Part shown: positions 1 to 59,100 of the stretch, piece after piece
Position numbering within the stretch: position 1 is the first letter of the stretch
How the letters are laid out: each line of letters opens with the position of its first letter
From: Heminiphilus faecis
GTDB taxonomy: Bacteria > Bacteroidota > Bacteroidia > Bacteroidales > Muribaculaceae
NCBI RefSeq assembly: GCF_008728965.1
Contig: NZ_VSMC01000020.1
Coordinates: 1-59,100 of the forward strand
DNA length: 59,100 bases
Reading direction: 5' to 3'
Translations under genes and position numbers: made by a program
The notes under the pieces: model-generated
What the model was told of the DNA's origin: nothing
The model's input: only the letters and a program-made list of their open reading frames with translations
Databases searched by the model: none

Positions 1-3
1 CTT

Positions 4-27
4 AAGGAGACTTCGGTCTCCTTTTTT
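4..27 (+). terminator. Rho-independent terminator
   Basis: An 8-bp stem (AAGGAGAC/GTCTCCTT) closed by a TTCG tetraloop is followed by a run of T on the plus strand. It would end a plus-strand transcript that starts left of the window. Confidence 0.8.
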
Positions 28-295
28 GTATTGCTGTTTTACTCGTTGATGAATCTCTTGAAACGGATCGCTCTTGGGGGCGGACTCGGCCGCCCCCGCC
101 ACTCCGGGCATCCCCTGCCGAGGAGAGTGGGAGGCTTTGGTTATGTGGATTGAAAGCTAATACTGTGCGTTTCTATTTGGATTCTTCATTGTTGTTTTTT
201 GCAGGCGATGCCGAGGAACTTAGCTTTTAGACCTTTTGATGTTGAATTCCTACGTAGTTCGCTTCAAATGCCATAGACAATACCCTTGCACTCAA
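28..295. other. Non-coding stretch left of the IS, with a GC-rich hairpin
   Basis: No convincing gene is visible. Positions 76-97 form a very stable hairpin (GGGGGCGG/CCGCCCCC, 6-nt loop). A short G+C-rich block around it gives way to A+T-rich DNA. Removing the IS puts this stretch directly downstream of the 978-residue gene, whose original TGA stop lies at about 292-294 on the minus strand. It could be remnant mobile-element DNA, but I cannot assign it. Confidence 0.4.
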
Positions 296-304
296 TTACC
301 ACTT
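296..304. repeat. Target-site duplication, left copy
   Basis: TTACCACTT lies immediately outside the left inverted repeat. An identical 9-mer lies immediately outside the right one (1611-1619). This defines the exact insertion site and shows a fairly undisturbed insertion. Confidence 0.85.
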
Positions 305-324
305 CATTAGTGTCCACTAAAAAT
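305..324 (+). repeat. IS terminal inverted repeat, left
   Basis: CATTAGTGTCCACTAAAAAT. The reverse complement of 1591-1610 differs only at the sixth base (G here, C there). Confidence 0.88.
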
Positions 325-418
325 CATACGAGTACTTTGAAATTATTGAAATTCAACTTGTTGTAAGAGATTTTGGAGCGAACGGATTTCAAACATTTGC
401 GGTCATAATCAGACCGTT

Positions 419-1549
419 ATGCATAAAGACCCATTCGTTTTATCTCAATTAGTCCAGTTCTTGAACAGGAGCAAGTTCAATCGTATAGTCGACAAGTATG
501 ATGGCGACAAGTATGTAAAGAGTTATACTTGTTGGGATCAGCTACTTACGATGATGTTTGGACAGCTTTCAAACCGGGAGAGCCTTCGTAATCTCATCGT
601 TGCTCTGGAAGCACATGCAGGCAAGGTCTATCACCTTGGAATCGGAAAATCCGTGTCCCGAAGCAATCTTAGCAAGGCTAACGAGCAACGCGATTACCGC
701 ATCTTCGAGGAGTTCGCCTTCTTCATGATTGCTGAGGCTCGGAGGCGACGAATACAGAAAATCTTTGAGTTTGCCGGTCATGTATACGCCTTCGACTCAA
801 CCACCATCGACCTGTGTCTGTCGGTGTTCGAGTGGGCGAAGTTCCGCAAGCACAAGGGTGGCATCAAGATGCACACGCTTTACGACGTGGAGGCTCAAGT
901 TCTTGCATTCGTGCATATTACCGAGGCGAAAGTCCACGATTCAAAGGCTATGTCTGAGATTCCGTATGAGAACGGCGCCCATTATATCTTCGACCGTGGC
1001 TACAACGATTTCGGCAATCTCTACACCATCAACCGCATCGGTGCATTCTTCGTCGTCAGGGCGAAAACCAATGTCCGCTTCAAGCCTGAGACTTGGAAAC
1101 GGAGGCTTCCTACAAATGTGGTTTCGGATGCAATCGGTTACTTCACGGTTTATAAAAGCGCAAAGGATTACCCGGAGAAACTGCGGAAGGTGGTATGCAT
1201 CGACCCGGAAGACGGTACAAGATACATATTCCTGACCAACAATCTGACGGCATCAGCCGAAACAATCGCCGAGCTTTACCGCAACCGTTGGAGCGTAGAA
1301 CTGTTCTTCAAATGGATCAAACATCATCTGCGTGTCAAGAAGTTTTGGGGAACATCGGAGAATGCTGCCCGTATTCAAATCTATTGTGCCATAATTACTT
1401 ATTGTCTTGTGGCAATAGTGCAGCACGACATGAAACTGGAGCGGAGCATCTACGAAGTCCTTCAGATTCTCGGAATCTCGTTGACTGACAAGACCAGTCT
1501 CCGAGACCTCTTCGACGAATCGAATTTCAAAAATGTCAAAGTTCTTTGA
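419..1549 (+). CDS. IS4-family DDE transposase
   Basis: This 376-residue protein catalyses cut-and-paste movement of the surrounding element. Its N-terminal part (about 1-75) resembles the DUF4372 helical domain common in this group. The catalytic core shows Asp126 (FDSTTID), Asp192 (FDRGYND) and the IS4 signature Y287-R290-E294-K301, spaced exactly Y-2-R-3-E-6-K. All three acidic residues are present, so it should be active. The ATG at 419 fits the domain start and leaves about 115 bp to the left end for a promoter. The family call rests on these motifs and the 9-bp duplication. The exact IS name would need a database match. Confidence 0.93.
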   Translation: MHKDPFVLSQLVQFLNRSKFNRIVDKYDGDKYVKSYTCWDQLLTMMFGQLSNRESLRNLIVALEAHAGKVYHLGIGKSVSRSNLSKANEQRDYRIFEEFAFFMIAEARRRRIQKIFEFAGHVYAFDSTTIDLCLSVFEWAKFRKHKGGIKMHTLYDVEAQVLAFVHITEAKVHDSKAMSEIPYENGAHYIFDRGYNDFGNLYTINRIGAFFVVRAKTNVRFKPETWKRRLPTNVVSDAIGYFTVYKSAKDYPEKLRKVVCIDPEDGTRYIFLTNNLTASAETIAELYRNRWSVELFFKWIKHHLRVKKFWGTSENAARIQIYCAIITYCLVAIVQHDMKLERSIYEVLQILGISLTDKTSLRDLFDESNFKNVKVL

Positions 1550-1590
1550 GATTCAAGTGATCCGAATTTATTTAATTTTTAACCCTGCCC

Positions 1591-1610
1591 ATTTTTAGTG
1601 GACAGTAATG
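1591..1610 (-). repeat. IS terminal inverted repeat, right
   Basis: Read on the minus strand this is CATTACTGTCCACTAAAAAT. It also encodes the final residues and the TAA stop (1597-1595) of the 978-residue protein. Confidence 0.88.
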
Positions 1611-4531
1611 TTACCACTTATAAAGCGAATAAAATTAAAGAACAACTGCATTGATGGATATTCAATATTTCTCCCCTCAGGTACAAGGAAGGAAATATCA
1701 TCATCTGTATCATTACAAATAAACTCGCCTTGATAATTTTCGTAAGCATCTATAAAAATATCATATAGCTTGGAAATATCATCGTCTGTAACTGGTTCGA
1801 GATCCACTTCAGCAACTATTTCATGAATATCTTTAGCGATATTATCCATTTCTTCTTTAAATGAATTAGATTCGAACTCATTTCTCAAAGACTCGTCCAT
1901 TCTGTCAGAATAGAAGTTGTACATTCCAACAAACTGTTTCCATTTATCGTAAAAGCCAAAAACATCAGAAGGTAATTCATCAGGGAATCCCGGCAAATGA
2001 CTTATTTCGTTCAACAGATAGTCAAGTCTAAGCTCATAATGATGATACGGACGCCGGCTGATGGTAATTTCAATTTCATTGAAAATGTCCATAGCATTAC
2101 TTATCAATCCACCTTTTTCTGAGTCGTTGAGCAATCCCTGTAGTTCAGTAGCACGCATCCGCACATCATCAAGAATCTCTTTGGCTTCATCAAAATTACC
2201 AAGACATAACAAAGGCTCTACCATTTGAATACGCGATGCAATATAATCGGCTATTCCGTTAGACGCATCTAAGTTGTCAATATCAGTCAGTTCTATTGAT
2301 TTTCTTGCGTATTCACAACCCAAACGAAGGTAGCCTCTATCCAATAGCTCACCCGACAAAGATTTATAGAAGAAGCATTTGTCAGTAAGATATTCGCCAG
2401 CTGCCATTTTTAACTTCAGAGCATACTGGTATTCAGTAGGCACAAAGTTATCAAATGTAGATAAATACTCTCCAATGGCGTTGAGGAGCTGATAATATAT
2501 AATGTCATCTTTTATATGGAGACTTCTTAATTGTAAATACGCCTTTAAAGCAATAATGGACAGCGAGTATCCAAATTCAACATATTCTACCAGATAATTA
2601 GCTCCCCGGAGGAAAAGTCTTATTATAAAGCATAAGAGACGCGGATCTTTGGATTGATCATACAAATCATTTATTTCGTCCCAGATATAAGTTATTTTCT
2701 TGAAATACTCATTATACGGACCAAAATCTGTTAAGGTCTCTAAGAAAAATAAATTACTTTGAACTAAACGGAACCTATCAGAATAATTGCGTGGATTGAT
2801 TTTTGACAATAAGGTCGCGTAAGTTTCACGGCTTTTATCCATATCATGAGATCTATCTGAACTCAAAAGTATCAGAACCTCATAAATGTCCAACAATGTC
2901 CATGTGGTGTCATTGGCATTATTATCTCCATCTTGTGAAACGTGATTGAGTTTATATATCCATTTTTTAGCTTTTATTGGGTATGTAATGTCTTTATCCG
3001 CAAAACCCGATAATTTTGAAACTATTAGATTTAAATCTTTCCCACAATGTTCATAGCTACTTCCACAAATATATTTGTACAAATATTCCAAGTGGCTAAT
3101 GGCGTCAGCGTGGTTATCATTAGCCTCAACAGTCGCCTTAACGTACAACAAAGAAAGGAGCTGCTTGTTTTGCTGTGTTCGTTCAAGTACATTGGCGTCT
3201 TCCAATGCTTTCATGTCGAGAGCCGTAAAGAAATCGTCAGAACCGATCAGCCAGCTCAGTTCCTTCATAATCCGATGAATCGCATTCTTATAATCGGTCC
3301 GAGATATTTCTACTGGCAATTCAAATAGAGCGTCAGAAATCTTTGGATTAACTCTTCGTTTTTTTTCTTCAACTAATATAGTGGACTTTATCAGTGATAA
3401 AAGGCGGTTCCAAACAGGATATGAATAATCCCATTTATACAATTTGTCTTTCTCAATTGGAATGGTAGCAGATCTTATATTATTGAATCTGATATAAGTT
3501 ATGATATCTTGAATAAACTCAGTTGACTTAGTGCCAGAATACCAATGAAGAAGTATCGTTTGAAACCAATGGTATACGATTCGGTCGTCCAAAGACTCAA
3601 TGCCGAACTCTGAAAGTTTTTTTTCGATCTCCTTGTAAGCCTGTCTTAATTTAGCCTTCTTCTTCTCTTTAGAGGTAGAAGTTGTTTGATGAAAACGAGC
3701 GTGTATTTGATGGAGCTCATCAAAAGCAGCCTTTCTACGCATTTCATTAAGTTCTCTACTCGCATCATTTGGTAACTTATTATCTGAAGGATGATAGTCT
3801 ACTTCATAAGTAAATTCGTAATGTCCTATTACTCCTTTCTTCTTTTTTACTATTCCATTGTTTTTGAGAATCTGGAGCCCGTCCTTAAATCGCTCCAAAT
3901 ACACTGTTTCAAGAGCCTCTTCCTTACCCTCCTTTTTTTCAACGATAGCAAAAAGAGGATCCTGTATTAAGTTATGTATAGCGTCAAGCAGCACGACTCT
4001 TGATGCAGAATCGTGTTCTAAATCGCGGGTTATATGCTCTAAAAGGATTTGGGCTGTAGTATATGGAACTTTATAGTTGGCAATGTGATTACTGACTTTT
4101 GAAAACGAGTAATTTTTATTGTCATCACAAATAAGAATTCCGACATTCTCAAAATACCTCACAAAGTGATTAACTATTACTTTCGTTTCCAACTCCTCTA
4201 ATATTTCACCATAGCCTCCATATCTTTTACTTCTTACCTCGGCTTTGCTTTTTGCAACACCCAATTTTTGGTCTGGATCTCCTGTTGTTATGATGGCTTT
4301 AGTCAACTCTGCTATGTCAGATTCATTCTTATCTGCAAGACCATAGAAGTGTTTCATTTGCTTTGACTTTAGGATATCAGCCAATTCCGATAGCCGCTGT
4401 TCAGATATCGGATCTCCAATTTTCTTATTGAACTCTTTTTCAAGTTCAAGGAAAATCGGGCAGTATTCTTCAGGAATAAACCACCAAGCTTCTTCGCGTG
4501 ATAAAAGATTGCTTTGTTCGTTAACGTTCAT
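1595..4531 (-). CDS. Large helical protein of unknown function, C-terminus rewritten by the IS
   Basis: I do not recognise this 978-residue protein. It has no signal peptide or membrane segment. A very basic charged segment lies around residues 285-305 (SKEKKKAKLRQAYKE). The C-terminal two thirds consist of repeated amphipathic helices of the kind seen in TPR-like scaffolds, and an acidic tail follows. The IS inserted within the final Asn codon. Joining 1620 back to 304 restores ...FIRFISGN followed at once by TGA, so the present protein only gains the four residues ITVH. It starts about 20 nt after the hsdM-like remnant. Like the 945-residue protein at the other end of the cluster, it may be a helical sensor or scaffold, but that is inference. 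Confidence 0.7.
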   Translation of the reverse strand: MNVNEQSNLLSREEAWWFIPEEYCPIFLELEKEFNKKIGDPISEQRLSELADILKSKQMKHFYGLADKNESDIAELTKAIITTGDPDQKLGVAKSKAEVRSKRYGGYGEILEELETKVIVNHFVRYFENVGILICDDNKNYSFSKVSNHIANYKVPYTTAQILLEHITRDLEHDSASRVVLLDAIHNLIQDPLFAIVEKKEGKEEALETVYLERFKDGLQILKNNGIVKKKKGVIGHYEFTYEVDYHPSDNKLPNDASRELNEMRRKAAFDELHQIHARFHQTTSTSKEKKKAKLRQAYKEIEKKLSEFGIESLDDRIVYHWFQTILLHWYSGTKSTEFIQDIITYIRFNNIRSATIPIEKDKLYKWDYSYPVWNRLLSLIKSTILVEEKKRRVNPKISDALFELPVEISRTDYKNAIHRIMKELSWLIGSDDFFTALDMKALEDANVLERTQQNKQLLSLLYVKATVEANDNHADAISHLEYLYKYICGSSYEHCGKDLNLIVSKLSGFADKDITYPIKAKKWIYKLNHVSQDGDNNANDTTWTLLDIYEVLILLSSDRSHDMDKSRETYATLLSKINPRNYSDRFRLVQSNLFFLETLTDFGPYNEYFKKITYIWDEINDLYDQSKDPRLLCFIIRLFLRGANYLVEYVEFGYSLSIIALKAYLQLRSLHIKDDIIYYQLLNAIGEYLSTFDNFVPTEYQYALKLKMAAGEYLTDKCFFYKSLSGELLDRGYLRLGCEYARKSIELTDIDNLDASNGIADYIASRIQMVEPLLCLGNFDEAKEILDDVRMRATELQGLLNDSEKGGLISNAMDIFNEIEITISRRPYHHYELRLDYLLNEISHLPGFPDELPSDVFGFYDKWKQFVGMYNFYSDRMDESLRNEFESNSFKEEMDNIAKDIHEIVAEVDLEPVTDDDISKLYDIFIDAYENYQGEFICNDTDDDISFLVPEGRNIEYPSMQLFFNFIRFISGNITVH
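1611..1619. repeat. Target-site duplication, right copy
   Basis: TTACCACTT, identical to 296-304. It lies within the last codons of the minus-strand gene. Confidence 0.85.
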
Positions 4532-4552
4532 GATGCGATAAAATAAAAGGTG

Positions 4553-4762
4553 TTATAAATCTTCTGATTGATCTACGACTTCGTGGTAGTCCTGATCGTC
4601 GATGATTTGACGGATAAGGTTGCGGAAGTTACCTTGGAAGCCTTCGTTCTGATTGTACTCGCGACAGAGGGTGTCGTCACTGCGACGCATACGGCGAAAC
4701 ACCAGAATATCGTCGGCAATGCTCCATATCAGACTGACCATTTGAACGTGAGAGCTATCCAT
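4553..4762 (-). pseudogene. hsdM-like N-terminal remnant
   Basis: This short ORF of about 69 residues starts MDSSHVQMVSLIWSIADDIL. That closely resembles the opening of type I restriction methylase subunits (HsdM: SxxxLVSFIWSIADDxLR...). After about 20 residues the similarity stops and an unrelated, charged sequence follows. A longer start at 4840 is possible, but the family start is at 4762. It is probably the scar of a deleted type I restriction-modification locus. The in-frame tail could instead make it a small expressed protein in front of the 978-residue gene. Confidence 0.45.
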
Positions 4763-4806
4763 CGCAGTTATAGTATTTCTTGGTTTATTGTTAGATTCAA
4801 AAAAGC

Positions 4807-4868
4807 GAAAACTCCAACGTAGCATCTGAAGGCGAGCCAAAGCACGTAACGACTACGCTGGAGTTTTC
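4807..4868. repeat. Imperfect inverted repeat, 16-bp arms
   Basis: Arms 4807-4822 and 4853-4868 (AAAACTCC core facing GGAGTTTT) match at 15 of 16 positions around a 30-nt centre. A weaker structure with the same AAACTCC/GGAGTTT core lies at 17,316-17,353, just past the 945-residue gene at the other side of the cluster. It may be a terminator stem or a boundary sequence. Confidence 0.5.
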
Positions 4869-5020
4869 AAAGGTGTTTCGGCTCTCGCCGTATGTCGTTG
4901 TTATTTAGATGGTCATATTTTCAGACTTCATTCGTCTTGTAATGCGAAGTTACGAAAAATATCTGGGATATCGACCATCGCTACCGGCATTTACTGATTA
5001 TTCAAATTGGAATAACGTTT

Positions 5021-5227
5021 TCAATTTATATGATAGTTGCAGTTCCCTTCACTGTCCTTATAACGACATTCAAAGTTGTAGCTGCAACCGCTCGGAGGGA
5101 ACCAGCCCCAACCGCCGGAGTGGTTACGGCTCTGAGGACATATGTAAGAGCCTTTCTTGCGGCAATAGTCGCAATTCATGTGGTTGTAACAGTCCGCTGG
5201 ACGGCATTTTTTCTTCGCATATTCCAT
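5021..5227 (-). CDS. Small cysteine-rich protein
   Basis: This unrecognised 68-residue protein has eight cysteines, including a close CNYHMNCDYC-like group early on (Cys13, Cys19, Cys22). A Trp/Gly-rich centre (GGWGWFPPSG) follows. The cysteine spacing suggests metal binding or disulfides. There is no signal peptide. The overlapping plus-strand frames have unnatural composition, so the minus frame is preferred. No obvious ribosome binding site is present, which is normal in this phylum. Confidence 0.5.
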   Translation of the reverse strand: MEYAKKKCRPADCYNHMNCDYCRKKGSYICPQSRNHSGGWGWFPPSGCSYNFECRYKDSEGNCNYHIN

Positions 5228-5369
5228 ATTGGTTTATCTGTTTAATTTTGCCTACTCTTTAAAGGATTTTCGGCACCTCCATTGTTTTCTGCAACAAATA
5301 TAATATGAGTCAGTAGTCTATGGATAATTTTTTTCTCCAGAATTTGATCTTTCTATACCATTAGCCCGT

Positions 5370-7034
5370 TTAACATCTGAATCCTTCAACTTGGATATAT
5401 TTTAGAGCTAATTTGGTGAGTTTTATAAAATTAATATCTAGATTTTTGAATTGAGCATCCTTTTGCATGAATCGACTGAACGGGTATATCTCCTCCGTTT
5501 TGCTTTTAGGTGCACCAACATATTCATTCTTGAATCGAACTTCCATAGACAAGTCATCTTTATGGATGACGAGTAACATTTCACTCGGATTTCGTATGAA
5601 ATCGCGATTAATCATATCCGTGTCATTCATTGCGAAGTTTCGGCGGTACGCTTCTGTGATGGATACAACTCTATCAATGAATTCAGAAACTCGACTATCC
5701 GGATATCTTTGTAGTGCAAGGAAACGTATTGCATCTTCGTCAGGAACAATACTCTTATCCCTTTCGGCTTTCTCAAGTAGGAAGGCTTGATATCCATGCT
5801 CCATTGTAATATCATTGGTATTAAGACAAACCTTTATGTATGATTTTTCGCCATATAACTCCGGTCGCGGATATGTAATGTGGTCTTGAATAATTGAATG
5901 AAGATGCTCTGCAAATTCGCCACGCGATACGTCACTCATATACGACGGGCGATGGGTCTTGGCATAAAGCGCATCTATAGCAGGGATAATTTTATAACGA
6001 ATGGCATCATCATTAATGACCCCAAATTCTGTAAATAGTTGTTGAATCGGTCCATAATATTCGGTGAATAACTCGCCGTTTTCTTCAGTATTGTCAGTCC
6101 AGAAGAAACCAATAGTATTCTCTATATCCTCATTTCGTATGGTCATAAACTGCTCATCCACCATATCCTTGCATGATTCAATAGCAAAAAAACGATAAGA
6201 GTCAACATCATAAGGCATCGATTCGGACGATTCAGAATTAAGTTCTTCGATATGCGAAGCTAACTCATCAGAAAATCCGAATTTCGGTTGGATGAGAATT
6301 TTAGGAATGTTCGTCAATTGATGGGCAAAGAAGCACCCATTTCCATAACCAATTACAATGTCTATCTTATTTTCTTGAAGCTGATTTTTGAGAGACCCCA
6401 TCATCCCGATAGGATTCAGATCTTTATCAGCCACAAAAATTTTGCATTGAGGCAACCGAGTTCTAAAAAAGAACTTCAACGACATGAGGTTTGGATTGAA
6501 TAAATCATCTACAAGCAGTATTTTTACTGATGGAAGTCTCTGGACTAGATGCTCGTATGTCGCCTTATTTATCTCATTCTCAATTTGCTCATAAAAGTCC
6601 GACGGAATATTAGGATAAGAAAACTCTAATGCAATTCGCAGTACTGCATCTGCGACAATAGATATTTCCTGCACTGCTTGAATTAAAGCCTTGAGCGCAC
6701 CCCTCTCAGAAGAGTAAATAAAGCATTTCTTCAGGCATAAACATTGAGCCCCGACTTCAAAAGGGACAAAGAATGCCACTGCTTCAATGTGTGCATTAAG
6801 TTCATTAGCTAAGTACATAAGCCACGCATCGCTGATTTTTACGCCATATTCCGCAAAGTCTTCGGCATCTAATTCAAGATTTACGGATATTTCTGCATGT
6901 GTAACATCCAATTTTACACTTCCAAAGTAATTGCCAAGTCGGAATGTAATGGTACCATCGTACCATACTTTCATTGCCGAAATATTATTTGGTATGTTTG
7001 AGAGGCATTCTGCTATTTTATCATATAGGTTCAT
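5370..7034 (-). CDS. Large protein with degenerate YqiA-like hydrolase domain
   Basis: The protein has about 554 residues. The start at 7034 (MNLYDKIAEC) is chosen over the longer frame start at 7094 because a TAACTTTG promoter box lies between them (7081-7074). Residues about 1-135 form an unrecognised alpha/beta region. Residues about 170-250 resemble the YqiA/YcfP esterase fold: strand KILLV, then IDIVIGYGNG at the nucleophile elbow, then ILIQP. The elbow that should read GxSxG reads GYGNG, so the serine is missing and hydrolase activity is unlikely. The remaining C-terminal 300 residues are unrecognised. It lies between the Cys-rich protein and the phosphatase/chaperone cluster and has its own promoter. 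Confidence 0.6.
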   Translation of the reverse strand: MNLYDKIAECLSNIPNNISAMKVWYDGTITFRLGNYFGSVKLDVTHAEISVNLELDAEDFAEYGVKISDAWLMYLANELNAHIEAVAFFVPFEVGAQCLCLKKCFIYSSERGALKALIQAVQEISIVADAVLRIALEFSYPNIPSDFYEQIENEINKATYEHLVQRLPSVKILLVDDLFNPNLMSLKFFFRTRLPQCKIFVADKDLNPIGMMGSLKNQLQENKIDIVIGYGNGCFFAHQLTNIPKILIQPKFGFSDELASHIEELNSESSESMPYDVDSYRFFAIESCKDMVDEQFMTIRNEDIENTIGFFWTDNTEENGELFTEYYGPIQQLFTEFGVINDDAIRYKIIPAIDALYAKTHRPSYMSDVSRGEFAEHLHSIIQDHITYPRPELYGEKSYIKVCLNTNDITMEHGYQAFLLEKAERDKSIVPDEDAIRFLALQRYPDSRVSEFIDRVVSITEAYRRNFAMNDTDMINRDFIRNPSEMLLVIHKDDLSMEVRFKNEYVGAPKSKTEEIYPFSRFMQKDAQFKNLDINFIKLTKLALKYIQVEGFRC

Positions 7035-7073
7035 TGCTTTGTTTTTAATATAAGTGCTATTAATTCTACGCCA

Positions 7074-7081
7074 CAAAGTTA
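7074..7081 (-). promoter_or_regulatory. Bacteroidota -7 box for the YqiA-like gene
   Basis: TAACTTTG on the minus strand matches TAnnTTTG. It lies 40 nt before the ATG at 7034 and downstream of the alternative start at 7094, so it decides the start. Confidence 0.55.
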
Positions 7082-7128
7082 GTGAGATGAGCATGTCTCT
7101 TCATGGAGGAAAAATTTTCTCCATGAAT

Positions 7129-7368
7129 TTAGTATAATAAAGTCTCTGCCCGTTCTACATCGGAGTCGGTCAGACCATTGCCACCTATCGCTTCAATTTC
7201 GCTACACATTTTTTCTTCTGCAAGACGGTCGATACCGTCAAGTACAATAACAATATTATACCGTTTTACTGAAGCCGTATTATTTGATTCGGGAACTCCG
7301 GTTGTCGAGCAACTGACAATTGAAACCACCAAAACTGATAGTATCAATAGGAATTGTACCTGTTTCAT
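7129..7368 (-). CDS. Small lipoprotein
   Basis: This 79-residue protein has a hydrophobic N-terminal segment ending in the lipobox VSIVSC, so it should be lipid-anchored after cleavage before Cys20. The mature part is a short hydrophilic domain (KRYNIVIVLDGIDRL...). It may be the front of a longer family that has been shortened, since the last third has no clear fold. It has its own promoter box at 7406-7399 and sits between the metallophosphoesterase and the YqiA-like gene. Confidence 0.6.
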   Translation of the reverse strand: MKQVQFLLILSVLVVSIVSCSTTGVPESNNTASVKRYNIVIVLDGIDRLAEEKMCSEIEAIGGNGLTDSDVERAETLLY

Positions 7369-7398
7369 CGTATTATCGTTTTATTTGATTTGATGCTA

Positions 7399-7406
7399 CA
7401 AAGGTA
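7399..7406 (-). promoter_or_regulatory. -7 box for the small lipoprotein gene
   Basis: TACCTTTG on the minus strand, about 30 nt before the lipoprotein start. It suggests this gene is not simply the tail of the upstream operon. Confidence 0.5.
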
Positions 7407-7460
7407 TTATGTTTAAATTAGCTAGAGTGGGTGAAGATATTTTCTCCAAAAATTTTTATC

Positions 7461-8030
7461 TCACTCGGATTCTACAGGAGTTCCCAATGTAAGATTAAAA
7501 TGCATCAAGACCTCTTCCAACGATATCAATATCGATTTTGCAGAATCTATACCAACATCAATGCGTCTAGGGTCGGGTGTTTCGCATTGGCCATGACAAT
7601 GCCCATGAAGATGAAATACTCCGTGATGCATTCCCGCCCATTCGACTAATGGGTAATGGCATAATACAAATTCCATATCCGATTGAAGAAATGTATATAT
7701 CTCTTTTTTGAATTTAGCGATCATGATTTGTTCCACCTTCTCAAAGTAATTGGATAGGCTTTTAAGCGATGAGTCGTGATTACCGGGACATAAATATTTA
7801 TATCCGTTAAGACGCTCTAAAATTTTTCTGTTTTCATTGGCGGATTTGAGGGAAAAATCACCAAGTATATACACCATGTCATGCTTTGAAACAGTAGAGT
7901 TCCAAAGTTCAATAAGTTTGTTATCATGGGCTTCAATATCTCCCATCTGAGCAAATGGCCGCCATTGATATAATTCCAATATCCTGCGGTGTCCAAGATG
8001 TAAATCAGAAGTAAAATATACGTTCGACAT
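7461..8030 (-). CDS. Calcineurin-like metallophosphoesterase
   Basis: This 189-residue single-domain phosphoesterase has the full metal-binding set: D9-L-H11 (SDLHLGH), GDF at 57-59, GNHD at 83-86, His125 and GHCHG at 143-147. The type is common in phages and mobile DNA and acts on phosphoester bonds. The substrate cannot be read from sequence. It starts 17 nt after the FtsZ-like gene and is the last member of the tight minus-strand cluster. With KptA nearby, a role in processing RNA 2'- or cyclic phosphates is an attractive inference, but it is not shown. Confidence 0.85.
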   Translation of the reverse strand: MSNVYFTSDLHLGHRRILELYQWRPFAQMGDIEAHDNKLIELWNSTVSKHDMVYILGDFSLKSANENRKILERLNGYKYLCPGNHDSSLKSLSNYFEKVEQIMIAKFKKEIYTFLQSDMEFVLCHYPLVEWAGMHHGVFHLHGHCHGQCETPDPRRIDVGIDSAKSILISLEEVLMHFNLTLGTPVESE

Positions 8031-8047
8031 ATATGCATAATTTAATA

Positions 8048-8392
8048 TTAATATATTGATATTCTATAATTGTTTTGGAGCTGTGGGTTATTAACCAGCC
8101 CCCATAACACACAGCTATCAGTATTCATGTTCGAATTTACATTGGATACCAATTGCATAATATCATTTAATTTATTGTTATGATCTATAGATGGCGACGT
8201 TTGAATCTGGATGACGATATTGCTTATTACAACGGAGATAAAATCCAACTTGCTGAATAATTCCTTCACGATACGAATGTCTGAATCAGCATAAAGCTCT
8301 ACATGTCTTAATGAAATCTCACTATTGTGCTGCAAAAGCATAATTTCTATGTCCCTGAAATCAAACGGCAGTCGTCCTCCGCCAAAAGCCAC
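8048..8392 (-). CDS. Small protein resembling the FtsZ C-terminal domain
   Basis: The protein has 114 residues from a GTG at 8392, overlapping the end of the KptA gene by 32 nt. It appears to begin where the C-terminal domain of FtsZ begins: RLPFDFRDIEIML lines up with FtsZ LINVDFADVRTVM. A later stretch (IVIQIQTSPS ... VLWGLVNNPQLQNNYRISI) lines up with FtsZ VLVNITAG ... VVIGTSLDPDMNDELRVTV. The GTPase half with the tubulin signature is absent. A free copy of this half could cap or block FtsZ or a tubulin-like partner. The similarity was judged by eye and could be a general alpha/beta pattern. Confidence 0.5.
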   Translation of the reverse strand: MAFGGGRLPFDFRDIEIMLLQHNSEISLRHVELYADSDIRIVKELFSKLDFISVVISNIVIQIQTSPSIDHNNKLNDIMQLVSNVNSNMNTDSCVLWGLVNNPQLQNNYRISIY

Positions 8393-9087
8393 TATTCATC
8401 CAATCGCCTAAATTAAATGACATAATGCCGTTATTGAATGTTGTCAATTTGAAGTCTAATTGAATATCTTGAAATCTATTAGATAACTCTTTTGGACATA
8501 CAACTTGAGTAAATTCGTTTTTCCATTTGTCAAAGTTCTCTTTGTCAAATGGATCTAACGGTGGCCATTCGATTTTAAAGTATTGACTTGGAACTTTTGA
8601 TACAAGCCATATGTGAACTACTGGGGTATAGAAATGATACCCGGCATATATCATTTCAATCGTATTTACACATGCTATTAACGGGTCTCCATGATGACGA
8701 CCAACTTCAATGGCTATATCTTTATCATCAGTGAGGTGCACAAAGTTACGAGACATAGGTAAAATACCATACTCTAAGATATCAATAGAGGCTTTTGTAG
8801 ATGTTCCATGATATAATTGCACAGGAGGGACTTTACACTTTAACCCTAAATCTACAGGGACAGAGTGTCCATAAAGTGCGCGAATGAGCGTGTGATCATC
8901 GTTAAACTCTAGTCTCATCTTTTCATCATTTAATACGATTATTGACTATTTCCTCATACGAAAACTCTTTTTCAGAAATTAAATAATCAACAGAGAGCCA
9001 TCCCCCTTGCTTAATAGGAGTCTTCTTATCATGACGTAGGATATATGCCAAAACCCTACTACGATAGCTATTATCTACACTCTTCAT
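8361..9087 (-). pseudogene. kptA: RNA 2'-phosphotransferase KptA/Tpt1, frameshifted
   Basis: KptA removes a 2'-phosphate from RNA by transfer to NAD. The first 53 codons (9087-8929) encode the winged-helix half with the catalytic Arg18-His19 pair (YILRH), then stop at TGA 8928-8926. The rest continues in the +1 frame: IRALYGHS, then PPVQLYHGTS, PMSR, VHLTDD, the catalytic Arg in VGRHHG, and WLVSKVP. The switch must occur between 8945 and 8928. The ATG at 8918 gives only the second half, without the Arg-His pair. About 65 residues extend past the family core. The gene overlaps the end of the membrane protein gene by 17 nt. It is a recent pseudogene, a sequencing error, or a case of +1 frameshifting. 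Confidence 0.85.
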
Positions 9088-9841
9088 CGTTTAACTCATT
9101 TTTGGTAGATTCCACTAAAATAGGTTGATTTGAGGCCTTATTATTGTCATCGTCCTCAATCTTGTTTAAAAGATTAGAGACTCGAATTTTGCTCAGTCCT
9201 ATTATGAAAGGAAGGCATAACATAATGGCAGGTATTAATGATGCTGCTGTGCTATAGTATTGTGAATATATGCCAAAAGCTCTGATTATCTCTGGACGAC
9301 CAATCAAGGTATTAAACCACCATAGTCCACCAAAAAGGAAAATACACGACACGAAATAAATTGTCAAATAATCGTCGGCATCTTTGAAATCTTTGTCCGA
9401 GATAACACGAGACAATGCTGAAAAAAATATACCACACGGAATAATAAGGCTACAGATAATTGGTGTGCTATACTCCCAGAGTAGTAAATACAAATAAATA
9501 ATGATGTATATGCCTATCCATGAAAGAATTATTTCGCCGATATTTAATGCCATCACTTTAATATTGAGTTCTCCAACTACCATATTCACAAGCAATTCTG
9601 ACATAACCTGTGCACCCATTATTATTGACATTACTATGAGTAAATAAAGCGCGTCATACAAAAGGGCATCTTCAGCTAAAAAGAAAAGATGGTTATAGAT
9701 ATTACCGAAAGTGCCAGCTGCATAAAATACAATGACAGTAGACATCGAAACGAAGTCCTGCACTAAACTCTTCCTAAAGAAGAGTATCATCGTCAAAAGG
9801 AGTGAACTAATTGTCACCCAGAAAAATAGTTCAGCACTCAT
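9071..9841 (-). CDS. Multi-pass membrane protein
   Basis: This 256-residue protein has about seven hydrophobic segments (roughly 5-22, 30-49, 60-80, 100-122, 128-146, 166-184 and 198-218). A polar, acidic cytoplasmic tail ends NELNDEECR. No family is recognised and no signal peptide is evident. It lies 17 nt after the PP2C gene and overlaps kptA, so the genes are probably co-translated. It may anchor the phosphatase and chaperone partners at the inner membrane. That role is inferred from position only. Confidence 0.65.
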   Translation of the reverse strand: MSAELFFWVTISSLLLTMILFFRKSLVQDFVSMSTVIVFYAAGTFGNIYNHLFFLAEDALLYDALYLLIVMSIIMGAQVMSELLVNMVVGELNIKVMALNIGEIILSWIGIYIIIYLYLLLWEYSTPIICSLIIPCGIFFSALSRVISDKDFKDADDYLTIYFVSCIFLFGGLWWFNTLIGRPEIIRAFGIYSQYYSTAASLIPAIMLCLPFIIGLSKIRVSNLLNKIEDDDNNKASNQPILVESTKNELNDEECR

Positions 9842-9858
9842 GTTGTATAGTATGATTA

Positions 9859-10602
9859 TTATAAATTTATTACAATAGCCGAGATATTATCATGACTGCC
9901 ACATTCAAGAGCACGCTTCACCAAATTATTAGCAGCTGTCTTGGCACAGGAATTATGGACAAGAATTGAATGAATCTCGGAGGATGACACGACATCGTAT
10001 AAGCCGTCAGAACATAAAAGAATCCTGTTGAATTTCGTTAACTCAAATGAGGATGTAAATAAATAATCGCTGAAGTAATTCAATTGTCGAGAACCGATAC
10101 ATTTATCAATTCGATTCCGCTTGGGATGGAGCATAGCCTCTTTCTCGGATATATGTCCCTCATCGAAAAGCCTACCTACGAACGAGTGGTCTTTAGTTAG
10201 TTTTGATAATTCGATGCCATCATTACAAAGTGCATATATTCTTGTGTCGCCTACATGACAAATATGTATAACATTATCTTCAGGAGATATTAGACATGCT
10301 GAAACTACTGTTGCCATGTTTTCATATCGTGGATTCTTCTGTAATTCCATGACATCATTGTTTGCTGCTATTACGGCCATGCGAAGATCTTCAAGACCGA
10401 TGTTGTCCAGATGGGCAAGATATTCGGAGATGCCCTTACACGTTACCATCGATGCGACTTCACCGGCATTTTCTCCGCCTACACCATCGGCTATTATAGC
10501 GAGAACATCTAATCCTCCGGAAATCGACTCTACGAGACAAAAATCCTCATTATTGTCTCGCAATCCTTGTTCTGAAATGGGAAAATATTCTATATTATTC
10601 AT
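9859..10602 (-). CDS. PP2C-family serine/threonine protein phosphatase
   Basis: This 247-residue protein is a single PP2C domain with every core motif: R15-x-x-N-E-D20, D39GVGG43, MATVV (96-100), GDTRIY (118-123), DHS (138-140), LLCSDGLYD (about 196-203) and D238-N239. The metal-binding aspartates are intact, so it should be an active Mn/Mg-dependent phosphatase. No serine/threonine kinase is visible in the window. It overlaps the SecB-like gene by 4 nt (ATGA), which indicates translational coupling. Its natural target may be a neighbour such as the chaperone or the unfoldase. Confidence 0.93.
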   Translation of the reverse strand: MNNIEYFPISEQGLRDNNEDFCLVESISGGLDVLAIIADGVGGENAGEVASMVTCKGISEYLAHLDNIGLEDLRMAVIAANNDVMELQKNPRYENMATVVSACLISPEDNVIHICHVGDTRIYALCNDGIELSKLTKDHSFVGRLFDEGHISEKEAMLHPKRNRIDKCIGSRQLNYFSDYLFTSSFELTKFNRILLCSDGLYDVVSSSEIHSILVHNSCAKTAANNLVKRALECGSHDNISAIVINL

Positions 10603-11690
10603 AATTCTATGGTGAAAGCCTCTAATTTAGCATTTGAAATTTCATCGTAAAGAATATCAACAAATTCTTGTTGTTCATCGCTTAATGCATCGTAATGGAA
10701 AGCATTACGATACTCCTCTCTTGACGGATTGGGATTACTTAATTCTTCAAAAGCACCGAACTCCTGTTCGATAAGGAAAATATTTACATGGGACTCCGTC
10801 AGAACATTTACAATTAAATCTCCTGCTAAGGAAAAGAATTCCACTGATGATAAATCAGAAATTTTTTTGTCAACTTCTGTTCCTTTATATCGATAAAAAA
10901 GTTCTGGTTTTTCTCTATTATCATTGACCAACCACCATTCACAATCATTTGAAGCCACAATCAAAAAGAACATCAAGCGTTTTGCATACAGGTCTTGCTC
11001 TATTTCATACCTTGTATTGTAATCTATAAAAGATAGATACTTGAACAATGTTCTAGTTAATGTAAAATTTGTGTACCCGGAAATTTCTCCGCCGCTCCTT
11101 TTAAGTGTTTCAAGGAACTCTTTACCGGTTTCTTCGGACTCTACTTCAACAAGAAGTTTTTTTAATGTAAGTATGGAGTCAGGCTCATTCTCGAAGCAAG
11201 TATTTATTGAATCCTCATATTGCTTTTGATTGCTATTGTATAATTCATTTACGGTAATAACACTTCCTCCAATCATCTTTCTTTCCGAAAATGAATAGTT
11301 GGGAAGCATCACAGGATTAAAGCCGCTAAATGATGTTGTACTATGAACTAACACTGCGACATGGGGATATATTATCTGAGGTATTTCAATTGTTAACAAG
11401 CTCTTTAATTCAGAATCTTCTAATGATTCGTGTGTCTCAACTATTGCACCATAAACTACAGAAATTATAAAAATAGAGTTTCCGTCTTCAAGGACAACCG
11501 AGCACTTTAACTTTAAATTTATACAAAAAATATCCGTGTTTACATCAGTCTGTGATTCTACGTCTATATGAGTAGACAGGGTTGATTTCCCTTCGTAATT
11601 CATAAAGAAGAACTCTGGAGCCGCCGGACTATTAAAGTCCAATTGCTTAACATACTCTTGTAGAATTGCATATTTGGGCTGAGAATCCAT
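10599..11690 (-). CDS. SecB-like chaperone fused to an unknown C-terminal domain
   Basis: Residues about 7-135 of this 363-residue protein resemble the export chaperone SecB: AILQEYVKQLDF then SPAAPEFFF (SecB xYVKDLSFEnPxxP), several beta strands, then IIYPHVAVLVHSTTSFSGF and PVMLP (SecB ILFPYxRExIxxxTxxGGFPPLxLxPxxF). SecB is usually about 150 residues, so about 220 unrecognised residues follow. The gene is 2 nt after the AAA+ gene and overlaps the PP2C gene by 4 nt. SecB-like proteins are known to chaperone antitoxins in toxin-antitoxin-chaperone systems, which makes a client-protecting role possible here. Genuine export work is less likely for such a fusion in an island. Confidence 0.65.
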   Translation of the reverse strand: MDSQPKYAILQEYVKQLDFNSPAAPEFFFMNYEGKSTLSTHIDVESQTDVNTDIFCINLKLKCSVVLEDGNSIFIISVVYGAIVETHESLEDSELKSLLTIEIPQIIYPHVAVLVHSTTSFSGFNPVMLPNYSFSERKMIGGSVITVNELYNSNQKQYEDSINTCFENEPDSILTLKKLLVEVESEETGKEFLETLKRSGGEISGYTNFTLTRTLFKYLSFIDYNTRYEIEQDLYAKRLMFFLIVASNDCEWWLVNDNREKPELFYRYKGTEVDKKISDLSSVEFFSLAGDLIVNVLTESHVNIFLIEQEFGAFEELSNPNPSREEYRNAFHYDALSDEQQEFVDILYDEISNAKLEAFTIEL

Positions 11691-11692
11691 TT

Positions 11693-13051
11693 TTAGAGCG
11701 TTTTTAATTGTTGTTCAACGTATATTTCATCGACATCGATAGTATGACAAGCACTACCCGCCACAGGCAATTTGTAATACAGGCTGTTCAGACATGAGGC
11801 AAAAAGAGTCTGCACTCCACGGAATCCCAATCCTCGCCCCGCTGCTTTTCTACATATGAGTCTCAACGCTGTTTCTGTAAACCGAAGTTTGGCATTATAT
11901 AGATTGCGGGTGTATGATATCTGTCTCGTCAATATTGAATTTTTTGACTCTGTAAGAATCTGGTACATCTCATTCTCACCGAGGGGATTGAGAGTAATAA
12001 TTTGCCCAAGTCGACCAGTAAACTCTGCCATAAAACCCCATTGTTGCAAATCGTCGGAGGTTATTTGCGAATAAACGTTTTGCTGTTTATCGGGACTAAG
12101 AGAAGTATTACAAGTAAAACCAACTCCATAGATCAAGTTTAGTCTTTTCTTAATCATTTTCTCAATTCCTGAAAATGCTCCTGAAAATACAATGAGCATA
12201 TTGGAAATCGAAAGTTCAATAAATGATTGTTCGCCATTTTTCCCCAATCCGTTATTCAAACGAATATTATTTCTCGGATCGGTAAGATTCATCATAAACC
12301 GCATGATGTCATAACCCATATCGTCTGTTTCTTTGCCACAGCCCGTATGAGTAATCTTGTCTATCTCGTCTATGAAAATGATGGCGTTCTCAACTTCCGA
12401 CCGACCATATTTGCGTACCTTTTCAGCCAGGACATCTTCAAATGATGCGCCCTTCCATCCAGTAGGCGTACATTCAGATGAGTTTATCATGATAAATGGA
12501 CTGTCACAAATTTCAGAAAACGAATTAAGCGTTTCTGTCTTTCCACTACCTGTGGGTCCACATAGAAGGATTGGTTTTGTCATTGGACAACCAAATCCAT
12601 ACTTCCCCTTCGCATAATGCTGAAAGAAAGGAACGGAAAGCTGCTCTATCGCCGAGTTTTGTCCCTTGATAATTTTTTTTACAGATGAAGCCATTTCTTC
12701 AGGAGAAGCAAACTGAGGAGTGCCAAAAACATCAAGATAGTTTACCTGATATTGCTCGGCAATATAATCGAAATCATCTTCCTCAATCCTTCCAAAAGCT
12801 TTTGCCCATTCTTGGACTCTATTTTTCATCCGTTTATGCCAATTTTTGTCAGATGACTTTGTTTTCAGCGATTGCAAATGAGGGGCTGTAAAATCCTTTA
12901 TTTTGGCATAGGTGGTATTGCCTGTTACAAGGGCATTGACAATACGTTGTACATGCGATATAGGTATATCTGCCAGAAATAATCTAGCCAATGCATCAAT
13001 TACCTCATTCTGAGGCATAGATGATTTGATATTTATGCCGAGAAATTTCAT
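11693..13051 (-). CDS. ClpX-like AAA+ unfoldase without the zinc domain
   Basis: This 452-residue protein has a ClpX-type ATPase core after a unique N-terminal region of about 130 residues that lacks the ClpX zinc-binding cysteines. It shows Walker A GPTGSGKT (165-172), Walker B IIFIDEID (224-231), the box EFTGRL (343-348) and a sensor-2 Arg near 411 (GLGFRGV). Residues 310-312 read VGF at the place of the IGF loop that docks ClpX on ClpP. It could therefore feed substrates to ClpP, with the new N-terminus choosing them. It is the first gene of the coupled cluster, which favours the SecB-like protein or the small proteins upstream as adaptors or substrates. It is not the housekeeping ClpX. 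Confidence 0.88.
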   Translation of the reverse strand: MKFLGINIKSSMPQNEVIDALARLFLADIPISHVQRIVNALVTGNTTYAKIKDFTAPHLQSLKTKSSDKNWHKRMKNRVQEWAKAFGRIEEDDFDYIAEQYQVNYLDVFGTPQFASPEEMASSVKKIIKGQNSAIEQLSVPFFQHYAKGKYGFGCPMTKPILLCGPTGSGKTETLNSFSEICDSPFIMINSSECTPTGWKGASFEDVLAEKVRKYGRSEVENAIIFIDEIDKITHTGCGKETDDMGYDIMRFMMNLTDPRNNIRLNNGLGKNGEQSFIELSISNMLIVFSGAFSGIEKMIKKRLNLIYGVGFTCNTSLSPDKQQNVYSQITSDDLQQWGFMAEFTGRLGQIITLNPLGENEMYQILTESKNSILTRQISYTRNLYNAKLRFTETALRLICRKAAGRGLGFRGVQTLFASCLNSLYYKLPVAGSACHTIDVDEIYVEQQLKTL

Positions 13052-13076
13052 CTTTTCTGAACAGATTTTGACTTCA

Positions 13077-13106
13077 CAAGAAGGGAGCGGAATTACTCCC
13101 CTCTTG
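13077..13106. terminator. Hairpin before the AAA+ gene
   Basis: Arms of 11 bp (CAAGAAGGGAG facing CTCCCCTCTTG) pair with one mismatch around an 8-nt loop. They lie between the 74-residue gene and the AAA+ gene. There is no clear U-run, so it is more likely an attenuator or processing site than a full terminator. Confidence 0.5.
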
Positions 13107-13119
13107 CGAACCAGTTGTT

Positions 13120-13344
13120 TTAATAAGGTCTGATTTTCCCATTAAACATTCGGATATCTTCGCCTAACCGGCGGAAATCTTTAACCTTCTTGCGTTCCAG
13201 GTGAACCAAAGGTGTCCAACTGCCAAGAATGCGATCGGTGTAAACCTGCCCGTCATAGTTCGGGTGATATGAGAAGGTAGTCCCACGATATGTACTAACG
13301 AAACGGTGCATGTCTTGATCGTTTTTGAATTCAATTGTAATCAT
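13120..13344 (-). CDS. Small protein, member of a local paralogue family
   Basis: This 74-residue unrecognised protein is basic overall. Its end (RKKVKDFRRLGEDIRMFNG) shares the pattern R-x-x-[VM]-x-[SD]-F-[QR]-x-[IL]-x-x-D-x-x-[LM]-F with the two small proteins upstream (13,479-13,715 and 14,154-14,342). It lies about 70 nt before the AAA+ gene, separated by a hairpin. It may be a substrate or adaptor of the unfoldase. It carries no known domain. Confidence 0.55.
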   Translation of the reverse strand: MITIEFKNDQDMHRFVSTYRGTTFSYHPNYDGQVYTDRILGSWTPLVHLERKKVKDFRRLGEDIRMFNGKIRPY

Positions 13345-13422
13345 GTCTGAATTTATTAGTTTACCTCATCATTTTGCCTCAGAGGTTCTGGCATTAAATT
13401 TTCAAGACAGTTCAGGTTTTAA

Positions 13423-13456
13423 ATCTTAGGAGGAAGCAGATTATCCCTCCTAAGAT
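13423..13456. terminator. Strong hairpin between small genes
   Basis: Perfect 11-bp arms (ATCTTAGGAGG / CCTCCTAAGAT) lie around a 12-nt loop, just past the 78-residue gene. No U-run follows on the minus strand. It is probably a terminator or mRNA stabiliser separating two paralogous small genes. Confidence 0.6.
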
Positions 13457-13478
13457 AAAGTTATTAGGGACAATTGCT

Positions 13479-13715
13479 TTACTGGTAGAGTTTATCAGTG
13501 TGACCTCCGAATAGTTCACCATCTTCGTGAATATGCTGGAAAGACTTCACATCACTGCGGTCATATCTCGCAGTATAAGTGTCATCAGATTCTTTCTCGA
13601 TTTCGACGCGACCACTGTATGCAGGATTGTCGTAGGTTTCGTGGCTCTCTTTAAGAGTCTTGGCATTTTCTTCTGTCATACCCTTGATCTCAAATTTGTC
13701 GTTGTAGTAACCCAT
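13479..13715 (-). CDS. Small acidic protein, member of a local paralogue family
   Basis: The protein has 78 residues and is hydrophilic and acidic, with no recognised domain. It starts MGYYNDKFEI and ends RSDVKSFQHIHEDGELFGG followed by HTDKLYQ. Both ends parallel the 62-residue protein at 14,154-14,342 (MSYYDKYKIEIF ... FGAFTDTIYQ), and the end also parallels the 74-residue protein. The repeated small genes just before an unfoldase gene suggest a duplicated partner family. Its function is unknown. Confidence 0.6.
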   Translation of the reverse strand: MGYYNDKFEIKGMTEENAKTLKESHETYDNPAYSGRVEIEKESDDTYTARYDRSDVKSFQHIHEDGELFGGHTDKLYQ

Positions 13716-13798
13716 AGTTTTACGTTTAATTTGTTTCTGCCATCTATTATAGGCTTCAGGCTTGGCCTTGTTTTTAGAAGAGAGGAGAATTATGCATC

Positions 13799-13996
13799 TT
13801 ATCGAGTGTGCTGATCATAGCAGGATGATACGTATTCGCGCTCATGCTGATAGTCATCCCATGCGCCGGATGATGGGGATGTAGAACTGCTCGATGATGT
13901 GTCATCAGAGGATCCGTAGGTGATCTCGGGCTCACCATAAAAGTCACGGCTATTGTCCTCGATTGAGTAATCTTCTGTACGTGAAAACCAAGACAT
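13799..13996 (-). CDS. Small low-complexity serine/aspartate-rich protein
   Basis: This 65-residue protein is dominated by Ser, Asp, Tyr and Glu. A poly-serine patch lies in the middle (DDTSSSSSTSPSSG), and the start is MSWFSRTEDYS. It is probably disordered and a plausible phosphorylation target, given the PP2C gene downstream. A TAAATTTG promoter box lies upstream at 14,050-14,043. It does not share the motif of its small neighbours. It is unlike any family I know. Confidence 0.5.
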   Translation of the reverse strand: MSWFSRTEDYSIEDNSRDFYGEPEITYGSSDDTSSSSSTSPSSGAWDDYQHEREYVSSCYDQHTR

Positions 13997-14042
13997 ATGT
14001 TTAATTTTTAAGGGTTAATGTTTTTGTTTGTTATTTACAATG

Positions 14043-14050
14043 CAAATTTA
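14043..14050 (-). promoter_or_regulatory. -7 box for the small-gene group
   Basis: TAAATTTG on the minus strand, about 45 nt before the start of the 65-residue gene. Confidence 0.5.
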
Positions 14051-14153
14051 GGGATATATCCTCTATAGCCGAAGGGGAAAAAATATTCCCATATTCAATC
14101 CTCAAAGAAAAGAAGTGGTATTACGCCATCTATCAGTTTTCCTAGATGACTCC

Positions 14154-14342
14154 CTATTGATATATAGTATCAGTGAAAGCTCCGAAAAGAGCTAAATCCT
14201 TACTAATCTGTTGGAATGACTCCATATCGTAGCGGTCAAATACCGTAGTGAAGATTGTATCTCGCTCTTCCACTATTTCCGCTGTTTCATCCTCATTAAT
14301 AATCTCGAAAATCTCGATTTTATATTTGTCATAGTAACTCAT
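14154..14342 (-). CDS. Small acidic protein, member of a local paralogue family
   Basis: This 62-residue unrecognised protein starts MSYYDKYKIEIFEI and ends RYDMESFQQISKDLALFG followed by AFTDTIYQ. Its middle is very acidic. It is clearly related to the 78-residue protein at 13,479-13,715 by both termini. A TAATTTTG box at 14,395-14,388 provides a promoter. It is transcribed divergently from the 945-residue gene, and the two promoters would share the 130-nt gap. Confidence 0.58.
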   Translation of the reverse strand: MSYYDKYKIEIFEIINEDETAEIVEERDTIFTTVFDRYDMESFQQISKDLALFGAFTDTIYQ

Positions 14343-14387
14343 AGCTGTAATTTGTTAGTCTACTTGATTTTGATTATTTTTGTACTG

Positions 14388-14395
14388 CAAAATTA
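14388..14395 (-). promoter_or_regulatory. -7 box for the 62-residue gene
   Basis: TAATTTTG on the minus strand, in the divergent gap between the small-gene group and the 945-residue gene. Confidence 0.5.
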
Positions 14396-14473
14396 AGCCC
14401 TTTTCAAGGCCAAAAAAAGTTTTTTGCCCCACGTATTTGTACCCGCTAAAAAAAGTACACAATTTAACCAATT

Positions 14474-17311
14474 ATGAGAGATCCCCATAAAGAATCACGT
14501 GTTCTTCGACATTTGCGTATTGCTGACGGCTATCTTAAGTCTGGTAATAAACTCACAAAAGCGGTATTTAGGAATTTAATCGAAAGAGAAGGCGATTTAC
14601 TGGGTATTACAGAGGAAACTAAAGAAAAATGCAAAAATAAGGATGGCGAAATAATCGAATACCTTTTAGAAGGCTATCGTATAAATTACATTAATAAAGC
14701 GTGGACAAAACTTAGGGATAGACTTAAGGAAGAAGCAAAGAAGAAAGGAGATATTGCCAGTATATTGATAATAGAGGATAAACACTATCGTGGATATTCT
14801 CAAAGTTTCTCCTATGTTGTAAAAGGATACTCGATTTTATCTCATATTGAGGATAATAAAACCAAGAGGAGATCTGAATTGGAAATAGATTTAGATAAAA
14901 GATTGCAAACTATTAATTTGATAGATTTTGATATTAAAGATGTTACCTCTGAATTTTCTAAGCTGATTTTTGGGTCTGATTATCCTGAAATAGAGAAAAA
15001 GGCGATTGCTCTTTTGAATAAAAAATTCGTATTTGAACTCGAACAAATTATGAATTTAGAGGAAGCATCCGAAAGCTCTCAAATGGCTATTTTAACTCGC
15101 TATCGGAATTTGTTAAATACACGAGACAATATATTAGATTCTAATTATGCATATTGTCTATACAGATATGCCGAATTTATTAAAAAGAATCAAGCATCCA
15201 TATATAATACGATTAATCCAGATTCAGTCATCGATTGGACTCATGAAATTTGTTATTCGCTAGAGCGTGCTGTACAAATAACAGAACATGACCCTACACA
15301 AATCATAAATAATACCCGTTATATATTGGCATATGCAAACTATATCAACTGTAAAAATTTATATAGCGATAATCGATTGTTGAACCTGTATAATAAATTA
15401 TTAAGTAATTTATTGCAGATTTCCAACAGTTTATTCAAAGCCGATTGCTTGATGACTTGTGCTGATTATTTTGCCACGAGAAATGAACACCTGATTGCAT
15501 GGGATGCGCTTTCACAGGCCAATGAGGTTCTTTTAGAAATGTCAAATCATGATAATAATGTCCTTGCTAGACTTGTAATAAATCATGATATGATGGCAAG
15601 AGTGGCTGAGGCAGTCGGGTACTCAAATCTTATTGTTCTATGCAAATACGAAACTGCTATTAGATATTCTAAAAATCTATCATATGCAGATTTAAAAGCA
15701 CAGTCCTTAGATTTGAACTCGACGTATAGTAGATATGAATCAAGACTATTAGAATTGAATATGATTGAGCAGGCAAATTCTACCTATATCCAACATCTAA
15801 ATTTTCTAATCAAATCATACACTGAAATAAACTATAATGACAGGCGTCATTATTACATGAGTTCCTGTTTTTTTGAATGGTCTTGGTTCTTACACTTAAA
15901 TGATTGTCTGGAAAAATATTTTTGCGAATACAATAAAATGCTAAGTCGGATTGCCGAACTTGGGGTACTTTATTTTGCTGATGACTTTATTGAAGAATTA
16001 GAATTACTCCAACTAATTTGGAATTACTCTTATAATTCTAGTCAATATTATGAATCACAAATAGTATACGCCGACACACTTTTTAAACTAGCGGAAAAAC
16101 AGAGTTATATTTTCTCTTATCATGGAGATTTTACTCATATTATAGAAGCAAATTTCAAAAAAGCGTTGCTAATATATGAGAAATATTCCAGTACAGAAAT
16201 GCGATGCCTGATAAGTGCTGTAGACACAAAATTTCAAATTGCTGAGTTAAATTCGTTCAGTAGCAATCGAGATCCTGATAAAGTTATTAATGAATACGAA
16301 TCGTTATTATCATTTCTTGATGAGGTCGGATATGATACTCCTTTTTTTAAGCTTCAATATCTTAAAGTTCTTAATAGTTATATTAGATATTTAATATCGC
16401 AGTCTTGCAACTCAAATATAAAATCTTTGATTAGTGAAGCGAGGGGTGCTTATATTAATCTTCTACCCTATATCCGTATTGATTTTAAGGAATGGGATAA
16501 GTATAAAATCATTAATTATTTGTTTTCCTCTAATACAACGTGTCATCTTTCTGAAAATGATATCGATTATTTTTATTCTCTTGCTATCCCTGATAATAAC
16601 TTATGCTATTTTCAAAATTCATGTCTCTACCAATTTACGCAAATATATGAACTTTTAATTTGGTACTATAAAAATGCCTATTTGAAGACCCAAATAGATG
16701 ACAATCAAGCTGCGGATCTTCTAACACAAGTATTTTATTATATTTTTAATGATGAATTAACTAAAGATATTAGTGACTATAATTTTTTTGAGTTGCTAAA
16801 GCATTGTGTTGAAGCGATTCCCAACGAAGCCGAGCAGATAAAACTACGGCAATTTTTGAGAAACTTTTTGATAAAAGAAGTTCAACTCACAGAATATTTA
16901 CCATATCTTCCTCAAAATATAATAACGAAAAAGTTAGAATCAATAAAATGGAAGGAAGATAGTTCAGATATCATTTACGATTTAGCAGATTTAGCTTTAA
17001 TTTATAATGATTTAGGCTTGCGGCGTAAAGAGAAATGGGCTTATTTGAAAATTCTAGAGATTATTAATAAATATAACAGTACAAGAGAAAACGTTGAAAA
17101 AAACTCTGATACTGAAGATGAACTTGATGCATATATAAATTTGTATCGCATATATTTACAATCGTGTCGATATAAAATTGCCTTAAACTATCTTGATAAA
17201 ATAATATCGATTTATGAAAATCTGCGCAAAGAGAATAAATCATACCACAAAGTGGTAAAACAATATAAAATTGAAAAATTAGAACTTGAAGACAAGTTAT
17301 TTGAGGAATAA
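14474..17311 (+). CDS. Large helical TPR-like protein of unknown function
   Basis: The protein has 945 residues, with no signal peptide or membrane segment. The N-terminal 110 residues are basic and could bind nucleic acid or a partner. From about 220 onward it consists of repeated helix pairs rich in Tyr, Leu and Asn. The last 150 residues look like TPR units (DLADLALIYNDLGLRRKEKW, then YRIYLQSCRYKIALNYLDKI). The coding sequence is very A+T-rich. It is the only plus-strand gene of the cluster and mirrors the 978-residue helical protein at the other side. A sensor or scaffold role is plausible but not shown. Confidence 0.65.
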   Translation: MRDPHKESRVLRHLRIADGYLKSGNKLTKAVFRNLIEREGDLLGITEETKEKCKNKDGEIIEYLLEGYRINYINKAWTKLRDRLKEEAKKKGDIASILIIEDKHYRGYSQSFSYVVKGYSILSHIEDNKTKRRSELEIDLDKRLQTINLIDFDIKDVTSEFSKLIFGSDYPEIEKKAIALLNKKFVFELEQIMNLEEASESSQMAILTRYRNLLNTRDNILDSNYAYCLYRYAEFIKKNQASIYNTINPDSVIDWTHEICYSLERAVQITEHDPTQIINNTRYILAYANYINCKNLYSDNRLLNLYNKLLSNLLQISNSLFKADCLMTCADYFATRNEHLIAWDALSQANEVLLEMSNHDNNVLARLVINHDMMARVAEAVGYSNLIVLCKYETAIRYSKNLSYADLKAQSLDLNSTYSRYESRLLELNMIEQANSTYIQHLNFLIKSYTEINYNDRRHYYMSSCFFEWSWFLHLNDCLEKYFCEYNKMLSRIAELGVLYFADDFIEELELLQLIWNYSYNSSQYYESQIVYADTLFKLAEKQSYIFSYHGDFTHIIEANFKKALLIYEKYSSTEMRCLISAVDTKFQIAELNSFSSNRDPDKVINEYESLLSFLDEVGYDTPFFKLQYLKVLNSYIRYLISQSCNSNIKSLISEARGAYINLLPYIRIDFKEWDKYKIINYLFSSNTTCHLSENDIDYFYSLAIPDNNLCYFQNSCLYQFTQIYELLIWYYKNAYLKTQIDDNQAADLLTQVFYYIFNDELTKDISDYNFFELLKHCVEAIPNEAEQIKLRQFLRNFLIKEVQLTEYLPYLPQNIITKKLESIKWKEDSSDIIYDLADLALIYNDLGLRRKEKWAYLKILEIINKYNSTRENVEKNSDTEDELDAYINLYRIYLQSCRYKIALNYLDKIISIYENLRKENKSYHKVVKQYKIEKLELEDKLFEE

Positions 17312-18049
17312 ACAAAAACTCCCGAAGTAGCCAATTGTTTCATTCTGGAGTTTGGTTTAGGGAATATACAAGAACCATATTTCGATCAAGCGACGATTGT
17401 ATAAGCCTTTATGTCTTTTGCCTTTGTAACGGCAATGGGCGGTGGAAGATGTTGCAGTTGCCGGATTTCAGTTTTTTCAGGACGGTGCTTTTGTTTACGA
17501 TGCCGGGACCACAGTTGCAGGCAAGCGCGCCGAAGATAACGAAGTCTTTGCCATATCTGGAATACATGACCAGAACTTGCGGAGGTCTTTGCGGAGCAAG
17601 GTGTCTGCCTGTGCCTCGGTCACGACCAAGAATTTATGGGCTTCGGAGAAACGAGCGGTGTAGTTGAGGCGGAAGGTATTGCTTTCGAGCAACACGCGGT
17701 CGTTGTTGACGGTAATATCATCCGTATCGTAAGGTTAGCATAAAATCCTGACACTCACAAGCTTTAATTGTACCAAGAAGAAAGGTTCTTTATTGGTTAA
17801 AGAGTGAATTTCCCCAAAATTCATTAAGCATACAAATAAAATTCGTATCTGTTTCCTATTTGTTTCTTATAAAGCCAAAGTCCCAAGATATATAATTGTA
17901 TCTATGATAGTTATATGATATTACTAGGGTAATCGCCTAATATACCTTCACGCGAAGGTTGGCGGCTCCGATGCGGATACTGACCGTGCAAGCACTCCTG
18001 TTATATAATCAATTCCAACCAAACCATAACCAAAAGCACCAATATTTAC
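17312..18049. other. Gene-poor stretch with ORF remnants and a possible oriT
   Basis: An AAACTCC/GGAGTTT structure (17,316-17,353) follows the 945-residue gene and may end its transcript. A minus-strand open frame at about 17,495-17,695 (LNYTARFSEAHKFLVV...) has protein-like composition but no start context and no recognised family, so I read it as a gene remnant. The rest is A+T-rich and non-coding up to the hairpins before the relaxase. Confidence 0.4.
17934..17964. other. Possible origin of transfer upstream of the relaxase
   Basis: ACCTTC (17,944-17,949) and GAAGGT (17,954-17,959) form a perfect hairpin with a 4-nt loop. It is nested inside CGCC/GGCG arms (17,934-17,937 and 17,961-17,964). 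Such a structure shortly before a MobV gene is where an oriT would lie. The assignment rests on position and shape only. Confidence 0.3.
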
Positions 18050-19503
18050 ATGTCATCACCAAAACAGATGATGGACTTCAAACCCGTCAAATCAGTCGAT
18101 GCCAATGTCAGCAACGAGCATCAGCGCAACTGGAGCAATGAACTCTTCGAGCGAAAGGCCAAAGACCCCAACCACAACTATGACCGCACCCGAACTGCAC
18201 TCAACTTTCAGGTCGGGCCCGGTGGAGAGATAACCGCCGTTGACAAATCGCGGCGCATAGGCGACAAGCTCGAGGAGATAATCAAAAACATCTTCGACCG
18301 GATGCCAGAGTAACCGCTATCTCCAACCGGGCTGTCATGGCAGTATTCGGCGGCAACCGTGAGCGGATGCGTGAGATGGCTTTCGGTTCTCAGGAGCTGA
18401 ACGAGTATGAGGAAACAAACGGGCATATTATCCGGCAACCCGAAATCGAGCGATGGGCAAAGGACATCTATGGTTTCGTATGCCGTGAATTCGGAGAGGA
18501 AAACGTAGCCTCGTTCATAGTCCATCTTGACGAGACGGGACCACATGCGCATTGTGTGTTCGTGCCGATGACAGCCGACGGACGCCTCTGCTCAAAGGAG
18601 ATACTCGGAGGTAAGAACAAGATTGAGGCGCGGCAACACATGAGGGACCTGCACACCCGACTTGCCGAAGTGAACCGCAAATACGGTCTTGACCGTGGCG
18701 ATGACATCCATGAAACCGGCGCACGGCATCGCTCAACTGCTGAATACAACCGCGACCTTCACCGTGAGAACGCCAAGCTCGAAATTCTTATAAGCGATAA
18801 GTCCGGGCTGTTGAGCCAACTCGAAGATCAAATCAAGAAGGCTGAAACGCGTGTCAAAGGGTTAACGACCATGATTGCGAATCTCGAAAGACAGGAGGCA
18901 GAGCTGAATGACGAGATAGCTCAGTTGGAGACGGACATAGAGAATGGTGCCGGAGATGTTTCCGAATTGCGTTGCCGCATCGCTTCCCTTGAATCCCAGC
19001 TTGAATCTACCGGACAGAAGCTCGCCGACAAACGGGATAAACTCAAGCTCGCCGACCGGCAACTCGCCGAGCTTCAGGATGAACTTAACGCTCTCACCGA
19101 AAAACGCGATAATGCTCAAAATGATTATTATGAATTGACGAGCAAACATCAGGAGCAGGTGCGTATGAGACTGACTGATGCCGTCTTCGCAAGGATGGTT
19201 GTCGATATGCGCTCAGTGATTGAATCCATGCCATCGGAACAGAAAGCAGATTTAGACGGAGAATTCCTGACTGCAATCGCCTAGCAGCCCAACGAGATTT
19301 TGAAGTGTGCGATGTATCTGTTCCTCGGCTATCTCAATGGGGCAACCCAATTCGCCCAGACATGCGGAGGCGGTGGCTCCTCATCAGACCTCCCGTGGGG
19401 ACGCAATCCGGATGAAGACAATCGCCGCTTCGCCTACCGCTGCATGATGCAGGCCCACAAGATGCTGAAACCGTCTCAGCAAAAGCACGGTATCCGTCGC
19501 TAA
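18050..19503 (+). pseudogene. MobV-type relaxase, broken by a frameshift and an amber codon
   Basis: MobV (Pre/Mob) relaxases nick oriT and lead mobilisable DNA into a recipient. The start encodes MSSPKQMMDFKPVKSVDANV and stops at 18,311. The remainder is in another frame and includes DARVTAISNRAVMAV. It contains the family metal-binding motif HLDETGPHAH with VPMT and SKEILGG, then a long coiled coil (about 18,770-19,150). That frame ends in TAG at 19,282. The same frame continues after TAG into a Gly-rich tail (CGGGGSSSD ... HKMLKPSQQ) that looks like the normal C-terminus. So one gene carries two lesions and probably decayed. Very similar tails do occur as separate small mob ORFs, so the amber may be original. 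Confidence 0.8.
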
Positions 19504-19551
19504 TGTTAAAAATATTTCATCGCATACAGCTTAAATCACGCAAAATTCAGC

Positions 19552-19559
19552 TAATTTTG
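19552..19559 (+). promoter_or_regulatory. -7 box for the lipoprotein/CoiA-like pair
   Basis: TAATTTTG, 34 nt before the lipoprotein ATG. Confidence 0.55.
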
Positions 19560-19592
19560 CAATCAAAACAATAATCTTCGACTCATTATTTT

Positions 19593-20060
19593 ATGCGCAC
19601 TCGATTCTCCATATTTTCGCTCGTACTGTTGTTGTCAGTATTTCCGATGATAATTTCTTCTTGTTCGTCATCGGCTAAATTGGTCGTTTCAAATGGAGCT
19701 AACATATCTAAATACAAGTATGTGAGTTTCGGCAAAGAACAAACCGGAGATAGGGAATTGGATGATGTTATGCTATTAGTCCAAAATGAAATTGCAAATA
19801 CTAAATTGCAACCAATATCCTTAGCGTATGCTCCTGATGATTATTTAGGTTATACACTTACTCCTCATATAAATGTTAAGTCAGAAAAGTGGGATGGTGG
19901 ACATACCTACATTACCATAACTTTTTATGACCTTTATACAGACCAAAGCGTTGCCGTTGTTAAAAGTAGTGGTATTGGATTGTCAATATCACAAGACCAA
20001 AAATTAGCTTTGGGGGCTATTCGGAAAAAACTACAAACTATTTTCAGCAAAAAAGAATAG
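19593..20060 (+). CDS. Lipoprotein of unknown function
   Basis: This 155-residue protein has a signal peptide with lipobox IISSC (Cys24), so it is lipid-anchored. The mature domain is a small alpha/beta unit (KYKYVSFGKEQTGD ... DQSVAVVKSSGIG) vaguely like DUF4136-type lipoproteins, but I cannot assign it. It has its own promoter box and ends 1 nt before the CoiA-like gene, so the two should be co-transcribed. It lies inside the mobile region after the relaxase. Confidence 0.65.
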   Translation: MRTRFSIFSLVLLLSVFPMIISSCSSSAKLVVSNGANISKYKYVSFGKEQTGDRELDDVMLLVQNEIANTKLQPISLAYAPDDYLGYTLTPHINVKSEKWDGGHTYITITFYDLYTDQSVAVVKSSGIGLSISQDQKLALGAIRKKLQTIFSKKE

Positions 20061-20061
20061 T

Positions 20062-21180
20062 ATGGCAAAAATCCTCTCTCAAAATTATAGTTACGCTAAT
20101 AATTCAAGCGGTGATCTTATAAATGTTTCAACTGCTCAACGTAACGAAAAATATTTTTGTCCTATATGTGGAGAATTAATGAATCCGCATATGGGCAAAG
20201 TGCGTAGATGGCATTTCGTTCATAAAAATGCTGGGAATTGTTCTTATGAATCATACCTTCATAAATTAGCGAAAATCAAGATAAGAGAAGCATTTCTTTC
20301 TTCCGAGCATTTCCTGCTTTCCTACAATGCTAAGGCATTTTGCTCTTTAGAATGTCCGTTCATTGGTTTTCCAAAATGTGAAGGTGAAAAACCTGTTGTA
20401 TTCGATTTGCGTAGATATTATGATACCTGCGAGATAGAAGCGACTTACCACCAATACAGAGCAGACTTGCTTTTAACATCATCTACAAATCCCAAGACAC
20501 CTCCTGTGCTAATTGAAATTATGGTTACTCATAAATGTACAGAGGACAAAATCAAGGATGGCGTTCGTATTATTGAAATACCAATTCAATCAGAAGAACA
20601 AATTGACAATATAGTCAGCAACTGTAAGTTAACAGCTGTAAGGGATGAGCATTACAATTATAGCTATTCGAACGATAGAAATATCATTTTATATAACTTT
20701 AATAAAGTAGAATCATTTGACCCAATCGGCAGCTTCGATGAGTATGAAGACTGCTTTAGTCGAAAAAACACAATAGTTTTTTGGTTAAATAGCCAAGGAC
20801 AGTTCCGTTTATTTGATTGCCATTGCTATGAAGTAGGTAAGAAGTTACCGTCCAATGTCCATTATTACATAACCGAGATAGCGACTCCATTCAAAGAGAT
20901 TTTTCAAGAATTTTCTAAACGTGGTGTAAAAATTCGCAATTGTTTCTTATGCAAATTCAGCAAGCAGGACTCATGGGGAGAAAGGCTATGTGTCCTATAT
21001 AAGAAACATAATTTGCCACGCAAACCTTCTCCATATTGTGCTCTATCTTGTTCCCATTACAGAGAAGACTTTGGGGTTTCACAAAACATGATTCCGATTG
21101 CACAATCCCTATCATCAGAACAGATTAACTGTATGCAAAGCCATAAGTTCTATTATCACATTTGTAAAGATATTCTTTAA
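20062..21180 (+). CDS. CoiA-like nuclease-domain protein
   Basis: The N-terminal 80 residues of this 372-residue protein resemble the competence protein CoiA: a CPICGELM zinc knuckle, then RRWHFVH and an HKLAKIKI helix. A PD-(D/E)xK-type nuclease core follows (YRADLLL ... PPVLIEIMVTH, about residues 133-160). A second Cys cluster lies near the C-terminus (CFLCKF ... CALSC). The protein is cytoplasmic. CoiA-like nucleases on mobile DNA are thought to process or cut DNA. Here it is paired with a lipoprotein and sits before an AbiH gene, so a defence role is possible. Confidence 0.7.
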   Translation: MAKILSQNYSYANNSSGDLINVSTAQRNEKYFCPICGELMNPHMGKVRRWHFVHKNAGNCSYESYLHKLAKIKIREAFLSSEHFLLSYNAKAFCSLECPFIGFPKCEGEKPVVFDLRRYYDTCEIEATYHQYRADLLLTSSTNPKTPPVLIEIMVTHKCTEDKIKDGVRIIEIPIQSEEQIDNIVSNCKLTAVRDEHYNYSYSNDRNIILYNFNKVESFDPIGSFDEYEDCFSRKNTIVFWLNSQGQFRLFDCHCYEVGKKLPSNVHYYITEIATPFKEIFQEFSKRGVKIRNCFLCKFSKQDSWGERLCVLYKKHNLPRKPSPYCALSCSHYREDFGVSQNMIPIAQSLSSEQINCMQSHKFYYHICKDIL

Positions 21181-21182
21181 AT

Positions 21183-21359
21183 ATGAAATATAAACCTATT
21201 TGTTCCAAAGAAGAATTTGATGAGTTTATTATCAAATTGAACATCTGGATTTTTTACCAGATGCATTGGATGCTTATGATGGAGACGAAAGTAACAGATG
21301 GAATACGGATTGATTTAAACCTCAGTACATTACGAATCTATACAAAATGCAAACATTAG
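21183..21359 (+). pseudogene. Short ORF, probably a broken gene
   Basis: The frame gives about 58 residues starting MKYKPICSKEEFDEFIIKLN. After that the composition turns odd, while the next frame reads the more natural LPDALDAYDGDESNRWNTD and then stops. This looks like a small gene cut by a frameshift near 21,250. It starts 2 nt after the CoiA-like gene. No family is recognised. Confidence 0.35.
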
Positions 21360-21428
21360 TAACCGCACTAACACTTGCATTGGTAAATTATACTATTACG
21401 TTTTCGATTAAGATTGTGAATTATTAAA

Positions 21429-22343
21429 ATGAAACATCTTTATATTATTGGAAATGGATTTGACCTTTTTACAGGTCTCCATACAAGTTATTCGGATTTT
21501 AAGCATTGGCTTCAACATAAATATATTTTTGTTTATGAAAATATGAAAGCGGCTTATAATATGGATGGTAAATGGTGGAATGATTTTGAAGTAAATCTCG
21601 GAGAACTTGATATCCATCAATATGTTCGCAATTTTACACCTACAGAGAAATCTGCGGAAGAAATCATTAAACAAATTGAAGAACGAAATAATCATCTAAA
21701 TTCCATAGGTTTACTGACTGACCTACATATAGAGTCTACTTGTGCAAGTCGGCTTCGAGGTCTGCTTGATATTTTACAATACTGTTTTGAACGTTGGGTT
21801 GCTGATTGTCAAAGCATGATTACCGACCCCCAATACACTTATATTGAGGAGGATGATTCCTATTTTATCAACTTCAATTATACTGATACTATTGAATGGC
21901 TTTATAAGATTCCGGATGATAGGGTATTACATATTCATGGCAGAGCATCTAAACATGATAAATTGATATTTGGTCATAACAAATATATTCATGGAGGCAT
22001 GCTTGATGGTGTTGATGTGGAACAAACATGTTTGGAACTATCAAAATATCAGAAGAATCCGTATGAGTACATATTTAAGCATAACGAATTGCCTGATATA
22101 CTTTCAAATGTAGAATTTATTCATGTGTATGGACTATCGCTTTCTCCTGTTGATGAAAACTACTTAGATTGGATAGAGGAAAATACACCTCAAGATTGTA
22201 AATGGGAATTCAGCTGGTTCTCTGAACAAGACAAGCAACGAATAGAAAAATTCGTACTTGAACATTGGAGAATTAAAGACCGTTATCAATTGATACAGCT
22301 ACAACCAATCAATAAAGATGAAATAAATAAAGACCCTCAATAG
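21429..22343 (+). CDS. AbiH-family abortive infection protein
   Basis: This 304-residue protein carries the family hallmarks: the opening MKHLYIIGNGFDLFTGLHTS with SYSDF (a nucleotide-binding-like GNGFD turn), DDSYFINFNYTDTIEWLY in the middle, VLHIHG, and a late EFIHVYGLSLSPVDE. AbiH was first described as a single-gene phage resistance determinant in lactococci. The mechanism is not established. It is cytoplasmic with no membrane segments. It lies at the end of the accessory island, beside a CoiA-like nuclease. Confidence 0.88.
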   Translation: MKHLYIIGNGFDLFTGLHTSYSDFKHWLQHKYIFVYENMKAAYNMDGKWWNDFEVNLGELDIHQYVRNFTPTEKSAEEIIKQIEERNNHLNSIGLLTDLHIESTCASRLRGLLDILQYCFERWVADCQSMITDPQYTYIEEDDSYFINFNYTDTIEWLYKIPDDRVLHIHGRASKHDKLIFGHNKYIHGGMLDGVDVEQTCLELSKYQKNPYEYIFKHNELPDILSNVEFIHVYGLSLSPVDENYLDWIEENTPQDCKWEFSWFSEQDKQRIEKFVLEHWRIKDRYQLIQLQPINKDEINKDPQ

Positions 22344-22481
22344 CATTTTATCTCCTTTCATAGCATAGTTTGCTTGTCCAATTTCTGTGAAACCAAGCTA
22401 ACTTCTTGATATACAACTCACTTGCACTTCTTCAACGAGGAAGAGTACTAAGTAAGAATTTTAGCACAAGCACCTGATAAT

Positions 22482-22516
22482 CAATGACCAAACAAAAACA
22501 ATTTGTTTGGCCATTG
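22482..22516. terminator. Long hairpin downstream of the abiH-like gene
   Basis: Arms of 15 bp (CAATGaCCAAACAAA facing TTTGTTTGGcCATTG) pair with a single mismatch around a 5-nt loop. It is a plausible terminator for the AbiH transcript, although the T-run after it is interrupted. Confidence 0.6.
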
Positions 22517-22744
22517 GTGTTTTATAGCCTCAAATGGCAAAATTTGTTTGGCTAAAATCTGAATATTTGTCCACTCTGTCTCCATGATTTATGAGTATCT
22601 GCAACTGTTGTAATTACAGTCGTGACCAACCCGCACGATATAATATCATATGTATAAGGTGGGTTAACATTTCTCTGCCATTGTAGCATGTACGGAAGAG
22701 GCTAAAATCTATCCAACTCTAACTACCGAAGTCTTAAAATTAGC

Positions 22745-22752
22745 TATCTTTG
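22745..22752 (+). promoter_or_regulatory. -7 box for the secreted Ere/ChaN-like gene
   Basis: TATCTTTG, 52 nt before the ATG at 22,805. Confidence 0.6.
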
Positions 22753-22804
22753 TATCTTATATGCAAAACCAATCATGTAATATCCACTATAATATTTTAG
22801 TATT

Positions 22805-24064
22805 ATGACTTATACAATACTTCAACCAATCAAAAGAAGTTTCTTCCTGTTTGTCATTCTAACGATTTCATTTACTGCTGAATTATCGGCACAATCGCCG
22901 TCTGTGCCATCCATAAAAGCTCTGCATGAATATGCCGAAAAAAACGGAGTATCGCCCAAAGACTACATATTCAAGTTGTTTGAAAAATCGGATATTGTCG
23001 TGTTGGGCGAGCGCGACCATCGTGACTCCATACAGTATAATTTTATTCTCGACTTGTTGTCCGATCCCAGATTTGCCGAGCGAGTAGGACATGTCTATAC
23101 TGAAGTCGGGGGTATAAATCTGACAGAAGATGTAAACCGGCTATTACAAGGTTCTTACTCCTCCGAAAACGAATTCATGGATAGCCTTTATACCTACTAT
23201 CGGAAAGGCGAGTGCTTCTATCCGTTATGGGAGAAATACAACCGCATCAAGTTTCTCAAAGGCCTGTATAACATCAACAAGAAAGCCTCCCGTAAGATAC
23301 ATCTGGGTCTGACCGACATAAATTTCTCGTGGGACAGTATTCACACCGTGAATGATTACATGGCTTTCTGGACATCCCTTAACAAGACTAACCGCGACAG
23401 CCTCTTGAGTGCCAACTTCGCCTCGATGTACGAACGCCAGCCCCTCGTCAAGGGTGCGCGCAAAGCCCTCGTTATAACCAGTCAGCCCCACTCCATCAGC
23501 TATTCAGGCTATTTTAAACCATGGGACCGGGATTATGGAACACAAGGATGGTGGATTAAAAAGACTTTTGGCGAAGAGCGTGTCAAGATAGTTGTTCTAA
23601 ACTGGTTTGATTGGGTATTATGGAACGGGCAGAACTGCCCGATGACAGGCAACGGTGCGTGGGACGCCGCTTTTGAACGAATGAGATGCCGTCCTTTCGG
23701 AATTGACTTTCAGGACAATCCTTACGGAGAAACAAATTACAACGGACCGGCCGGAGGTGGTCCGTCATTTATCAAAGGCCAGAAATGGCAAGATGTTGCC
23801 GACGGTCTTATTTATGACGCTCCTCTCTATGACCATGTGGCGGCCATAGGGATAAAGGGTATAATCACAGAAAAATTCGAACCGGAAATCAGGCGTCGCA
23901 CAGAGATATTCTGGAGAGTGGTTCACCCCGAAGATACTATCGTTCCATTTGATGCTTTTATCAAAGAGTTTAACGTTCCAGTCACTGCTCCAGCTACTTT
24001 CAAAAGCAAAGAAGAGATAAAGCGAATGATACAGGCAACTGAAGAACAGCAACAGGATAAATGA
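22805..24064 (+). CDS. Secreted protein, erythromycin-esterase/ChaN-like fold
   Basis: This 419-residue protein has an N-terminal signal peptide (hydrophobic about 12-27, cleavage near LSAQS), so it is exported. DIVVLGERDHRDSIQYNFI (about 60-78) resembles the first strand and His/Glu-bearing turn of the EreA/ChaN superfamily (LGExTHG). TEVGGINL and later ALVITSQPHS would be further core strands. The family is common in gut Bacteroidales, but its substrate is unknown. It is monocistronic, with its own promoter. Resistance function should not be assumed from the fold. Confidence 0.55.
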   Translation: MTYTILQPIKRSFFLFVILTISFTAELSAQSPSVPSIKALHEYAEKNGVSPKDYIFKLFEKSDIVVLGERDHRDSIQYNFILDLLSDPRFAERVGHVYTEVGGINLTEDVNRLLQGSYSSENEFMDSLYTYYRKGECFYPLWEKYNRIKFLKGLYNINKKASRKIHLGLTDINFSWDSIHTVNDYMAFWTSLNKTNRDSLLSANFASMYERQPLVKGARKALVITSQPHSISYSGYFKPWDRDYGTQGWWIKKTFGEERVKIVVLNWFDWVLWNGQNCPMTGNGAWDAAFERMRCRPFGIDFQDNPYGETNYNGPAGGGPSFIKGQKWQDVADGLIYDAPLYDHVAAIGIKGIITEKFEPEIRRRTEIFWRVVHPEDTIVPFDAFIKEFNVPVTAPATFKSKEEIKRMIQATEEQQQDK

Positions 24065-24326
24065 TTCAAAGTGAAAGTATCCATCCCTTTATGATGGTAA
24101 TGGAAAGACAGGGCACATTATCTGTGTCTTATATCTTGTCCTCACGAGATGCCTTGACCTACAAATCTTATCAGCCGTTATATTGCCCATGACGACGGTG
24201 AATATTATCGCTTAATCCAAGCCATAAGAGACAGGAGCGAGAATAGTGCCGAGGAATGAGAGGCTTGGCTTCTTTTCATGTTGGTTTCCTGTCGGTTACA
24301 CGATCGGAGTGAAAATAGGCGACGTG

Positions 24327-25712
24327 CTATGACAACCTTACAAGCTCCGGGATATAGCCCTTGACATCTATAGGACTATCGGTGCCGGGTATTGTGACTG
24401 ACGCGTCACGATCGGCAAACACCATGGCCACTCTATTGCCCGTATCGTCATCATGCTTAAGCACAACAAGAATTTCGGCATCATCGAGCCTATAACGGTC
24501 AAACTCCTGCCGTCCGCGCCACATCGCCGGATTGTCGCGCCGAAACATCATAACCTTTCTGACATAATCGTGAAGACGTCGTTCGCGGTCATCATCAGGC
24601 GAAAGGTGCCCGCCGGTACGCGAGGCATTGTCGGGTTGTGCCCCCTCACAGTCTCTTGACAGATCGGCAAACTCATCACCATAATATAACGTCACCGGCC
24701 CGGGATATCCGGACAGTATGGCAAAACGGGTCATAAGATTTATCTCATTGTCGCCGTCGTAAAAATTATCGGCCACCCTGACTCCGTCATGATTGGTAAG
24801 AAAAAGATTAGGCAGCACATCATCGGGAGCGTATCCTCTTTCCGAAGGTGGCGAATATATCTTAATCACGTCGTCCCATCCGTTATCAAGACCTCCCGAG
24901 TCGGCTTCCCCCATAGAGCCGCTTATGAGTTGCTTACCGTCAAAATCAAACGCGCTCTTCAGCCCTCCGTCGCGATACACACGCGAACTTATGCCGCCCG
25001 CATCACTCCAGTCCTCACCTACCATATATCCGAGCACTCCCCACTGTTTACCCTGACTTCGGCGGCTGTCGCAAAGATTGCGAACGGCTTCTGAAATTTC
25101 GCACCAATAGTTGTGCCCGTCCTGACAAAGCTGATAAGCTTGGTCGAATCGCCATCCGTCTATATCAAACCGGTCAATCCAATAAGTAGCCACTTCCCGG
25201 AAATAATCAAGCGATTCGGGATATTTCACATTGCCGGTACCACCGTCTTCGCCACGGTCGCTGTAAGAAGGCGTCGAATCAATGACGAATCCGGAAGGCG
25301 AAGGCGACTTAACACCGCCATGATGGCCGAACACCCCGTCAAGAAACACATACAATCCTCTTTCATGAGCCTTATCCACAAGTTCACGAAAATCATCCTC
25401 AGTACCGAAGTGCGGATCGATTTTAAAATAGTCATTAGCGAAATATCCTGAAGCTTGTAACTTTTCACCGCCATCGGCTTCGGAACTGTCAAATACAGGA
25501 GTAAGCCATATGGCATTGACGCCAAGACCCGCTATATGGTCAAGTGCATCGATGACTCCCCTTAGATTTCCGTTTTTGCATTCGCCTTCAGGTCCCCAGA
25601 GTTCATTATATCCGTCAGCACCTTCCTCGCCGTGTAGAAAAGAGCCAACCATCACCTGATAGATTGTCAAAGAACGCCAGTCGCTTTCGGGTTGAAGATT
25701 AGTAGATTTCAT
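24327..25712 (-). CDS. GH13 alpha-amylase-family glycoside hydrolase
   Basis: This 461-residue TIM-barrel enzyme acts on alpha-glucans. It has the nucleophile Asp190 in GWRFD, the acid/base Glu233 in GEDW, the transition-state stabiliser in TNHD (307-309), and the early barrel strands AIWLTPVF and VFLDGVFGHHG. No signal peptide is present, so it is cytoplasmic and would use imported maltodextrins or internal glycogen. The C-terminal 80 residues form the usual small beta domain. It stands alone, without susC/susD neighbours. The subfamily cannot be fixed by eye. Confidence 0.9.
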   Translation of the reverse strand: MKSTNLQPESDWRSLTIYQVMVGSFLHGEEGADGYNELWGPEGECKNGNLRGVIDALDHIAGLGVNAIWLTPVFDSSEADGGEKLQASGYFANDYFKIDPHFGTEDDFRELVDKAHERGLYVFLDGVFGHHGGVKSPSPSGFVIDSTPSYSDRGEDGGTGNVKYPESLDYFREVATYWIDRFDIDGWRFDQAYQLCQDGHNYWCEISEAVRNLCDSRRSQGKQWGVLGYMVGEDWSDAGGISSRVYRDGGLKSAFDFDGKQLISGSMGEADSGGLDNGWDDVIKIYSPPSERGYAPDDVLPNLFLTNHDGVRVADNFYDGDNEINLMTRFAILSGYPGPVTLYYGDEFADLSRDCEGAQPDNASRTGGHLSPDDDRERRLHDYVRKVMMFRRDNPAMWRGRQEFDRYRLDDAEILVVLKHDDDTGNRVAMVFADRDASVTIPGTDSPIDVKGYIPELVRLS

Positions 25713-25884
25713 AATTCGGTAATTTAAAATTCAAGTTATTTTTCGCACAACATCGATATTGAATGACAGAAAAACGGATTATCTGCATTCAAGGTTGAAT
25801 ATGAAATTTCAAATAATTTAAATTTATGTTATTGAACTTACCGATAAAGCGACGTTAATTTTGTCACAACCCAAAAACTTGCAC

Positions 25885-25892
25885 TATCTTTG
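25885..25892 (+). promoter_or_regulatory. -7 box for the BACON lipoprotein gene
   Basis: TATCTTTG, with TTG about 24 nt upstream. It lies 19 nt before the ATG at 25,911. Confidence 0.6.
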
Positions 25893-25910
25893 CTTTGTTA
25901 AACAACCGTT

Positions 25911-26270
25911 ATGAAATATACCAGACTTTATATAGCGGCGCTTGTCGCCGCGGGCATGTGGCTGACGTCGTGCAGTCACAATGACGACGGCCCGACCGAA
26001 CTCGAAGTAGGACGTACGGAAATGAATTTTCCTTCTACCGGGGCCTCACAGACTCTTATCGTGCGCTCAATAACGCAACCGGCGGCCCGTACCGATGCCT
26101 CGTGGCTCAAAGCCGGCAATGTGGCCCCTTCGGGCAACGGCAATATAATGTGGGGTGTGCCGCTGACAGCCTCAGCCAATCCCGAAGGCTCACGGACAGC
26201 CATTCTTACCATATCGGCCGCCGAAAGCTCCATTGACGTAAAGATAACTCAACAGGGCGGCGCAAACTGA
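25911..26270 (+). CDS. Small BACON-domain lipoprotein
   Basis: The protein has 119 residues. The signal ends in lipobox WLTSC (Cys21). The rest is one BACON-like beta-sandwich: a strand-rich start (ELEVGRTEMNFPSTG), then ASWLKAG in the middle, then ANPEGSRTAILTIS and VKITQQGG at the end, matching the BACON pattern (WLt ... aN ... R.a.itv ... v.vtQ.G). BACON domains are thought to help surface proteins bind glycans or mucin. Here the domain is alone. The gene ends 11 nt from the trmD stop, with which it converges. Confidence 0.75.
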   Translation: MKYTRLYIAALVAAGMWLTSCSHNDDGPTELEVGRTEMNFPSTGASQTLIVRSITQPAARTDASWLKAGNVAPSGNGNIMWGVPLTASANPEGSRTAILTISAAESSIDVKITQQGGAN

Positions 26271-26280
26271 TACGACGAAA

Positions 26281-26958
26281 CTACCCGTCAAGCAGACCGG
26301 GACGCAGACGCCGTGTACGCATAACCGCCTGCTCGTGGCGCCACTCGTCGATGCGAGCCTGATGGCCCGAGAGCAAAACATCAGGTACGGTCCAGCCATT
26401 GTATTCAGCCGGACGTGTGTATATGGGCGGAGCCAGCAGATTGTCCTGAAACGAATCGCTCAACGCGCTCTGCTCGTCGCCTATGGCACCCGGTATCAGC
26501 CTTACTATAGCATCGGTAATGACAAGAGCCGGCAGCTCGCCTCCGGTAAGCACATAATCGCCTATGGTGATTTCGCGGGTCACAAGATGCTCGCGTATAC
26601 GGTAATCGACACCCTTGTAATGGCCGCAGAGTATAATGATATTCTCAAGCATAGACATGCGGTTGGCCATAGGCTGTGTGAGCTGCTCTCCGTCAGGCGA
26701 TGTAAATATCACCTCGTCATAGTTGCGCTCGCTCTTGAGCCGGCTTATGGCCCGATCCACCGGCTCGATCTGCATCACCATTCCAGCCTCGCCGCCAAAG
26801 GGATAGTCATCAACCTTGCGGTGCTTGTTGGTAGTATAGTCGCGCAGATTATGCACTACAATCTCGGCAAGACCTTTATCCTGCGCGCGTTTCAGTATCG
26901 AGCATCCGAGCGGCGACTCCAGCATCTCGGGCAGCACTGTAAGTATATCAATTCTCAT
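26281..26958 (-). CDS. trmD: tRNA (guanine-N1-)-methyltransferase TrmD
   Basis: This 225-residue SPOUT enzyme methylates N1 of G37 in tRNAs and prevents frameshifting. It starts [13 protein letters not shown]. The trefoil-knot SAM site is present: [14 protein letters not shown], then [17 protein letters not shown]. The dimer/catalytic Asp follows in the conserved linker (SDSFQDNLL). A longer frame to 27,333 exists but its extra N-terminus is not family-like and covers the promoters, so 26,958 is used. It is monocistronic and preceded by two near-identical promoter copies. Confidence 0.95.
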
Positions 26959-26989
26959 TGCCGTTGAAAAATCAGTCAAATTAACTATA

Positions 26990-27026
26990 CAAAGATACGT
27001 ATAAGTCGAGTGCAAAAGCAAATAAA
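26990..27026 (-). promoter_or_regulatory. trmD promoter, proximal copy
   Basis: This 37-bp unit, read on the minus strand, carries TTTGCACTCGAC-type upstream sequence and ends in TATCTTTG (26,997-26,990), a perfect -7 box. It is identical at 36 of 37 positions to 27,063-27,099. Confidence 0.65.
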
Positions 27027-27062
27027 TTTGGATTTGCCGAGCGGAAGTATCTAAGACGCAGT

Positions 27063-27099
27063 CAAAGATACGCATAAGTCGAGTGCAAAAGCAAATAAA
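27063..27099 (-). promoter_or_regulatory. trmD promoter, distal duplicated copy
   Basis: Second copy of the 37-bp promoter unit, 73 bp upstream, with its own TATCTTTG (27,070-27,063). A tandem duplication, either old or under selection, would give two start sites. Confidence 0.6.
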
Positions 27100-27266
27100 A
27101 ACTGACATTAAATAATTATATAAAAGGTTATTTTGCCGAACAATAAAGCTCCGTATTTGATTTTGATTATGCACTACCAACCTATGTATCGACAGTCTAT
27201 TTTTATTAAAAATACCTAATACGGAAAAAATTCCGTATTTTGATGTTGAGATTAAAAAAAAGTAGC

Positions 27267-27274
27267 TAACTTTG
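27267..27274 (+). promoter_or_regulatory. -7 box for pckA
   Basis: TAACTTTG, with TTG at 27,246-27,248 as the upstream element. It leaves a 5' leader of about 60 nt. Confidence 0.6.
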
Positions 27275-27338
27275 CATGTGTTAAATAGGATAGTTACAAG
27301 ATTCAAGAAAACATAAACAATCAATATACTCAAATTTA

Positions 27339-28958
27339 ATGTCTAACAAAATGAGCAAAATCGATCTTACCCGGTACGGTATCAACGGTACCACCGAAAT
27401 CATCCACAACCCCTCCTACGAGGAGCTCTTCAAAGAAGAAACTCTTCCTTCACTCGAAGGATATGAAAAAGGTGTAGCTACCGAACTTGACGCCGTAAAC
27501 GTTATGACCGGCGTATATACCGGTCGTTCGCCCAAAGACAAGTTCATCGTCATGGACAACAACTCGAAAGACACCATCTGGTGGACTACTCCCGAGTATC
27601 CCAACGATAACAAACCCGCTTCTGAAGCTACTTGGAAGAGCGTTAAGGAACTTGCCGTAAACGAGCTCTCAAACAAGCGCCTTTTCGTTGTCGACGGTTT
27701 CTGCGGAGCCAACAAGGACTCTCGTATGGCCGTTCGCTTTATCATGGAAGTTGCTTGGCAGGCTCACTTCGTGACAAACATGTTTATCCGTCCTACTGCC
27801 GAGGAGCTCGCCAACTTCGAACCCGACTTCGTTGTTTACAACGCTTCAAAGGCTAAGGTAGAAAACTATAAGGAACTCGGCCTGAACTCCGAGACCGCTG
27901 TTGTGTTCAACATCACCAGCCGTGAGCAGGTTATCCTCAACACTTGGTACGGCGGCGAGATGAAGAAAGGTATGTTCTCAATGATGAACTACTTCCTTCC
28001 CCTCAAGGGCATCGCTTCAATGCACTGCTCGGCCAACACCGACCTCAACGGTCAGAACACCGCTATCTTCTTCGGTCTTTCAGGAACAGGCAAGACCACC
28101 CTTTCCACCGACCCCAAACGTCTTCTTATCGGAGACGACGAACACGGCTGGGACGACAAGGGCGTGTTTAACTTCGAAGGCGGATGCTATGCCAAGGTCA
28201 TCAACCTTGACAAGGAGTCAGAGCCCGATATCTATAAGGCTATCCGTCGCGACGCTCTTCTTGAGAACGTGACCGTAGACGGTGAAGGCAAAATCGACTT
28301 CGCTGACAAGAGCGTGACTGAAAACACCCGCGTATCTTATCCTATCGACCACATCGATATGATTGTACGTCCTGTTTCAGCCGGTCCCGCTGCCAAGAAC
28401 GTCATCTTCCTCTCTGCCGATGCATTCGGAGTACTTCCTCCCGTATCGATCCTTACTCCCGAGCAGACCAAGTACTACTTCCTCTCCGGCTTCACCGCCA
28501 AGCTCGCAGGTACAGAACGCGGCATCACCGAGCCCACTCCTACATTCTCGGCTTGCTTCGGTCAGGCATTCCTCGAACTCCATCCTACAAAATACGCTGA
28601 AGAACTCGTTAAGCGTATGGAGCAGAGCGGCGCAAAGGCTTATCTCGTGAACACCGGCTGGAACGGCACAGGCAAGCGTATCTCTATCCGCGACACCCGC
28701 GGCATCATCGACGCTATCCTCAACGGCGCCATCCTTGAGGCTCCGACCAAGAAGCTTCCCATCTTCGACTTCGAGATTCCCACCGAACTCACCGGAGTCG
28801 CTACCGACATCCTTGATCCCCGCGACACTTATGCCGACGCCAAGGAATGGGAAGTCAAGGCCAACGACCTTGCTACACGCTTCATCAAGAACTTCAACAA
28901 GTACACCACCAACGAAGCCGGCAAGGCACTTGTTGCAGCAGGTCCCCACATCGACTGA
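27339..28958 (+). CDS. pckA: ATP-dependent phosphoenolpyruvate carboxykinase
   Basis: This 539-residue cytoplasmic enzyme interconverts oxaloacetate and PEP. In gut Bacteroidales it fixes CO2 on the route to succinate and propionate. Motifs are [12 protein letters not shown] (substrate), the kinase-1a P-loop [11 protein letters not shown], the metal site [10 protein letters not shown] (kinase 2), and [12 protein letters not shown] near the C-terminus. Length and order are standard. Codon use is strongly biased, as in highly expressed genes. It has its own promoter, and a strong terminator follows 22 nt after the stop. The start could be the second Met (MSKIDL), 12 nt downstream. Confidence 0.97.
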
Positions 28959-28980
28959 TAACAATCCTGTCAACTATGAT

Positions 28981-29015
28981 AAAAAACGGGAGGCGATTGC
29001 GTCTCCCGTTTTTTT
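28981..29015. terminator. Terminator after pckA
   Basis: An A-tract, stem CGGGAGGC facing GTCTCCCG, then seven T. It works on the plus strand, and the A-tract would allow it on the other strand too. Confidence 0.9.
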
Positions 29016-29060
29016 GTATATGTATCCAAATAACATATGCGGTTCTTATCGCATTTTTTG

Positions 29061-29068
29061 TAATTTTG
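29061..29068 (+). promoter_or_regulatory. -7 box for the fucosidase gene
   Basis: TAATTTTG, about 60 nt before the ATG at 29,128. It excludes the longer open frame that runs back into pckA. Confidence 0.55.
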
Positions 29069-29127
29069 TAAAAATACAGCACACAAGCTGGTCTTTACTG
29101 ACTTACCTAATTTTAACAATAAAAATC

Positions 29128-30663
29128 ATGAAGAGATTCATTACATTTGCTTTGCGGTCCGCCTTGCTGCTTTGCCCGGCCTTATGCCATGCGTCCACCG
29201 ACGCATGCCGCTCACCGAAGGGCACTGCCGTATACGAGGACAACTGGGAGAGTATAGCGGCCAACTATACAGTGCCCGAATGGTACAGAGATGCGAAATT
29301 CGGCATCTTTATCCATTGGGGCATTTATTCTGTTCCTGCCTATGGCAACGAGTGGTATTCAAGATACATGTACCAGCAAGGGAGCAACGAATATAACCAT
29401 CATAAGGAGGTATGGGGCGACCAAGATAAATTCGGCTACAAAGATTTTATACCGATGTTTACCGGAGCCGAATTTGATGCTGAAGAGTGGGCCGAACTGT
29501 TTAAAAAGGCCGGCGCGGGATATGTGGTTCCGGTAGCTGAACACCATGACGGATTCGCCATGTATGACAGCGACTTGAACCCGTGGAATGCGGTCAAGAT
29601 GGGACCTCGGCGCGATGTCATAGGACTTCTCAAGAAAAGTCTGGAAAAACGCGGCATTGTACTTGGTGTGTCGACACACCGGGCCGAAAACGCATGGTTT
29701 TTCAACGGCGGCATGAAATATCCCTCCGATGTGCGCGATACCGATTTAACGATCTATGGCCGCAGATATGACGATCAGGCTTATACCGATGATTTCGCAA
29801 AAGAATGGCTTGACCACACCAAAGAGCTCGTCGACAAATATCAGCCAAAAATCGTGTACTTTGACTGGACAGTCAACGATTCCGTACTCATGCCCTACTT
29901 CAATAAGTTTATGGCATACTACTATAATAACTCCGTAGACTGGAAACAGGGAGTGGTGGTAAATACCAAACAAGGCTATCCTACCGATGTAATGGTATGG
30001 GATGTCGAGCGAGGCAAATCAGGCAAAATGATGAAATATCCGTGGCAGACAGACACCTTTGTCGGCACCAAATCATGGGGCTATATAGCAGACGAGGTAT
30101 ACAAGACCCCGGGACAGATAGTCGACGACCTTGTGGATATAGTAAGCAAAAACGGCAACCTGCTGCTGAACATAGGACCCAAACCCGACGGTACGATACC
30201 TCAACCGCAGAAAGACATACTGCTATCCATAGGCAAATGGCTTGACGTAAACGGAGAAGCGATATACGGAACACGCTGTTGGAAAAAATTTGGAGAGAGC
30301 GTGACCGAGACCCCCACAGGGTCATTCTCCGACAACGTCGAGGTGCCCTACACCGCACAGGATATACGCTTCACCACCAAAGGCAATGATTTTTACGCCA
30401 TAGCCCTTGAATGGGGCGATGACCACCTTTTGATCGAATCGCTTACTCCTGACGTCATCGCCGACGCCGACATCCTCGACATAAAGATGCTCGGCTCAGA
30501 AGAGACCCTCGATTGGGACAAGACATCAGAAGGACTTAAAATATCGTTCCCGAAAAACAGGCCGTGCCAGTACGCCTACACATTTAAAATATCATTTGAC
30601 AAGCCCGTAGGCGAATCGCTGGAGTCAGAAGCCTCCAACGAGGTCATGAAGCACGGAGCTTGA
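29128..30663 (+). CDS. GH29 alpha-L-fucosidase
   Basis: This 511-residue exported enzyme releases L-fucose from host glycans. The signal peptide is residues 1-23 (MKRFITFALRSALLLCPALC), with cleavage near HAS. The catalytic domain shows FGIFIHWGIYSVPAYGNEWY, the EHHDGFAMYDS fucose-binding segment, and the nucleophile Asp246 in IVYFDW. NGNLLLNIGP closes the barrel. A C-terminal beta domain follows (about 400-511). The open frame extends 131 codons upstream into pckA, but the signal peptide fixes the start. No SusC/D pair is adjacent. Confidence 0.94.
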   Translation: MKRFITFALRSALLLCPALCHASTDACRSPKGTAVYEDNWESIAANYTVPEWYRDAKFGIFIHWGIYSVPAYGNEWYSRYMYQQGSNEYNHHKEVWGDQDKFGYKDFIPMFTGAEFDAEEWAELFKKAGAGYVVPVAEHHDGFAMYDSDLNPWNAVKMGPRRDVIGLLKKSLEKRGIVLGVSTHRAENAWFFNGGMKYPSDVRDTDLTIYGRRYDDQAYTDDFAKEWLDHTKELVDKYQPKIVYFDWTVNDSVLMPYFNKFMAYYYNNSVDWKQGVVVNTKQGYPTDVMVWDVERGKSGKMMKYPWQTDTFVGTKSWGYIADEVYKTPGQIVDDLVDIVSKNGNLLLNIGPKPDGTIPQPQKDILLSIGKWLDVNGEAIYGTRCWKKFGESVTETPTGSFSDNVEVPYTAQDIRFTTKGNDFYAIALEWGDDHLLIESLTPDVIADADILDIKMLGSEETLDWDKTSEGLKISFPKNRPCQYAYTFKISFDKPVGESLESEASNEVMKHGA

Positions 30664-30688
30664 CCATCTGTACCGGACTAAAAGTTTT

Positions 30689-30724
30689 CTGCCGCATCAG
30701 CTCGATAGTCAGCCGGTGCGGCAG
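30689..30724. terminator. Bidirectional terminator between fucosidase and ogt
   Basis: CTGCCGCA (30,689-30,696) pairs perfectly with TGCGGCAG (30,717-30,724) between two converging genes. Confidence 0.65.
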
Positions 30725-30726
30725 TT

Positions 30727-31245
30727 CTATTTAGAAGATGACGCTTCGAGGGCCAGCAGACGGCTTTTGGCGTCAATGCCGCCGGCATACCCCGTCAGAG
30801 AGCCGTCACTTCCTATAATCCTGTGACAAGGTATGAATAGCGAAAGTGCATTGGCACCCACCGCATTGGCCACGGCACGCGTTGCCTCAGGACGCCCTAT
30901 GATACGGGCCAGCTCACCGTACGACACCACAGCGCCATACGGTATGTACGACAGCCGCGTCCATACCTCTTTCTGAAAATCGGTACCGGCCAACAGCAAC
31001 GGCACGTCAAGCACCCGGAGTGTACCGTCGAAGTATCCGTCAAGCATGTGTGCTGCATGTATCGTCGCATCTGACGGCCCATACTCCATAACTGCGCCAA
31101 GACGTGTCCTCAGCCTGCGGTCTATGATTTCGCGGCCGGACCTCGCCCGCCAGTCGCACAGACACAGCTTTCCGGACAAAGCGCCGAGCAGCAGACTGCC
31201 GCACGGCGCTTCATATTCCATAACTTTTATTACCGCCGATGACAT
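30727..31245 (-). CDS. ogt: Methylated-DNA--protein-cysteine methyltransferase
   Basis: This 172-residue single-use repair protein moves the alkyl group of O6-methylguanine to its own cysteine. The active site is Cys140 in FIPCHRIIGSDG. The helix-turn-helix with the RAVANAVGAN arginine finger precedes it, and FQKEVWTRLSYIPYG opens the domain. There is no Ada N-terminal domain. It starts 3 nt after the stop of the aminotransferase gene, so the two form one operon. Confidence 0.94.
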   Translation of the reverse strand: MSSAVIKVMEYEAPCGSLLLGALSGKLCLCDWRARSGREIIDRRLRTRLGAVMEYGPSDATIHAAHMLDGYFDGTLRVLDVPLLLAGTDFQKEVWTRLSYIPYGAVVSYGELARIIGRPEATRAVANAVGANALSLFIPCHRIIGSDGSLTGYAGGIDAKSRLLALEASSSK

Positions 31246-31248
31246 CGG

Positions 31249-32433
31249 TTAAGCCATAGCGGGCCGAAGTGCTTCAGCAAGCGACATTACCGACTCACGC
31301 AGAACATGCCGCGGACATCCTACATTAAGACGCATGAAACCGGCTCCCTGCTCGCCAAACATCACTCCGTCATTTAGTGCGAGATGAGCTTTGTTGACAA
31401 AAAGGTCAATGAGCTGACTGTGGCTCAGGCCGAGATTGCGGCAGTCAAGCCACACAAGAAAAGAGGCCTCGGGACGTATCATCTTTATCTCCGGAAGCTC
31501 CTCGGCAAGCACCTTTTCGACTTCATCAAGATTGCCTTCGATATAGCCGAGCATCTCGTCAAGCCACTCTTCACCGTAATTGTAGGCGGCTATAGTACCG
31601 TAAATGGCTACAAATGTGGGCGCATCGAATTCATTTACCTGAAGCCAGCGGAAGAAACCTTCGCGCAGAGCCTCGTCCTTTATCACGCACCATGAGCTGA
31701 CAAGACCGGCTATATTGAATGTCTTGGACGGAGCGCCGAGAGTGACAGCGACCTTGGCCGCCTCGTCACTGACCGAAGCAAACGGATAATGAGGACGCCC
31801 TTCCAGCATAAGGTCGCCGTGTATCTCGTCGCTCACGACAATCACGTTATAACGGAAAGCCAGCGACGCCACCCGCCTGAGTGTGTCCTTATCCCATTGT
31901 ATGCCTACGGGATTGTGGGGATTGCAGAGTATCATCATACGCGGATGCTCGTCACGGAATATCCGTTCAAGCCCTTCGAGGTCCATCCGATAGCCGTTGT
32001 CGACCGGTATCAGGGGGTTGTTGACAAGAGTGCGTCCGTTGCCTTCGATAACCATCTTGAACGGATGATACACCGGCGGCTGTATCACGATCTTGTCATT
32101 TTTTTCGGTAAAATAGTTGACTGCATAACCTATACCCTTCACCACTCCGGGTATATATGTCATGTCCTTACGGTCCACCGACCATCCGTGACGGCGCATC
32201 AGCCAGTCGGTTATTGACTTCCAATACTCCTCGGGCACCACATTGTACCCGTAGATAGGATGCCGCATTCGGTTTACAAGTATCTCCTGAATTTTTGGAG
32301 CCACACAGAAATCCATATCGGCAATCCACATACCCTGCAGGTCGTCACGCCCGAAAAATTCAGTCAATCCGTCGACTTTTATGGCACCGGTGCCATGTCG
32401 GTCAATAATACTGTCAAAATCAAAATTTCCCAT
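31249..32433 (-). CDS. MalY/PatB-type aminotransferase (cystathionine beta-lyase-like)
   Basis: This 394-residue fold-type I PLP enzyme has its cofactor lysine at Lys237 in GAPSKTFNIAGL, NPHNPVG for substrate contact, and VSDEIHGDL holding the pyridine ring. WIADMDF near the start is typical of the MalY/PatB branch, which cleaves C-S bonds of cystathionine or cysteine. Its promoter box TATATTTG lies at 32,460-32,453. ogt follows 3 nt later. The true substrate could differ. Confidence 0.9.
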   Translation of the reverse strand: MGNFDFDSIIDRHGTGAIKVDGLTEFFGRDDLQGMWIADMDFCVAPKIQEILVNRMRHPIYGYNVVPEEYWKSITDWLMRRHGWSVDRKDMTYIPGVVKGIGYAVNYFTEKNDKIVIQPPVYHPFKMVIEGNGRTLVNNPLIPVDNGYRMDLEGLERIFRDEHPRMMILCNPHNPVGIQWDKDTLRRVASLAFRYNVIVVSDEIHGDLMLEGRPHYPFASVSDEAAKVAVTLGAPSKTFNIAGLVSSWCVIKDEALREGFFRWLQVNEFDAPTFVAIYGTIAAYNYGEEWLDEMLGYIEGNLDEVEKVLAEELPEIKMIRPEASFLVWLDCRNLGLSHSQLIDLFVNKAHLALNDGVMFGEQGAGFMRLNVGCPRHVLRESVMSLAEALRPAMA

Positions 32434-32452
32434 TGCAAAGTGATATTTTCTG

Positions 32453-32460
32453 CAAATATA
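32453..32460 (-). promoter_or_regulatory. -7 box for the aminotransferase/ogt operon
   Basis: TATATTTG on the minus strand, 20 nt before the ATG. It lies back to back with the rsh promoter. Confidence 0.6.
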
Positions 32461-32494
32461 CTACATTTAATGTCATCGTCTCAATCTTTTTTGC

Positions 32495-32502
32495 TAAGTT
32501 TG
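32495..32502 (+). promoter_or_regulatory. -7 box for rsh
   Basis: TAAGTTTG, about 42 nt before the ATG at 32,545. Confidence 0.55.
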
Positions 32503-32544
32503 TAATCACGACTTGTCGTAACCCTGAAATCATAACGGAATAGA

Positions 32545-34782
32545 ATGGAAGAACGCAAGCAATACACCCCGGAAGAAGAGGACCGGATAATAGAAGCCGA
32601 GTTTCGCGACGTACTTAACGGATATCTGTCAAGCAATCACCGCAAGAAGGTGGAGATTATCGAACGTGCGTTCCGTTTTGCCAAGGAGGCTCATAAAGGC
32701 ATACGGCGTCGCTCCGGCGAACCTTACATACTTCACCCTATAGCCGTGGCCAAAATCGCCAACCGTGAGATAGGACTCGGATCGACTTCCATATGCGCCG
32801 CCCTGCTCCATGACGTGGTGGAAGACACAGAGTACACCGTCGAGGACATAGAGCAGCACTTCGGCAAGAAGATAGCGCAGCTTGTGGCGGGTCTCACCAA
32901 GATATCAGGCGGCATATTCGGCGATAAAGCGTCGGCGCAGGCCGAAAACTTCCGCAAGCTTCTGCTCACCATGAGCGAGGACATAAGGGTAGTGCTGCTT
33001 AAGATGGCCGACAGGCTGCACAATATGCGCACACTCGGCTCCATGTCGCCCAACAAGCAGTACAAGATAGCCGGCGAGACTCTGTACATCTACGCCCCTC
33101 TTGCCCACCGGCTCGGGCTCTTCGCCATAAAAACCGAGCTGGAGGATCTCAGCTTCAAGTACGAGCATCCGGCCGCATACGCAAGAATCACCGAGCAAAT
33201 CAAGGCCTCAGAAGCCAAACGCGCCTCGGTATACAATGACTTTTCGCAGCCGATAAAGGAAAAACTCATGCAGATGGGCATGAAGTTCGACGCAAAGGCG
33301 CGTCTCAAGTCGGTATACTCCATATGGCGCAAGATGGAGGTAAAACACATACCATTTGAAGAGGTATACGATCTTTATGCGATGCGCATAATCTTTGACT
33401 GTGACGACCAGTCAAAGGAGAAAGCCATATGCTGGCAGATATATTCGGCCATAACCGACCTCTACAGGCTGCATCCGGAGCGCACCCGCGACTGGATAAG
33501 CAATCCTAAAGCCAACGGATATCAGGCTCTTCACCTGACCGTGATGGGACCCGACGGCAACTGGATAGAGGTCCAGATAAGGTCACGGCGCATGGACGAG
33601 ATAGCCGAACTCGGATTCGCCGCCCATTGGAAGTACAAAATCGGCGAAGGCGACGAAGAGAGCGAGCTCAACGCTTGGCTGTCGACCATAAAGGATATTC
33701 TCGACAATCCGGAGCCAAATGCCATAGACTTCCTCGACACATTGAAGCTCAACCTGTTTGCATCGGAGATAGTGGTGTTTACACCCAAAGGCGAACTTCT
33801 TACATTGCCCAATAACTCCACCGTTCTCGACGTGGCCTTTGAGTTGCACTCCCAGATAGGACTGCATTGTATAGCCGGCAAAGTCAACCACAAACTCGTG
33901 CCGCTAAGCCATAAATTGCACTCCGGCGATCAAGTGGAGGTACTGACATCACAGTCGCAGACCCCCAAAGCGGAGTGGATCAACTTTCTTGCCACTGCCA
34001 AAGGCAAGACCCGGCTCCGCGCAGCATTGCGGAAAGAGCAGCAACCCATAATAGAAAAAGGGCGCGAAATATTTGACAACTTCCTGAAAGAAAACAACAT
34101 CGACGAAAACAACGAGGTTTTCACCAAAATAATAGGAACGATGAAGTTCCGTAACCGCGACGAGCTCTTTACGGCGCTCGGCAGCGGCGAGACCTCGTTT
34201 CCGTCCTATCTTGTCAAGATGTTGCGTCCCGAGGGTTCGTCTTCACTATTCTCCAAGATACTGAAACCGCTTAAAGGCAAGAAATCGCCGGCCGTCAAAA
34301 AGGAAAACGGGCATCCTCAAGAAACTATAAACATGAAGGAGACCTACATACTTCACGCCGATGCCGACGGGTCAAACTTCATAATATCGGACTGCTGCCA
34401 GCCCATACCCGGCGATGATGTCATGGGGTGGGTAAACGATGACGGAAAGGTGGAGCTGCACTCACTCACGTGTCCGCGCGCACAGGCCCTGAAGGCAAGC
34501 TACGGCAAGCGCATATTGAATACAGCATGGGCAGCGCAGACAGGAAAATTTCTCGCCAATGTACGCATCGAAGGCATCGACCGCTTCGGCATACTTCAGG
34601 AGATCATACAGATGATATCGATGCACCTTGCCATCAATATTAGAAAACTCGACATAGAAGCCGAGAAAGAGGTGTTTCACTGCGACCTGTCGGTCCTTGT
34701 CGATGACACCAAATTTGTGACCGACCTATGCTCCAAGCTCAAGCAGATCAAGGGAGTGCAACGGGCAAGCCGCGTCAACTGA
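32545..34782 (+). CDS. rsh: Bifunctional (p)ppGpp synthetase/hydrolase
   Basis: This 745-residue stringent-response enzyme has the standard RelA/SpoT order. The HD hydrolase lies at about 35-190: RRSGEPYILHP, with His89-Asp90 in ALLHDVVEDTEY intact. The synthetase lies at about 230-360 (RLKSVYSIWRKM, then YDLYAMRIIFD, NPKANGYQALHL). TGS is at about 400-460 (VVFTPKGELLTLP) and the C-terminal ACT domain at about 670-745. Both catalytic centres look complete, so it should make and degrade the alarmone. The PgpH-type gene starts 25 nt downstream in the same operon. Confidence 0.95.
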   Translation: MEERKQYTPEEEDRIIEAEFRDVLNGYLSSNHRKKVEIIERAFRFAKEAHKGIRRRSGEPYILHPIAVAKIANREIGLGSTSICAALLHDVVEDTEYTVEDIEQHFGKKIAQLVAGLTKISGGIFGDKASAQAENFRKLLLTMSEDIRVVLLKMADRLHNMRTLGSMSPNKQYKIAGETLYIYAPLAHRLGLFAIKTELEDLSFKYEHPAAYARITEQIKASEAKRASVYNDFSQPIKEKLMQMGMKFDAKARLKSVYSIWRKMEVKHIPFEEVYDLYAMRIIFDCDDQSKEKAICWQIYSAITDLYRLHPERTRDWISNPKANGYQALHLTVMGPDGNWIEVQIRSRRMDEIAELGFAAHWKYKIGEGDEESELNAWLSTIKDILDNPEPNAIDFLDTLKLNLFASEIVVFTPKGELLTLPNNSTVLDVAFELHSQIGLHCIAGKVNHKLVPLSHKLHSGDQVEVLTSQSQTPKAEWINFLATAKGKTRLRAALRKEQQPIIEKGREIFDNFLKENNIDENNEVFTKIIGTMKFRNRDELFTALGSGETSFPSYLVKMLRPEGSSSLFSKILKPLKGKKSPAVKKENGHPQETINMKETYILHADADGSNFIISDCCQPIPGDDVMGWVNDDGKVELHSLTCPRAQALKASYGKRILNTAWAAQTGKFLANVRIEGIDRFGILQEIIQMISMHLAINIRKLDIEAEKEVFHCDLSVLVDDTKFVTDLCSKLKQIKGVQRASRVN

Positions 34783-34807
34783 ACCAATATAGAAAGGGTG
34801 TTTAATA

Positions 34808-36895
34808 ATGAACAAAATTTTTTCAAAATACAATATAATAAGGGCGCTCCTGTTTGCAGGGGCCATAACCGTCATTATATGGCTTCTTCCGAAAAAAGAC
34901 GGACGCTCCTACCATTTTGAAATGGGCAAACCGTGGACATATTCGCTTCTTACGGCACCGAACGACATGCCCATATACCTCGACTCGATAAAATCACGTG
35001 CCGTACGCGACAGCATCCAGCGTACATTCATACCCGTCTACGAACGCGACATAAATACCGAGAAGTCGGCGTTGGCCGCCTATGCCACGCGCATCAACTC
35101 ATCCAAAGACATAGACCTGACTCCTTACGAGCGCAATCTGCTCATAAACTCGCTGCGCGACCTGCTTGAAAACGGCATAGTCAACCAATCGACATATCAG
35201 GATGTGAAGTCGGGAAAGCTCGGCGAAGTAAGGTTTATACATGACAATACCGCGATTGTTATACCGACTACCAATTTCATGTCGCCCCGAGCCGCCTACG
35301 GACGCCTCGACAGCATCTTCAACGAGCCCCATTTCAGGACCGCCATCGAGATGACGGCCATGTCGCAATTTCTCATACCCAATATAATCCTTGACACCAT
35401 AGCCACAAAGCGCCTTTATGAAGAAGTGCTTCAGAAGGCCATGGCTCCAATTGGAGTCATACAGCAGGGCGAGCGCATAATAGACAAGGGCGATATAGTC
35501 ACGCCCGAGCTGTATACGCTGCTGCAGACCTACAACCGCATGACAGCCGGGCGCTCGGCCACACAGGTAGACCGTCACCACTATCCTATACTGGGACAGT
35601 TGCTTTATGTCACCGTCATAATGACGTCGCTGTATCTGTTTCTGATATTTTTCCGCCAGCGCACGTTTCATGACAACCGGTCGATAGTGTTCATCATGTC
35701 GCTCGTCACGGCATTTGTCATTTTCTCCTACGGTATGGCCGAGACATTCCGCAGCGGCATCTACATGGTACCCTACACCATTGTAGCCATACTTATGGTG
35801 GTTTTTTTCGACGGTCGCATGGCATTCTTCGTATATATGACGCAGATAATGCTCTGCACTATCATATCCTCTTTCCCGCTGGAGTTTATCTTCGTCCAGT
35901 TCATAGCCGGAGTCACCGCCATAACGTCGCTTAAAGAGCTTAACCGGCGTTCACAGCTTATTAGAGCTGCGGTATACGTATTCATTGCATACTGCATATC
36001 ATTTATTGCAGTGGAGATAATGCAGACCGGCACACTCGACAAGATAAGCGTGCGCATGTTTGGCTACTTCGGCATAAACGCGGTACTTATATCGTTTACA
36101 TACGTACTTGTATTCATACTTGAGAAACTTTTCGGTTTTGTGTCGTCAGTCACACTTGTCGAACTCAGCGATGTCAACAATCCTGTACTGCGCGAACTCT
36201 CGGAAGAGTGCCCCGGCACATTCCAGCACTCCATGCAGGTCAGCAATCTCGCGTCGGAAGCGGCCCACCGCATAGACGCCAACGTACAGCTTGTACGTAC
36301 CGGAGCACTGTATCATGACATAGGCAAGATAAACAATCCGGCATTTTTCACCGAGAACCAGCACGGAGTCAATCCTCATGACGCCCTCAACCCCATACAG
36401 AGCGCCCGCATAGTCATCAACCATATAACCGACGGACTGAAAAAGGCCGACAAGTACAAACTGCCTGAAGTGATAAAAGACTTCATATCGCAGCACCACG
36501 GCGCAGGCAAGGCCAAATACTTCTATAACACATACAGCAACACCCATCCCGATGAAGACGTGGATCCGGCGCCGTTTACATACCCCGGGCCCAATCCGCA
36601 GACCAAGGAGACCTCAATACTGATGATGGCCGATGCCGTGGAAGCGGCCTCGCGCTCGCTTAAGGAGTACACGCCCGAAGCCATAACCGCCCTCGTCAAC
36701 CGCATAATCGACAGTCAGATAGCCGACGGCCTTCATAACGACTCGCCCATATCGTTCCGCGATGTCAAGACGATAAAGGATGCGTTCATCTCAAGGCTGC
36801 GCACCATGTATCATGCTCGGGTAAGCTATCCGACTCTTAACAAGGAGAGAAAGGCCGAACCGACCGAGGCCAGTGAAATCGAAGCGAAATCCTAA
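34808..36895 (+). CDS. pgpH: PgpH-type 7TM-HD cyclic-di-AMP phosphodiesterase
   Basis: The protein has 695 residues. An N-terminal TM helix (about 13-26) leads to an extracytoplasmic 7TMR-HDED domain (to about 265), then about seven TM helices (270-450), then a cytoplasmic HD domain. The HD domain shows CPGTFQHSMQVSNLA, GALYHDIGKI with His-Asp, NPHDALNP, SQHHGAGKAKYF, and a late MMADAVEAASRS. This is the PgpH/YqfF architecture, which hydrolyses c-di-AMP in Firmicutes. Activity here is inferred. It follows rsh closely, linking the alarmone and c-di-AMP pathways. Confidence 0.9.
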   Translation: MNKIFSKYNIIRALLFAGAITVIIWLLPKKDGRSYHFEMGKPWTYSLLTAPNDMPIYLDSIKSRAVRDSIQRTFIPVYERDINTEKSALAAYATRINSSKDIDLTPYERNLLINSLRDLLENGIVNQSTYQDVKSGKLGEVRFIHDNTAIVIPTTNFMSPRAAYGRLDSIFNEPHFRTAIEMTAMSQFLIPNIILDTIATKRLYEEVLQKAMAPIGVIQQGERIIDKGDIVTPELYTLLQTYNRMTAGRSATQVDRHHYPILGQLLYVTVIMTSLYLFLIFFRQRTFHDNRSIVFIMSLVTAFVIFSYGMAETFRSGIYMVPYTIVAILMVVFFDGRMAFFVYMTQIMLCTIISSFPLEFIFVQFIAGVTAITSLKELNRRSQLIRAAVYVFIAYCISFIAVEIMQTGTLDKISVRMFGYFGINAVLISFTYVLVFILEKLFGFVSSVTLVELSDVNNPVLRELSEECPGTFQHSMQVSNLASEAAHRIDANVQLVRTGALYHDIGKINNPAFFTENQHGVNPHDALNPIQSARIVINHITDGLKKADKYKLPEVIKDFISQHHGAGKAKYFYNTYSNTHPDEDVDPAPFTYPGPNPQTKETSILMMADAVEAASRSLKEYTPEAITALVNRIIDSQIADGLHNDSPISFRDVKTIKDAFISRLRTMYHARVSYPTLNKERKAEPTEASEIEAKS

Positions 36896-36948
36896 CTTTC
36901 ATAACACTCTCTCCGTTGTATTAAAAAGACATAATATCACTCAACGAA

Positions 36949-37671
36949 ATGAAGAAAACGATTTTTATACTTTTGGCTTTAATTCTGGTATGCGGAACAC
37001 TCTCGGCCGAGGCCGCACGCACCGATGCCAAGAAGCTAAAGCCTGAAAAACCCGACATGGAGAAGATAAAAAAGGAGGTAAATGATCCAGCCTCCAAGTA
37101 TTACTATCCGAAACTGTTCAGGATGTACACGTCAAATGACACATCGATGACGCTCGACCAGTTCAGGCATCTGTATCTCGGCTATGTTTTTCAGGAAGAC
37201 TACAATCCCTACCGAAGAAGCCGATACAGTTCTAAGGTCGAGGATCTGTACTACCGCGACAAACATACTCAGGCCGAGTGCGACACAATTATAAATTATG
37301 CCGAAAACTCACTGAAAGACGACCCGTTTGACCTGCGTCAGATGTCGTTTCTAATATATGCCTACCGCGAGAAGAAGAAAAACAATCTGGCCAACATATG
37401 GCAATATAAGCTAAACCATCTGCTTGAAGCGATAGTGTCGACCGGCACGGGGCTTGACGAAGAAAACGCGTGGGTCATAATAAACCCCCAGCACGAATAC
37501 AACCTGATGAATTTTCAGGACTACATCGTGGAGTCGCACGAGGACCGTCCTCCCCACTACGACTATATAACCGTCAAGCAAACCGACAAGAAGGACCCGA
37601 AAGGATTTTATTTTAACGTACTTTACATATTACAGGAGTACTATCGGAAATTTCCGGAGGACCTGAACTGA
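36949..37671 (+). CDS. DUF4919 exported protein
   Basis: This 240-residue protein has a signal peptide (hydrophobic 5-20, cleavage near LSAEA). The mature part is helical and charged (MYTSNDTSMTLDQFRHLYLG) and ends EYYRKFPEDLN, as in the DUF4919 family of Bacteroidales. The function is unknown. It lies 53 nt after the PgpH gene and 14 nt before a radical SAM gene, so it may be part of the same transcript. Confidence 0.8.
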   Translation: MKKTIFILLALILVCGTLSAEAARTDAKKLKPEKPDMEKIKKEVNDPASKYYYPKLFRMYTSNDTSMTLDQFRHLYLGYVFQEDYNPYRRSRYSSKVEDLYYRDKHTQAECDTIINYAENSLKDDPFDLRQMSFLIYAYREKKKNNLANIWQYKLNHLLEAIVSTGTGLDEENAWVIINPQHEYNLMNFQDYIVESHEDRPPHYDYITVKQTDKKDPKGFYFNVLYILQEYYRKFPEDLN

Positions 37672-37685
37672 CATATACGGCTGTT

Positions 37686-38462
37686 ATGGTGACAATATTA
37701 TTCCATTCCACTGTTTTCGGACCGATACATAGCCGGCGTCTCGGCTCTTCACTCGGCATCAATCTTTCGCCGGTTGACGGAAAAGTATGCTCCTTTGATT
37801 GTCTGTACTGCGAAGCCGGCTATAACTCTCAGGGGCCCGGCAAGTCGGGACTTCCGAAGCGCGAGTCGGTAAAGACTCTTCTTGAAGAAAAACTTAAAGC
37901 CATGGCGCAAGAGGAGGTTCCGCTTGATGTCATAACATTCTCCGGAAACGGCGAACCCACGCTACATCCCGAATTTGACGGCATAGTGGATGACACCATT
38001 GCTTTACGCGACAAGTACTACCCGAAAGCAAGAATAAGCGTGCTGTGCAACTCGACACGACTCGACAGCGAAGCAGTGTGCCGCGGTCTGCTTAAGGTCG
38101 ACAATTGTATCTTGAAACTCGACTCCGCGCTTACTCCCACCATGAGGTTTATAGACCGGCCCGTATCGCCCGCTTTCACCTGCGAGTATCTCATTCAGCA
38201 ACTGAAAAAGTTTGGCGACCGGTGCATCATACAGACCATGATGCTGCGAGGCAATCATAACGGACAGCATATAGACAACACTACTCCCGAGGAGGTAAAT
38301 GCACTCATAGAGGCATATAAGGTCATCGGTCCCGCGGAAGTCATGCTATATTCTATTGACCGCCCAACACCTGAAAGCGATCTGCAGAAAGTCGACAAAG
38401 AAGAACTCGAGGCTATAGCGGATCTCATCAGAAAAGAGGGCATAAAAGTACAGGTAAGCTGA
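37686..38462 (+). CDS. Radical SAM protein
   Basis: This 258-residue protein has the iron-sulfur motif CSFDCLYC (C-x3-C-x2-C) and the SAM-binding FSGNGEPTLHPEF segment. GPIHSRRLGSSLGINL before the cluster is typical of the MoaA/wybutosine-synthesis-like group of small radical SAM proteins, often annotated only by fold. The reaction is unknown. It is followed 1 nt later by the LD-carboxypeptidase gene, so translation of the two is probably linked. Confidence 0.85.
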   Translation: MVTILFHSTVFGPIHSRRLGSSLGINLSPVDGKVCSFDCLYCEAGYNSQGPGKSGLPKRESVKTLLEEKLKAMAQEEVPLDVITFSGNGEPTLHPEFDGIVDDTIALRDKYYPKARISVLCNSTRLDSEAVCRGLLKVDNCILKLDSALTPTMRFIDRPVSPAFTCEYLIQQLKKFGDRCIIQTMMLRGNHNGQHIDNTTPEEVNALIEAYKVIGPAEVMLYSIDRPTPESDLQKVDKEELEAIADLIRKEGIKVQVS

Positions 38463-38463
38463 C

Positions 38464-39375
38464 ATGGCTGTTATATATCCGGCACCACTTCGCGACGGCG
38501 ACGTCATAGCCGTCATATCGCCCGCAAGCATCATTGAGCCCGATTATGTCACGGGAACAGTCGAGGTACTGCGCCGGCATGGCTGGACGCCTGAGGTATC
38601 ACGCCACGCGCTCGGACGCCACGGGTCCTATAGCGGCAGTGTCGATGAGCGCCTTGCCGACCTCAACGATGCTATATGCGATCCTGCGGTAAGAGCCATA
38701 CTGTGCAGCCGCGGAGGTTACGGCACCGTTCACCTGCTCGACCGATTCCCCAAAAAAGCGTTTATGTCCGACCCGAAATGGATCATAGGCTTCAGCGATA
38801 TATCGGCACTTCATGCCATGGCATCGTCAATGAATGTGGCAAGCATACATAGTCCGATGTGCAAGCACCTTGCGGCCGACGGCGGCAACGACTACTGCTC
38901 GCAGTCGCTTTTTTCAATACTGCGCGGAGAGCGTCCGGAATATACGACGGCAACACATCCCTACAATAAAACGGGCGAGACCGAAGGTATTGTTGTCGGC
39001 GGCAATCTTGCCGTACTCGACGCACTCATATCCACTCCGTACGACATATTTGTCCGCAGTGGCTCAATTCTTTTTATCGAGGATATCGCCGAACCTATAT
39101 ATAAGGTGGAGCGCATGTTGTACCGGCTAAAACTGTCGGGAATATTTGACCGCATCAACGGCTTGTTGGTGGGCCGCTTCACCGAATATAACGCCGACCG
39201 CAACTACAAGGACATGTACGACATGATACGGGAGATGACTTCGCCACTGAATATCCCGGTAGCGTTTGACTTCCCTGTAGGACACGTCGATTTCAACCTG
39301 CCGCTCATAGAAAGTGCTCCGGCACGTCTGATTGTCGACCGCGACCGGGTCAACCTCACTTACCGACCCACCTGA
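38464..39375 (+). CDS. LD-carboxypeptidase, S66 family
   Basis: This 303-residue cytoplasmic serine peptidase trims the terminal D-alanine from murein tetrapeptides during wall recycling. Visible features are ISPAS near the start, CSRGGYG, and the nucleophile Ser in GFSDISALH. The Glu is in LFIEDI and the His in PVGHV, giving the Ser-Glu-His triad of LdcA/MccF enzymes. MccF-type immunity to microcin-like compounds is the main alternative. It is the last gene of this plus-strand group. Confidence 0.9.
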   Translation: MAVIYPAPLRDGDVIAVISPASIIEPDYVTGTVEVLRRHGWTPEVSRHALGRHGSYSGSVDERLADLNDAICDPAVRAILCSRGGYGTVHLLDRFPKKAFMSDPKWIIGFSDISALHAMASSMNVASIHSPMCKHLAADGGNDYCSQSLFSILRGERPEYTTATHPYNKTGETEGIVVGGNLAVLDALISTPYDIFVRSGSILFIEDIAEPIYKVERMLYRLKLSGIFDRINGLLVGRFTEYNADRNYKDMYDMIREMTSPLNIPVAFDFPVGHVDFNLPLIESAPARLIVDRDRVNLTYRPT

Positions 39376-39487
39376 AAATCCGCCGGTGAATATGGCCGCA
39401 GCCTGTCCGCAGAACAATAATGAGTCTGACGCTTGACTCGCGCTCGGTCATGCTAAAATAAATTTGGCAAAGCTTTCGGTTTATTCG

Positions 39488-39495
39488 TATCTTTG
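39488..39495 (+). promoter_or_regulatory. Promoter of the DUF418 gene
   Basis: TATCTTTG -7 box with TTTG at 39,463-39,466, 21 nt upstream: a close match to the Bacteroidota consensus. Confidence 0.65.
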
Positions 39496-39523
39496 TACCA
39501 CTTAACCGTAAATCATCGACACA

Positions 39524-40699
39524 GTGACAGCCACAACACAATCACCCGCCCGACATGCCCGTGTAGACGTTGCCGACGTGCTCCGCGGTCTGTCAGTGCT
39601 CGGCATCATACTCCTGCACTCCATCGAGCACTTCAACTTCTACTCGTTTCCCGACACATCGCTACAGCCCGAATGGCTCAACTTCACCGACAAAGCCATA
39701 TGGGACGGACTCTTCTTCCTGCTCGGAGGAAAAGCCTACGCCATATTTGCCCTCCTGTTCGGCTTCAGTTTCTTCATTCAGGACGACAACCAGCGAATGC
39801 GCGGCAACGACTTCCGCCGCCGTTTCTGCTGGCGCCTCATACTGCTCTTCATAATCGGCAACATCAACGCCGTCTTCTTCACCGCCGAGATACTTGTCAT
39901 GTACTCGCTCATCGGGTTTGTACTTGTGCTCACATGCCGACTGTCGACACGCACTCTACTCGTGCTGTCGGCCCTGTGCATGCTCCAGCCTGTAGCCATA
40001 TACCACACCATAAGAGCCATCGCCGACAGCGCCTACATAACTCCGTCGCTTCCCACCGGCGACCTCTGGAACGCAGCATTCGCCGTACAGTCGGCAGGCA
40101 CATTCTGGGATACACTGAAGGTCAACATATGGGAAGGACAGCTCGCAAGCCTCGCTTGGGCTTGGGACAACGCCCGCGTATTCCAGACAGCCGCCCTGTT
40201 CATGCTCGGCATGCTCATGGGACGCCAAGGCTGGCTGCTTGAATCACGCCTCAAAAACTGGGCACAAGTGCTCGGCTGGGCGCTCGCGGCCTACTTCCCC
40301 CTCACCGGACTCACCACACTGCTGCCCGGCTTCATCGACAACGAAAACATTGTCAGACCTCTATTGCTCATACTCACATCGCTCTCCAAATTCTGCTTCA
40401 TGCTCGTACTCGTGTCTGGAATACTATACCTGTGGTACCGCACCCGCGCACGCCGCACCTTGGCTCGTATAATACCCTACGGCCGCATGAGCATGACCAA
40501 CTACGTCACCCAAAGCATCATCGGCTCCTTCATCTACTACAACTGGGGGCTCGGCATGCACGCTCATCTCGGCATCACCGCCAGTTTCCTGCTCGGCATA
40601 GCTCTGTTCTGCGCCCAGTACCTCTTCTGCCGATGGTGGATGACACGCCACTCCCACGGACCATTCGAATATGCATGGAAGCGCCTCACTTGGATCTGA
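39524..40699 (+). CDS. DUF418 membrane protein
   Basis: This 391-residue multi-pass inner-membrane protein has about ten hydrophobic segments. Family signs are the start RVDVADVLRGLSVLGIILLH, FLLGGKAYAIFALLFG, and the C-terminal DUF418 block GRMSMTNYVTQSIIGSFIYY. The start is GTG. The acyltransferase-3-like layout suggests modification of a surface molecule, but the family role is not established. It is monocistronic, with a strong promoter. Confidence 0.85.
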   Translation: MTATTQSPARHARVDVADVLRGLSVLGIILLHSIEHFNFYSFPDTSLQPEWLNFTDKAIWDGLFFLLGGKAYAIFALLFGFSFFIQDDNQRMRGNDFRRRFCWRLILLFIIGNINAVFFTAEILVMYSLIGFVLVLTCRLSTRTLLVLSALCMLQPVAIYHTIRAIADSAYITPSLPTGDLWNAAFAVQSAGTFWDTLKVNIWEGQLASLAWAWDNARVFQTAALFMLGMLMGRQGWLLESRLKNWAQVLGWALAAYFPLTGLTTLLPGFIDNENIVRPLLLILTSLSKFCFMLVLVSGILYLWYRTRARRTLARIIPYGRMSMTNYVTQSIIGSFIYYNWGLGMHAHLGITASFLLGIALFCAQYLFCRWWMTRHSHGPFEYAWKRLTWI

Positions 40700-40768
40700 C
40701 GGCTCACTCATACGCTTTTTTCACATACATTAGTACCGCATCCCCTTGCAGGTCACCGCGAAGTTAGC

Positions 40769-40776
40769 TATCTTTG
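40769..40776 (+). promoter_or_regulatory. -7 box for rex
   Basis: TATCTTTG, with TTGC about 20 nt upstream. The leader is only about 14 nt. Confidence 0.6.
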
Positions 40777-40789
40777 CAGCAAAGACTCT

Positions 40790-41449
40790 ATGGCTACAGA
40801 AGGTACTACACATCATTCACGCGACATCTTGCCCGAACCGACCCTGCATCGGCTACCGTGGTATCTCGCTTACGTCAGCCTGCTAAGGGCTGCCGGCATC
40901 GAGTATGTATCGTCGACACAGATAGCAAGGCAGATTAATGTCGATGCCTCAATGATAGCCAAGGATTTATCCTTTCTCAACATAAAGGGCAAAACGCGCA
41001 TAGGCTACGAAGTGACCTCGCTCGAGCATGTGCTTCAGGACTTTCTCGGCTTCAAAGTGGGCCACAACGCCGTCATAATAGGCGTCGGCAGTCTCGGCAA
41101 CTCGCTCATTCAAGACTCGGGCCTCACCAACTACGGCCTCAACATTGTGGCCGGCTTCGACATACGCCCCGACCTCGAAGGCACCTCCATATGCGGAGTA
41201 CCCATCTACAACATTGACGAGCTGCACCGCAGGCTGCCGGCACTCAATGCTTCCATAGGCATAGTCACCGTACCGGTGGAGCGCGCCCAAGAGGTAAGCG
41301 ACCTCGCTGTAAAGGCCGGCATAAAGGCCCTGTGGAATTTCACTCCTTTCCGCATCACCGCACCCAAAGGTATAGTCATACAGAATACTTCCATTTATTC
41401 GCACCTCGCCGTGATGTACAACCGCCTTGGAGCCGGCAACACAAAATAA
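40790..41449 (+). CDS. rex: Redox-sensing transcriptional repressor Rex
   Basis: This 219-residue dimeric repressor reads the NADH/NAD ratio and controls fermentation genes. The N-terminal winged helix (about 10-85) includes LPWYLAYVSLLRAAG, then SSTQIARQINVDASMIAKDL. The Rossmann domain follows with VIIGVGSLGNSL. WNFTPFRI near the C-terminus is typical. The FAH-like gene follows 21 nt later, and the two probably share a transcript. No clear Rex operator (TTGTGAA...) is visible at its own promoter. Confidence 0.95.
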   Translation: MATEGTTHHSRDILPEPTLHRLPWYLAYVSLLRAAGIEYVSSTQIARQINVDASMIAKDLSFLNIKGKTRIGYEVTSLEHVLQDFLGFKVGHNAVIIGVGSLGNSLIQDSGLTNYGLNIVAGFDIRPDLEGTSICGVPIYNIDELHRRLPALNASIGIVTVPVERAQEVSDLAVKAGIKALWNFTPFRITAPKGIVIQNTSIYSHLAVMYNRLGAGNTK

Positions 41450-41470
41450 ACCTTCCCCTACTGCCGGATC

Positions 41471-42034
41471 ATGAAAGTAATAGCATTTGACCGTACTCCC
41501 GACTCTCCGCTCGACATGCCCCTCGGAGCCGACATCATGCCCGACTCCGCCATCATAAAAGACAGCAAACCGTTTTTCCTGCCGCCGCTGTCCGACAACT
41601 GGGACTACTATATCTGCCCCGCATTCCGAGTGTCGCGCCTCGGCAAAAACATAGGCGTACGTTTTGCCCCGCGCTATATCGACGCTGTCACAGCAGCTGT
41701 TATCACACGTCCGGTCGACGCCCTCGACCTATGGTCTGACCGATCCGCCGGACTACTCAACATCTACGAAGGCGCCGTCATTATAGGCGACTGGCAATCA
41801 CTCGACATACTCTCCGCCGACACCCGCATAACCATCGGCGACACCTCAACAGAGGCCGGCAACGCGTTTGAGCAGGCTTGCTCGCTGCTCGCCGCCACAG
41901 CCGCCATAGGCACGATAAAAATAGGTGACATAATAATACCATGCCGCCGCCACTTCGCACGCAATCTGCCCCTTGACACACGCCTCAACTGCTCCATAGA
42001 TTCAACACCTCTTCTCACCCTCAAAATAAAATAG
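41471..42034 (+). CDS. FAH-fold protein lacking its metal ligands
   Basis: This 187-residue protein follows fumarylacetoacetate-hydrolase-like proteins of the phylum. It has KDSKPFFLPPLSDN, VSRLGKNIGVRFAPRYIDAV in the middle, and IKIGDIII near the end. In active relatives the stretch before RLGKNI reads ExEL and the part after RYxDAV contains a metal-binding Asp (GIDFTARD). Here these read YICPAF and AAVITRPVD, so the acidic ligands are gone. It is probably catalytically dead and may have a binding or regulatory role. It follows rex by 21 nt. The family call is moderate. Confidence 0.6.
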   Translation: MKVIAFDRTPDSPLDMPLGADIMPDSAIIKDSKPFFLPPLSDNWDYYICPAFRVSRLGKNIGVRFAPRYIDAVTAAVITRPVDALDLWSDRSAGLLNIYEGAVIIGDWQSLDILSADTRITIGDTSTEAGNAFEQACSLLAATAAIGTIKIGDIIIPCRRHFARNLPLDTRLNCSIDSTPLLTLKIK

Positions 42035-42077
42035 CTCCCGGCCATATCGCTACGGCCGATACACAGCGGCCGACAAA

Positions 42078-42115
42078 ATTTCTGCGAACGCCGATAACAC
42101 GGTGCCCGCAGAAAT
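42078..42115. terminator. Bidirectional terminator between converging genes
   Basis: ATTTCTGCG (42,078-42,086) pairs perfectly with CGCAGAAAT (42,107-42,115). It lies between the FAH-like gene and the GH43 gene, which point toward each other. Confidence 0.65.
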
Positions 42116-42159
42116 ATATAGCCTAATTGCTGTAGAAGGATATTTACAGCCTAATCCGT

Positions 42160-44241
42160 TCACTCTTCCCAGCGGAGCACGGCACCGTTGCGGCGCGCCG
42201 GATCGGCACCGGTATAATCCATCGAGTAAGGACTGCCCGTAGTGGGGCTCTTGCCTATGTAGCGGTGATTGCGCATCGACATGAGCATAAACTCCTTGTC
42301 AAGATAGTCCTGCCACATGAATTCCTCGGCAAGTTCTATATTATCGGTAAGACGTACATCGCCCGGAAGTCCGAAACCCGACACAAACACATAGCGTCCG
42401 TCGGCACACTGAAGCACCACCTTGCCGTTGCCGCGGTCAAGCACTCTGAAACGCGTCTGCGGCGAGTCGTTGTCCTTGGCCGTGTCATAGACAAGTCCGT
42501 GCGACATGGCATGCATGGGCAAGCCGGTAGCCACATTTATAATGCGGAAAGTCTTTCCGAAAGGTATGTAGCCGGTGCGGTCGGCCTTGGGCTCCTCGAC
42601 GGTGAAGTTGTCAAACTCCGCATAACCGCCGTTTTTACCGTTTTTGTTGAATGCAAACAGTGACATGCGTGAGCCTTGGAAAGTAATAAGCTGATAACTG
42701 AGCGTCATTTCACGGCCTATCTGATGAAATTCCCGGCCGTCGGTCGAGTAGGAATACCGGCCCTTGTCGTTGTCAAAGTCACCGGTAAAACGAAGCCATA
42801 TACGGCCGTCGCTAAGCTTGACAGGTACGTCGACGGTGTCATTGTCGACCTGTTCGAAACAGCGCAGTACCGTCTCCTTGCCCTCCTTGACTATACCGGT
42901 CCATGAGCAGGGAACATTTATATTGCCGAGACCGCACACGTCGCCATCCTTAAGATGATTGACGTCAAGCTCCACGGTAGTTATCGACACCGGCCCTACA
43001 ACACGCTGGGTCAATGTATTGCGGGCCCACATCAGCTGCTCGGCAGGCATGGTGCGCAGGCGCAGACGTCCGTTGCGAAGTTCCCACATCTTGTCATCGG
43101 GGTTATGGTTCCACTGCCATATGCGCTTAAGCTCACGTCCGTTGAAGTCATCGCTGCGTTCATAGGCTGCGTGGGGCGTCACGGTGTCGCGGGCCGCTGT
43201 CGACGGCTTGAGCCATGTGCGTGGAGCACGGCCGAGATTACCCTCAAGACCGATCATAGGCCAGCCGTCCACCCATGTCACGGGCGCCAGCGTGGTAGTG
43301 CGTCCGATAGAGTGAAAGTCCATCATAAGAAGCGCCCACCACTCTCCGTCGGGAGTCGACACTATGCCGCCCTGATGTATGTTGGAAGCGGCCGTCTTGT
43401 CAGGATCGGCCGGTGCTATGCTTACAGGGTGGCCGTCAGGCATTATACGGCCGCTGATGCGTGTGCCCGGAGCCGCATGATAGCCGAAAGTCTCATCGGC
43501 TGTTATGACACATGTCTCATAAGGGCCCCATATATTGTCGGCACGCGAGCATAGAGTGCGGCCGTTGGGTGCATAATCGGTAGATATAAGATAATACCTG
43601 CCGTTTATCTTATACATATGGTGGCCCTCGCCTATGGCGCTTCCCTCAGGTATGATTACACGCTCCGTACCCTCGACGGGACCGCTCATGTCGGGCTTCA
43701 GTTCCGTACACTTCACCTCGCCGTAACCGTGTATGGCATATATCTTGCCGTCGTCGTCAAATAGCACGCCGAGGTCATATATGCGTCCCTGCATGTTGAT
43801 ATGCTTCCACGGACCCTCTATCTTGTCGCTTATAAAACACTGCAGCCCCTTGCCGTTGACATTGGAGTATATATAGAATTTTCCGTCATTGTAGCGTATG
43901 CATGGTGCCCATATGCCCTGACCGTACACCTCTTTGCCGTTTTTAAGCGAAAATGCGTCGTCATCGAAGTCAAACCGGTCGAAGCAGTATGATACATTCT
44001 CCCAGTTGACAAGGTCCTTGGAGTGCAGTATGACAAGACCCGGCACCGAGTGCATCGTAGTGCCGGCAAGATAATAATCGTCGCCGACTCTCAGAATGTC
44101 GGGATCGGAAAACTCATCATACATCAATGGATTTGTAAAGGTGCCGTTGCCGTTATCGGCAGTCCATGAAAGGCTCTGCGCCGACATACACAGGGCACTG
44201 GCGCCCAATACTATACTTAGAACCGTCTTTTTAGCTCCCAT
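42160..44241 (-). CDS. GH43-family glycoside hydrolase with C-terminal beta domains
   Basis: This 693-residue enzyme is exported (signal peptide 1-21, ending CMSAQS). The five-bladed propeller begins FTNPLMYDEFSDPDILRVG, with catalytic base Asp46 in the SDPD motif. A DLGVLFDDDGKIYAIHG strand and GEGHHMYKINGRYYL supply further active-site residues. A beta-sandwich of the kind found after GH43 beta-xylosidase/arabinosidase domains covers about 350-550, and a further small domain ends the protein. The likely substrates are xylans or arabinans. That fits the arabinose operon nearby but is not proven. Confidence 0.88.
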   Translation of the reverse strand: MGAKKTVLSIVLGASALCMSAQSLSWTADNGNGTFTNPLMYDEFSDPDILRVGDDYYLAGTTMHSVPGLVILHSKDLVNWENVSYCFDRFDFDDDAFSLKNGKEVYGQGIWAPCIRYNDGKFYIYSNVNGKGLQCFISDKIEGPWKHINMQGRIYDLGVLFDDDGKIYAIHGYGEVKCTELKPDMSGPVEGTERVIIPEGSAIGEGHHMYKINGRYYLISTDYAPNGRTLCSRADNIWGPYETCVITADETFGYHAAPGTRISGRIMPDGHPVSIAPADPDKTAASNIHQGGIVSTPDGEWWALLMMDFHSIGRTTTLAPVTWVDGWPMIGLEGNLGRAPRTWLKPSTAARDTVTPHAAYERSDDFNGRELKRIWQWNHNPDDKMWELRNGRLRLRTMPAEQLMWARNTLTQRVVGPVSITTVELDVNHLKDGDVCGLGNINVPCSWTGIVKEGKETVLRCFEQVDNDTVDVPVKLSDGRIWLRFTGDFDNDKGRYSYSTDGREFHQIGREMTLSYQLITFQGSRMSLFAFNKNGKNGGYAEFDNFTVEEPKADRTGYIPFGKTFRIINVATGLPMHAMSHGLVYDTAKDNDSPQTRFRVLDRGNGKVVLQCADGRYVFVSGFGLPGDVRLTDNIELAEEFMWQDYLDKEFMLMSMRNHRYIGKSPTTGSPYSMDYTGADPARRNGAVLRWEE

Positions 44242-44297
44242 AACTTATTACTTTTTATTGTTGACTTTAAAAATAATCATATGACTCACCGTCATTT

Positions 44298-44858
44298 TTA
44301 TTCCTTGGGCTTTATAAAGCCGACCGGACGGCGAGGCTTCTCTTTAGGATTGCTCTGAAGCTCTGCAAGCGAGGTATTGATAGCTTCGATCTGAGCCCGG
44401 GTATCCTCGTTAATGTCATTATAGTCGGCAAATATCTCCTCAAGGTCCTGCTTTAGCTCCGCGAAATTCCGCTCGAGAACCGACAGCCTATTCAATGGGG
44501 AGTTCTCGGCTATCATCTGACGGACAGCTACAAACGCACGCATAATACCACGGTTGATCTCGATGGCAGTCGCACTGCGCAGCACGCTTGACAGCATGGC
44601 CACACCAAGTTCGGTAAACGCAAACGGCATATATCGAATACCCCCGTGACTTGAGATGCCAAATTGGCATCTCAAGTGCTCTTCTTTAGTAAGCTCGAAC
44701 ATAAAGTCCTCACCTTCAAAGCGCTCGATATTGCGTCGGACGGCCCTCTTCAGCTGAGCCGTATCGACACCGTACATTTCCGCGAGATCGTAATCAAGCA
44801 TTACACGCTGACCGCGTATCTCGTAAATCTTGTTATGGATTAACTGTAATTTATTCAT
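44298..44858 (-). CDS. ORF6N-domain DNA-binding protein
   Basis: The protein has 186 residues from MNKLQLIHN. The longer frame to 44,906 is not family-like. The N-terminal ORF6N domain (about 1-90) shows YEIRGQRVMLDYDLAEMYGV, then LKRAVRRN, RFEGEDFMFELT and AFTELGVAMLSSVL. A coiled region follows (LERNFAELKQDLEEIF), ending in a basic Pro/Lys tail. ORF6N proteins are common in phages and Bacteroidales chromosomes and probably bind DNA. The target is unknown. It sits between tRNA-Arg and the GH43 gene. Confidence 0.88.
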   Translation of the reverse strand: MNKLQLIHNKIYEIRGQRVMLDYDLAEMYGVDTAQLKRAVRRNIERFEGEDFMFELTKEEHLRCQFGISSHGGIRYMPFAFTELGVAMLSSVLRSATAIEINRGIMRAFVAVRQMIAENSPLNRLSVLERNFAELKQDLEEIFADYNDINEDTRAQIEAINTSLAELQSNPKEKPRRPVGFIKPKE

Positions 44859-44971
44859 GGTTTTGTTTGAAACGTGGAAAAAGACCGCGAGAATACAATG
44901 AAGCATCTTGCTGACGCCTGACTTTTATACTTGAACGAAGGGGGGGATGGTTATGACCCGGTTTTAATATG

Positions 44972-45043
44972 TAGCCCGGAGCGGAATCGAACCGCTATCT
45001 AAGGTTTAGGAAACCTCTATTCTATCCGTTGAACTACCGGGCC
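44972..45043 (-). tRNA. tRNA-Arg (anticodon CCU)
   Basis: The 72-nt cloverleaf has acceptor GGCCCGG/CCGGGCU, D arm GTTC/GAAT, anticodon stem GAGGT/ACCTT with loop TTCCTAA (CCU at 34-36), and T arm AGCGG-TTCGATT-CCGCT. CCA is not encoded. It reads AGG codons. Confidence 0.95.
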
Positions 45044-45093
45044 GTTACATAACCGGTATTAGACACTGCAAAGATAAGCAATTTAATCAATAC

Positions 45094-45128
45094 AAAAAAA
45101 TGGGAGCGGCCGGAATAGCGCCGCTCCC
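45094..45128 (-). terminator. Terminator of the arabinose operon
   Basis: GGGAGCGGC (45,102-45,110) pairs perfectly with GCCGCTCCC (45,120-45,128). On the minus strand it is followed by seven T, a strong intrinsic terminator after araB. Confidence 0.92.
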
Positions 45129-45157
45129 GGAATTTATATCGTATCGACCGGTACGGC

Positions 45158-46756
45158 TTATTTCTTGAACTCAACCGCAGCTTTCTCGATGCCGAGGCCG
45201 CGTTTGTAGTTCTCGATATAAGCGTTGAAGCCGGCCACTTCCGCTTCGGTAGGCTTGATTTCGGTACCCACATCACCGGCAAACACTTCGCGGTCAAGAT
45301 AATCGGAAAGCGAAAGCCTGTCAGGATTGTTGACAAGGTACGAAGCCAGCAGAGCCATACCCCATGCACCACCCTCACCGGCAGTGTCCATTACCGATAT
45401 AGGCGAGTTCAGAGCCGCGGCAAGTATGCGCTGCCCCACACCCTTGGTCTTGAAAAGACCGCCATGACCTGTGATGCGGTCAACCGATATCTTCTCCTCA
45501 TTGAACAGAATGTCGTTGCCTATCTTGAGAACGGCCACAGAGCCATACAGATGGGCACGCATGAAGTTGGCGAGGTTGAAACGGTCGTTGACAGAGCGGA
45601 CGAAAAGCGGACGGCCCTCGGCAAGTCCTGTTACGGGCTCACCCGAGAAGTAGTTGTACGCCAGCAGACCGCCCGAGTCGGAATCGCCGTTCAGAGCGTT
45701 GTTGTACAACTTGCCGTATATCTCGTTCATATCCACGGGGAGACCAAGTAGTTCGGTGTATTCGCGGAACAGCCCCACCCAAGCGTTCAGGTCGGAGGTG
45801 CAATTGTTGCAGTGTACCATAGCCACAAGGCTGCCGTCGGGAGTAGTCACGATGTCGATAGGCTCGTAAGGTTTGCTCAGCTCCTTCTCAAGCACAATCA
45901 TAGAGAACGACGACGTACCGGCCGATACATTGCCTGTGCGCTGCTTAACGGCGTTGGTGGCCGTCATACCTGTACCGGCATCGCCTTCGGGCGGACATAC
46001 GGGTATACCGGCTTGCAGGTGGCCCGACGGGTCAAGCAGTCTGGCACCCTCGGCGGTAAGACATCCTGCGTTTTCGCCGGCAAGAAGCACCTTGGGCAGT
46101 ATATCCTCAAGTTTCCACCCGTAGCCCTTCGGCGCCACGAGAGCGTCAAACTTCTCCACCATAGCGGCGGAGTAATTCTTGGTCTCGGGATCAATGGGCA
46201 GCATACCGGAGGCGTCGCCTATGCCAAGCACTTTCTCACCAGTGATCTGCCAGTGGATGTATCCGGCCAGAGTTGTAAGGAAATCGACATCTTTAACATG
46301 CTTCTCGTCATCAAGTATAGCCTGATAAAGATGCGATATGCTCCAGCGAAGGGGTATATTGTATACAAACAGTTCCGATAGTTCGGCGGCCGCACGTGCC
46401 GTGTTGGTATTGCGCCATGTACGGAAAGGCACGAGTATCTGCTGATTGCTGTCAAAAGCCATGTAGCCGTGCATCATGGCACTGATGCCGATGGCGGCGA
46501 GTTTTTCGATCTCCACGCCGTACTGCTCTCTCACATTGTCCTGAAGATTGCGGTAGCAGTCGCGCACACCCTCCCATATAGCTTCTATGCTGTAGGTCCA
46601 CAAGCCGTCCACAAGCTGGTTTTCCCACTCATGGCTGCCTTGGGCTATCGGCCTATTGTCGGGCGATATGAGCACAGCTTTGATACGGGTAGAGCCAAAC
46701 TCGATACCGAGTATGGCTTTACCTGTCTCTATTTTGGTTTTTATGTCAAACTCCAT
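45158..46756 (-). CDS. araB: FGGY-family kinase, probable L-ribulokinase
   Basis: This 532-residue sugar kinase has an N-terminal phosphate loop ([18 protein letters not shown]) and [28 protein letters not shown] and [12 protein letters not shown] lie in the middle, with the late ATP-binding [16 protein letters not shown]. By sequence it is closer to xylulokinase-like FGGY proteins than to enteric AraB. Its place right after araA and araD makes L-ribulose the likely substrate, as in the Bacteroides arabinose cluster. It is the last gene of the operon. Confidence 0.88.
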
Positions 46757-46768
46757 AATGACCGTCCA

Positions 46769-48301
46769 TTACTTGTTAAGCATGTAGTACACGTCATTGT
46801 AGCGGAGCTCTTTCTTGAACTCCTGTATGGTGGTGTTCTTGTCGATACGCACCATCTCTATGCCGGCCATCTCTGCATAGTCTTCCCAGTATTCGGGAGT
46901 CAATGCATAGGAGAAGCATGAATGGTGAGTACCGCCGGCAAGTATCCATGCGCCTGCGCCGATCTCGAAGTTGGGCATCGGTATCCACAGAGCCGAAGCC
47001 ACGGGGAGTTTGGGCAGCGGTTTGGACTTGATGCACTCTACATCATTCACAATAAGACGGAAACGGTTGCCCATGTCGATGACAGTGGCGGTGATGCCGT
47101 TGCCGGGCTTCGAGGTAAACACAAGGCGAGCGGTAAGAGCCTTGCGTATGCCTATGCCGAGGAAGTGAACCTCAAGACGGGGCTGCTCTTCGGCGATAAG
47201 CGGGCACACTTCAAGCATATGGGCCTGAAGTATAGAGCTTTGGGCACCGTCAAAATTGAGTGTGTAGTCCTCGAGGAACGAGCATCCGCCCTCAAGACCC
47301 TGAGTCATGTACCAGAGCGTGCGGTAGAGAGCGGCCGACTTCCAGTCGCCTTCGGCACCGAAACCGTAACCTTCGGCCATAAGACGCTGCGAGGCGAGGC
47401 CGGGTATCTGGTCAAAACCGACAAACTTGGGGTCGTTGATGTCGGCCGTACCGAGGTCGTCGAAGTTGGTGGTAAAGCCTTTAGCTCCCTTGTCCTGAAG
47501 ACATGCGCGCAGAGTAAGCTCGGCTTTGGCGGCGTTCCATACCGATTTGTACTCTACAGTCGAAGCATCCTTGACGGCATCCTCACACTTGTAAAGCGAG
47601 AAGTAAGTGTCCATAAGTTCCTTGACGGCTTCGTCGGTCACACCCTTGCCATACTCCATAAGTTCGCTTACGGGACAGTAGTCCACATGGTAGCCAAGAC
47701 GCATCTCGGCATCAACCTTGTCACCGTCGGTAACGGCCACATTGTTCATCTGGTCGCCGAAGCGGAGTATGAGCATATCCTGTGAGTCAGCCCAAGCGGC
47801 GGCTACACGCGACCATACGGCTATCTTCTCCTGAACGGCTTTATCCTTCCAGTAGCCTACTACAACCTTGCGCTTTACGTTCATGCGGGCGCAGATATGT
47901 CCAAACTCCCGGTCACCGTGAGCCGACTGGTTGAGGTTCATGAAGTCCATGTCCATGGTGTCCCAAGGTATCTCGGCGTTGTACTGGGTGTGGAAGTGGA
48001 GCAACGGCTTGCGGAGTTGCTGCAGACCGTGAATCCACATCTTGGCCGGAGAGAATGTGTGCATCCAAGTGATGATACCCACACACTTGGCGTCGTTGTT
48101 AGCGGCCTTCATCACAGCCTCAACCTCTTTCGACGAGTTGGCTGTACCTTTATATACTACTTTTATAGGAAGATTTCCAGAATTATTAAGTCCGTCAACC
48201 ATCTCTTTGGAGTGAGCGTCTACCGCAACCACGGCATCGCCGCCATAAAGGAGCTGTGCGCCTGTCACCCACCAAAGTTCAAGATTTTCAAATGCTTTCA
48301 T
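46769..48301 (-). CDS. araA: L-arabinose isomerase
   Basis: This 510-residue metal-dependent enzyme turns L-arabinose into L-ribulose. It starts FENLELWWVTGAQLLYG. Family segments are WMHTFSPAKMWIHGLQQL, LHFHTQYNAEIPW, the active-site AEGYGFGAEGDWKSAALYR and LEDYTLNFDG, and WILAGGTHHSCFSY near the end. Length is standard. It is followed by araB after 12 nt. Confidence 0.97.
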   Translation of the reverse strand: MKAFENLELWWVTGAQLLYGGDAVVAVDAHSKEMVDGLNNSGNLPIKVVYKGTANSSKEVEAVMKAANNDAKCVGIITWMHTFSPAKMWIHGLQQLRKPLLHFHTQYNAEIPWDTMDMDFMNLNQSAHGDREFGHICARMNVKRKVVVGYWKDKAVQEKIAVWSRVAAAWADSQDMLILRFGDQMNNVAVTDGDKVDAEMRLGYHVDYCPVSELMEYGKGVTDEAVKELMDTYFSLYKCEDAVKDASTVEYKSVWNAAKAELTLRACLQDKGAKGFTTNFDDLGTADINDPKFVGFDQIPGLASQRLMAEGYGFGAEGDWKSAALYRTLWYMTQGLEGGCSFLEDYTLNFDGAQSSILQAHMLEVCPLIAEEQPRLEVHFLGIGIRKALTARLVFTSKPGNGITATVIDMGNRFRLIVNDVECIKSKPLPKLPVASALWIPMPNFEIGAGAWILAGGTHHSCFSYALTPEYWEDYAEMAGIEMVRIDKNTTIQEFKKELRYNDVYYMLNK

Positions 48302-48330
48302 AATGTATAGTTTTTAATTGGTTAATGTTG

Positions 48331-49020
48331 TTATTTTTTCTGTCCGTAATAAGCACCCGGGCCATGCTTGCGGTTAAAGTGCTTCTCGACAAGCAGAGGA
48401 TTCATGGTCAGATTGGGGTTGACCGTATAGGCTATGCTCGCCATTTTAGCCACCTGCTCCATAACCACTGCGTTGTGTACAGCGTCATGAGCATCTTTGC
48501 CCCATGCAAACGGACCGTGATTCTTCACCAGAACACCCGGAGTATGCACGGGATTTATGCCCTCGAAACGCTTGATTATGACATTACCGGTCTCAAGCTC
48601 GTATTCGCCCTTGACCTCCTCTTCGGTCATGTCAGCCGTACAGGGTATGGCGTCATGGAAGTAGTCGGCATGGGTCGTGCCTATGTTGGGCAGGTCTATG
48701 CCGGCCTGCGCCCATGCGGTGGCATAGGTGGAGTGAGTGTGCACCACACCCCCTATTTCGGGAAATGCCTTGTAAAGGGCAAGATGGGTAGGGGTGTCGG
48801 AAGAGGCGCGCAGATCGCCCTCAACCACATGTCCATCAAGGTCTACCACCACCATGTCCTCGGCTTTCATCGTGTCATAGTCGACTCCGCTGGGTTTGAT
48901 GACCACAAGACCTGTGGCGCGGTCGATACCCGACACATTGCCCCAAGTGAATATAACAAGTCCGTGTTTTACCAAATCAAGATTGGCACGAAACACTTTT
49001 TCTTTTAAATCTTCAAGCAT
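48331..49020 (-). CDS. araD: L-ribulose-5-phosphate 4-epimerase
   Basis: This 229-residue class II aldolase-fold enzyme makes D-xylulose 5-phosphate. Zinc ligands are visible in [16 protein letters not shown] and the later His of [31 protein letters not shown] is the phosphate-binding part, and [20 protein letters not shown] holds the acidic ligand. It starts 6 nt after araR. Confidence 0.96.
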
Positions 49021-49026
49021 GTCAGT

Positions 49027-49713
49027 TTACATTTTAAATTTAACCGATTGAGCGTACAGCTCCTCATCGAAAGTATAAAGCGAGGCACCGCGGCGCGATG
49101 TGACCTTGTCAATCAGGTCAGTACGCTTTATGCACGGATTCTCAAGTATGCGTCGGCGGAAATTGCGTTTGTCGGCAGGCTCGCCCAATATCGTCTCATA
49201 CAGGTTCTGAAGCTGCGTGAGAGTAAAATACTCGGGAAGCAGTTCAAACGCTATGGGCTCGCACGTAGCCTTGCGGCGCATGGCTTTGATCGCCCGCCGT
49301 ATCATCAGCGGGTGGTCAAAGCATAACTCAGGAAGATTGTCGACATCAACCCACTGGGCATTGTAGGCCTTCACCCGGTCGATGTATACGTCATCCCATT
49401 TTATAAGCGCATAGTAGGCTACCGACACCACTCGCTCGCCGGGATCGCGGTCAAGGTCACCGAACGCCCCTACCTGTTCCATATACACGTTGTCGAGTCC
49501 GGTAAGCTGATGAAGCACTCGATAAGCGGCATTGTCGACACTCTCGTCTGACTTTACGAAGCCGCCCATCAGTGACCAAGACCCCAGTGCGGGCTCGAAC
49601 TTACGGCGCGTCAGCAACAGACACAGGCGCCCTTCACGCAGTGTGAACACCATACAGTCCACGCCGACGAGCATTTTTTCATGAGCCGTATAAAAACCTT
49701 GGTCGCGAAACAT
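49027..49713 (-). CDS. araR: Nudix-like arabinose regulator AraR
   Basis: The 228-residue protein has a Nudix-fold N-terminal domain (about 10-145) whose catalytic box is degenerate: GGFVKSDESVDNAAYRVLHQ lacks the REUxEE core. It is therefore a sensor, not a hydrolase. A winged helix follows (LPEYFTLTQLQNLYETILG, then RRGASLYTFDEELY). This matches the Bacteroides AraR type that responds to L-arabinose. It lies inside the operon it presumably controls. The 14-bp inverted repeat before galM is the likely operator. Confidence 0.88.
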   Translation of the reverse strand: MFRDQGFYTAHEKMLVGVDCMVFTLREGRLCLLLTRRKFEPALGSWSLMGGFVKSDESVDNAAYRVLHQLTGLDNVYMEQVGAFGDLDRDPGERVVSVAYYALIKWDDVYIDRVKAYNAQWVDVDNLPELCFDHPLMIRRAIKAMRRKATCEPIAFELLPEYFTLTQLQNLYETILGEPADKRNFRRRILENPCIKRTDLIDKVTSRRGASLYTFDEELYAQSVKFKM

Positions 49714-49737
49714 ATTTCTTTAAAAATTATTGGAAGA

Positions 49738-51432
49738 TTACCAGAAATACCAGTAGAACGCAGCTGTGATGACAAGGATAATCACTGTATGCACAATATC
49801 CCATGTACCCCAGCTCGCACGGGTGGCCGCACGCTGTTCGGCTGTAGAGGTTCCAAATACAAGACCCTTGATCTTCTCAGGCGACGGTGCCTTGGTGCAG
49901 AGCGATACAACGACACCTACGGCAAGACAGAATACGAGCATCCATCCGCAGAAGAAAAGCCAGTTCTCGTCGAAGAATATACGCTGGAACAAACCGGCAT
50001 CAGGATTGGCTCCCGCTACAATACCTTGACCTGTATAATAGATCTTGGCGCCAAGACGGGTAAGACCGATGATAAGACCCGAAAGGAGAGCCCACATACC
50101 GCCGAGAGTCGATGCGCGCTTCCATAAAATACCGATAAGGAAAGCGGCGGCGATACCCGGAGCGAGTACCGACTGTACGTCCTGCAGATAGAGATAGAGC
50201 ACATCGCCCACCGAACGCATGACGGGTATCCAGAGAATACCGAGAATCACAATGACAACGGTAGCGGCCTGACCGATACGCACGAGTTTCTTGGGATCGG
50301 TATTCGGTTTGAGACGCTGATAGAAGTCGATGGTGAAGAGAGCGGCCGACGAGTTAAACAGCGATGCGAGCGAACTCATGAGAGCGGCAAGAATACCGCA
50401 CACGATAAGACCCTTGACACCGGCGGGGAGAAGCTTGGCTACAAGCGTCGGGAAAGCGGCGTCAGAGTTGGGATTGCCATTGGGAAGCATCGGCAAGAAA
50501 TCGCCGAGATTCTGATGAAGGGCAAAGGCTATCATGCCCGGAATAAGGAACAGGAACACAGGAAGCAGCTTCAGGTAAGCGCCGAAGATAGTACCGCGAC
50601 GGGCCTCTTTCTCGTCTTTACCTGAAAGTACACGCTGCACGATGAACTGGTCGGTACACCAGTACCAGAAGCCTATCACGGCAGAGCCGATGAGGGCACC
50701 CAGCCACGGATACTGCGCGTCGCGGTTGTCACGGATGAGGTTAACCATAGTGTCGCCGTATTCGTTGACCTTGACGGACGAGCATATACGCATCATTTCA
50801 TCCCAGCCGCCGAGCTCCTTGAGTCCGAGCACAAGAATTATGAGCGAACCTAACAGCAGGATCGGAGTCTGCAACACCGAAGTATAAAGCACCGACTTCA
50901 TACCGCCGAATATGGTATAGAGAGCGGTGATGAGCACAAGGCCGATAGCGGCAATCCAGAAAAAGTCGATACCCCAGAGCTCGTCGATGCCGAATACCTG
51001 CTGGAACACAAGACCGCCGGCATAAACCGTAACGGCAACTTTTGTAAGCACGTAGCTGATAAGCGAAATAGTGGCAAGGATAGTGCGCGACTGCGGATTG
51101 AAACGCTTTTCAAGGAATTCAGGCATGGTATAGACCATACTGCGTGTATAGAAAGGCACGAACACCCAGCCGAGGATAAGGATCATCCAGCCCTGTATCT
51201 CCCAGTGGGCCATAGCCATACCGGACGAAGCGCCGGAGCCTGCGAGACCGATAAGGTGCTCAGAACCGATATTGGACGCGAAGATCGACGCACCTATGGC
51301 GATCCAAGTAGCGTCTTTACCGCCGAGGAAGTAATCGGCGGCATTATTCTGCTTCTGACGCATTACCCATACGATAATGCCGATCAGGGCTATAAAGAAA
51401 AGCCCTATGACAAGCCAGTCAAGAAATTGCAT
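49738..51432 (-). CDS. Sodium/solute symporter, probable arabinose transporter
   Basis: This 564-residue SSS-family (SGLT-like) inner-membrane protein has about 14 TM helices. Typical parts are FLGGKDATWIAIGASIFASN, IGLAGSGASSGMA, WEIQGWMILILG, YTIFGGMKSVLYTSVLQ and the RVLSGKDEKEARRG loop. The substrate is inferred from its place between galM and araR in an arabinose operon, where Bacteroides carries a similar transporter. There is a 24-nt gap to araR. Confidence 0.92.
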   Translation of the reverse strand: MQFLDWLVIGLFFIALIGIIVWVMRQKQNNAADYFLGGKDATWIAIGASIFASNIGSEHLIGLAGSGASSGMAMAHWEIQGWMILILGWVFVPFYTRSMVYTMPEFLEKRFNPQSRTILATISLISYVLTKVAVTVYAGGLVFQQVFGIDELWGIDFFWIAAIGLVLITALYTIFGGMKSVLYTSVLQTPILLLGSLIILVLGLKELGGWDEMMRICSSVKVNEYGDTMVNLIRDNRDAQYPWLGALIGSAVIGFWYWCTDQFIVQRVLSGKDEKEARRGTIFGAYLKLLPVFLFLIPGMIAFALHQNLGDFLPMLPNGNPNSDAAFPTLVAKLLPAGVKGLIVCGILAALMSSLASLFNSSAALFTIDFYQRLKPNTDPKKLVRIGQAATVVIVILGILWIPVMRSVGDVLYLYLQDVQSVLAPGIAAAFLIGILWKRASTLGGMWALLSGLIIGLTRLGAKIYYTGQGIVAGANPDAGLFQRIFFDENWLFFCGWMLVFCLAVGVVVSLCTKAPSPEKIKGLVFGTSTAEQRAATRASWGTWDIVHTVIILVITAAFYWYFW

Positions 51433-51455
51433 GGTGATTGGTTATTGATGGTTAG

Positions 51456-52610
51456 TTATTTTTCGATACCGAATTTAAAAATACAACGGCTTGAATACTT
51501 TTCGCCCGGAAGCAGTACTACAGAAGGCCATTGGGGTTTGTTGGGGCTGTCGGGATAGTGCTGTGTTTCAAGACAGAGTCCGGCGTGCTGATTGTATACC
51601 GCACCTTTTTTGCCGGTTACCGTTCCGTCAAGGAAATTACCCGAGTAGAACTGGATACCCGGTTCGTTGGTATACACACTGAGCGTGACACCGGTTGCGG
51701 GTGCAGTCAGTTTTACAACCTCTTGCGAGATATCGCCTGCGGCATTGAGCACCCAGTTGTGGTCAAATCCGTTACCGTTCTTGATCTGCTCGAAGTCAAA
51801 GTTCCTGATGTCGGCGCCAACTTCCTTGGCAGCAGTAAAGTCCATCGGGGTGTCTTTTACGGGAAGTATCTCGCCGGTAGTCATGTAGGTGCTGTCGACA
51901 GGAGTATATCCGTCGGCGTTTATCACAAGCACATTGTCGGTGATAGCCTTGGACGGATCGCCGTTAAGATTAAAATAAGTGTGATTGGTCATGTTGATTA
52001 CCGTAGGCTTGTCGGTCACGGCCTCGTAGTCGATGTCGAGGGCATTGTCGGCAGTAAGCGTGTAGGTAACCTGCGCTGTAACTTCGCCGGGGAAGTTGTT
52101 GTCACCGTCGGGCGATGTGATCGACAGCACCAATGTGGAGTCATTGGCCTCGTTCACATCATATACCTTGTACTGCCAGCCGGTAGGACCGCCATGAAGA
52201 GTGTGTCCGAAGTTATTGGTAGGCAGTTGTATGGTATCGCCCCCGAGAGGCAGACGGCCATGGTCGATGCGGTTGGCATAGCGGCCTATGGCGGCGCCGA
52301 AATCGGTCTGGTTGTTTTCGGGGAAATAGGCTTGAACGCTGTCAAGTCCGAGAGTCACGTCGATAAACTTTCCGTCGCGGTCAGGAACGCTTATCGACAC
52401 TATGCGGCCTCCATAGTTGGTGATGCACACCTCCATGCCTGCTGCATTTTTAAGCACATAAAGGCCGGTGGACTTGCCATCCACTTCAGCCACAAACTTG
52501 TTCGGATCAAGGCCCGAATCAGTCAACTCGGGAGCCGCGTTCTTGCTACCGCAAGAAGCCATAAGCATAAGGGCTCCTCCACAAATCAAATTCAACTTCA
52601 GTTTAAACAT
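51456..52610 (-). CDS. galM: Aldose 1-epimerase, lipoprotein
   Basis: This 384-residue mutarotase interconverts sugar anomers. It has a lipobox signal (LMLMASC), so it is anchored in the periplasm or at the surface. Catalytic histidines lie in NNFGHTLHGGP and MTNHTYFNLNG, and the acidic residue near the C-terminus in LCLETQHYPDSPN. It is the first gene of the arabinose operon. An inverted repeat and promoter region lie upstream. Mutarotation of arabinose before uptake is the likely role. Confidence 0.94.
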   Translation of the reverse strand: MFKLKLNLICGGALMLMASCGSKNAAPELTDSGLDPNKFVAEVDGKSTGLYVLKNAAGMEVCITNYGGRIVSISVPDRDGKFIDVTLGLDSVQAYFPENNQTDFGAAIGRYANRIDHGRLPLGGDTIQLPTNNFGHTLHGGPTGWQYKVYDVNEANDSTLVLSITSPDGDNNFPGEVTAQVTYTLTADNALDIDYEAVTDKPTVINMTNHTYFNLNGDPSKAITDNVLVINADGYTPVDSTYMTTGEILPVKDTPMDFTAAKEVGADIRNFDFEQIKNGNGFDHNWVLNAAGDISQEVVKLTAPATGVTLSVYTNEPGIQFYSGNFLDGTVTGKKGAVYNQHAGLCLETQHYPDSPNKPQWPSVVLLPGEKYSSRCIFKFGIEK

Positions 52611-52724
52611 AACTCACTGTGTTCTTGATATAGATTCTTAATGGGTGTAAAAGTAACACTTATTTTGACAGTTGAAAAATTTTTCTATATGTTTTACAAC
52701 ATAATTTAGCATTTACCGATTAGA

Positions 52725-52759
52725 CGTATTAGTCCAATTGGTCCTATTGGACTAATACG
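52725..52759. promoter_or_regulatory. Probable AraR operator
   Basis: CGTATTAGTCCAAT (52,725-52,738) and ATTGGACTAATACG (52,746-52,759) form a perfect 14-bp inverted repeat around a 7-nt centre that is itself nearly symmetric. It lies about 115 nt before galM. No T-run accompanies it, and it is A+T-balanced, so it looks like a dimeric repressor site. Linking it to AraR is inference. Confidence 0.6.
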
Positions 52760-52774
52760 CATTATTATATACGC

Positions 52775-52807
52775 AGTCGGGGCACCCCGCTATGGAGTGC
52801 CCCGACT
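52775..52807. terminator. Hairpin after secDF
   Basis: AGTCGGGGCAC (52,775-52,785) pairs perfectly with GTGCCCCGACT (52,797-52,807). It lies just past the secDF stop on the minus strand, separating it from the arabinose operon. The following T-run is poor. Confidence 0.7.
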
Positions 52808-52829
52808 TTATCATTGTGGATGTGGGTTA

Positions 52830-55715
52830 TTATGCTTTCTTGGCTTTGCGACGGCTGTCGGTAAGATAAGCCACCGGAGCTGCCACGTAGATAGTGGCGA
52901 GAGTACCGGTGATAACACCGAACAGCATAGCGAATGTGAAGCTGCGTATCGACTCACCGCCGAGGATGAAGATACAGAGCAGCACGAGCAATGTAGAACC
53001 GGAAGTCATGATTGTACGACCCAACGTGCTGTTGATCGACTGGTTGATAAGCGTGAAGAAGTCCTGCTTGGGATAAAGCTGTGTATTCTCGCGCACACGG
53101 TCAAAGACTACCACAGTATCATTGATCTGATAACCGATCACGGTAAGGATAGCGGCTATAAACGTCTGGTCGATCTCCATCGAGAACGGAAGCACTCCCC
53201 AGAAGAGCGAGTAGAAACCGATGATGGTGAATGCCGTAAAGGCCACTGCTGCAAGAGCACCTACCGAGAAAGCCACGTTGTGGAAGCGGAGCAGGATGTA
53301 GAGGAACATCGCTATAAGCGACAGGATAACGGCTATATAAGCGTCCTTTTTCATATCGGCCGCGATAGTCGGACCCACTTTCTGCGAGCTCTGTATACCT
53401 ACATTCTCGTTAGTGGTCGAGAAGTCCTCGAGCGACATGCCGCCGAGTTCATCCTGAAGGCCCTCATAAAGTATCTGTGTGATCTCTTTGTCCACGCCGT
53501 CGGTTTCGCCGTCAATCTTATAGTTGGTCGAGATACGCACCTTTGTGTCATTATCGATAGTGATTACCGAAAGCGAAGCGCCCGGGAACATGGGAGCCAG
53601 CTTCTGCGCAAGCACGTCGGTCTTCACCGGATGGTCAAACTGCACAATGTAGTTGCGGCCACCGGAGAAGTCGATACCTTGGTTCATACCGCGGGCAAAG
53701 AGCGATACAGTCACTACTACCACAAATATGGCGCACACTACAGCCGACAGCTTACGCTGACCGAGGAAGTTGACACGGGTGTTGGTAAACAGGTTCTTGG
53801 ACAGGCTGGTAGTAAATGTAAGACGCTGGAAAGCCGAAGACTTGCCGAAAGCGATAAACACCAGACGGGTCAGGAACACTGCCGTGAAGAACGAGCATAC
53901 GATACCGATGATAAGCGTAGTGGCAAAACCCTTGATAGGACCTGTTCCGTAAAGCAACAGGATAACAGCGGTGATGATCGAAGTAAGGTTAGAGTCGAAA
54001 ATCGCGGAGAAAGCGTTGCTGTAACCGTCGGCGATAGCCTGACGGATATTCTTGCCGGCGCGAAGTTCCTCTTTTGTACGCTCGAAGATAAGCACGTTGG
54101 CATCAACCGCCATACCGAGCGCGAGTACGATACCCGCTATACCCGACAGGGTAAGCACGGCTTGGAACGAAGCGAGGATACCCATCGTGAAAAAGAGGTT
54201 GCACACAAGACCTATGTTAGCCACGAGGCCCGGTATGAAACCGTAAATAGCCATCATGAAGATCATAAGCAGCACGAGAGCTATGATAAACGACAGGAAG
54301 CCGTCGTGTATGGCCTGCTTGCCGAGCGACGGACCGATGACTGTATCGCTTACTATGTCGACCTTGGCGGCCATCTTACCCGATTTGAGCACGTTGGCCA
54401 AGTCCTTGGCGTCCTCTACCGAGAAGTTGCCGGTTATCTGCGAGCGGCCGCCCTCGATTACAGAGTTGATGCGGGGATATGAGTACACATGCTCGTCAAG
54501 CACGATGGCTACGGGCTTGCCGAGGTTGTTCTGTGTCACACGTGCCCAAGCCTTGGCGCCGTCGCTGTTCATGTTCATCGACACATAGTTGCCCTGAAGG
54601 TTGTCGAAGTCGCTCGATGCCGACACTACAACGTCGCCGCCGAGAGCGGGCTTGCCGTTGTTTGACTTCAGCGCTATGAGCGAGTATATCTCGGCCTTGC
54701 GGGTAGTGTTGGTCACGGTGTCGGTGTACTGCACTTCCTGCGGTTTTACCTCCCAGCGGAGTTTGAGGTTCGAGGGAAGTATACGGGCTGCGGTCACGCT
54801 GCCGAGTATGGAGTCTATGACCTCACGGTGAGCTTGAGTGGCCATACCTACCACGGGAGTGCCCTGATAGCCGCTGCCGTCGAAGTAGCCGAAGAGAGTC
54901 GAGGCGGTGCCGGTCGAGTCGCTGCGGAGAGCGGTCTCAAGGGCCATGAGCTGGTTCTGTATCTCGTCAAGAGTGTATACTTCGTAAAATTCGAGGTTAG
55001 CCGATGCTTTTAGGAGTTCACGCACACGGTCATGCTCTTTTACGCCCGGAAGCTCGAGAAGTATCTGGCCGTCCTTTTCAAGCTCCTGAATATTGGGAGC
55101 CACAACACCGAACTGGTCGATACGGTTGCGCAGTACGTTGGTCGAGCTTGACACCCGGTCCTTAACCTCCTGCTTCACGGTAGCCTCTACCTGCTCGGCC
55201 GATTCACCGCGTTTGGCAACATTCTTGAACACTACCGCCATGTCGGCTGCCGGATCGACGCGCTTGTATTCCTTGAAGAAAGCGGCCACATAGTCGCTGG
55301 TCTTGCTCTTCTTCACTACCGAGTCGGTAGCGGCGAGCACGCGGTTAAACGTAGAATTGTCGTCGGCATTGGCAATCGAGCGGAGGATGTCGGGTACCGA
55401 CACCTGCAGGATTACGTTCATACCGCCCTTTAGGTCAAGGCCGAGCCCCACGCCCATCTTCTGAACTTGATTGAACGTATAGCCTAATACAGGGTAAACT
55501 TTCTCTTTACCGATTGAGTCGATGTAGTTTTTGTAGGCTTTCTTGTATGCCTCACCGTTGGCGTCACCGTTGGCCACGACCAACGCATGCTGCTCCGCTT
55601 TATTCTCGTAACGGCTGGTCACCCATGAAAACGAGAGATAAAACAGACACACGAGCACCAAGAAGATAGCTATCACTCCGGAAATTACGCTTCCGGTCGT
55701 ACCTTTGCTTTGCAT
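52830..55715 (-). CDS. secDF: SecDF fusion, protein translocase subunit
   Basis: This 961-residue fused membrane protein uses the proton gradient to help SecYEG export. The SecD half has an N-terminal TM (about 9-30), GVGLGLDLKGGMNVILQV, then periplasmic P1 domains to about 460, and six TMs with GMAVDANVLIFERTKEELR. The SecF half begins near 640, with GIDFSGGRNYIVQF, a second six-TM bundle and VVFDRVREN. The fused form is usual in Bacteroidota. A minus-strand TATATTTG box lies at 55,783-55,776. Confidence 0.96.
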   Translation of the reverse strand: MQSKGTTGSVISGVIAIFLVLVCLFYLSFSWVTSRYENKAEQHALVVANGDANGEAYKKAYKNYIDSIGKEKVYPVLGYTFNQVQKMGVGLGLDLKGGMNVILQVSVPDILRSIANADDNSTFNRVLAATDSVVKKSKTSDYVAAFFKEYKRVDPAADMAVVFKNVAKRGESAEQVEATVKQEVKDRVSSSTNVLRNRIDQFGVVAPNIQELEKDGQILLELPGVKEHDRVRELLKASANLEFYEVYTLDEIQNQLMALETALRSDSTGTASTLFGYFDGSGYQGTPVVGMATQAHREVIDSILGSVTAARILPSNLKLRWEVKPQEVQYTDTVTNTTRKAEIYSLIALKSNNGKPALGGDVVVSASSDFDNLQGNYVSMNMNSDGAKAWARVTQNNLGKPVAIVLDEHVYSYPRINSVIEGGRSQITGNFSVEDAKDLANVLKSGKMAAKVDIVSDTVIGPSLGKQAIHDGFLSFIIALVLLMIFMMAIYGFIPGLVANIGLVCNLFFTMGILASFQAVLTLSGIAGIVLALGMAVDANVLIFERTKEELRAGKNIRQAIADGYSNAFSAIFDSNLTSIITAVILLLYGTGPIKGFATTLIIGIVCSFFTAVFLTRLVFIAFGKSSAFQRLTFTTSLSKNLFTNTRVNFLGQRKLSAVVCAIFVVVVTVSLFARGMNQGIDFSGGRNYIVQFDHPVKTDVLAQKLAPMFPGASLSVITIDNDTKVRISTNYKIDGETDGVDKEITQILYEGLQDELGGMSLEDFSTTNENVGIQSSQKVGPTIAADMKKDAYIAVILSLIAMFLYILLRFHNVAFSVGALAAVAFTAFTIIGFYSLFWGVLPFSMEIDQTFIAAILTVIGYQINDTVVVFDRVRENTQLYPKQDFFTLINQSINSTLGRTIMTSGSTLLVLLCIFILGGESIRSFTFAMLFGVITGTLATIYVAAPVAYLTDSRRKAKKA

Positions 55716-55775
55716 GTGTTGTTAGTTGATGATATTAAGTTATTATGTTAATTTATTCATAAGAATTTCAGGGTG

Positions 55776-55783
55776 CAAATATA
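55776..55783 (-). promoter_or_regulatory. -7 box for secDF
   Basis: TATATTTG on the minus strand, about 60 nt before the secDF ATG. Confidence 0.5.
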
Positions 55784-55855
55784 ATTCTTTTTTCCGTCAT
55801 TACCACAACAGATTGTCGATAAATTAGCCTTATCGTGGGTATTTAAGCGTGTTTT

Positions 55856-56806
55856 TCAATACAAAAGGGCTATATTGTCGACCCACAAGGTCATTCCGGG
55901 AGTACCTTCATAGGCCACGCCGCAGCCCGACGAGGCCATGACCAGCATATGGGTGGGAGTGGCGTCGGCGCTGTCCCAGCCCACTTCTCGTACAGGCACC
56001 ATCTTGCCTCGGCTGTTGCGGGCATAATAGCTGCGGTCGGCCGGTATAAGACCCATGTAATCCTTGTACTCGGGATGCGACGATATGTCGCCGTAATATA
56101 CCGGCAGTTCGTGACCGTGACGCCAGCCACACGACGAGCCGTAGCGTTCGCGGCCGGTGCCAACACGCTTGGCGTAGATATTGCCTTCGGAGTCCTCCCA
56201 GCGGCGCTGCAGAAGTATGTATACCTCAGCATTGTCGGACCCCTCGAGCTGCTTGGACGAAGTGCCGGTGGCACGCATTCGCCGCGCACCTTCGGGTATC
56301 TCGACTTTATAATCGTAGCGCAACGCTTTCGGCCGCCGGCTAAAGGGCACTCCCATCTCCATCTTGGAATAGGGATTGGATGCGTTGCGTATCGGCTCTA
56401 TATTGTAACCGAGATATATCGACCCGGCCACAAGCACTTTCAGATTGACAAGGCCCAGCACCTGCACTTTCTCTATTATTGTCGTCATCATGCAGCACCG
56501 GCCCCCTGAAGGATTTTTGTCCGGAAACACGGCATTGCTCCCCTTCACCACGCCCATCACATTGGCCATGACGTTTGACGTGGCCCACGGCGAGCCCCCT
56601 TTGTTGCTGTAGGGCTTGGAGTTGTCCATTACCTCCTCGGGCCCTATTTCGTAGACCTGCTTCACCTTGCCGCCGAGCACTCTTGACTCATGGATATTGC
56701 GCGTGATCCAATTCTCGAAGTCGCCGTACTTTATCAGCTCGACCGTCTGTGCGACGCCAAAAGAAGCCGCTGACATAATACACAGTATCATCAATATCCT
56801 TCTCAT
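55856..56806 (-). CDS. PCMD-type exported protein
   Basis: This 316-residue protein has a signal peptide (1-19, ending FGVAQ). The mature domain resembles the putative carbohydrate metabolism domain (PCMD) of Bacteroidales surface proteins: NGDFENW-like LIKYGDFENWITR, then the repeated SNVMANVMGVVKGSNAVFPD region, VPFSRRPKALRYDYKVEIP, and a final LWVDNIALLY strand. It is a jelly-roll-like beta protein, perhaps glycan-related. It lies 59 nt after ispF on the same strand. Confidence 0.75.
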   Translation of the reverse strand: MRRILMILCIMSAASFGVAQTVELIKYGDFENWITRNIHESRVLGGKVKQVYEIGPEEVMDNSKPYSNKGGSPWATSNVMANVMGVVKGSNAVFPDKNPSGGRCCMMTTIIEKVQVLGLVNLKVLVAGSIYLGYNIEPIRNASNPYSKMEMGVPFSRRPKALRYDYKVEIPEGARRMRATGTSSKQLEGSDNAEVYILLQRRWEDSEGNIYAKRVGTGRERYGSSCGWRHGHELPVYYGDISSHPEYKDYMGLIPADRSYYARNSRGKMVPVREVGWDSADATPTHMLVMASSGCGVAYEGTPGMTLWVDNIALLY

Positions 56807-56865
56807 AACACGAGCATGAAGTCAATGCCAAGCCTTGCCGCAGTGGAGCCTCGCCAATTCACAGT

Positions 56866-57342
56866 TCATCTGTATATCAGCGCAGTAGCCATAGCCGCTA
56901 TACCTTCGCCGCGGCCGGTGAAGCCGAGCCGTTCGGTAGTCGTAGCCTTAACCGACACAGCCGACACGTCGACCTCCAAGTCGGCCGCTATGCGCTCTGT
57001 CATGACCGGTATGTAGTCAAGCAGTTTTGGTGCCTGCGCCATTATTGTAAGGTCCACATTGCCCACCTTATAACCCGCCTCGGCGAGCAGCTCCCTTACC
57101 CGGCGCAGCAACACACGCGAGTCAGCGCCGCGGTAAGCCTCGTCGGTGTCGGGAAAGTGGTAGCCTATGTCGCGCATGGCCGCCGCTCCGAGCAGCGCGT
57201 CGCTAAGCGCATGCAGCGCCACGTCGGCATCGCTGTGCCCCAGCAACCCCATATGATAAGGCACCTTGACCCCGCCGAGCCACAGCTCGCGCTCCTCGAC
57301 AAGACGGTGCACGTCAAATCCGTTTCCTACCCTTATATCCAT
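56866..57342 (-). CDS. ispF: 2-C-methyl-D-erythritol 2,4-cyclodiphosphate synthase
   Basis: This 158-residue trimeric zinc enzyme belongs to the MEP isoprenoid pathway. Motifs are [10 protein letters not shown] (zinc Asp/His), [20 protein letters not shown], the FPDTDE loop, and the C-terminal signature [19 protein letters not shown]. The start at 57,342 (MDIRVGNG) is the family start. A longer frame to 57,405 would cover the promoter box at 57,382-57,375. Confidence 0.97.
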
Positions 57343-57374
57343 AATCCTTCTTTTTTTATTTTCAGCAATTTTAG

Positions 57375-57382
57375 CAAATATA
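57375..57382 (-). promoter_or_regulatory. -7 box for ispF
   Basis: TATATTTG on the minus strand, 32 nt before the ATG. It decides the start at 57,342. Confidence 0.55.
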
Positions 57383-57450
57383 AGGCATCGGCGGGTCATA
57401 ACCAAATAAAATTTGGCCTTTTACCATATAATATGTTGCGACGCACGGAG

Positions 57451-58635
57451 TTACCGGCTGAAGAGTGTTTTCAGTCCGTCCATGTCAAATGTCAGGGTGA
57501 AGCGAAGTGTCTGGTCGAGAGGCGAAGTCTGCTGCGAGGCTATCATGTAGGCCGCGTCAAGACTGAGCACATTGAGCGCAAAGCCCGCGCCCATGGCGAA
57601 GTACTTGCGCCCCCCCTTGAACTCGTTTTCGTAGTAGTAACCCGCACGCAGAAAAAACTGCCGGTTGTAACTGTATTCGGCTCCTACCGACCACATTATC
57701 TCGCGCAATTCCTCCTTGAAGCCCCCCGGGGCGTCGGAAAACGACTTGAATATGCCCGTTATCGACGACATATTTTCCCAGTCGGCCTCGGCATCAAGAT
57801 ACTCCTCCTCGCTGCCATAGTCTTTAAGCCGGGGCTTGGCCGGCACAAGCAGTTTGTTCAGGTCAAGCGACAGAGCCAGATTATGGTAGTCGGCCAGCGG
57901 AAACGTGAACGTCGTGCCTATGCGCAGATTAGCCGGCAGAAAGGCCGGGTCTTCGCCGTCATTATAGCTCACCTTCGACCCTATGTTGGACAGGTTCCAG
58001 CCAAGCGACCACTGACACTCATTGCGTCCTATCACAGGATACGTCGTATAGTAGCCGGCCACATCGACCGAAAAAGCCGAGGCACCCGTCTGCTGGTCGC
58101 CGGCGTATGAGGTAGAGAAGCCGAGGTCGGAATAAATATAGCGCAATACCACTCCCATCGAATACTTCTCCGACAACTTGCGGGAGTACCCTACATCGAC
58201 CGACAGTTCATAAGGGGTAAGGCTCCGGCCGCCGTACACGTCGCCCGACGTGTCGATCTCTCCGAGCGAAAAGTATCGTAGCGAAGCGCTCAAAGCCTGA
58301 TTGTCGTCGCGCCCTACCTTCCAGTAGCCGGCTACATTGGCCAGAAATATGTCATTGACAATCTTGCGAAGCCATGGAGTATAGCTCAGCGACACAGCGG
58401 CATTGCTGTATGCAAACGCGTACTTAGACGGATTCCAGAACTGCGAATTGGCATCAGGCTCCGTAGCCGCGCCTATGTCGCCCATCGATGCACCGCGGGC
58501 GTCGGGAGCTATGGACAGCGACGTCACACCCGTCTGTATCGGATTGAAGTCATCCTTGCTCTGCCCGTAACACGTCATGTGGGCTGCCGCCGCAACCAGC
58601 AACGCTCCTATAGCACTATTTGTAAAACGATACAT
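57451..58635 (-). CDS. porV: PorV/LptO-type outer-membrane protein of type IX secretion
   Basis: This 394-residue protein has a signal peptide (1-24, ending HMTCYGQS). It is a 14-strand FadL-like barrel with the PorV opening (VTSLSIAPDARGASMGDIG, then ANSQFWNPSKYAFA). LGFSTSYAG and the terminal LRFTLTFDMDGLKTLF also fit. PorV shuttles type IX secretion cargo from the translocon to the attachment complex. Its presence implies that the organism uses this secretion route. ispF follows 108 nt later on the same strand. Confidence 0.88.
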   Translation of the reverse strand: MYRFTNSAIGALLVAAAAHMTCYGQSKDDFNPIQTGVTSLSIAPDARGASMGDIGAATEPDANSQFWNPSKYAFAYSNAAVSLSYTPWLRKIVNDIFLANVAGYWKVGRDDNQALSASLRYFSLGEIDTSGDVYGGRSLTPYELSVDVGYSRKLSEKYSMGVVLRYIYSDLGFSTSYAGDQQTGASAFSVDVAGYYTTYPVIGRNECQWSLGWNLSNIGSKVSYNDGEDPAFLPANLRIGTTFTFPLADYHNLALSLDLNKLLVPAKPRLKDYGSEEEYLDAEADWENMSSITGIFKSFSDAPGGFKEELREIMWSVGAEYSYNRQFFLRAGYYYENEFKGGRKYFAMGAGFALNVLSLDAAYMIASQQTSPLDQTLRFTLTFDMDGLKTLFSR

Positions 58636-58752
58636 CTCCTTACGTAATAACGTTATGTTAATATAACCCGTTTACCCTCGTTTTATTGCCCGGCTCCCAA
58701 AAAACTTCACCGATTATTTGATCCATTGGACAAATTGATCTTATTGATTCAC

Positions 58753-58780
58753 AAAAAGGGGAGAGCCACATGCTCTCCCC
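58753..58780 (-). terminator. Terminator reading leftward
   Basis: GGGGAGAGC and GCTCTCCCC form a perfect 9-bp stem with a 5-nt loop. On the minus strand it is followed by five T. It would end a minus-strand transcript coming from right of 58,800, but no such gene end is visible next to it. Confidence 0.8.
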
Positions 58781-58991
58781 GCGATTAACATTAAACAGGA
58801 CCGATTTTTAAGGCTTATGAGTTTATTTTAGATTTTCAACGGTTTGGCACAACCGTTTGAGGAATAAACATTTAACGGAGTATTTGAGAAACAGCGGTAA
58901 CGAGTTGGAAACCGTGCGATTTTCAGCGATTTGCGGTGCTATGCTGTCAAATAACTCATTTCTTTTGCAAAGGTGGAAAAGCCACTCTACT

Positions 58992-59055
58992 TTGACCCTT
59001 TTGGCCAAACAGAATTCACCCCTTTGGCCATAATATGATTGACCCTTTTGGCCCA
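58992..59055. repeat. Three spaced direct repeats, possible IS21-like end
   Basis: Copies at 58,992 (TTGACCCTTTTGGCCAA), 59,015 (TTCACCCCTTTGGCCAT) and 59,039 (TTGACCCTTTTGGCCCA) are spaced 23 and 24 nt apart. Multiple short terminal repeats of this kind are a feature of IS21-family ends. The element itself would lie outside the window. Confidence 0.5.
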
Positions 59056-59100
59056 AATAACATTAACCGCTTAACACAAGAGTTATTAGAGATTTTTTGT

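Follow-up and report, generated by a model that had tools for sequence, protein, structure and literature searches.

A four-gene core of ClpX-like unfoldase, SecB-fusion partner, PP2C phosphatase and KptA in Heminiphilus faecis and two related genera

Seven tightly packed minus-strand genes occupy positions 7461..13051 of the window (the whole stretch of DNA analysed, 59,100 nucleotides), and raise the question of whether an unfoldase, a chaperone, a phosphatase and an RNA-end enzyme form one machine here. The preliminary description took all seven as a single candidate system, in which clients are held by a SecB-like part, unfolded by an AAA+ protein and gated by phosphorylation. Re-checking of the open reading frames (ORFs) confirmed its coordinates, strand and spacings, which run 2, -4, 17, -17, -32 and 17 nt in block order from AAA+ to phosphoesterase (overlaps negative). 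Profile searches upheld the labels AAA+ of ClpX type, SecB, PP2C, KptA and Metallophos, together with a membrane protein of seven hydrophobic stretches. The FtsZ-C-like label was not upheld, and the KptA gene, correctly assigned to its family, is not a single open frame but is split over two. The features are:

11693..13051, minus strand: AAA+ unfoldase, ClpX-derived and of a separate group, with its own N-terminal domain and no zinc-binding domain
10599..11690, minus strand: SecB-like domain (Pfam SecB, residues 3-135) fused to a C-terminal domain (residues ~150-363)
9859..10602, minus strand: PP2C Ser/Thr phosphatase, Stp1 type, with RDNNED, DGVGG, SDGL and GSHDN motifs
9071..9841, minus strand: membrane protein between PP2C and KptA, seven hydrophobic stretches; a local add-on
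8926..9087, minus strand: N-terminal piece of KptA, 53 aa, with LRH motif, ended by an in-frame stop
8361..8918, minus strand: remainder of KptA (RNA 2'-phosphotransferase, ART fold), in a different frame from the N-terminal piece
8048..8392, minus strand: 114-aa ORF, GTG start, a doubtful gene without clear relative
7461..8030, minus strand: calcineurin-like metallophosphoesterase (Pfam Metallophos), a recurrent KptA neighbour

The AAA+, SecB-fusion, PP2C and KptA genes stand in identical order in the window, in locus L009 of genome G035 and in locus L039 of genome G161, the latter two representing two other genera of the same family. The core proteins of these genomes are 22-49% identical to those of the window, and the intergenic gaps within both cores are 1-21 nt. 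The flanks differ among the three loci: leaving out antisense matches that cover genes of the module, their other ORFs of 80 or more codons are unrelated at 1e-4. The common order and small gaps at such divergence indicate that the linkage has long been kept; on sequence grounds, the four-gene core is a real, conserved and patchily spread operon. The proposed co-occurrence in fixed order thus holds for four of the seven genes, with a phosphoesterase remnant after KptA in G161. A seven-gene system is not borne out, as the membrane protein has no relative in the seven other loci compared and the 114-aa ORF has a chance-level match only. No description of the four-gene block was found in the literature.

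The full core is rare, being present in 3 of 397 family genomes, and other combinations of its parts were observed. G536, G784 and G785 carry the AAA+ pair with an LRR gene, PP2C and KptA being absent from the DNA examined; in G174, PP2C-KptA-SecB lie at the edge of a contig and the fused C-terminal domain is lacking; and G027 has KptA with a second MraY and SecB, without PP2C. It is conceivable that the AAA+/partner and PP2C/KptA genes are two separate pairs, travelling as co-cargo of islands without mutual gain, as their separate occurrence in G536, G784 and G174 would suggest. We consider this unlikely, since order and small gaps are kept in three genera at the above identities, and SecB adjoins PP2C/KptA even where the C-terminal domain is lacking.

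The GC content is 0.37 against 0.51 in the window and 0.38 against 0.51 in G161, but does not differ from the flanks in G035 and hardly does in G536. The core may have spread horizontally. Searches of plasmids yielded no copy of the SecB-fusion (tblastn, phages included) or of the AAA+ N-terminal domain, and no near DNA match to the block. Viral contigs contained no copy of the module; all 80 AAA+ alignments kept there begin at residue 88 at the earliest, covering the ClpX-like part only. In the window, all larger ORFs from 14342 down to 1595 lie on the minus strand, so that neither 13051 nor 7461 marks an obvious end of the block. The small upstream genes (13120-14342), considered as a fifth component, are absent from all other loci searched; the two large proteins at 1595-4531 and 14474-17311 are unrelated to each other, and the counts from promoter and terminator scans were close to chance. 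AbiH, CoiA-like and Mob_Pre genes lie within the same 23-kb stretch as the block, AbiH and the CoiA-like gene at a distance of 7-9 kb; the anti-phage action proposed earlier is only suggested, by this context.

The SecB domain of the window fusion was detected by Pfam at 5.6e-18, whereas no Pfam family was found for the C-terminal domain. This domain occurs in six genomes (G000, G035, G161, G536, G784 and G785), and in all six it is adjoined by the AAA+ gene, truncated in G785; SecB is absent from G536, G784 and G785 despite the presence of both. The six exclude weak C-terminal matches in G394 (8.7e-4) and G097 (4.5e-4), with which the count becomes 6/8. The G394 match was not recovered by profiles, that of G097 spans 60 positions only, and neither genome has the AAA+ in the DNA examined. 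As G161, G536, G784 and G785 were found via the partner protein, the unbiased direction is that the partner implies the AAA+; in the reverse direction, two AAA+ searches gave full-length matches in G000 and G035, both with the partner. Scores for SecB remain below the curated equivalog cut-offs (71.0 vs 143 and 55.8 vs 102.8 bits). Short SecB-like matches outside module loci number 18, and five such loci were inspected (L011, L012, L042, L063 and L064). The earlier notion of holding by SecB and unfolding by the AAA+ fits this anatomy, in which the SecB protein itself carries an AAA+-tied domain.

The AAA+ protein is ClpX-like over residues ~110-448 only, which restricts the original label to that part; for the first ~110 residues, Pfam gave nothing above cut-off. 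The window protein has Walker A GPTGSGKT, Walker B IFIDEIDK, pore loop GWKG and a ClpP-loop-like GVGF. Relatives were found in G035 (L009), G161 (L039), G536 (L062) and G784 (L067), and in truncated form in G785 (L068). In the tree, a branch with a support of 100/100 separates five module AAA+ proteins from the 47 of ClpX type. All five share with ClpX the AAA+ core, keeping Walker A, the Walker B Glu, the Arg finger, the sensor-2 Arg, the aromatic pore residue and [VI]G[FY]. The [LIV]G[FY] loop is the docking site for ClpP; it appears in the module proteins as GVGF, RIGY, QVGF, KVGF and KVGF, and clpP is present in 6/6 genomes searched.

There are clear differences from ClpX. The pore loop is GWKG, GYKG, GWRG or AWSG in the module proteins, compared to GYVG in 47/47 of the ClpX type, and the SGEGVQ segment is missing. 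None of the five has the N-terminal zinc-binding CxxC at the expected place, whereas the four commonest CxxC forms cover 44/47 ClpX-type proteins. Curated ClpX cut-offs are not reached (182.1 vs 359 and 158.7 vs 370.75 bits), and the Walker B Asp is replaced by His in four of the five, which makes ATP turnover questionable. Taken by its sequence, the module AAA+ is ClpX-derived and stands apart from the 47 ClpX-type proteins compared. A phylum-wide search passed 1e-55 in 158/395 genomes; among the matches displayed, only that of the window reaches the N-terminal domain, the others starting at model position 101 or later. A scan of genome contigs with the AAA+ gave three weak AAA+ matches, which were set aside.

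The PP2C metal-binding motifs of the window have counterparts in L009 and L039, the L040 protein being cut; the Stp1-type score of 182.8 bits lies below the equivalog cut-off of 230. PP2C is found near KptA in 4/15 family KptA loci, all four of module type, and in 0/10 other contexts. No kinase lies near the module in the six genomes searched, which does not support phosphorylation gating as a closed circuit. The nearest kinases are ~26 kb off in G035 and on different contigs in the other genomes; those of G035 and G174, considered as partners, lie outside the module in clusters that contain other PP2C genes. The phosphatase of the KKP kinase-kinase-phosphatase module is a PP2C. KKP likewise has a phosphatase in a conflict-type module (accessible part of PMC11341870), but differs in the two Ser/Thr kinases beside it.

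The KptA protein belongs to the Tpt1 family, whose wide bacterial presence is called a longstanding conundrum in the accessible part of PMC6333775. The catalytic Arg-His-Arg-Arg tetrad (CthTpt1 Arg18, His19, Arg68 and Arg121) is present in 5/5 module-type KptA proteins, being kept in L039, L009, L040 and L010, and in the window, where the N-terminal piece holds the first two residues and the other frame the last two. The G035 protein, with its tetrad intact, has Lys only at the IRA-motif Arg, and that of G027 has Tyr in place of His101. The window phosphoesterase shares 44% identity with one that overlaps KptA in G053 (L199), and the remnant in G161 (L039 6823-7026), 68 codons long, directly follows KptA. 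In another family genome (L195), the genes close to KptA include an RNA ligase and an HD/P-loop kinase protein, and the three make up an RNA-repair set. By contrast, the module KptA is tied to PP2C, SecB and AAA+; no RNA ligase or polynucleotide kinase lies beside it (window genes scanned with Pfam; ORF lists of L009 and L039).

The AAA+, SecB, PP2C and KptA families all have repair or quality-control members. The module could hence be a stress operon without a defence role, in which SecB, AAA+ and ClpP serve quality control and KptA, joined by the phosphoesterase in some loci, repairs RNA ends, all being co-expressed after heat, oxidative or toxin damage. The RNA-repair set of L195, the recurrence of KptA with the phosphoesterase (window, L199 and L039) and the retained tetrad are consistent with this reading; housekeeping genes are rarely so patchy as a core of this rarity, with low GC in two of three hosts and varied flanks, and we regard it as somewhat unlikely.

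The explanation that we tentatively favor, at a little less than even confidence, is an unfoldase-adaptor pair joined to a PP2C-KptA arm for output or repair in conflict or stress. The ClpX-derived AAA+ would form a private ring paired with its own partner protein, whose SecB-like half would hold non-native client chains, with the C-terminal domain docking them on the AAA+. The client would then be unfolded and threaded, probably into host ClpP. PP2C and KptA would make up a second, coupled arm acting on phosphate marks, the former on a Ser/Thr-phosphorylated protein and the latter, by ADP-ribosyl chemistry, on RNA 2'-phosphate ends, with the phosphoesterase taking part in some loci. The trigger would most likely be a conflict or stress that gives rise both to foreign or misfolded protein and to RNA that is damaged or marked, phage infection being the leading candidate.

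Among known systems, CmdTAC (PD-T4-9)/TAC is nearest in logic, minus the antitoxin with an -AA tail. It has a SecB-like chaperone of the same profile family, a link to Clp proteolysis and an RNA-acting enzyme of the ART superfamily (accessible parts of PMC11618068 and PMC9519451); its chaperone is titrated by a capsid protein and its antitoxin removed by ClpP (PMC11618068, accessible part). The module differs in having its own AAA+, a SecB fused to an AAA+-linked domain, and PP2C and KptA in addition. It might still be a chaperone-gated toxin system of this kind, with KptA as the RNA-modifying toxin and the SecB-like protein and private unfoldase as sensor and switch. PADLOC PD-T4-9_C matches all three fusions weakly (7.8e-6, 1.3e-5 and 1.2e-4), and a role as toxins has been proposed for Tpt1/KptA enzymes, which are able to ADP-ribosylate the phosphate ends of RNA (PMC11833690, accessible part). 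However, of the 22 module-locus proteins and 5 small window ORFs listed, not one has an -AA tail, compared to 5/5 middle genes of TAC-type loci examined; the toxin model PD-T4-9_A matches none of the seven window module proteins up to E 0.1, and PADLOC does not recognise the SecB-like gene of G174. This makes such a toxin system quite improbable.

The most far-reaching reading, which we think rather unlikely to hold, is a new kind of immune or stress machine in which the private unfoldase picks foreign or misfolded proteins through a capture domain that can be exchanged while the docking domain stays standard; capture would fall to SecB in one genome set and, in another, to an acidic stretch neighboured by an LRR gene. 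Engagement would be wired to the phosphate chemistry of PP2C and KptA, giving an antitoxin-free alternative to TAC systems. If true, some bacteria would have a second, transferable machine of the ClpX kind, served by an adaptor of its own, distinct from the ClpX elsewhere in the genome and coupled to RNA-end chemistry. A single testable operon would then connect KptA with proteolysis and with sensing of the SecB type, and the exchange of capture domains would illustrate how an AAA+ docking domain is reused with new client-binding parts.

That the block is a random pile-up of decayed genes, named at the outset as what would refute the system, is very improbable. It is refuted for the core by the order kept in two other genera, and the AAA+, SecB-fusion and PP2C are full length with intact motifs. 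It may hold for 8048-9087 of the window, where KptA is frameshifted (8926-9087 and 8361-8918) and is overlapped, out of frame, by the 114-aa ORF; an IS element is also present near the block. As KptA is broken, the RNA arm of the window copy is probably dead or failing; the Arg of its NAD pocket (Arg139 equivalent) is also His. The FtsZ reading of the 114-aa ORF was dropped, as neither Pfam nor the PDB sequences gave an FtsZ match up to E 5; its best Pfam match is HTH_60 (E 0.076), below cut-off, and its single module-locus match, in L009 (E 0.008 over 45 residues), was judged to be chance. The tail of the window KptA exceeds those of its relatives in length.

The minus-strand block of the window was described as seven genes, and all quoted ORFs, overlaps and gaps are present in the sequence:

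11693-13051, minus strand, AAA+ protein
10599-11690, minus strand, SecB-fusion protein
9859-10602, minus strand, PP2C
9071-9841, minus strand, membrane protein
8926-9087, minus strand, KptA N-terminal piece of 53 aa with the LRH motif
8361-8918, minus strand, KptA remainder in another frame
8048-8392, minus strand, 114-aa ORF
7461-8030, minus strand, metallophosphoesterase

Pfam and NCBIfam backed the labels AAA+ of ClpX type, SecB-like, PP2C (Stp1 type) and metallophosphoesterase, with SecB covering residues 3-135 of the 363-aa fusion protein. PADLOC matched the AAA+ weakly to DolB (8.6e-7) and the PP2C to PDC-M21C (1.1e-7). The 114-aa ORF, previously called FtsZ-C-like, lost this label, as no FtsZ similarity was found in Pfam or among PDB sequences at E values up to 5.

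Comparison among genomes gave good support for a conserved unit of four genes. A search with the SecB protein matched 5 of 148 related genomes, the one full-length relative outside the window being that of genome G035, in which AAA+, SecB-fusion, PP2C and KptA follow one another on the same strand, 13, 14 and 1 nt apart (locus L009). The family-wide profile search matched 6 of 397 genomes and added G161, with the same four genes separated by 21, 1 and 1 nt (L039), and G174, in which a small contig carries PP2C-KptA-SecB and its end cuts PP2C (L040). Identities between the window and the two full relatives (G035 and G161) are 28-33% for AAA+, 22-26% for SecB-fusion, 35-49% for PP2C and 33-42% for KptA. 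With the exception of two antisense matches overlying module genes, no other ORF of at least 80 codons matched between loci at 1e-4 (window 1-24000, L009, L039, L040, L010 of G027 and L062 of G536). Module GC is 0.37 vs 0.51 for the flank in the window and 0.38 vs 0.51 in G161, equals the flank in G035 (0.43, 0.43) and is close to it in G536 (0.34, 0.36). In G027, a second copy of MraY separates KptA from a SecB-like gene; this 55%-identical copy (4194-5450 of L010, G027:C12) lies 18 nt after KptA and 2 nt before the SecB-like gene, and another mraY is present elsewhere in the genome. Upstream of AAA+, L039 encodes a 421-aa protein (11199-12464) of no known family and with no match in the other loci compared, and the window encodes three small related proteins (62, 78 and 74 aa; 13120-14342) that share a C-terminal motif and were found in none of the other loci searched.

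The AAA+ gene and its partner also occur beyond this unit. An order-wide search matched 18 of 393 genomes, mostly by short SecB-like genes, and G536 was matched at 3.4e-22 by the C-terminal part of the SecB-fusion profile. Its partner protein has an acidic N-terminal stretch in place of SecB, and an AAA+ gene adjoins. In the family of G536, 3 of 8 genomes examined match: G784 has a complete pair, and in G785 a truncated AAA+ continues into what remains of the C-terminal domain of the partner (2392-3275 of L068, G785:C143), which makes this a decayed copy of the pair. Matches in G394 and G097 (near 1e-3), without AAA+ in the contigs examined, were judged chance. No Pfam family scored above cut-off for this C-terminal domain or for the first ~110 AAA+ residues. 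Since the domain, present in six genomes, adjoins an AAA+ gene in all six (truncated in G785) and is joined to SecB in three, we infer from the sequences that it probably serves for docking to the AAA+, and that the SecB portion would be an exchangeable part for holding clients. Unfoldase-adaptor pairing is likely. In L062 (7460-8803) and L067 of G784 (3422-4765), the pair is followed by a BspA-type LRR protein, with no signal peptide seen by eye.

Maximum-likelihood analysis separated the five module AAA+ proteins from 47 ClpX-type proteins by a branch supported at 100/100, in a tree whose root is not known and whose module branches are long. The module AAA+ retain Walker A, the Walker B Glu, the Arg finger, the sensor-2 Arg and the aromatic pore residue; the Walker B Asp is His in four of the five and is kept in the window. 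They lack the zinc-binding domain and SGEGVQ segment of ClpX, and carry Lys, Arg or Ser at a pore-loop position where ClpX has Val. A [VI]G[FY] loop occupies the position of ClpP docking in ClpX. The six genomes searched all contain clpP, and that of the window also encodes a separate clpX (G000:C91).

KptA was confirmed as a family by Pfam and NCBIfam, but not as one frame. The tetrad of CthTpt1 is given as Arg18, His19, Arg68 and Arg121, and Ala at the NAD-pocket Arg position of Runella Tpt1 as causing loss of activity at low NAD+ (both in an excerpt of PMC6333775). The tetrad is intact in L039, L009, L040 and L010 and is spread over two frames in the window, where the NAD-pocket Arg is His. 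Because of this split and replacement, the window KptA is broken or failing, with intact relatives elsewhere. G027 KptA has Tyr for the NAD-site His101. G035 KptA (L009, 7921-8448) has Lys and Met in the IRA..GHS motif, which elsewhere bears Arg/His.

PF01885 (KptA) occurs in 15 of 247 family genomes. A module-profile PP2C lies near KptA at 4 of 15 loci (window, L009, L039 and L040, all module-type) and is absent from the 10 other contexts; none was found near KptA in G027, whose contig covers just 3.5 kb upstream. The window metallophosphoesterase shares 44% identity over 168 residues with one whose gene overlaps KptA in another genome (L199 of G053), G161 has a 68-codon remnant after KptA, and none was seen in G035. 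Given the L199 copy and the G161 remnant, this enzyme is a recurrent KptA companion. Its recurrence and the intact G035 tetrad both favor a stress-repair operon, a reading that has thereby gained ground and yet remains rather unlikely. An RNA ligase, an HD plus P-loop kinase protein, a 300-aa gene and KptA stand in a row in L195 (G184:C11, 4436-7812), an RNA-repair set within the family of the module genomes. Lipoprotein-type genes of 370-391 codons, alike by eye, lie near kptA in L010 (1802-2977), L199 (1912-3024) and L201 (7908-9065).

The excerpts of two papers state that PD-T4-9 was renamed CmdTAC (PMC9519451) and that its chaperone is bound by new capsid protein, upon which the antitoxin is removed by ClpP and an RNA-directed ADP-ribosyltransferase released (PMC11618068). 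Common to the module and CmdTAC are the type of chaperone and an RNA enzyme of the ART superfamily; the module also brings its own unfoldase, and it may work partly like a TAC (toxin-antitoxin-chaperone) system. Outside module loci there were 18 short SecB-like matches; in the five loci examined (L011, L012, L042, L063 and L064), the chaperone is PD-T4-9_C by PADLOC and the middle gene ends in -AA (5/5). This ending is absent from all 22 module-locus proteins listed, and the PADLOC toxin model PD-T4-9_A had no match among the window's module proteins; by these two tests the module is not a TAC system. That the module is nevertheless CmdTAC-like is improbable, and became more so with the same tetrad and phosphoesterase results. 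The window's own genome has a separate TAC-type locus (L042, G000:C62, 1937-3190), in which the chaperone is PD-T4-9_C, the middle gene has the -AA ending and the first gene drew no PADLOC match. Among the open-licence literature matches listed, judged by title and abstract opening, none described the AAA+/SecB-fusion/PP2C/KptA combination.

The 23-kb stretch around the module contains an IS element, a Mob_Pre gene, a CoiA-like gene and AbiH, and anti-phage proteins reported in the excerpt of PMC9519451 include CoiA-related domains and SecB-like chaperones. On these grounds the context leans towards a conflict role, and we hypothesize that the module functions in defence. The IS element (305-1610) has 20-nt inverted repeats (305-324 and 1591-1610, 95% complementary) enclosing a DUF4372/DDE transposase gene (419-1549). 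GC varies along the stretch in a mosaic, with low values at 1-17 kb and at 20-22 kb and higher ones near the Mob_Pre gene. The CoiA-like gene and AbiH, which follows it, together span 20062-22343, and both domains are known from phage defence. Three window proteins of 978 aa (1595-4531), 574 aa (5370-7094) and 945 aa (14474-17311) had no Pfam match, and the genes of the first two prolong the minus-strand run below the block. An Rfam match to the DUF805b cis-regulatory RNA lies at 5249-5282 on the minus strand (38 bits vs a cut-off of 35.6).
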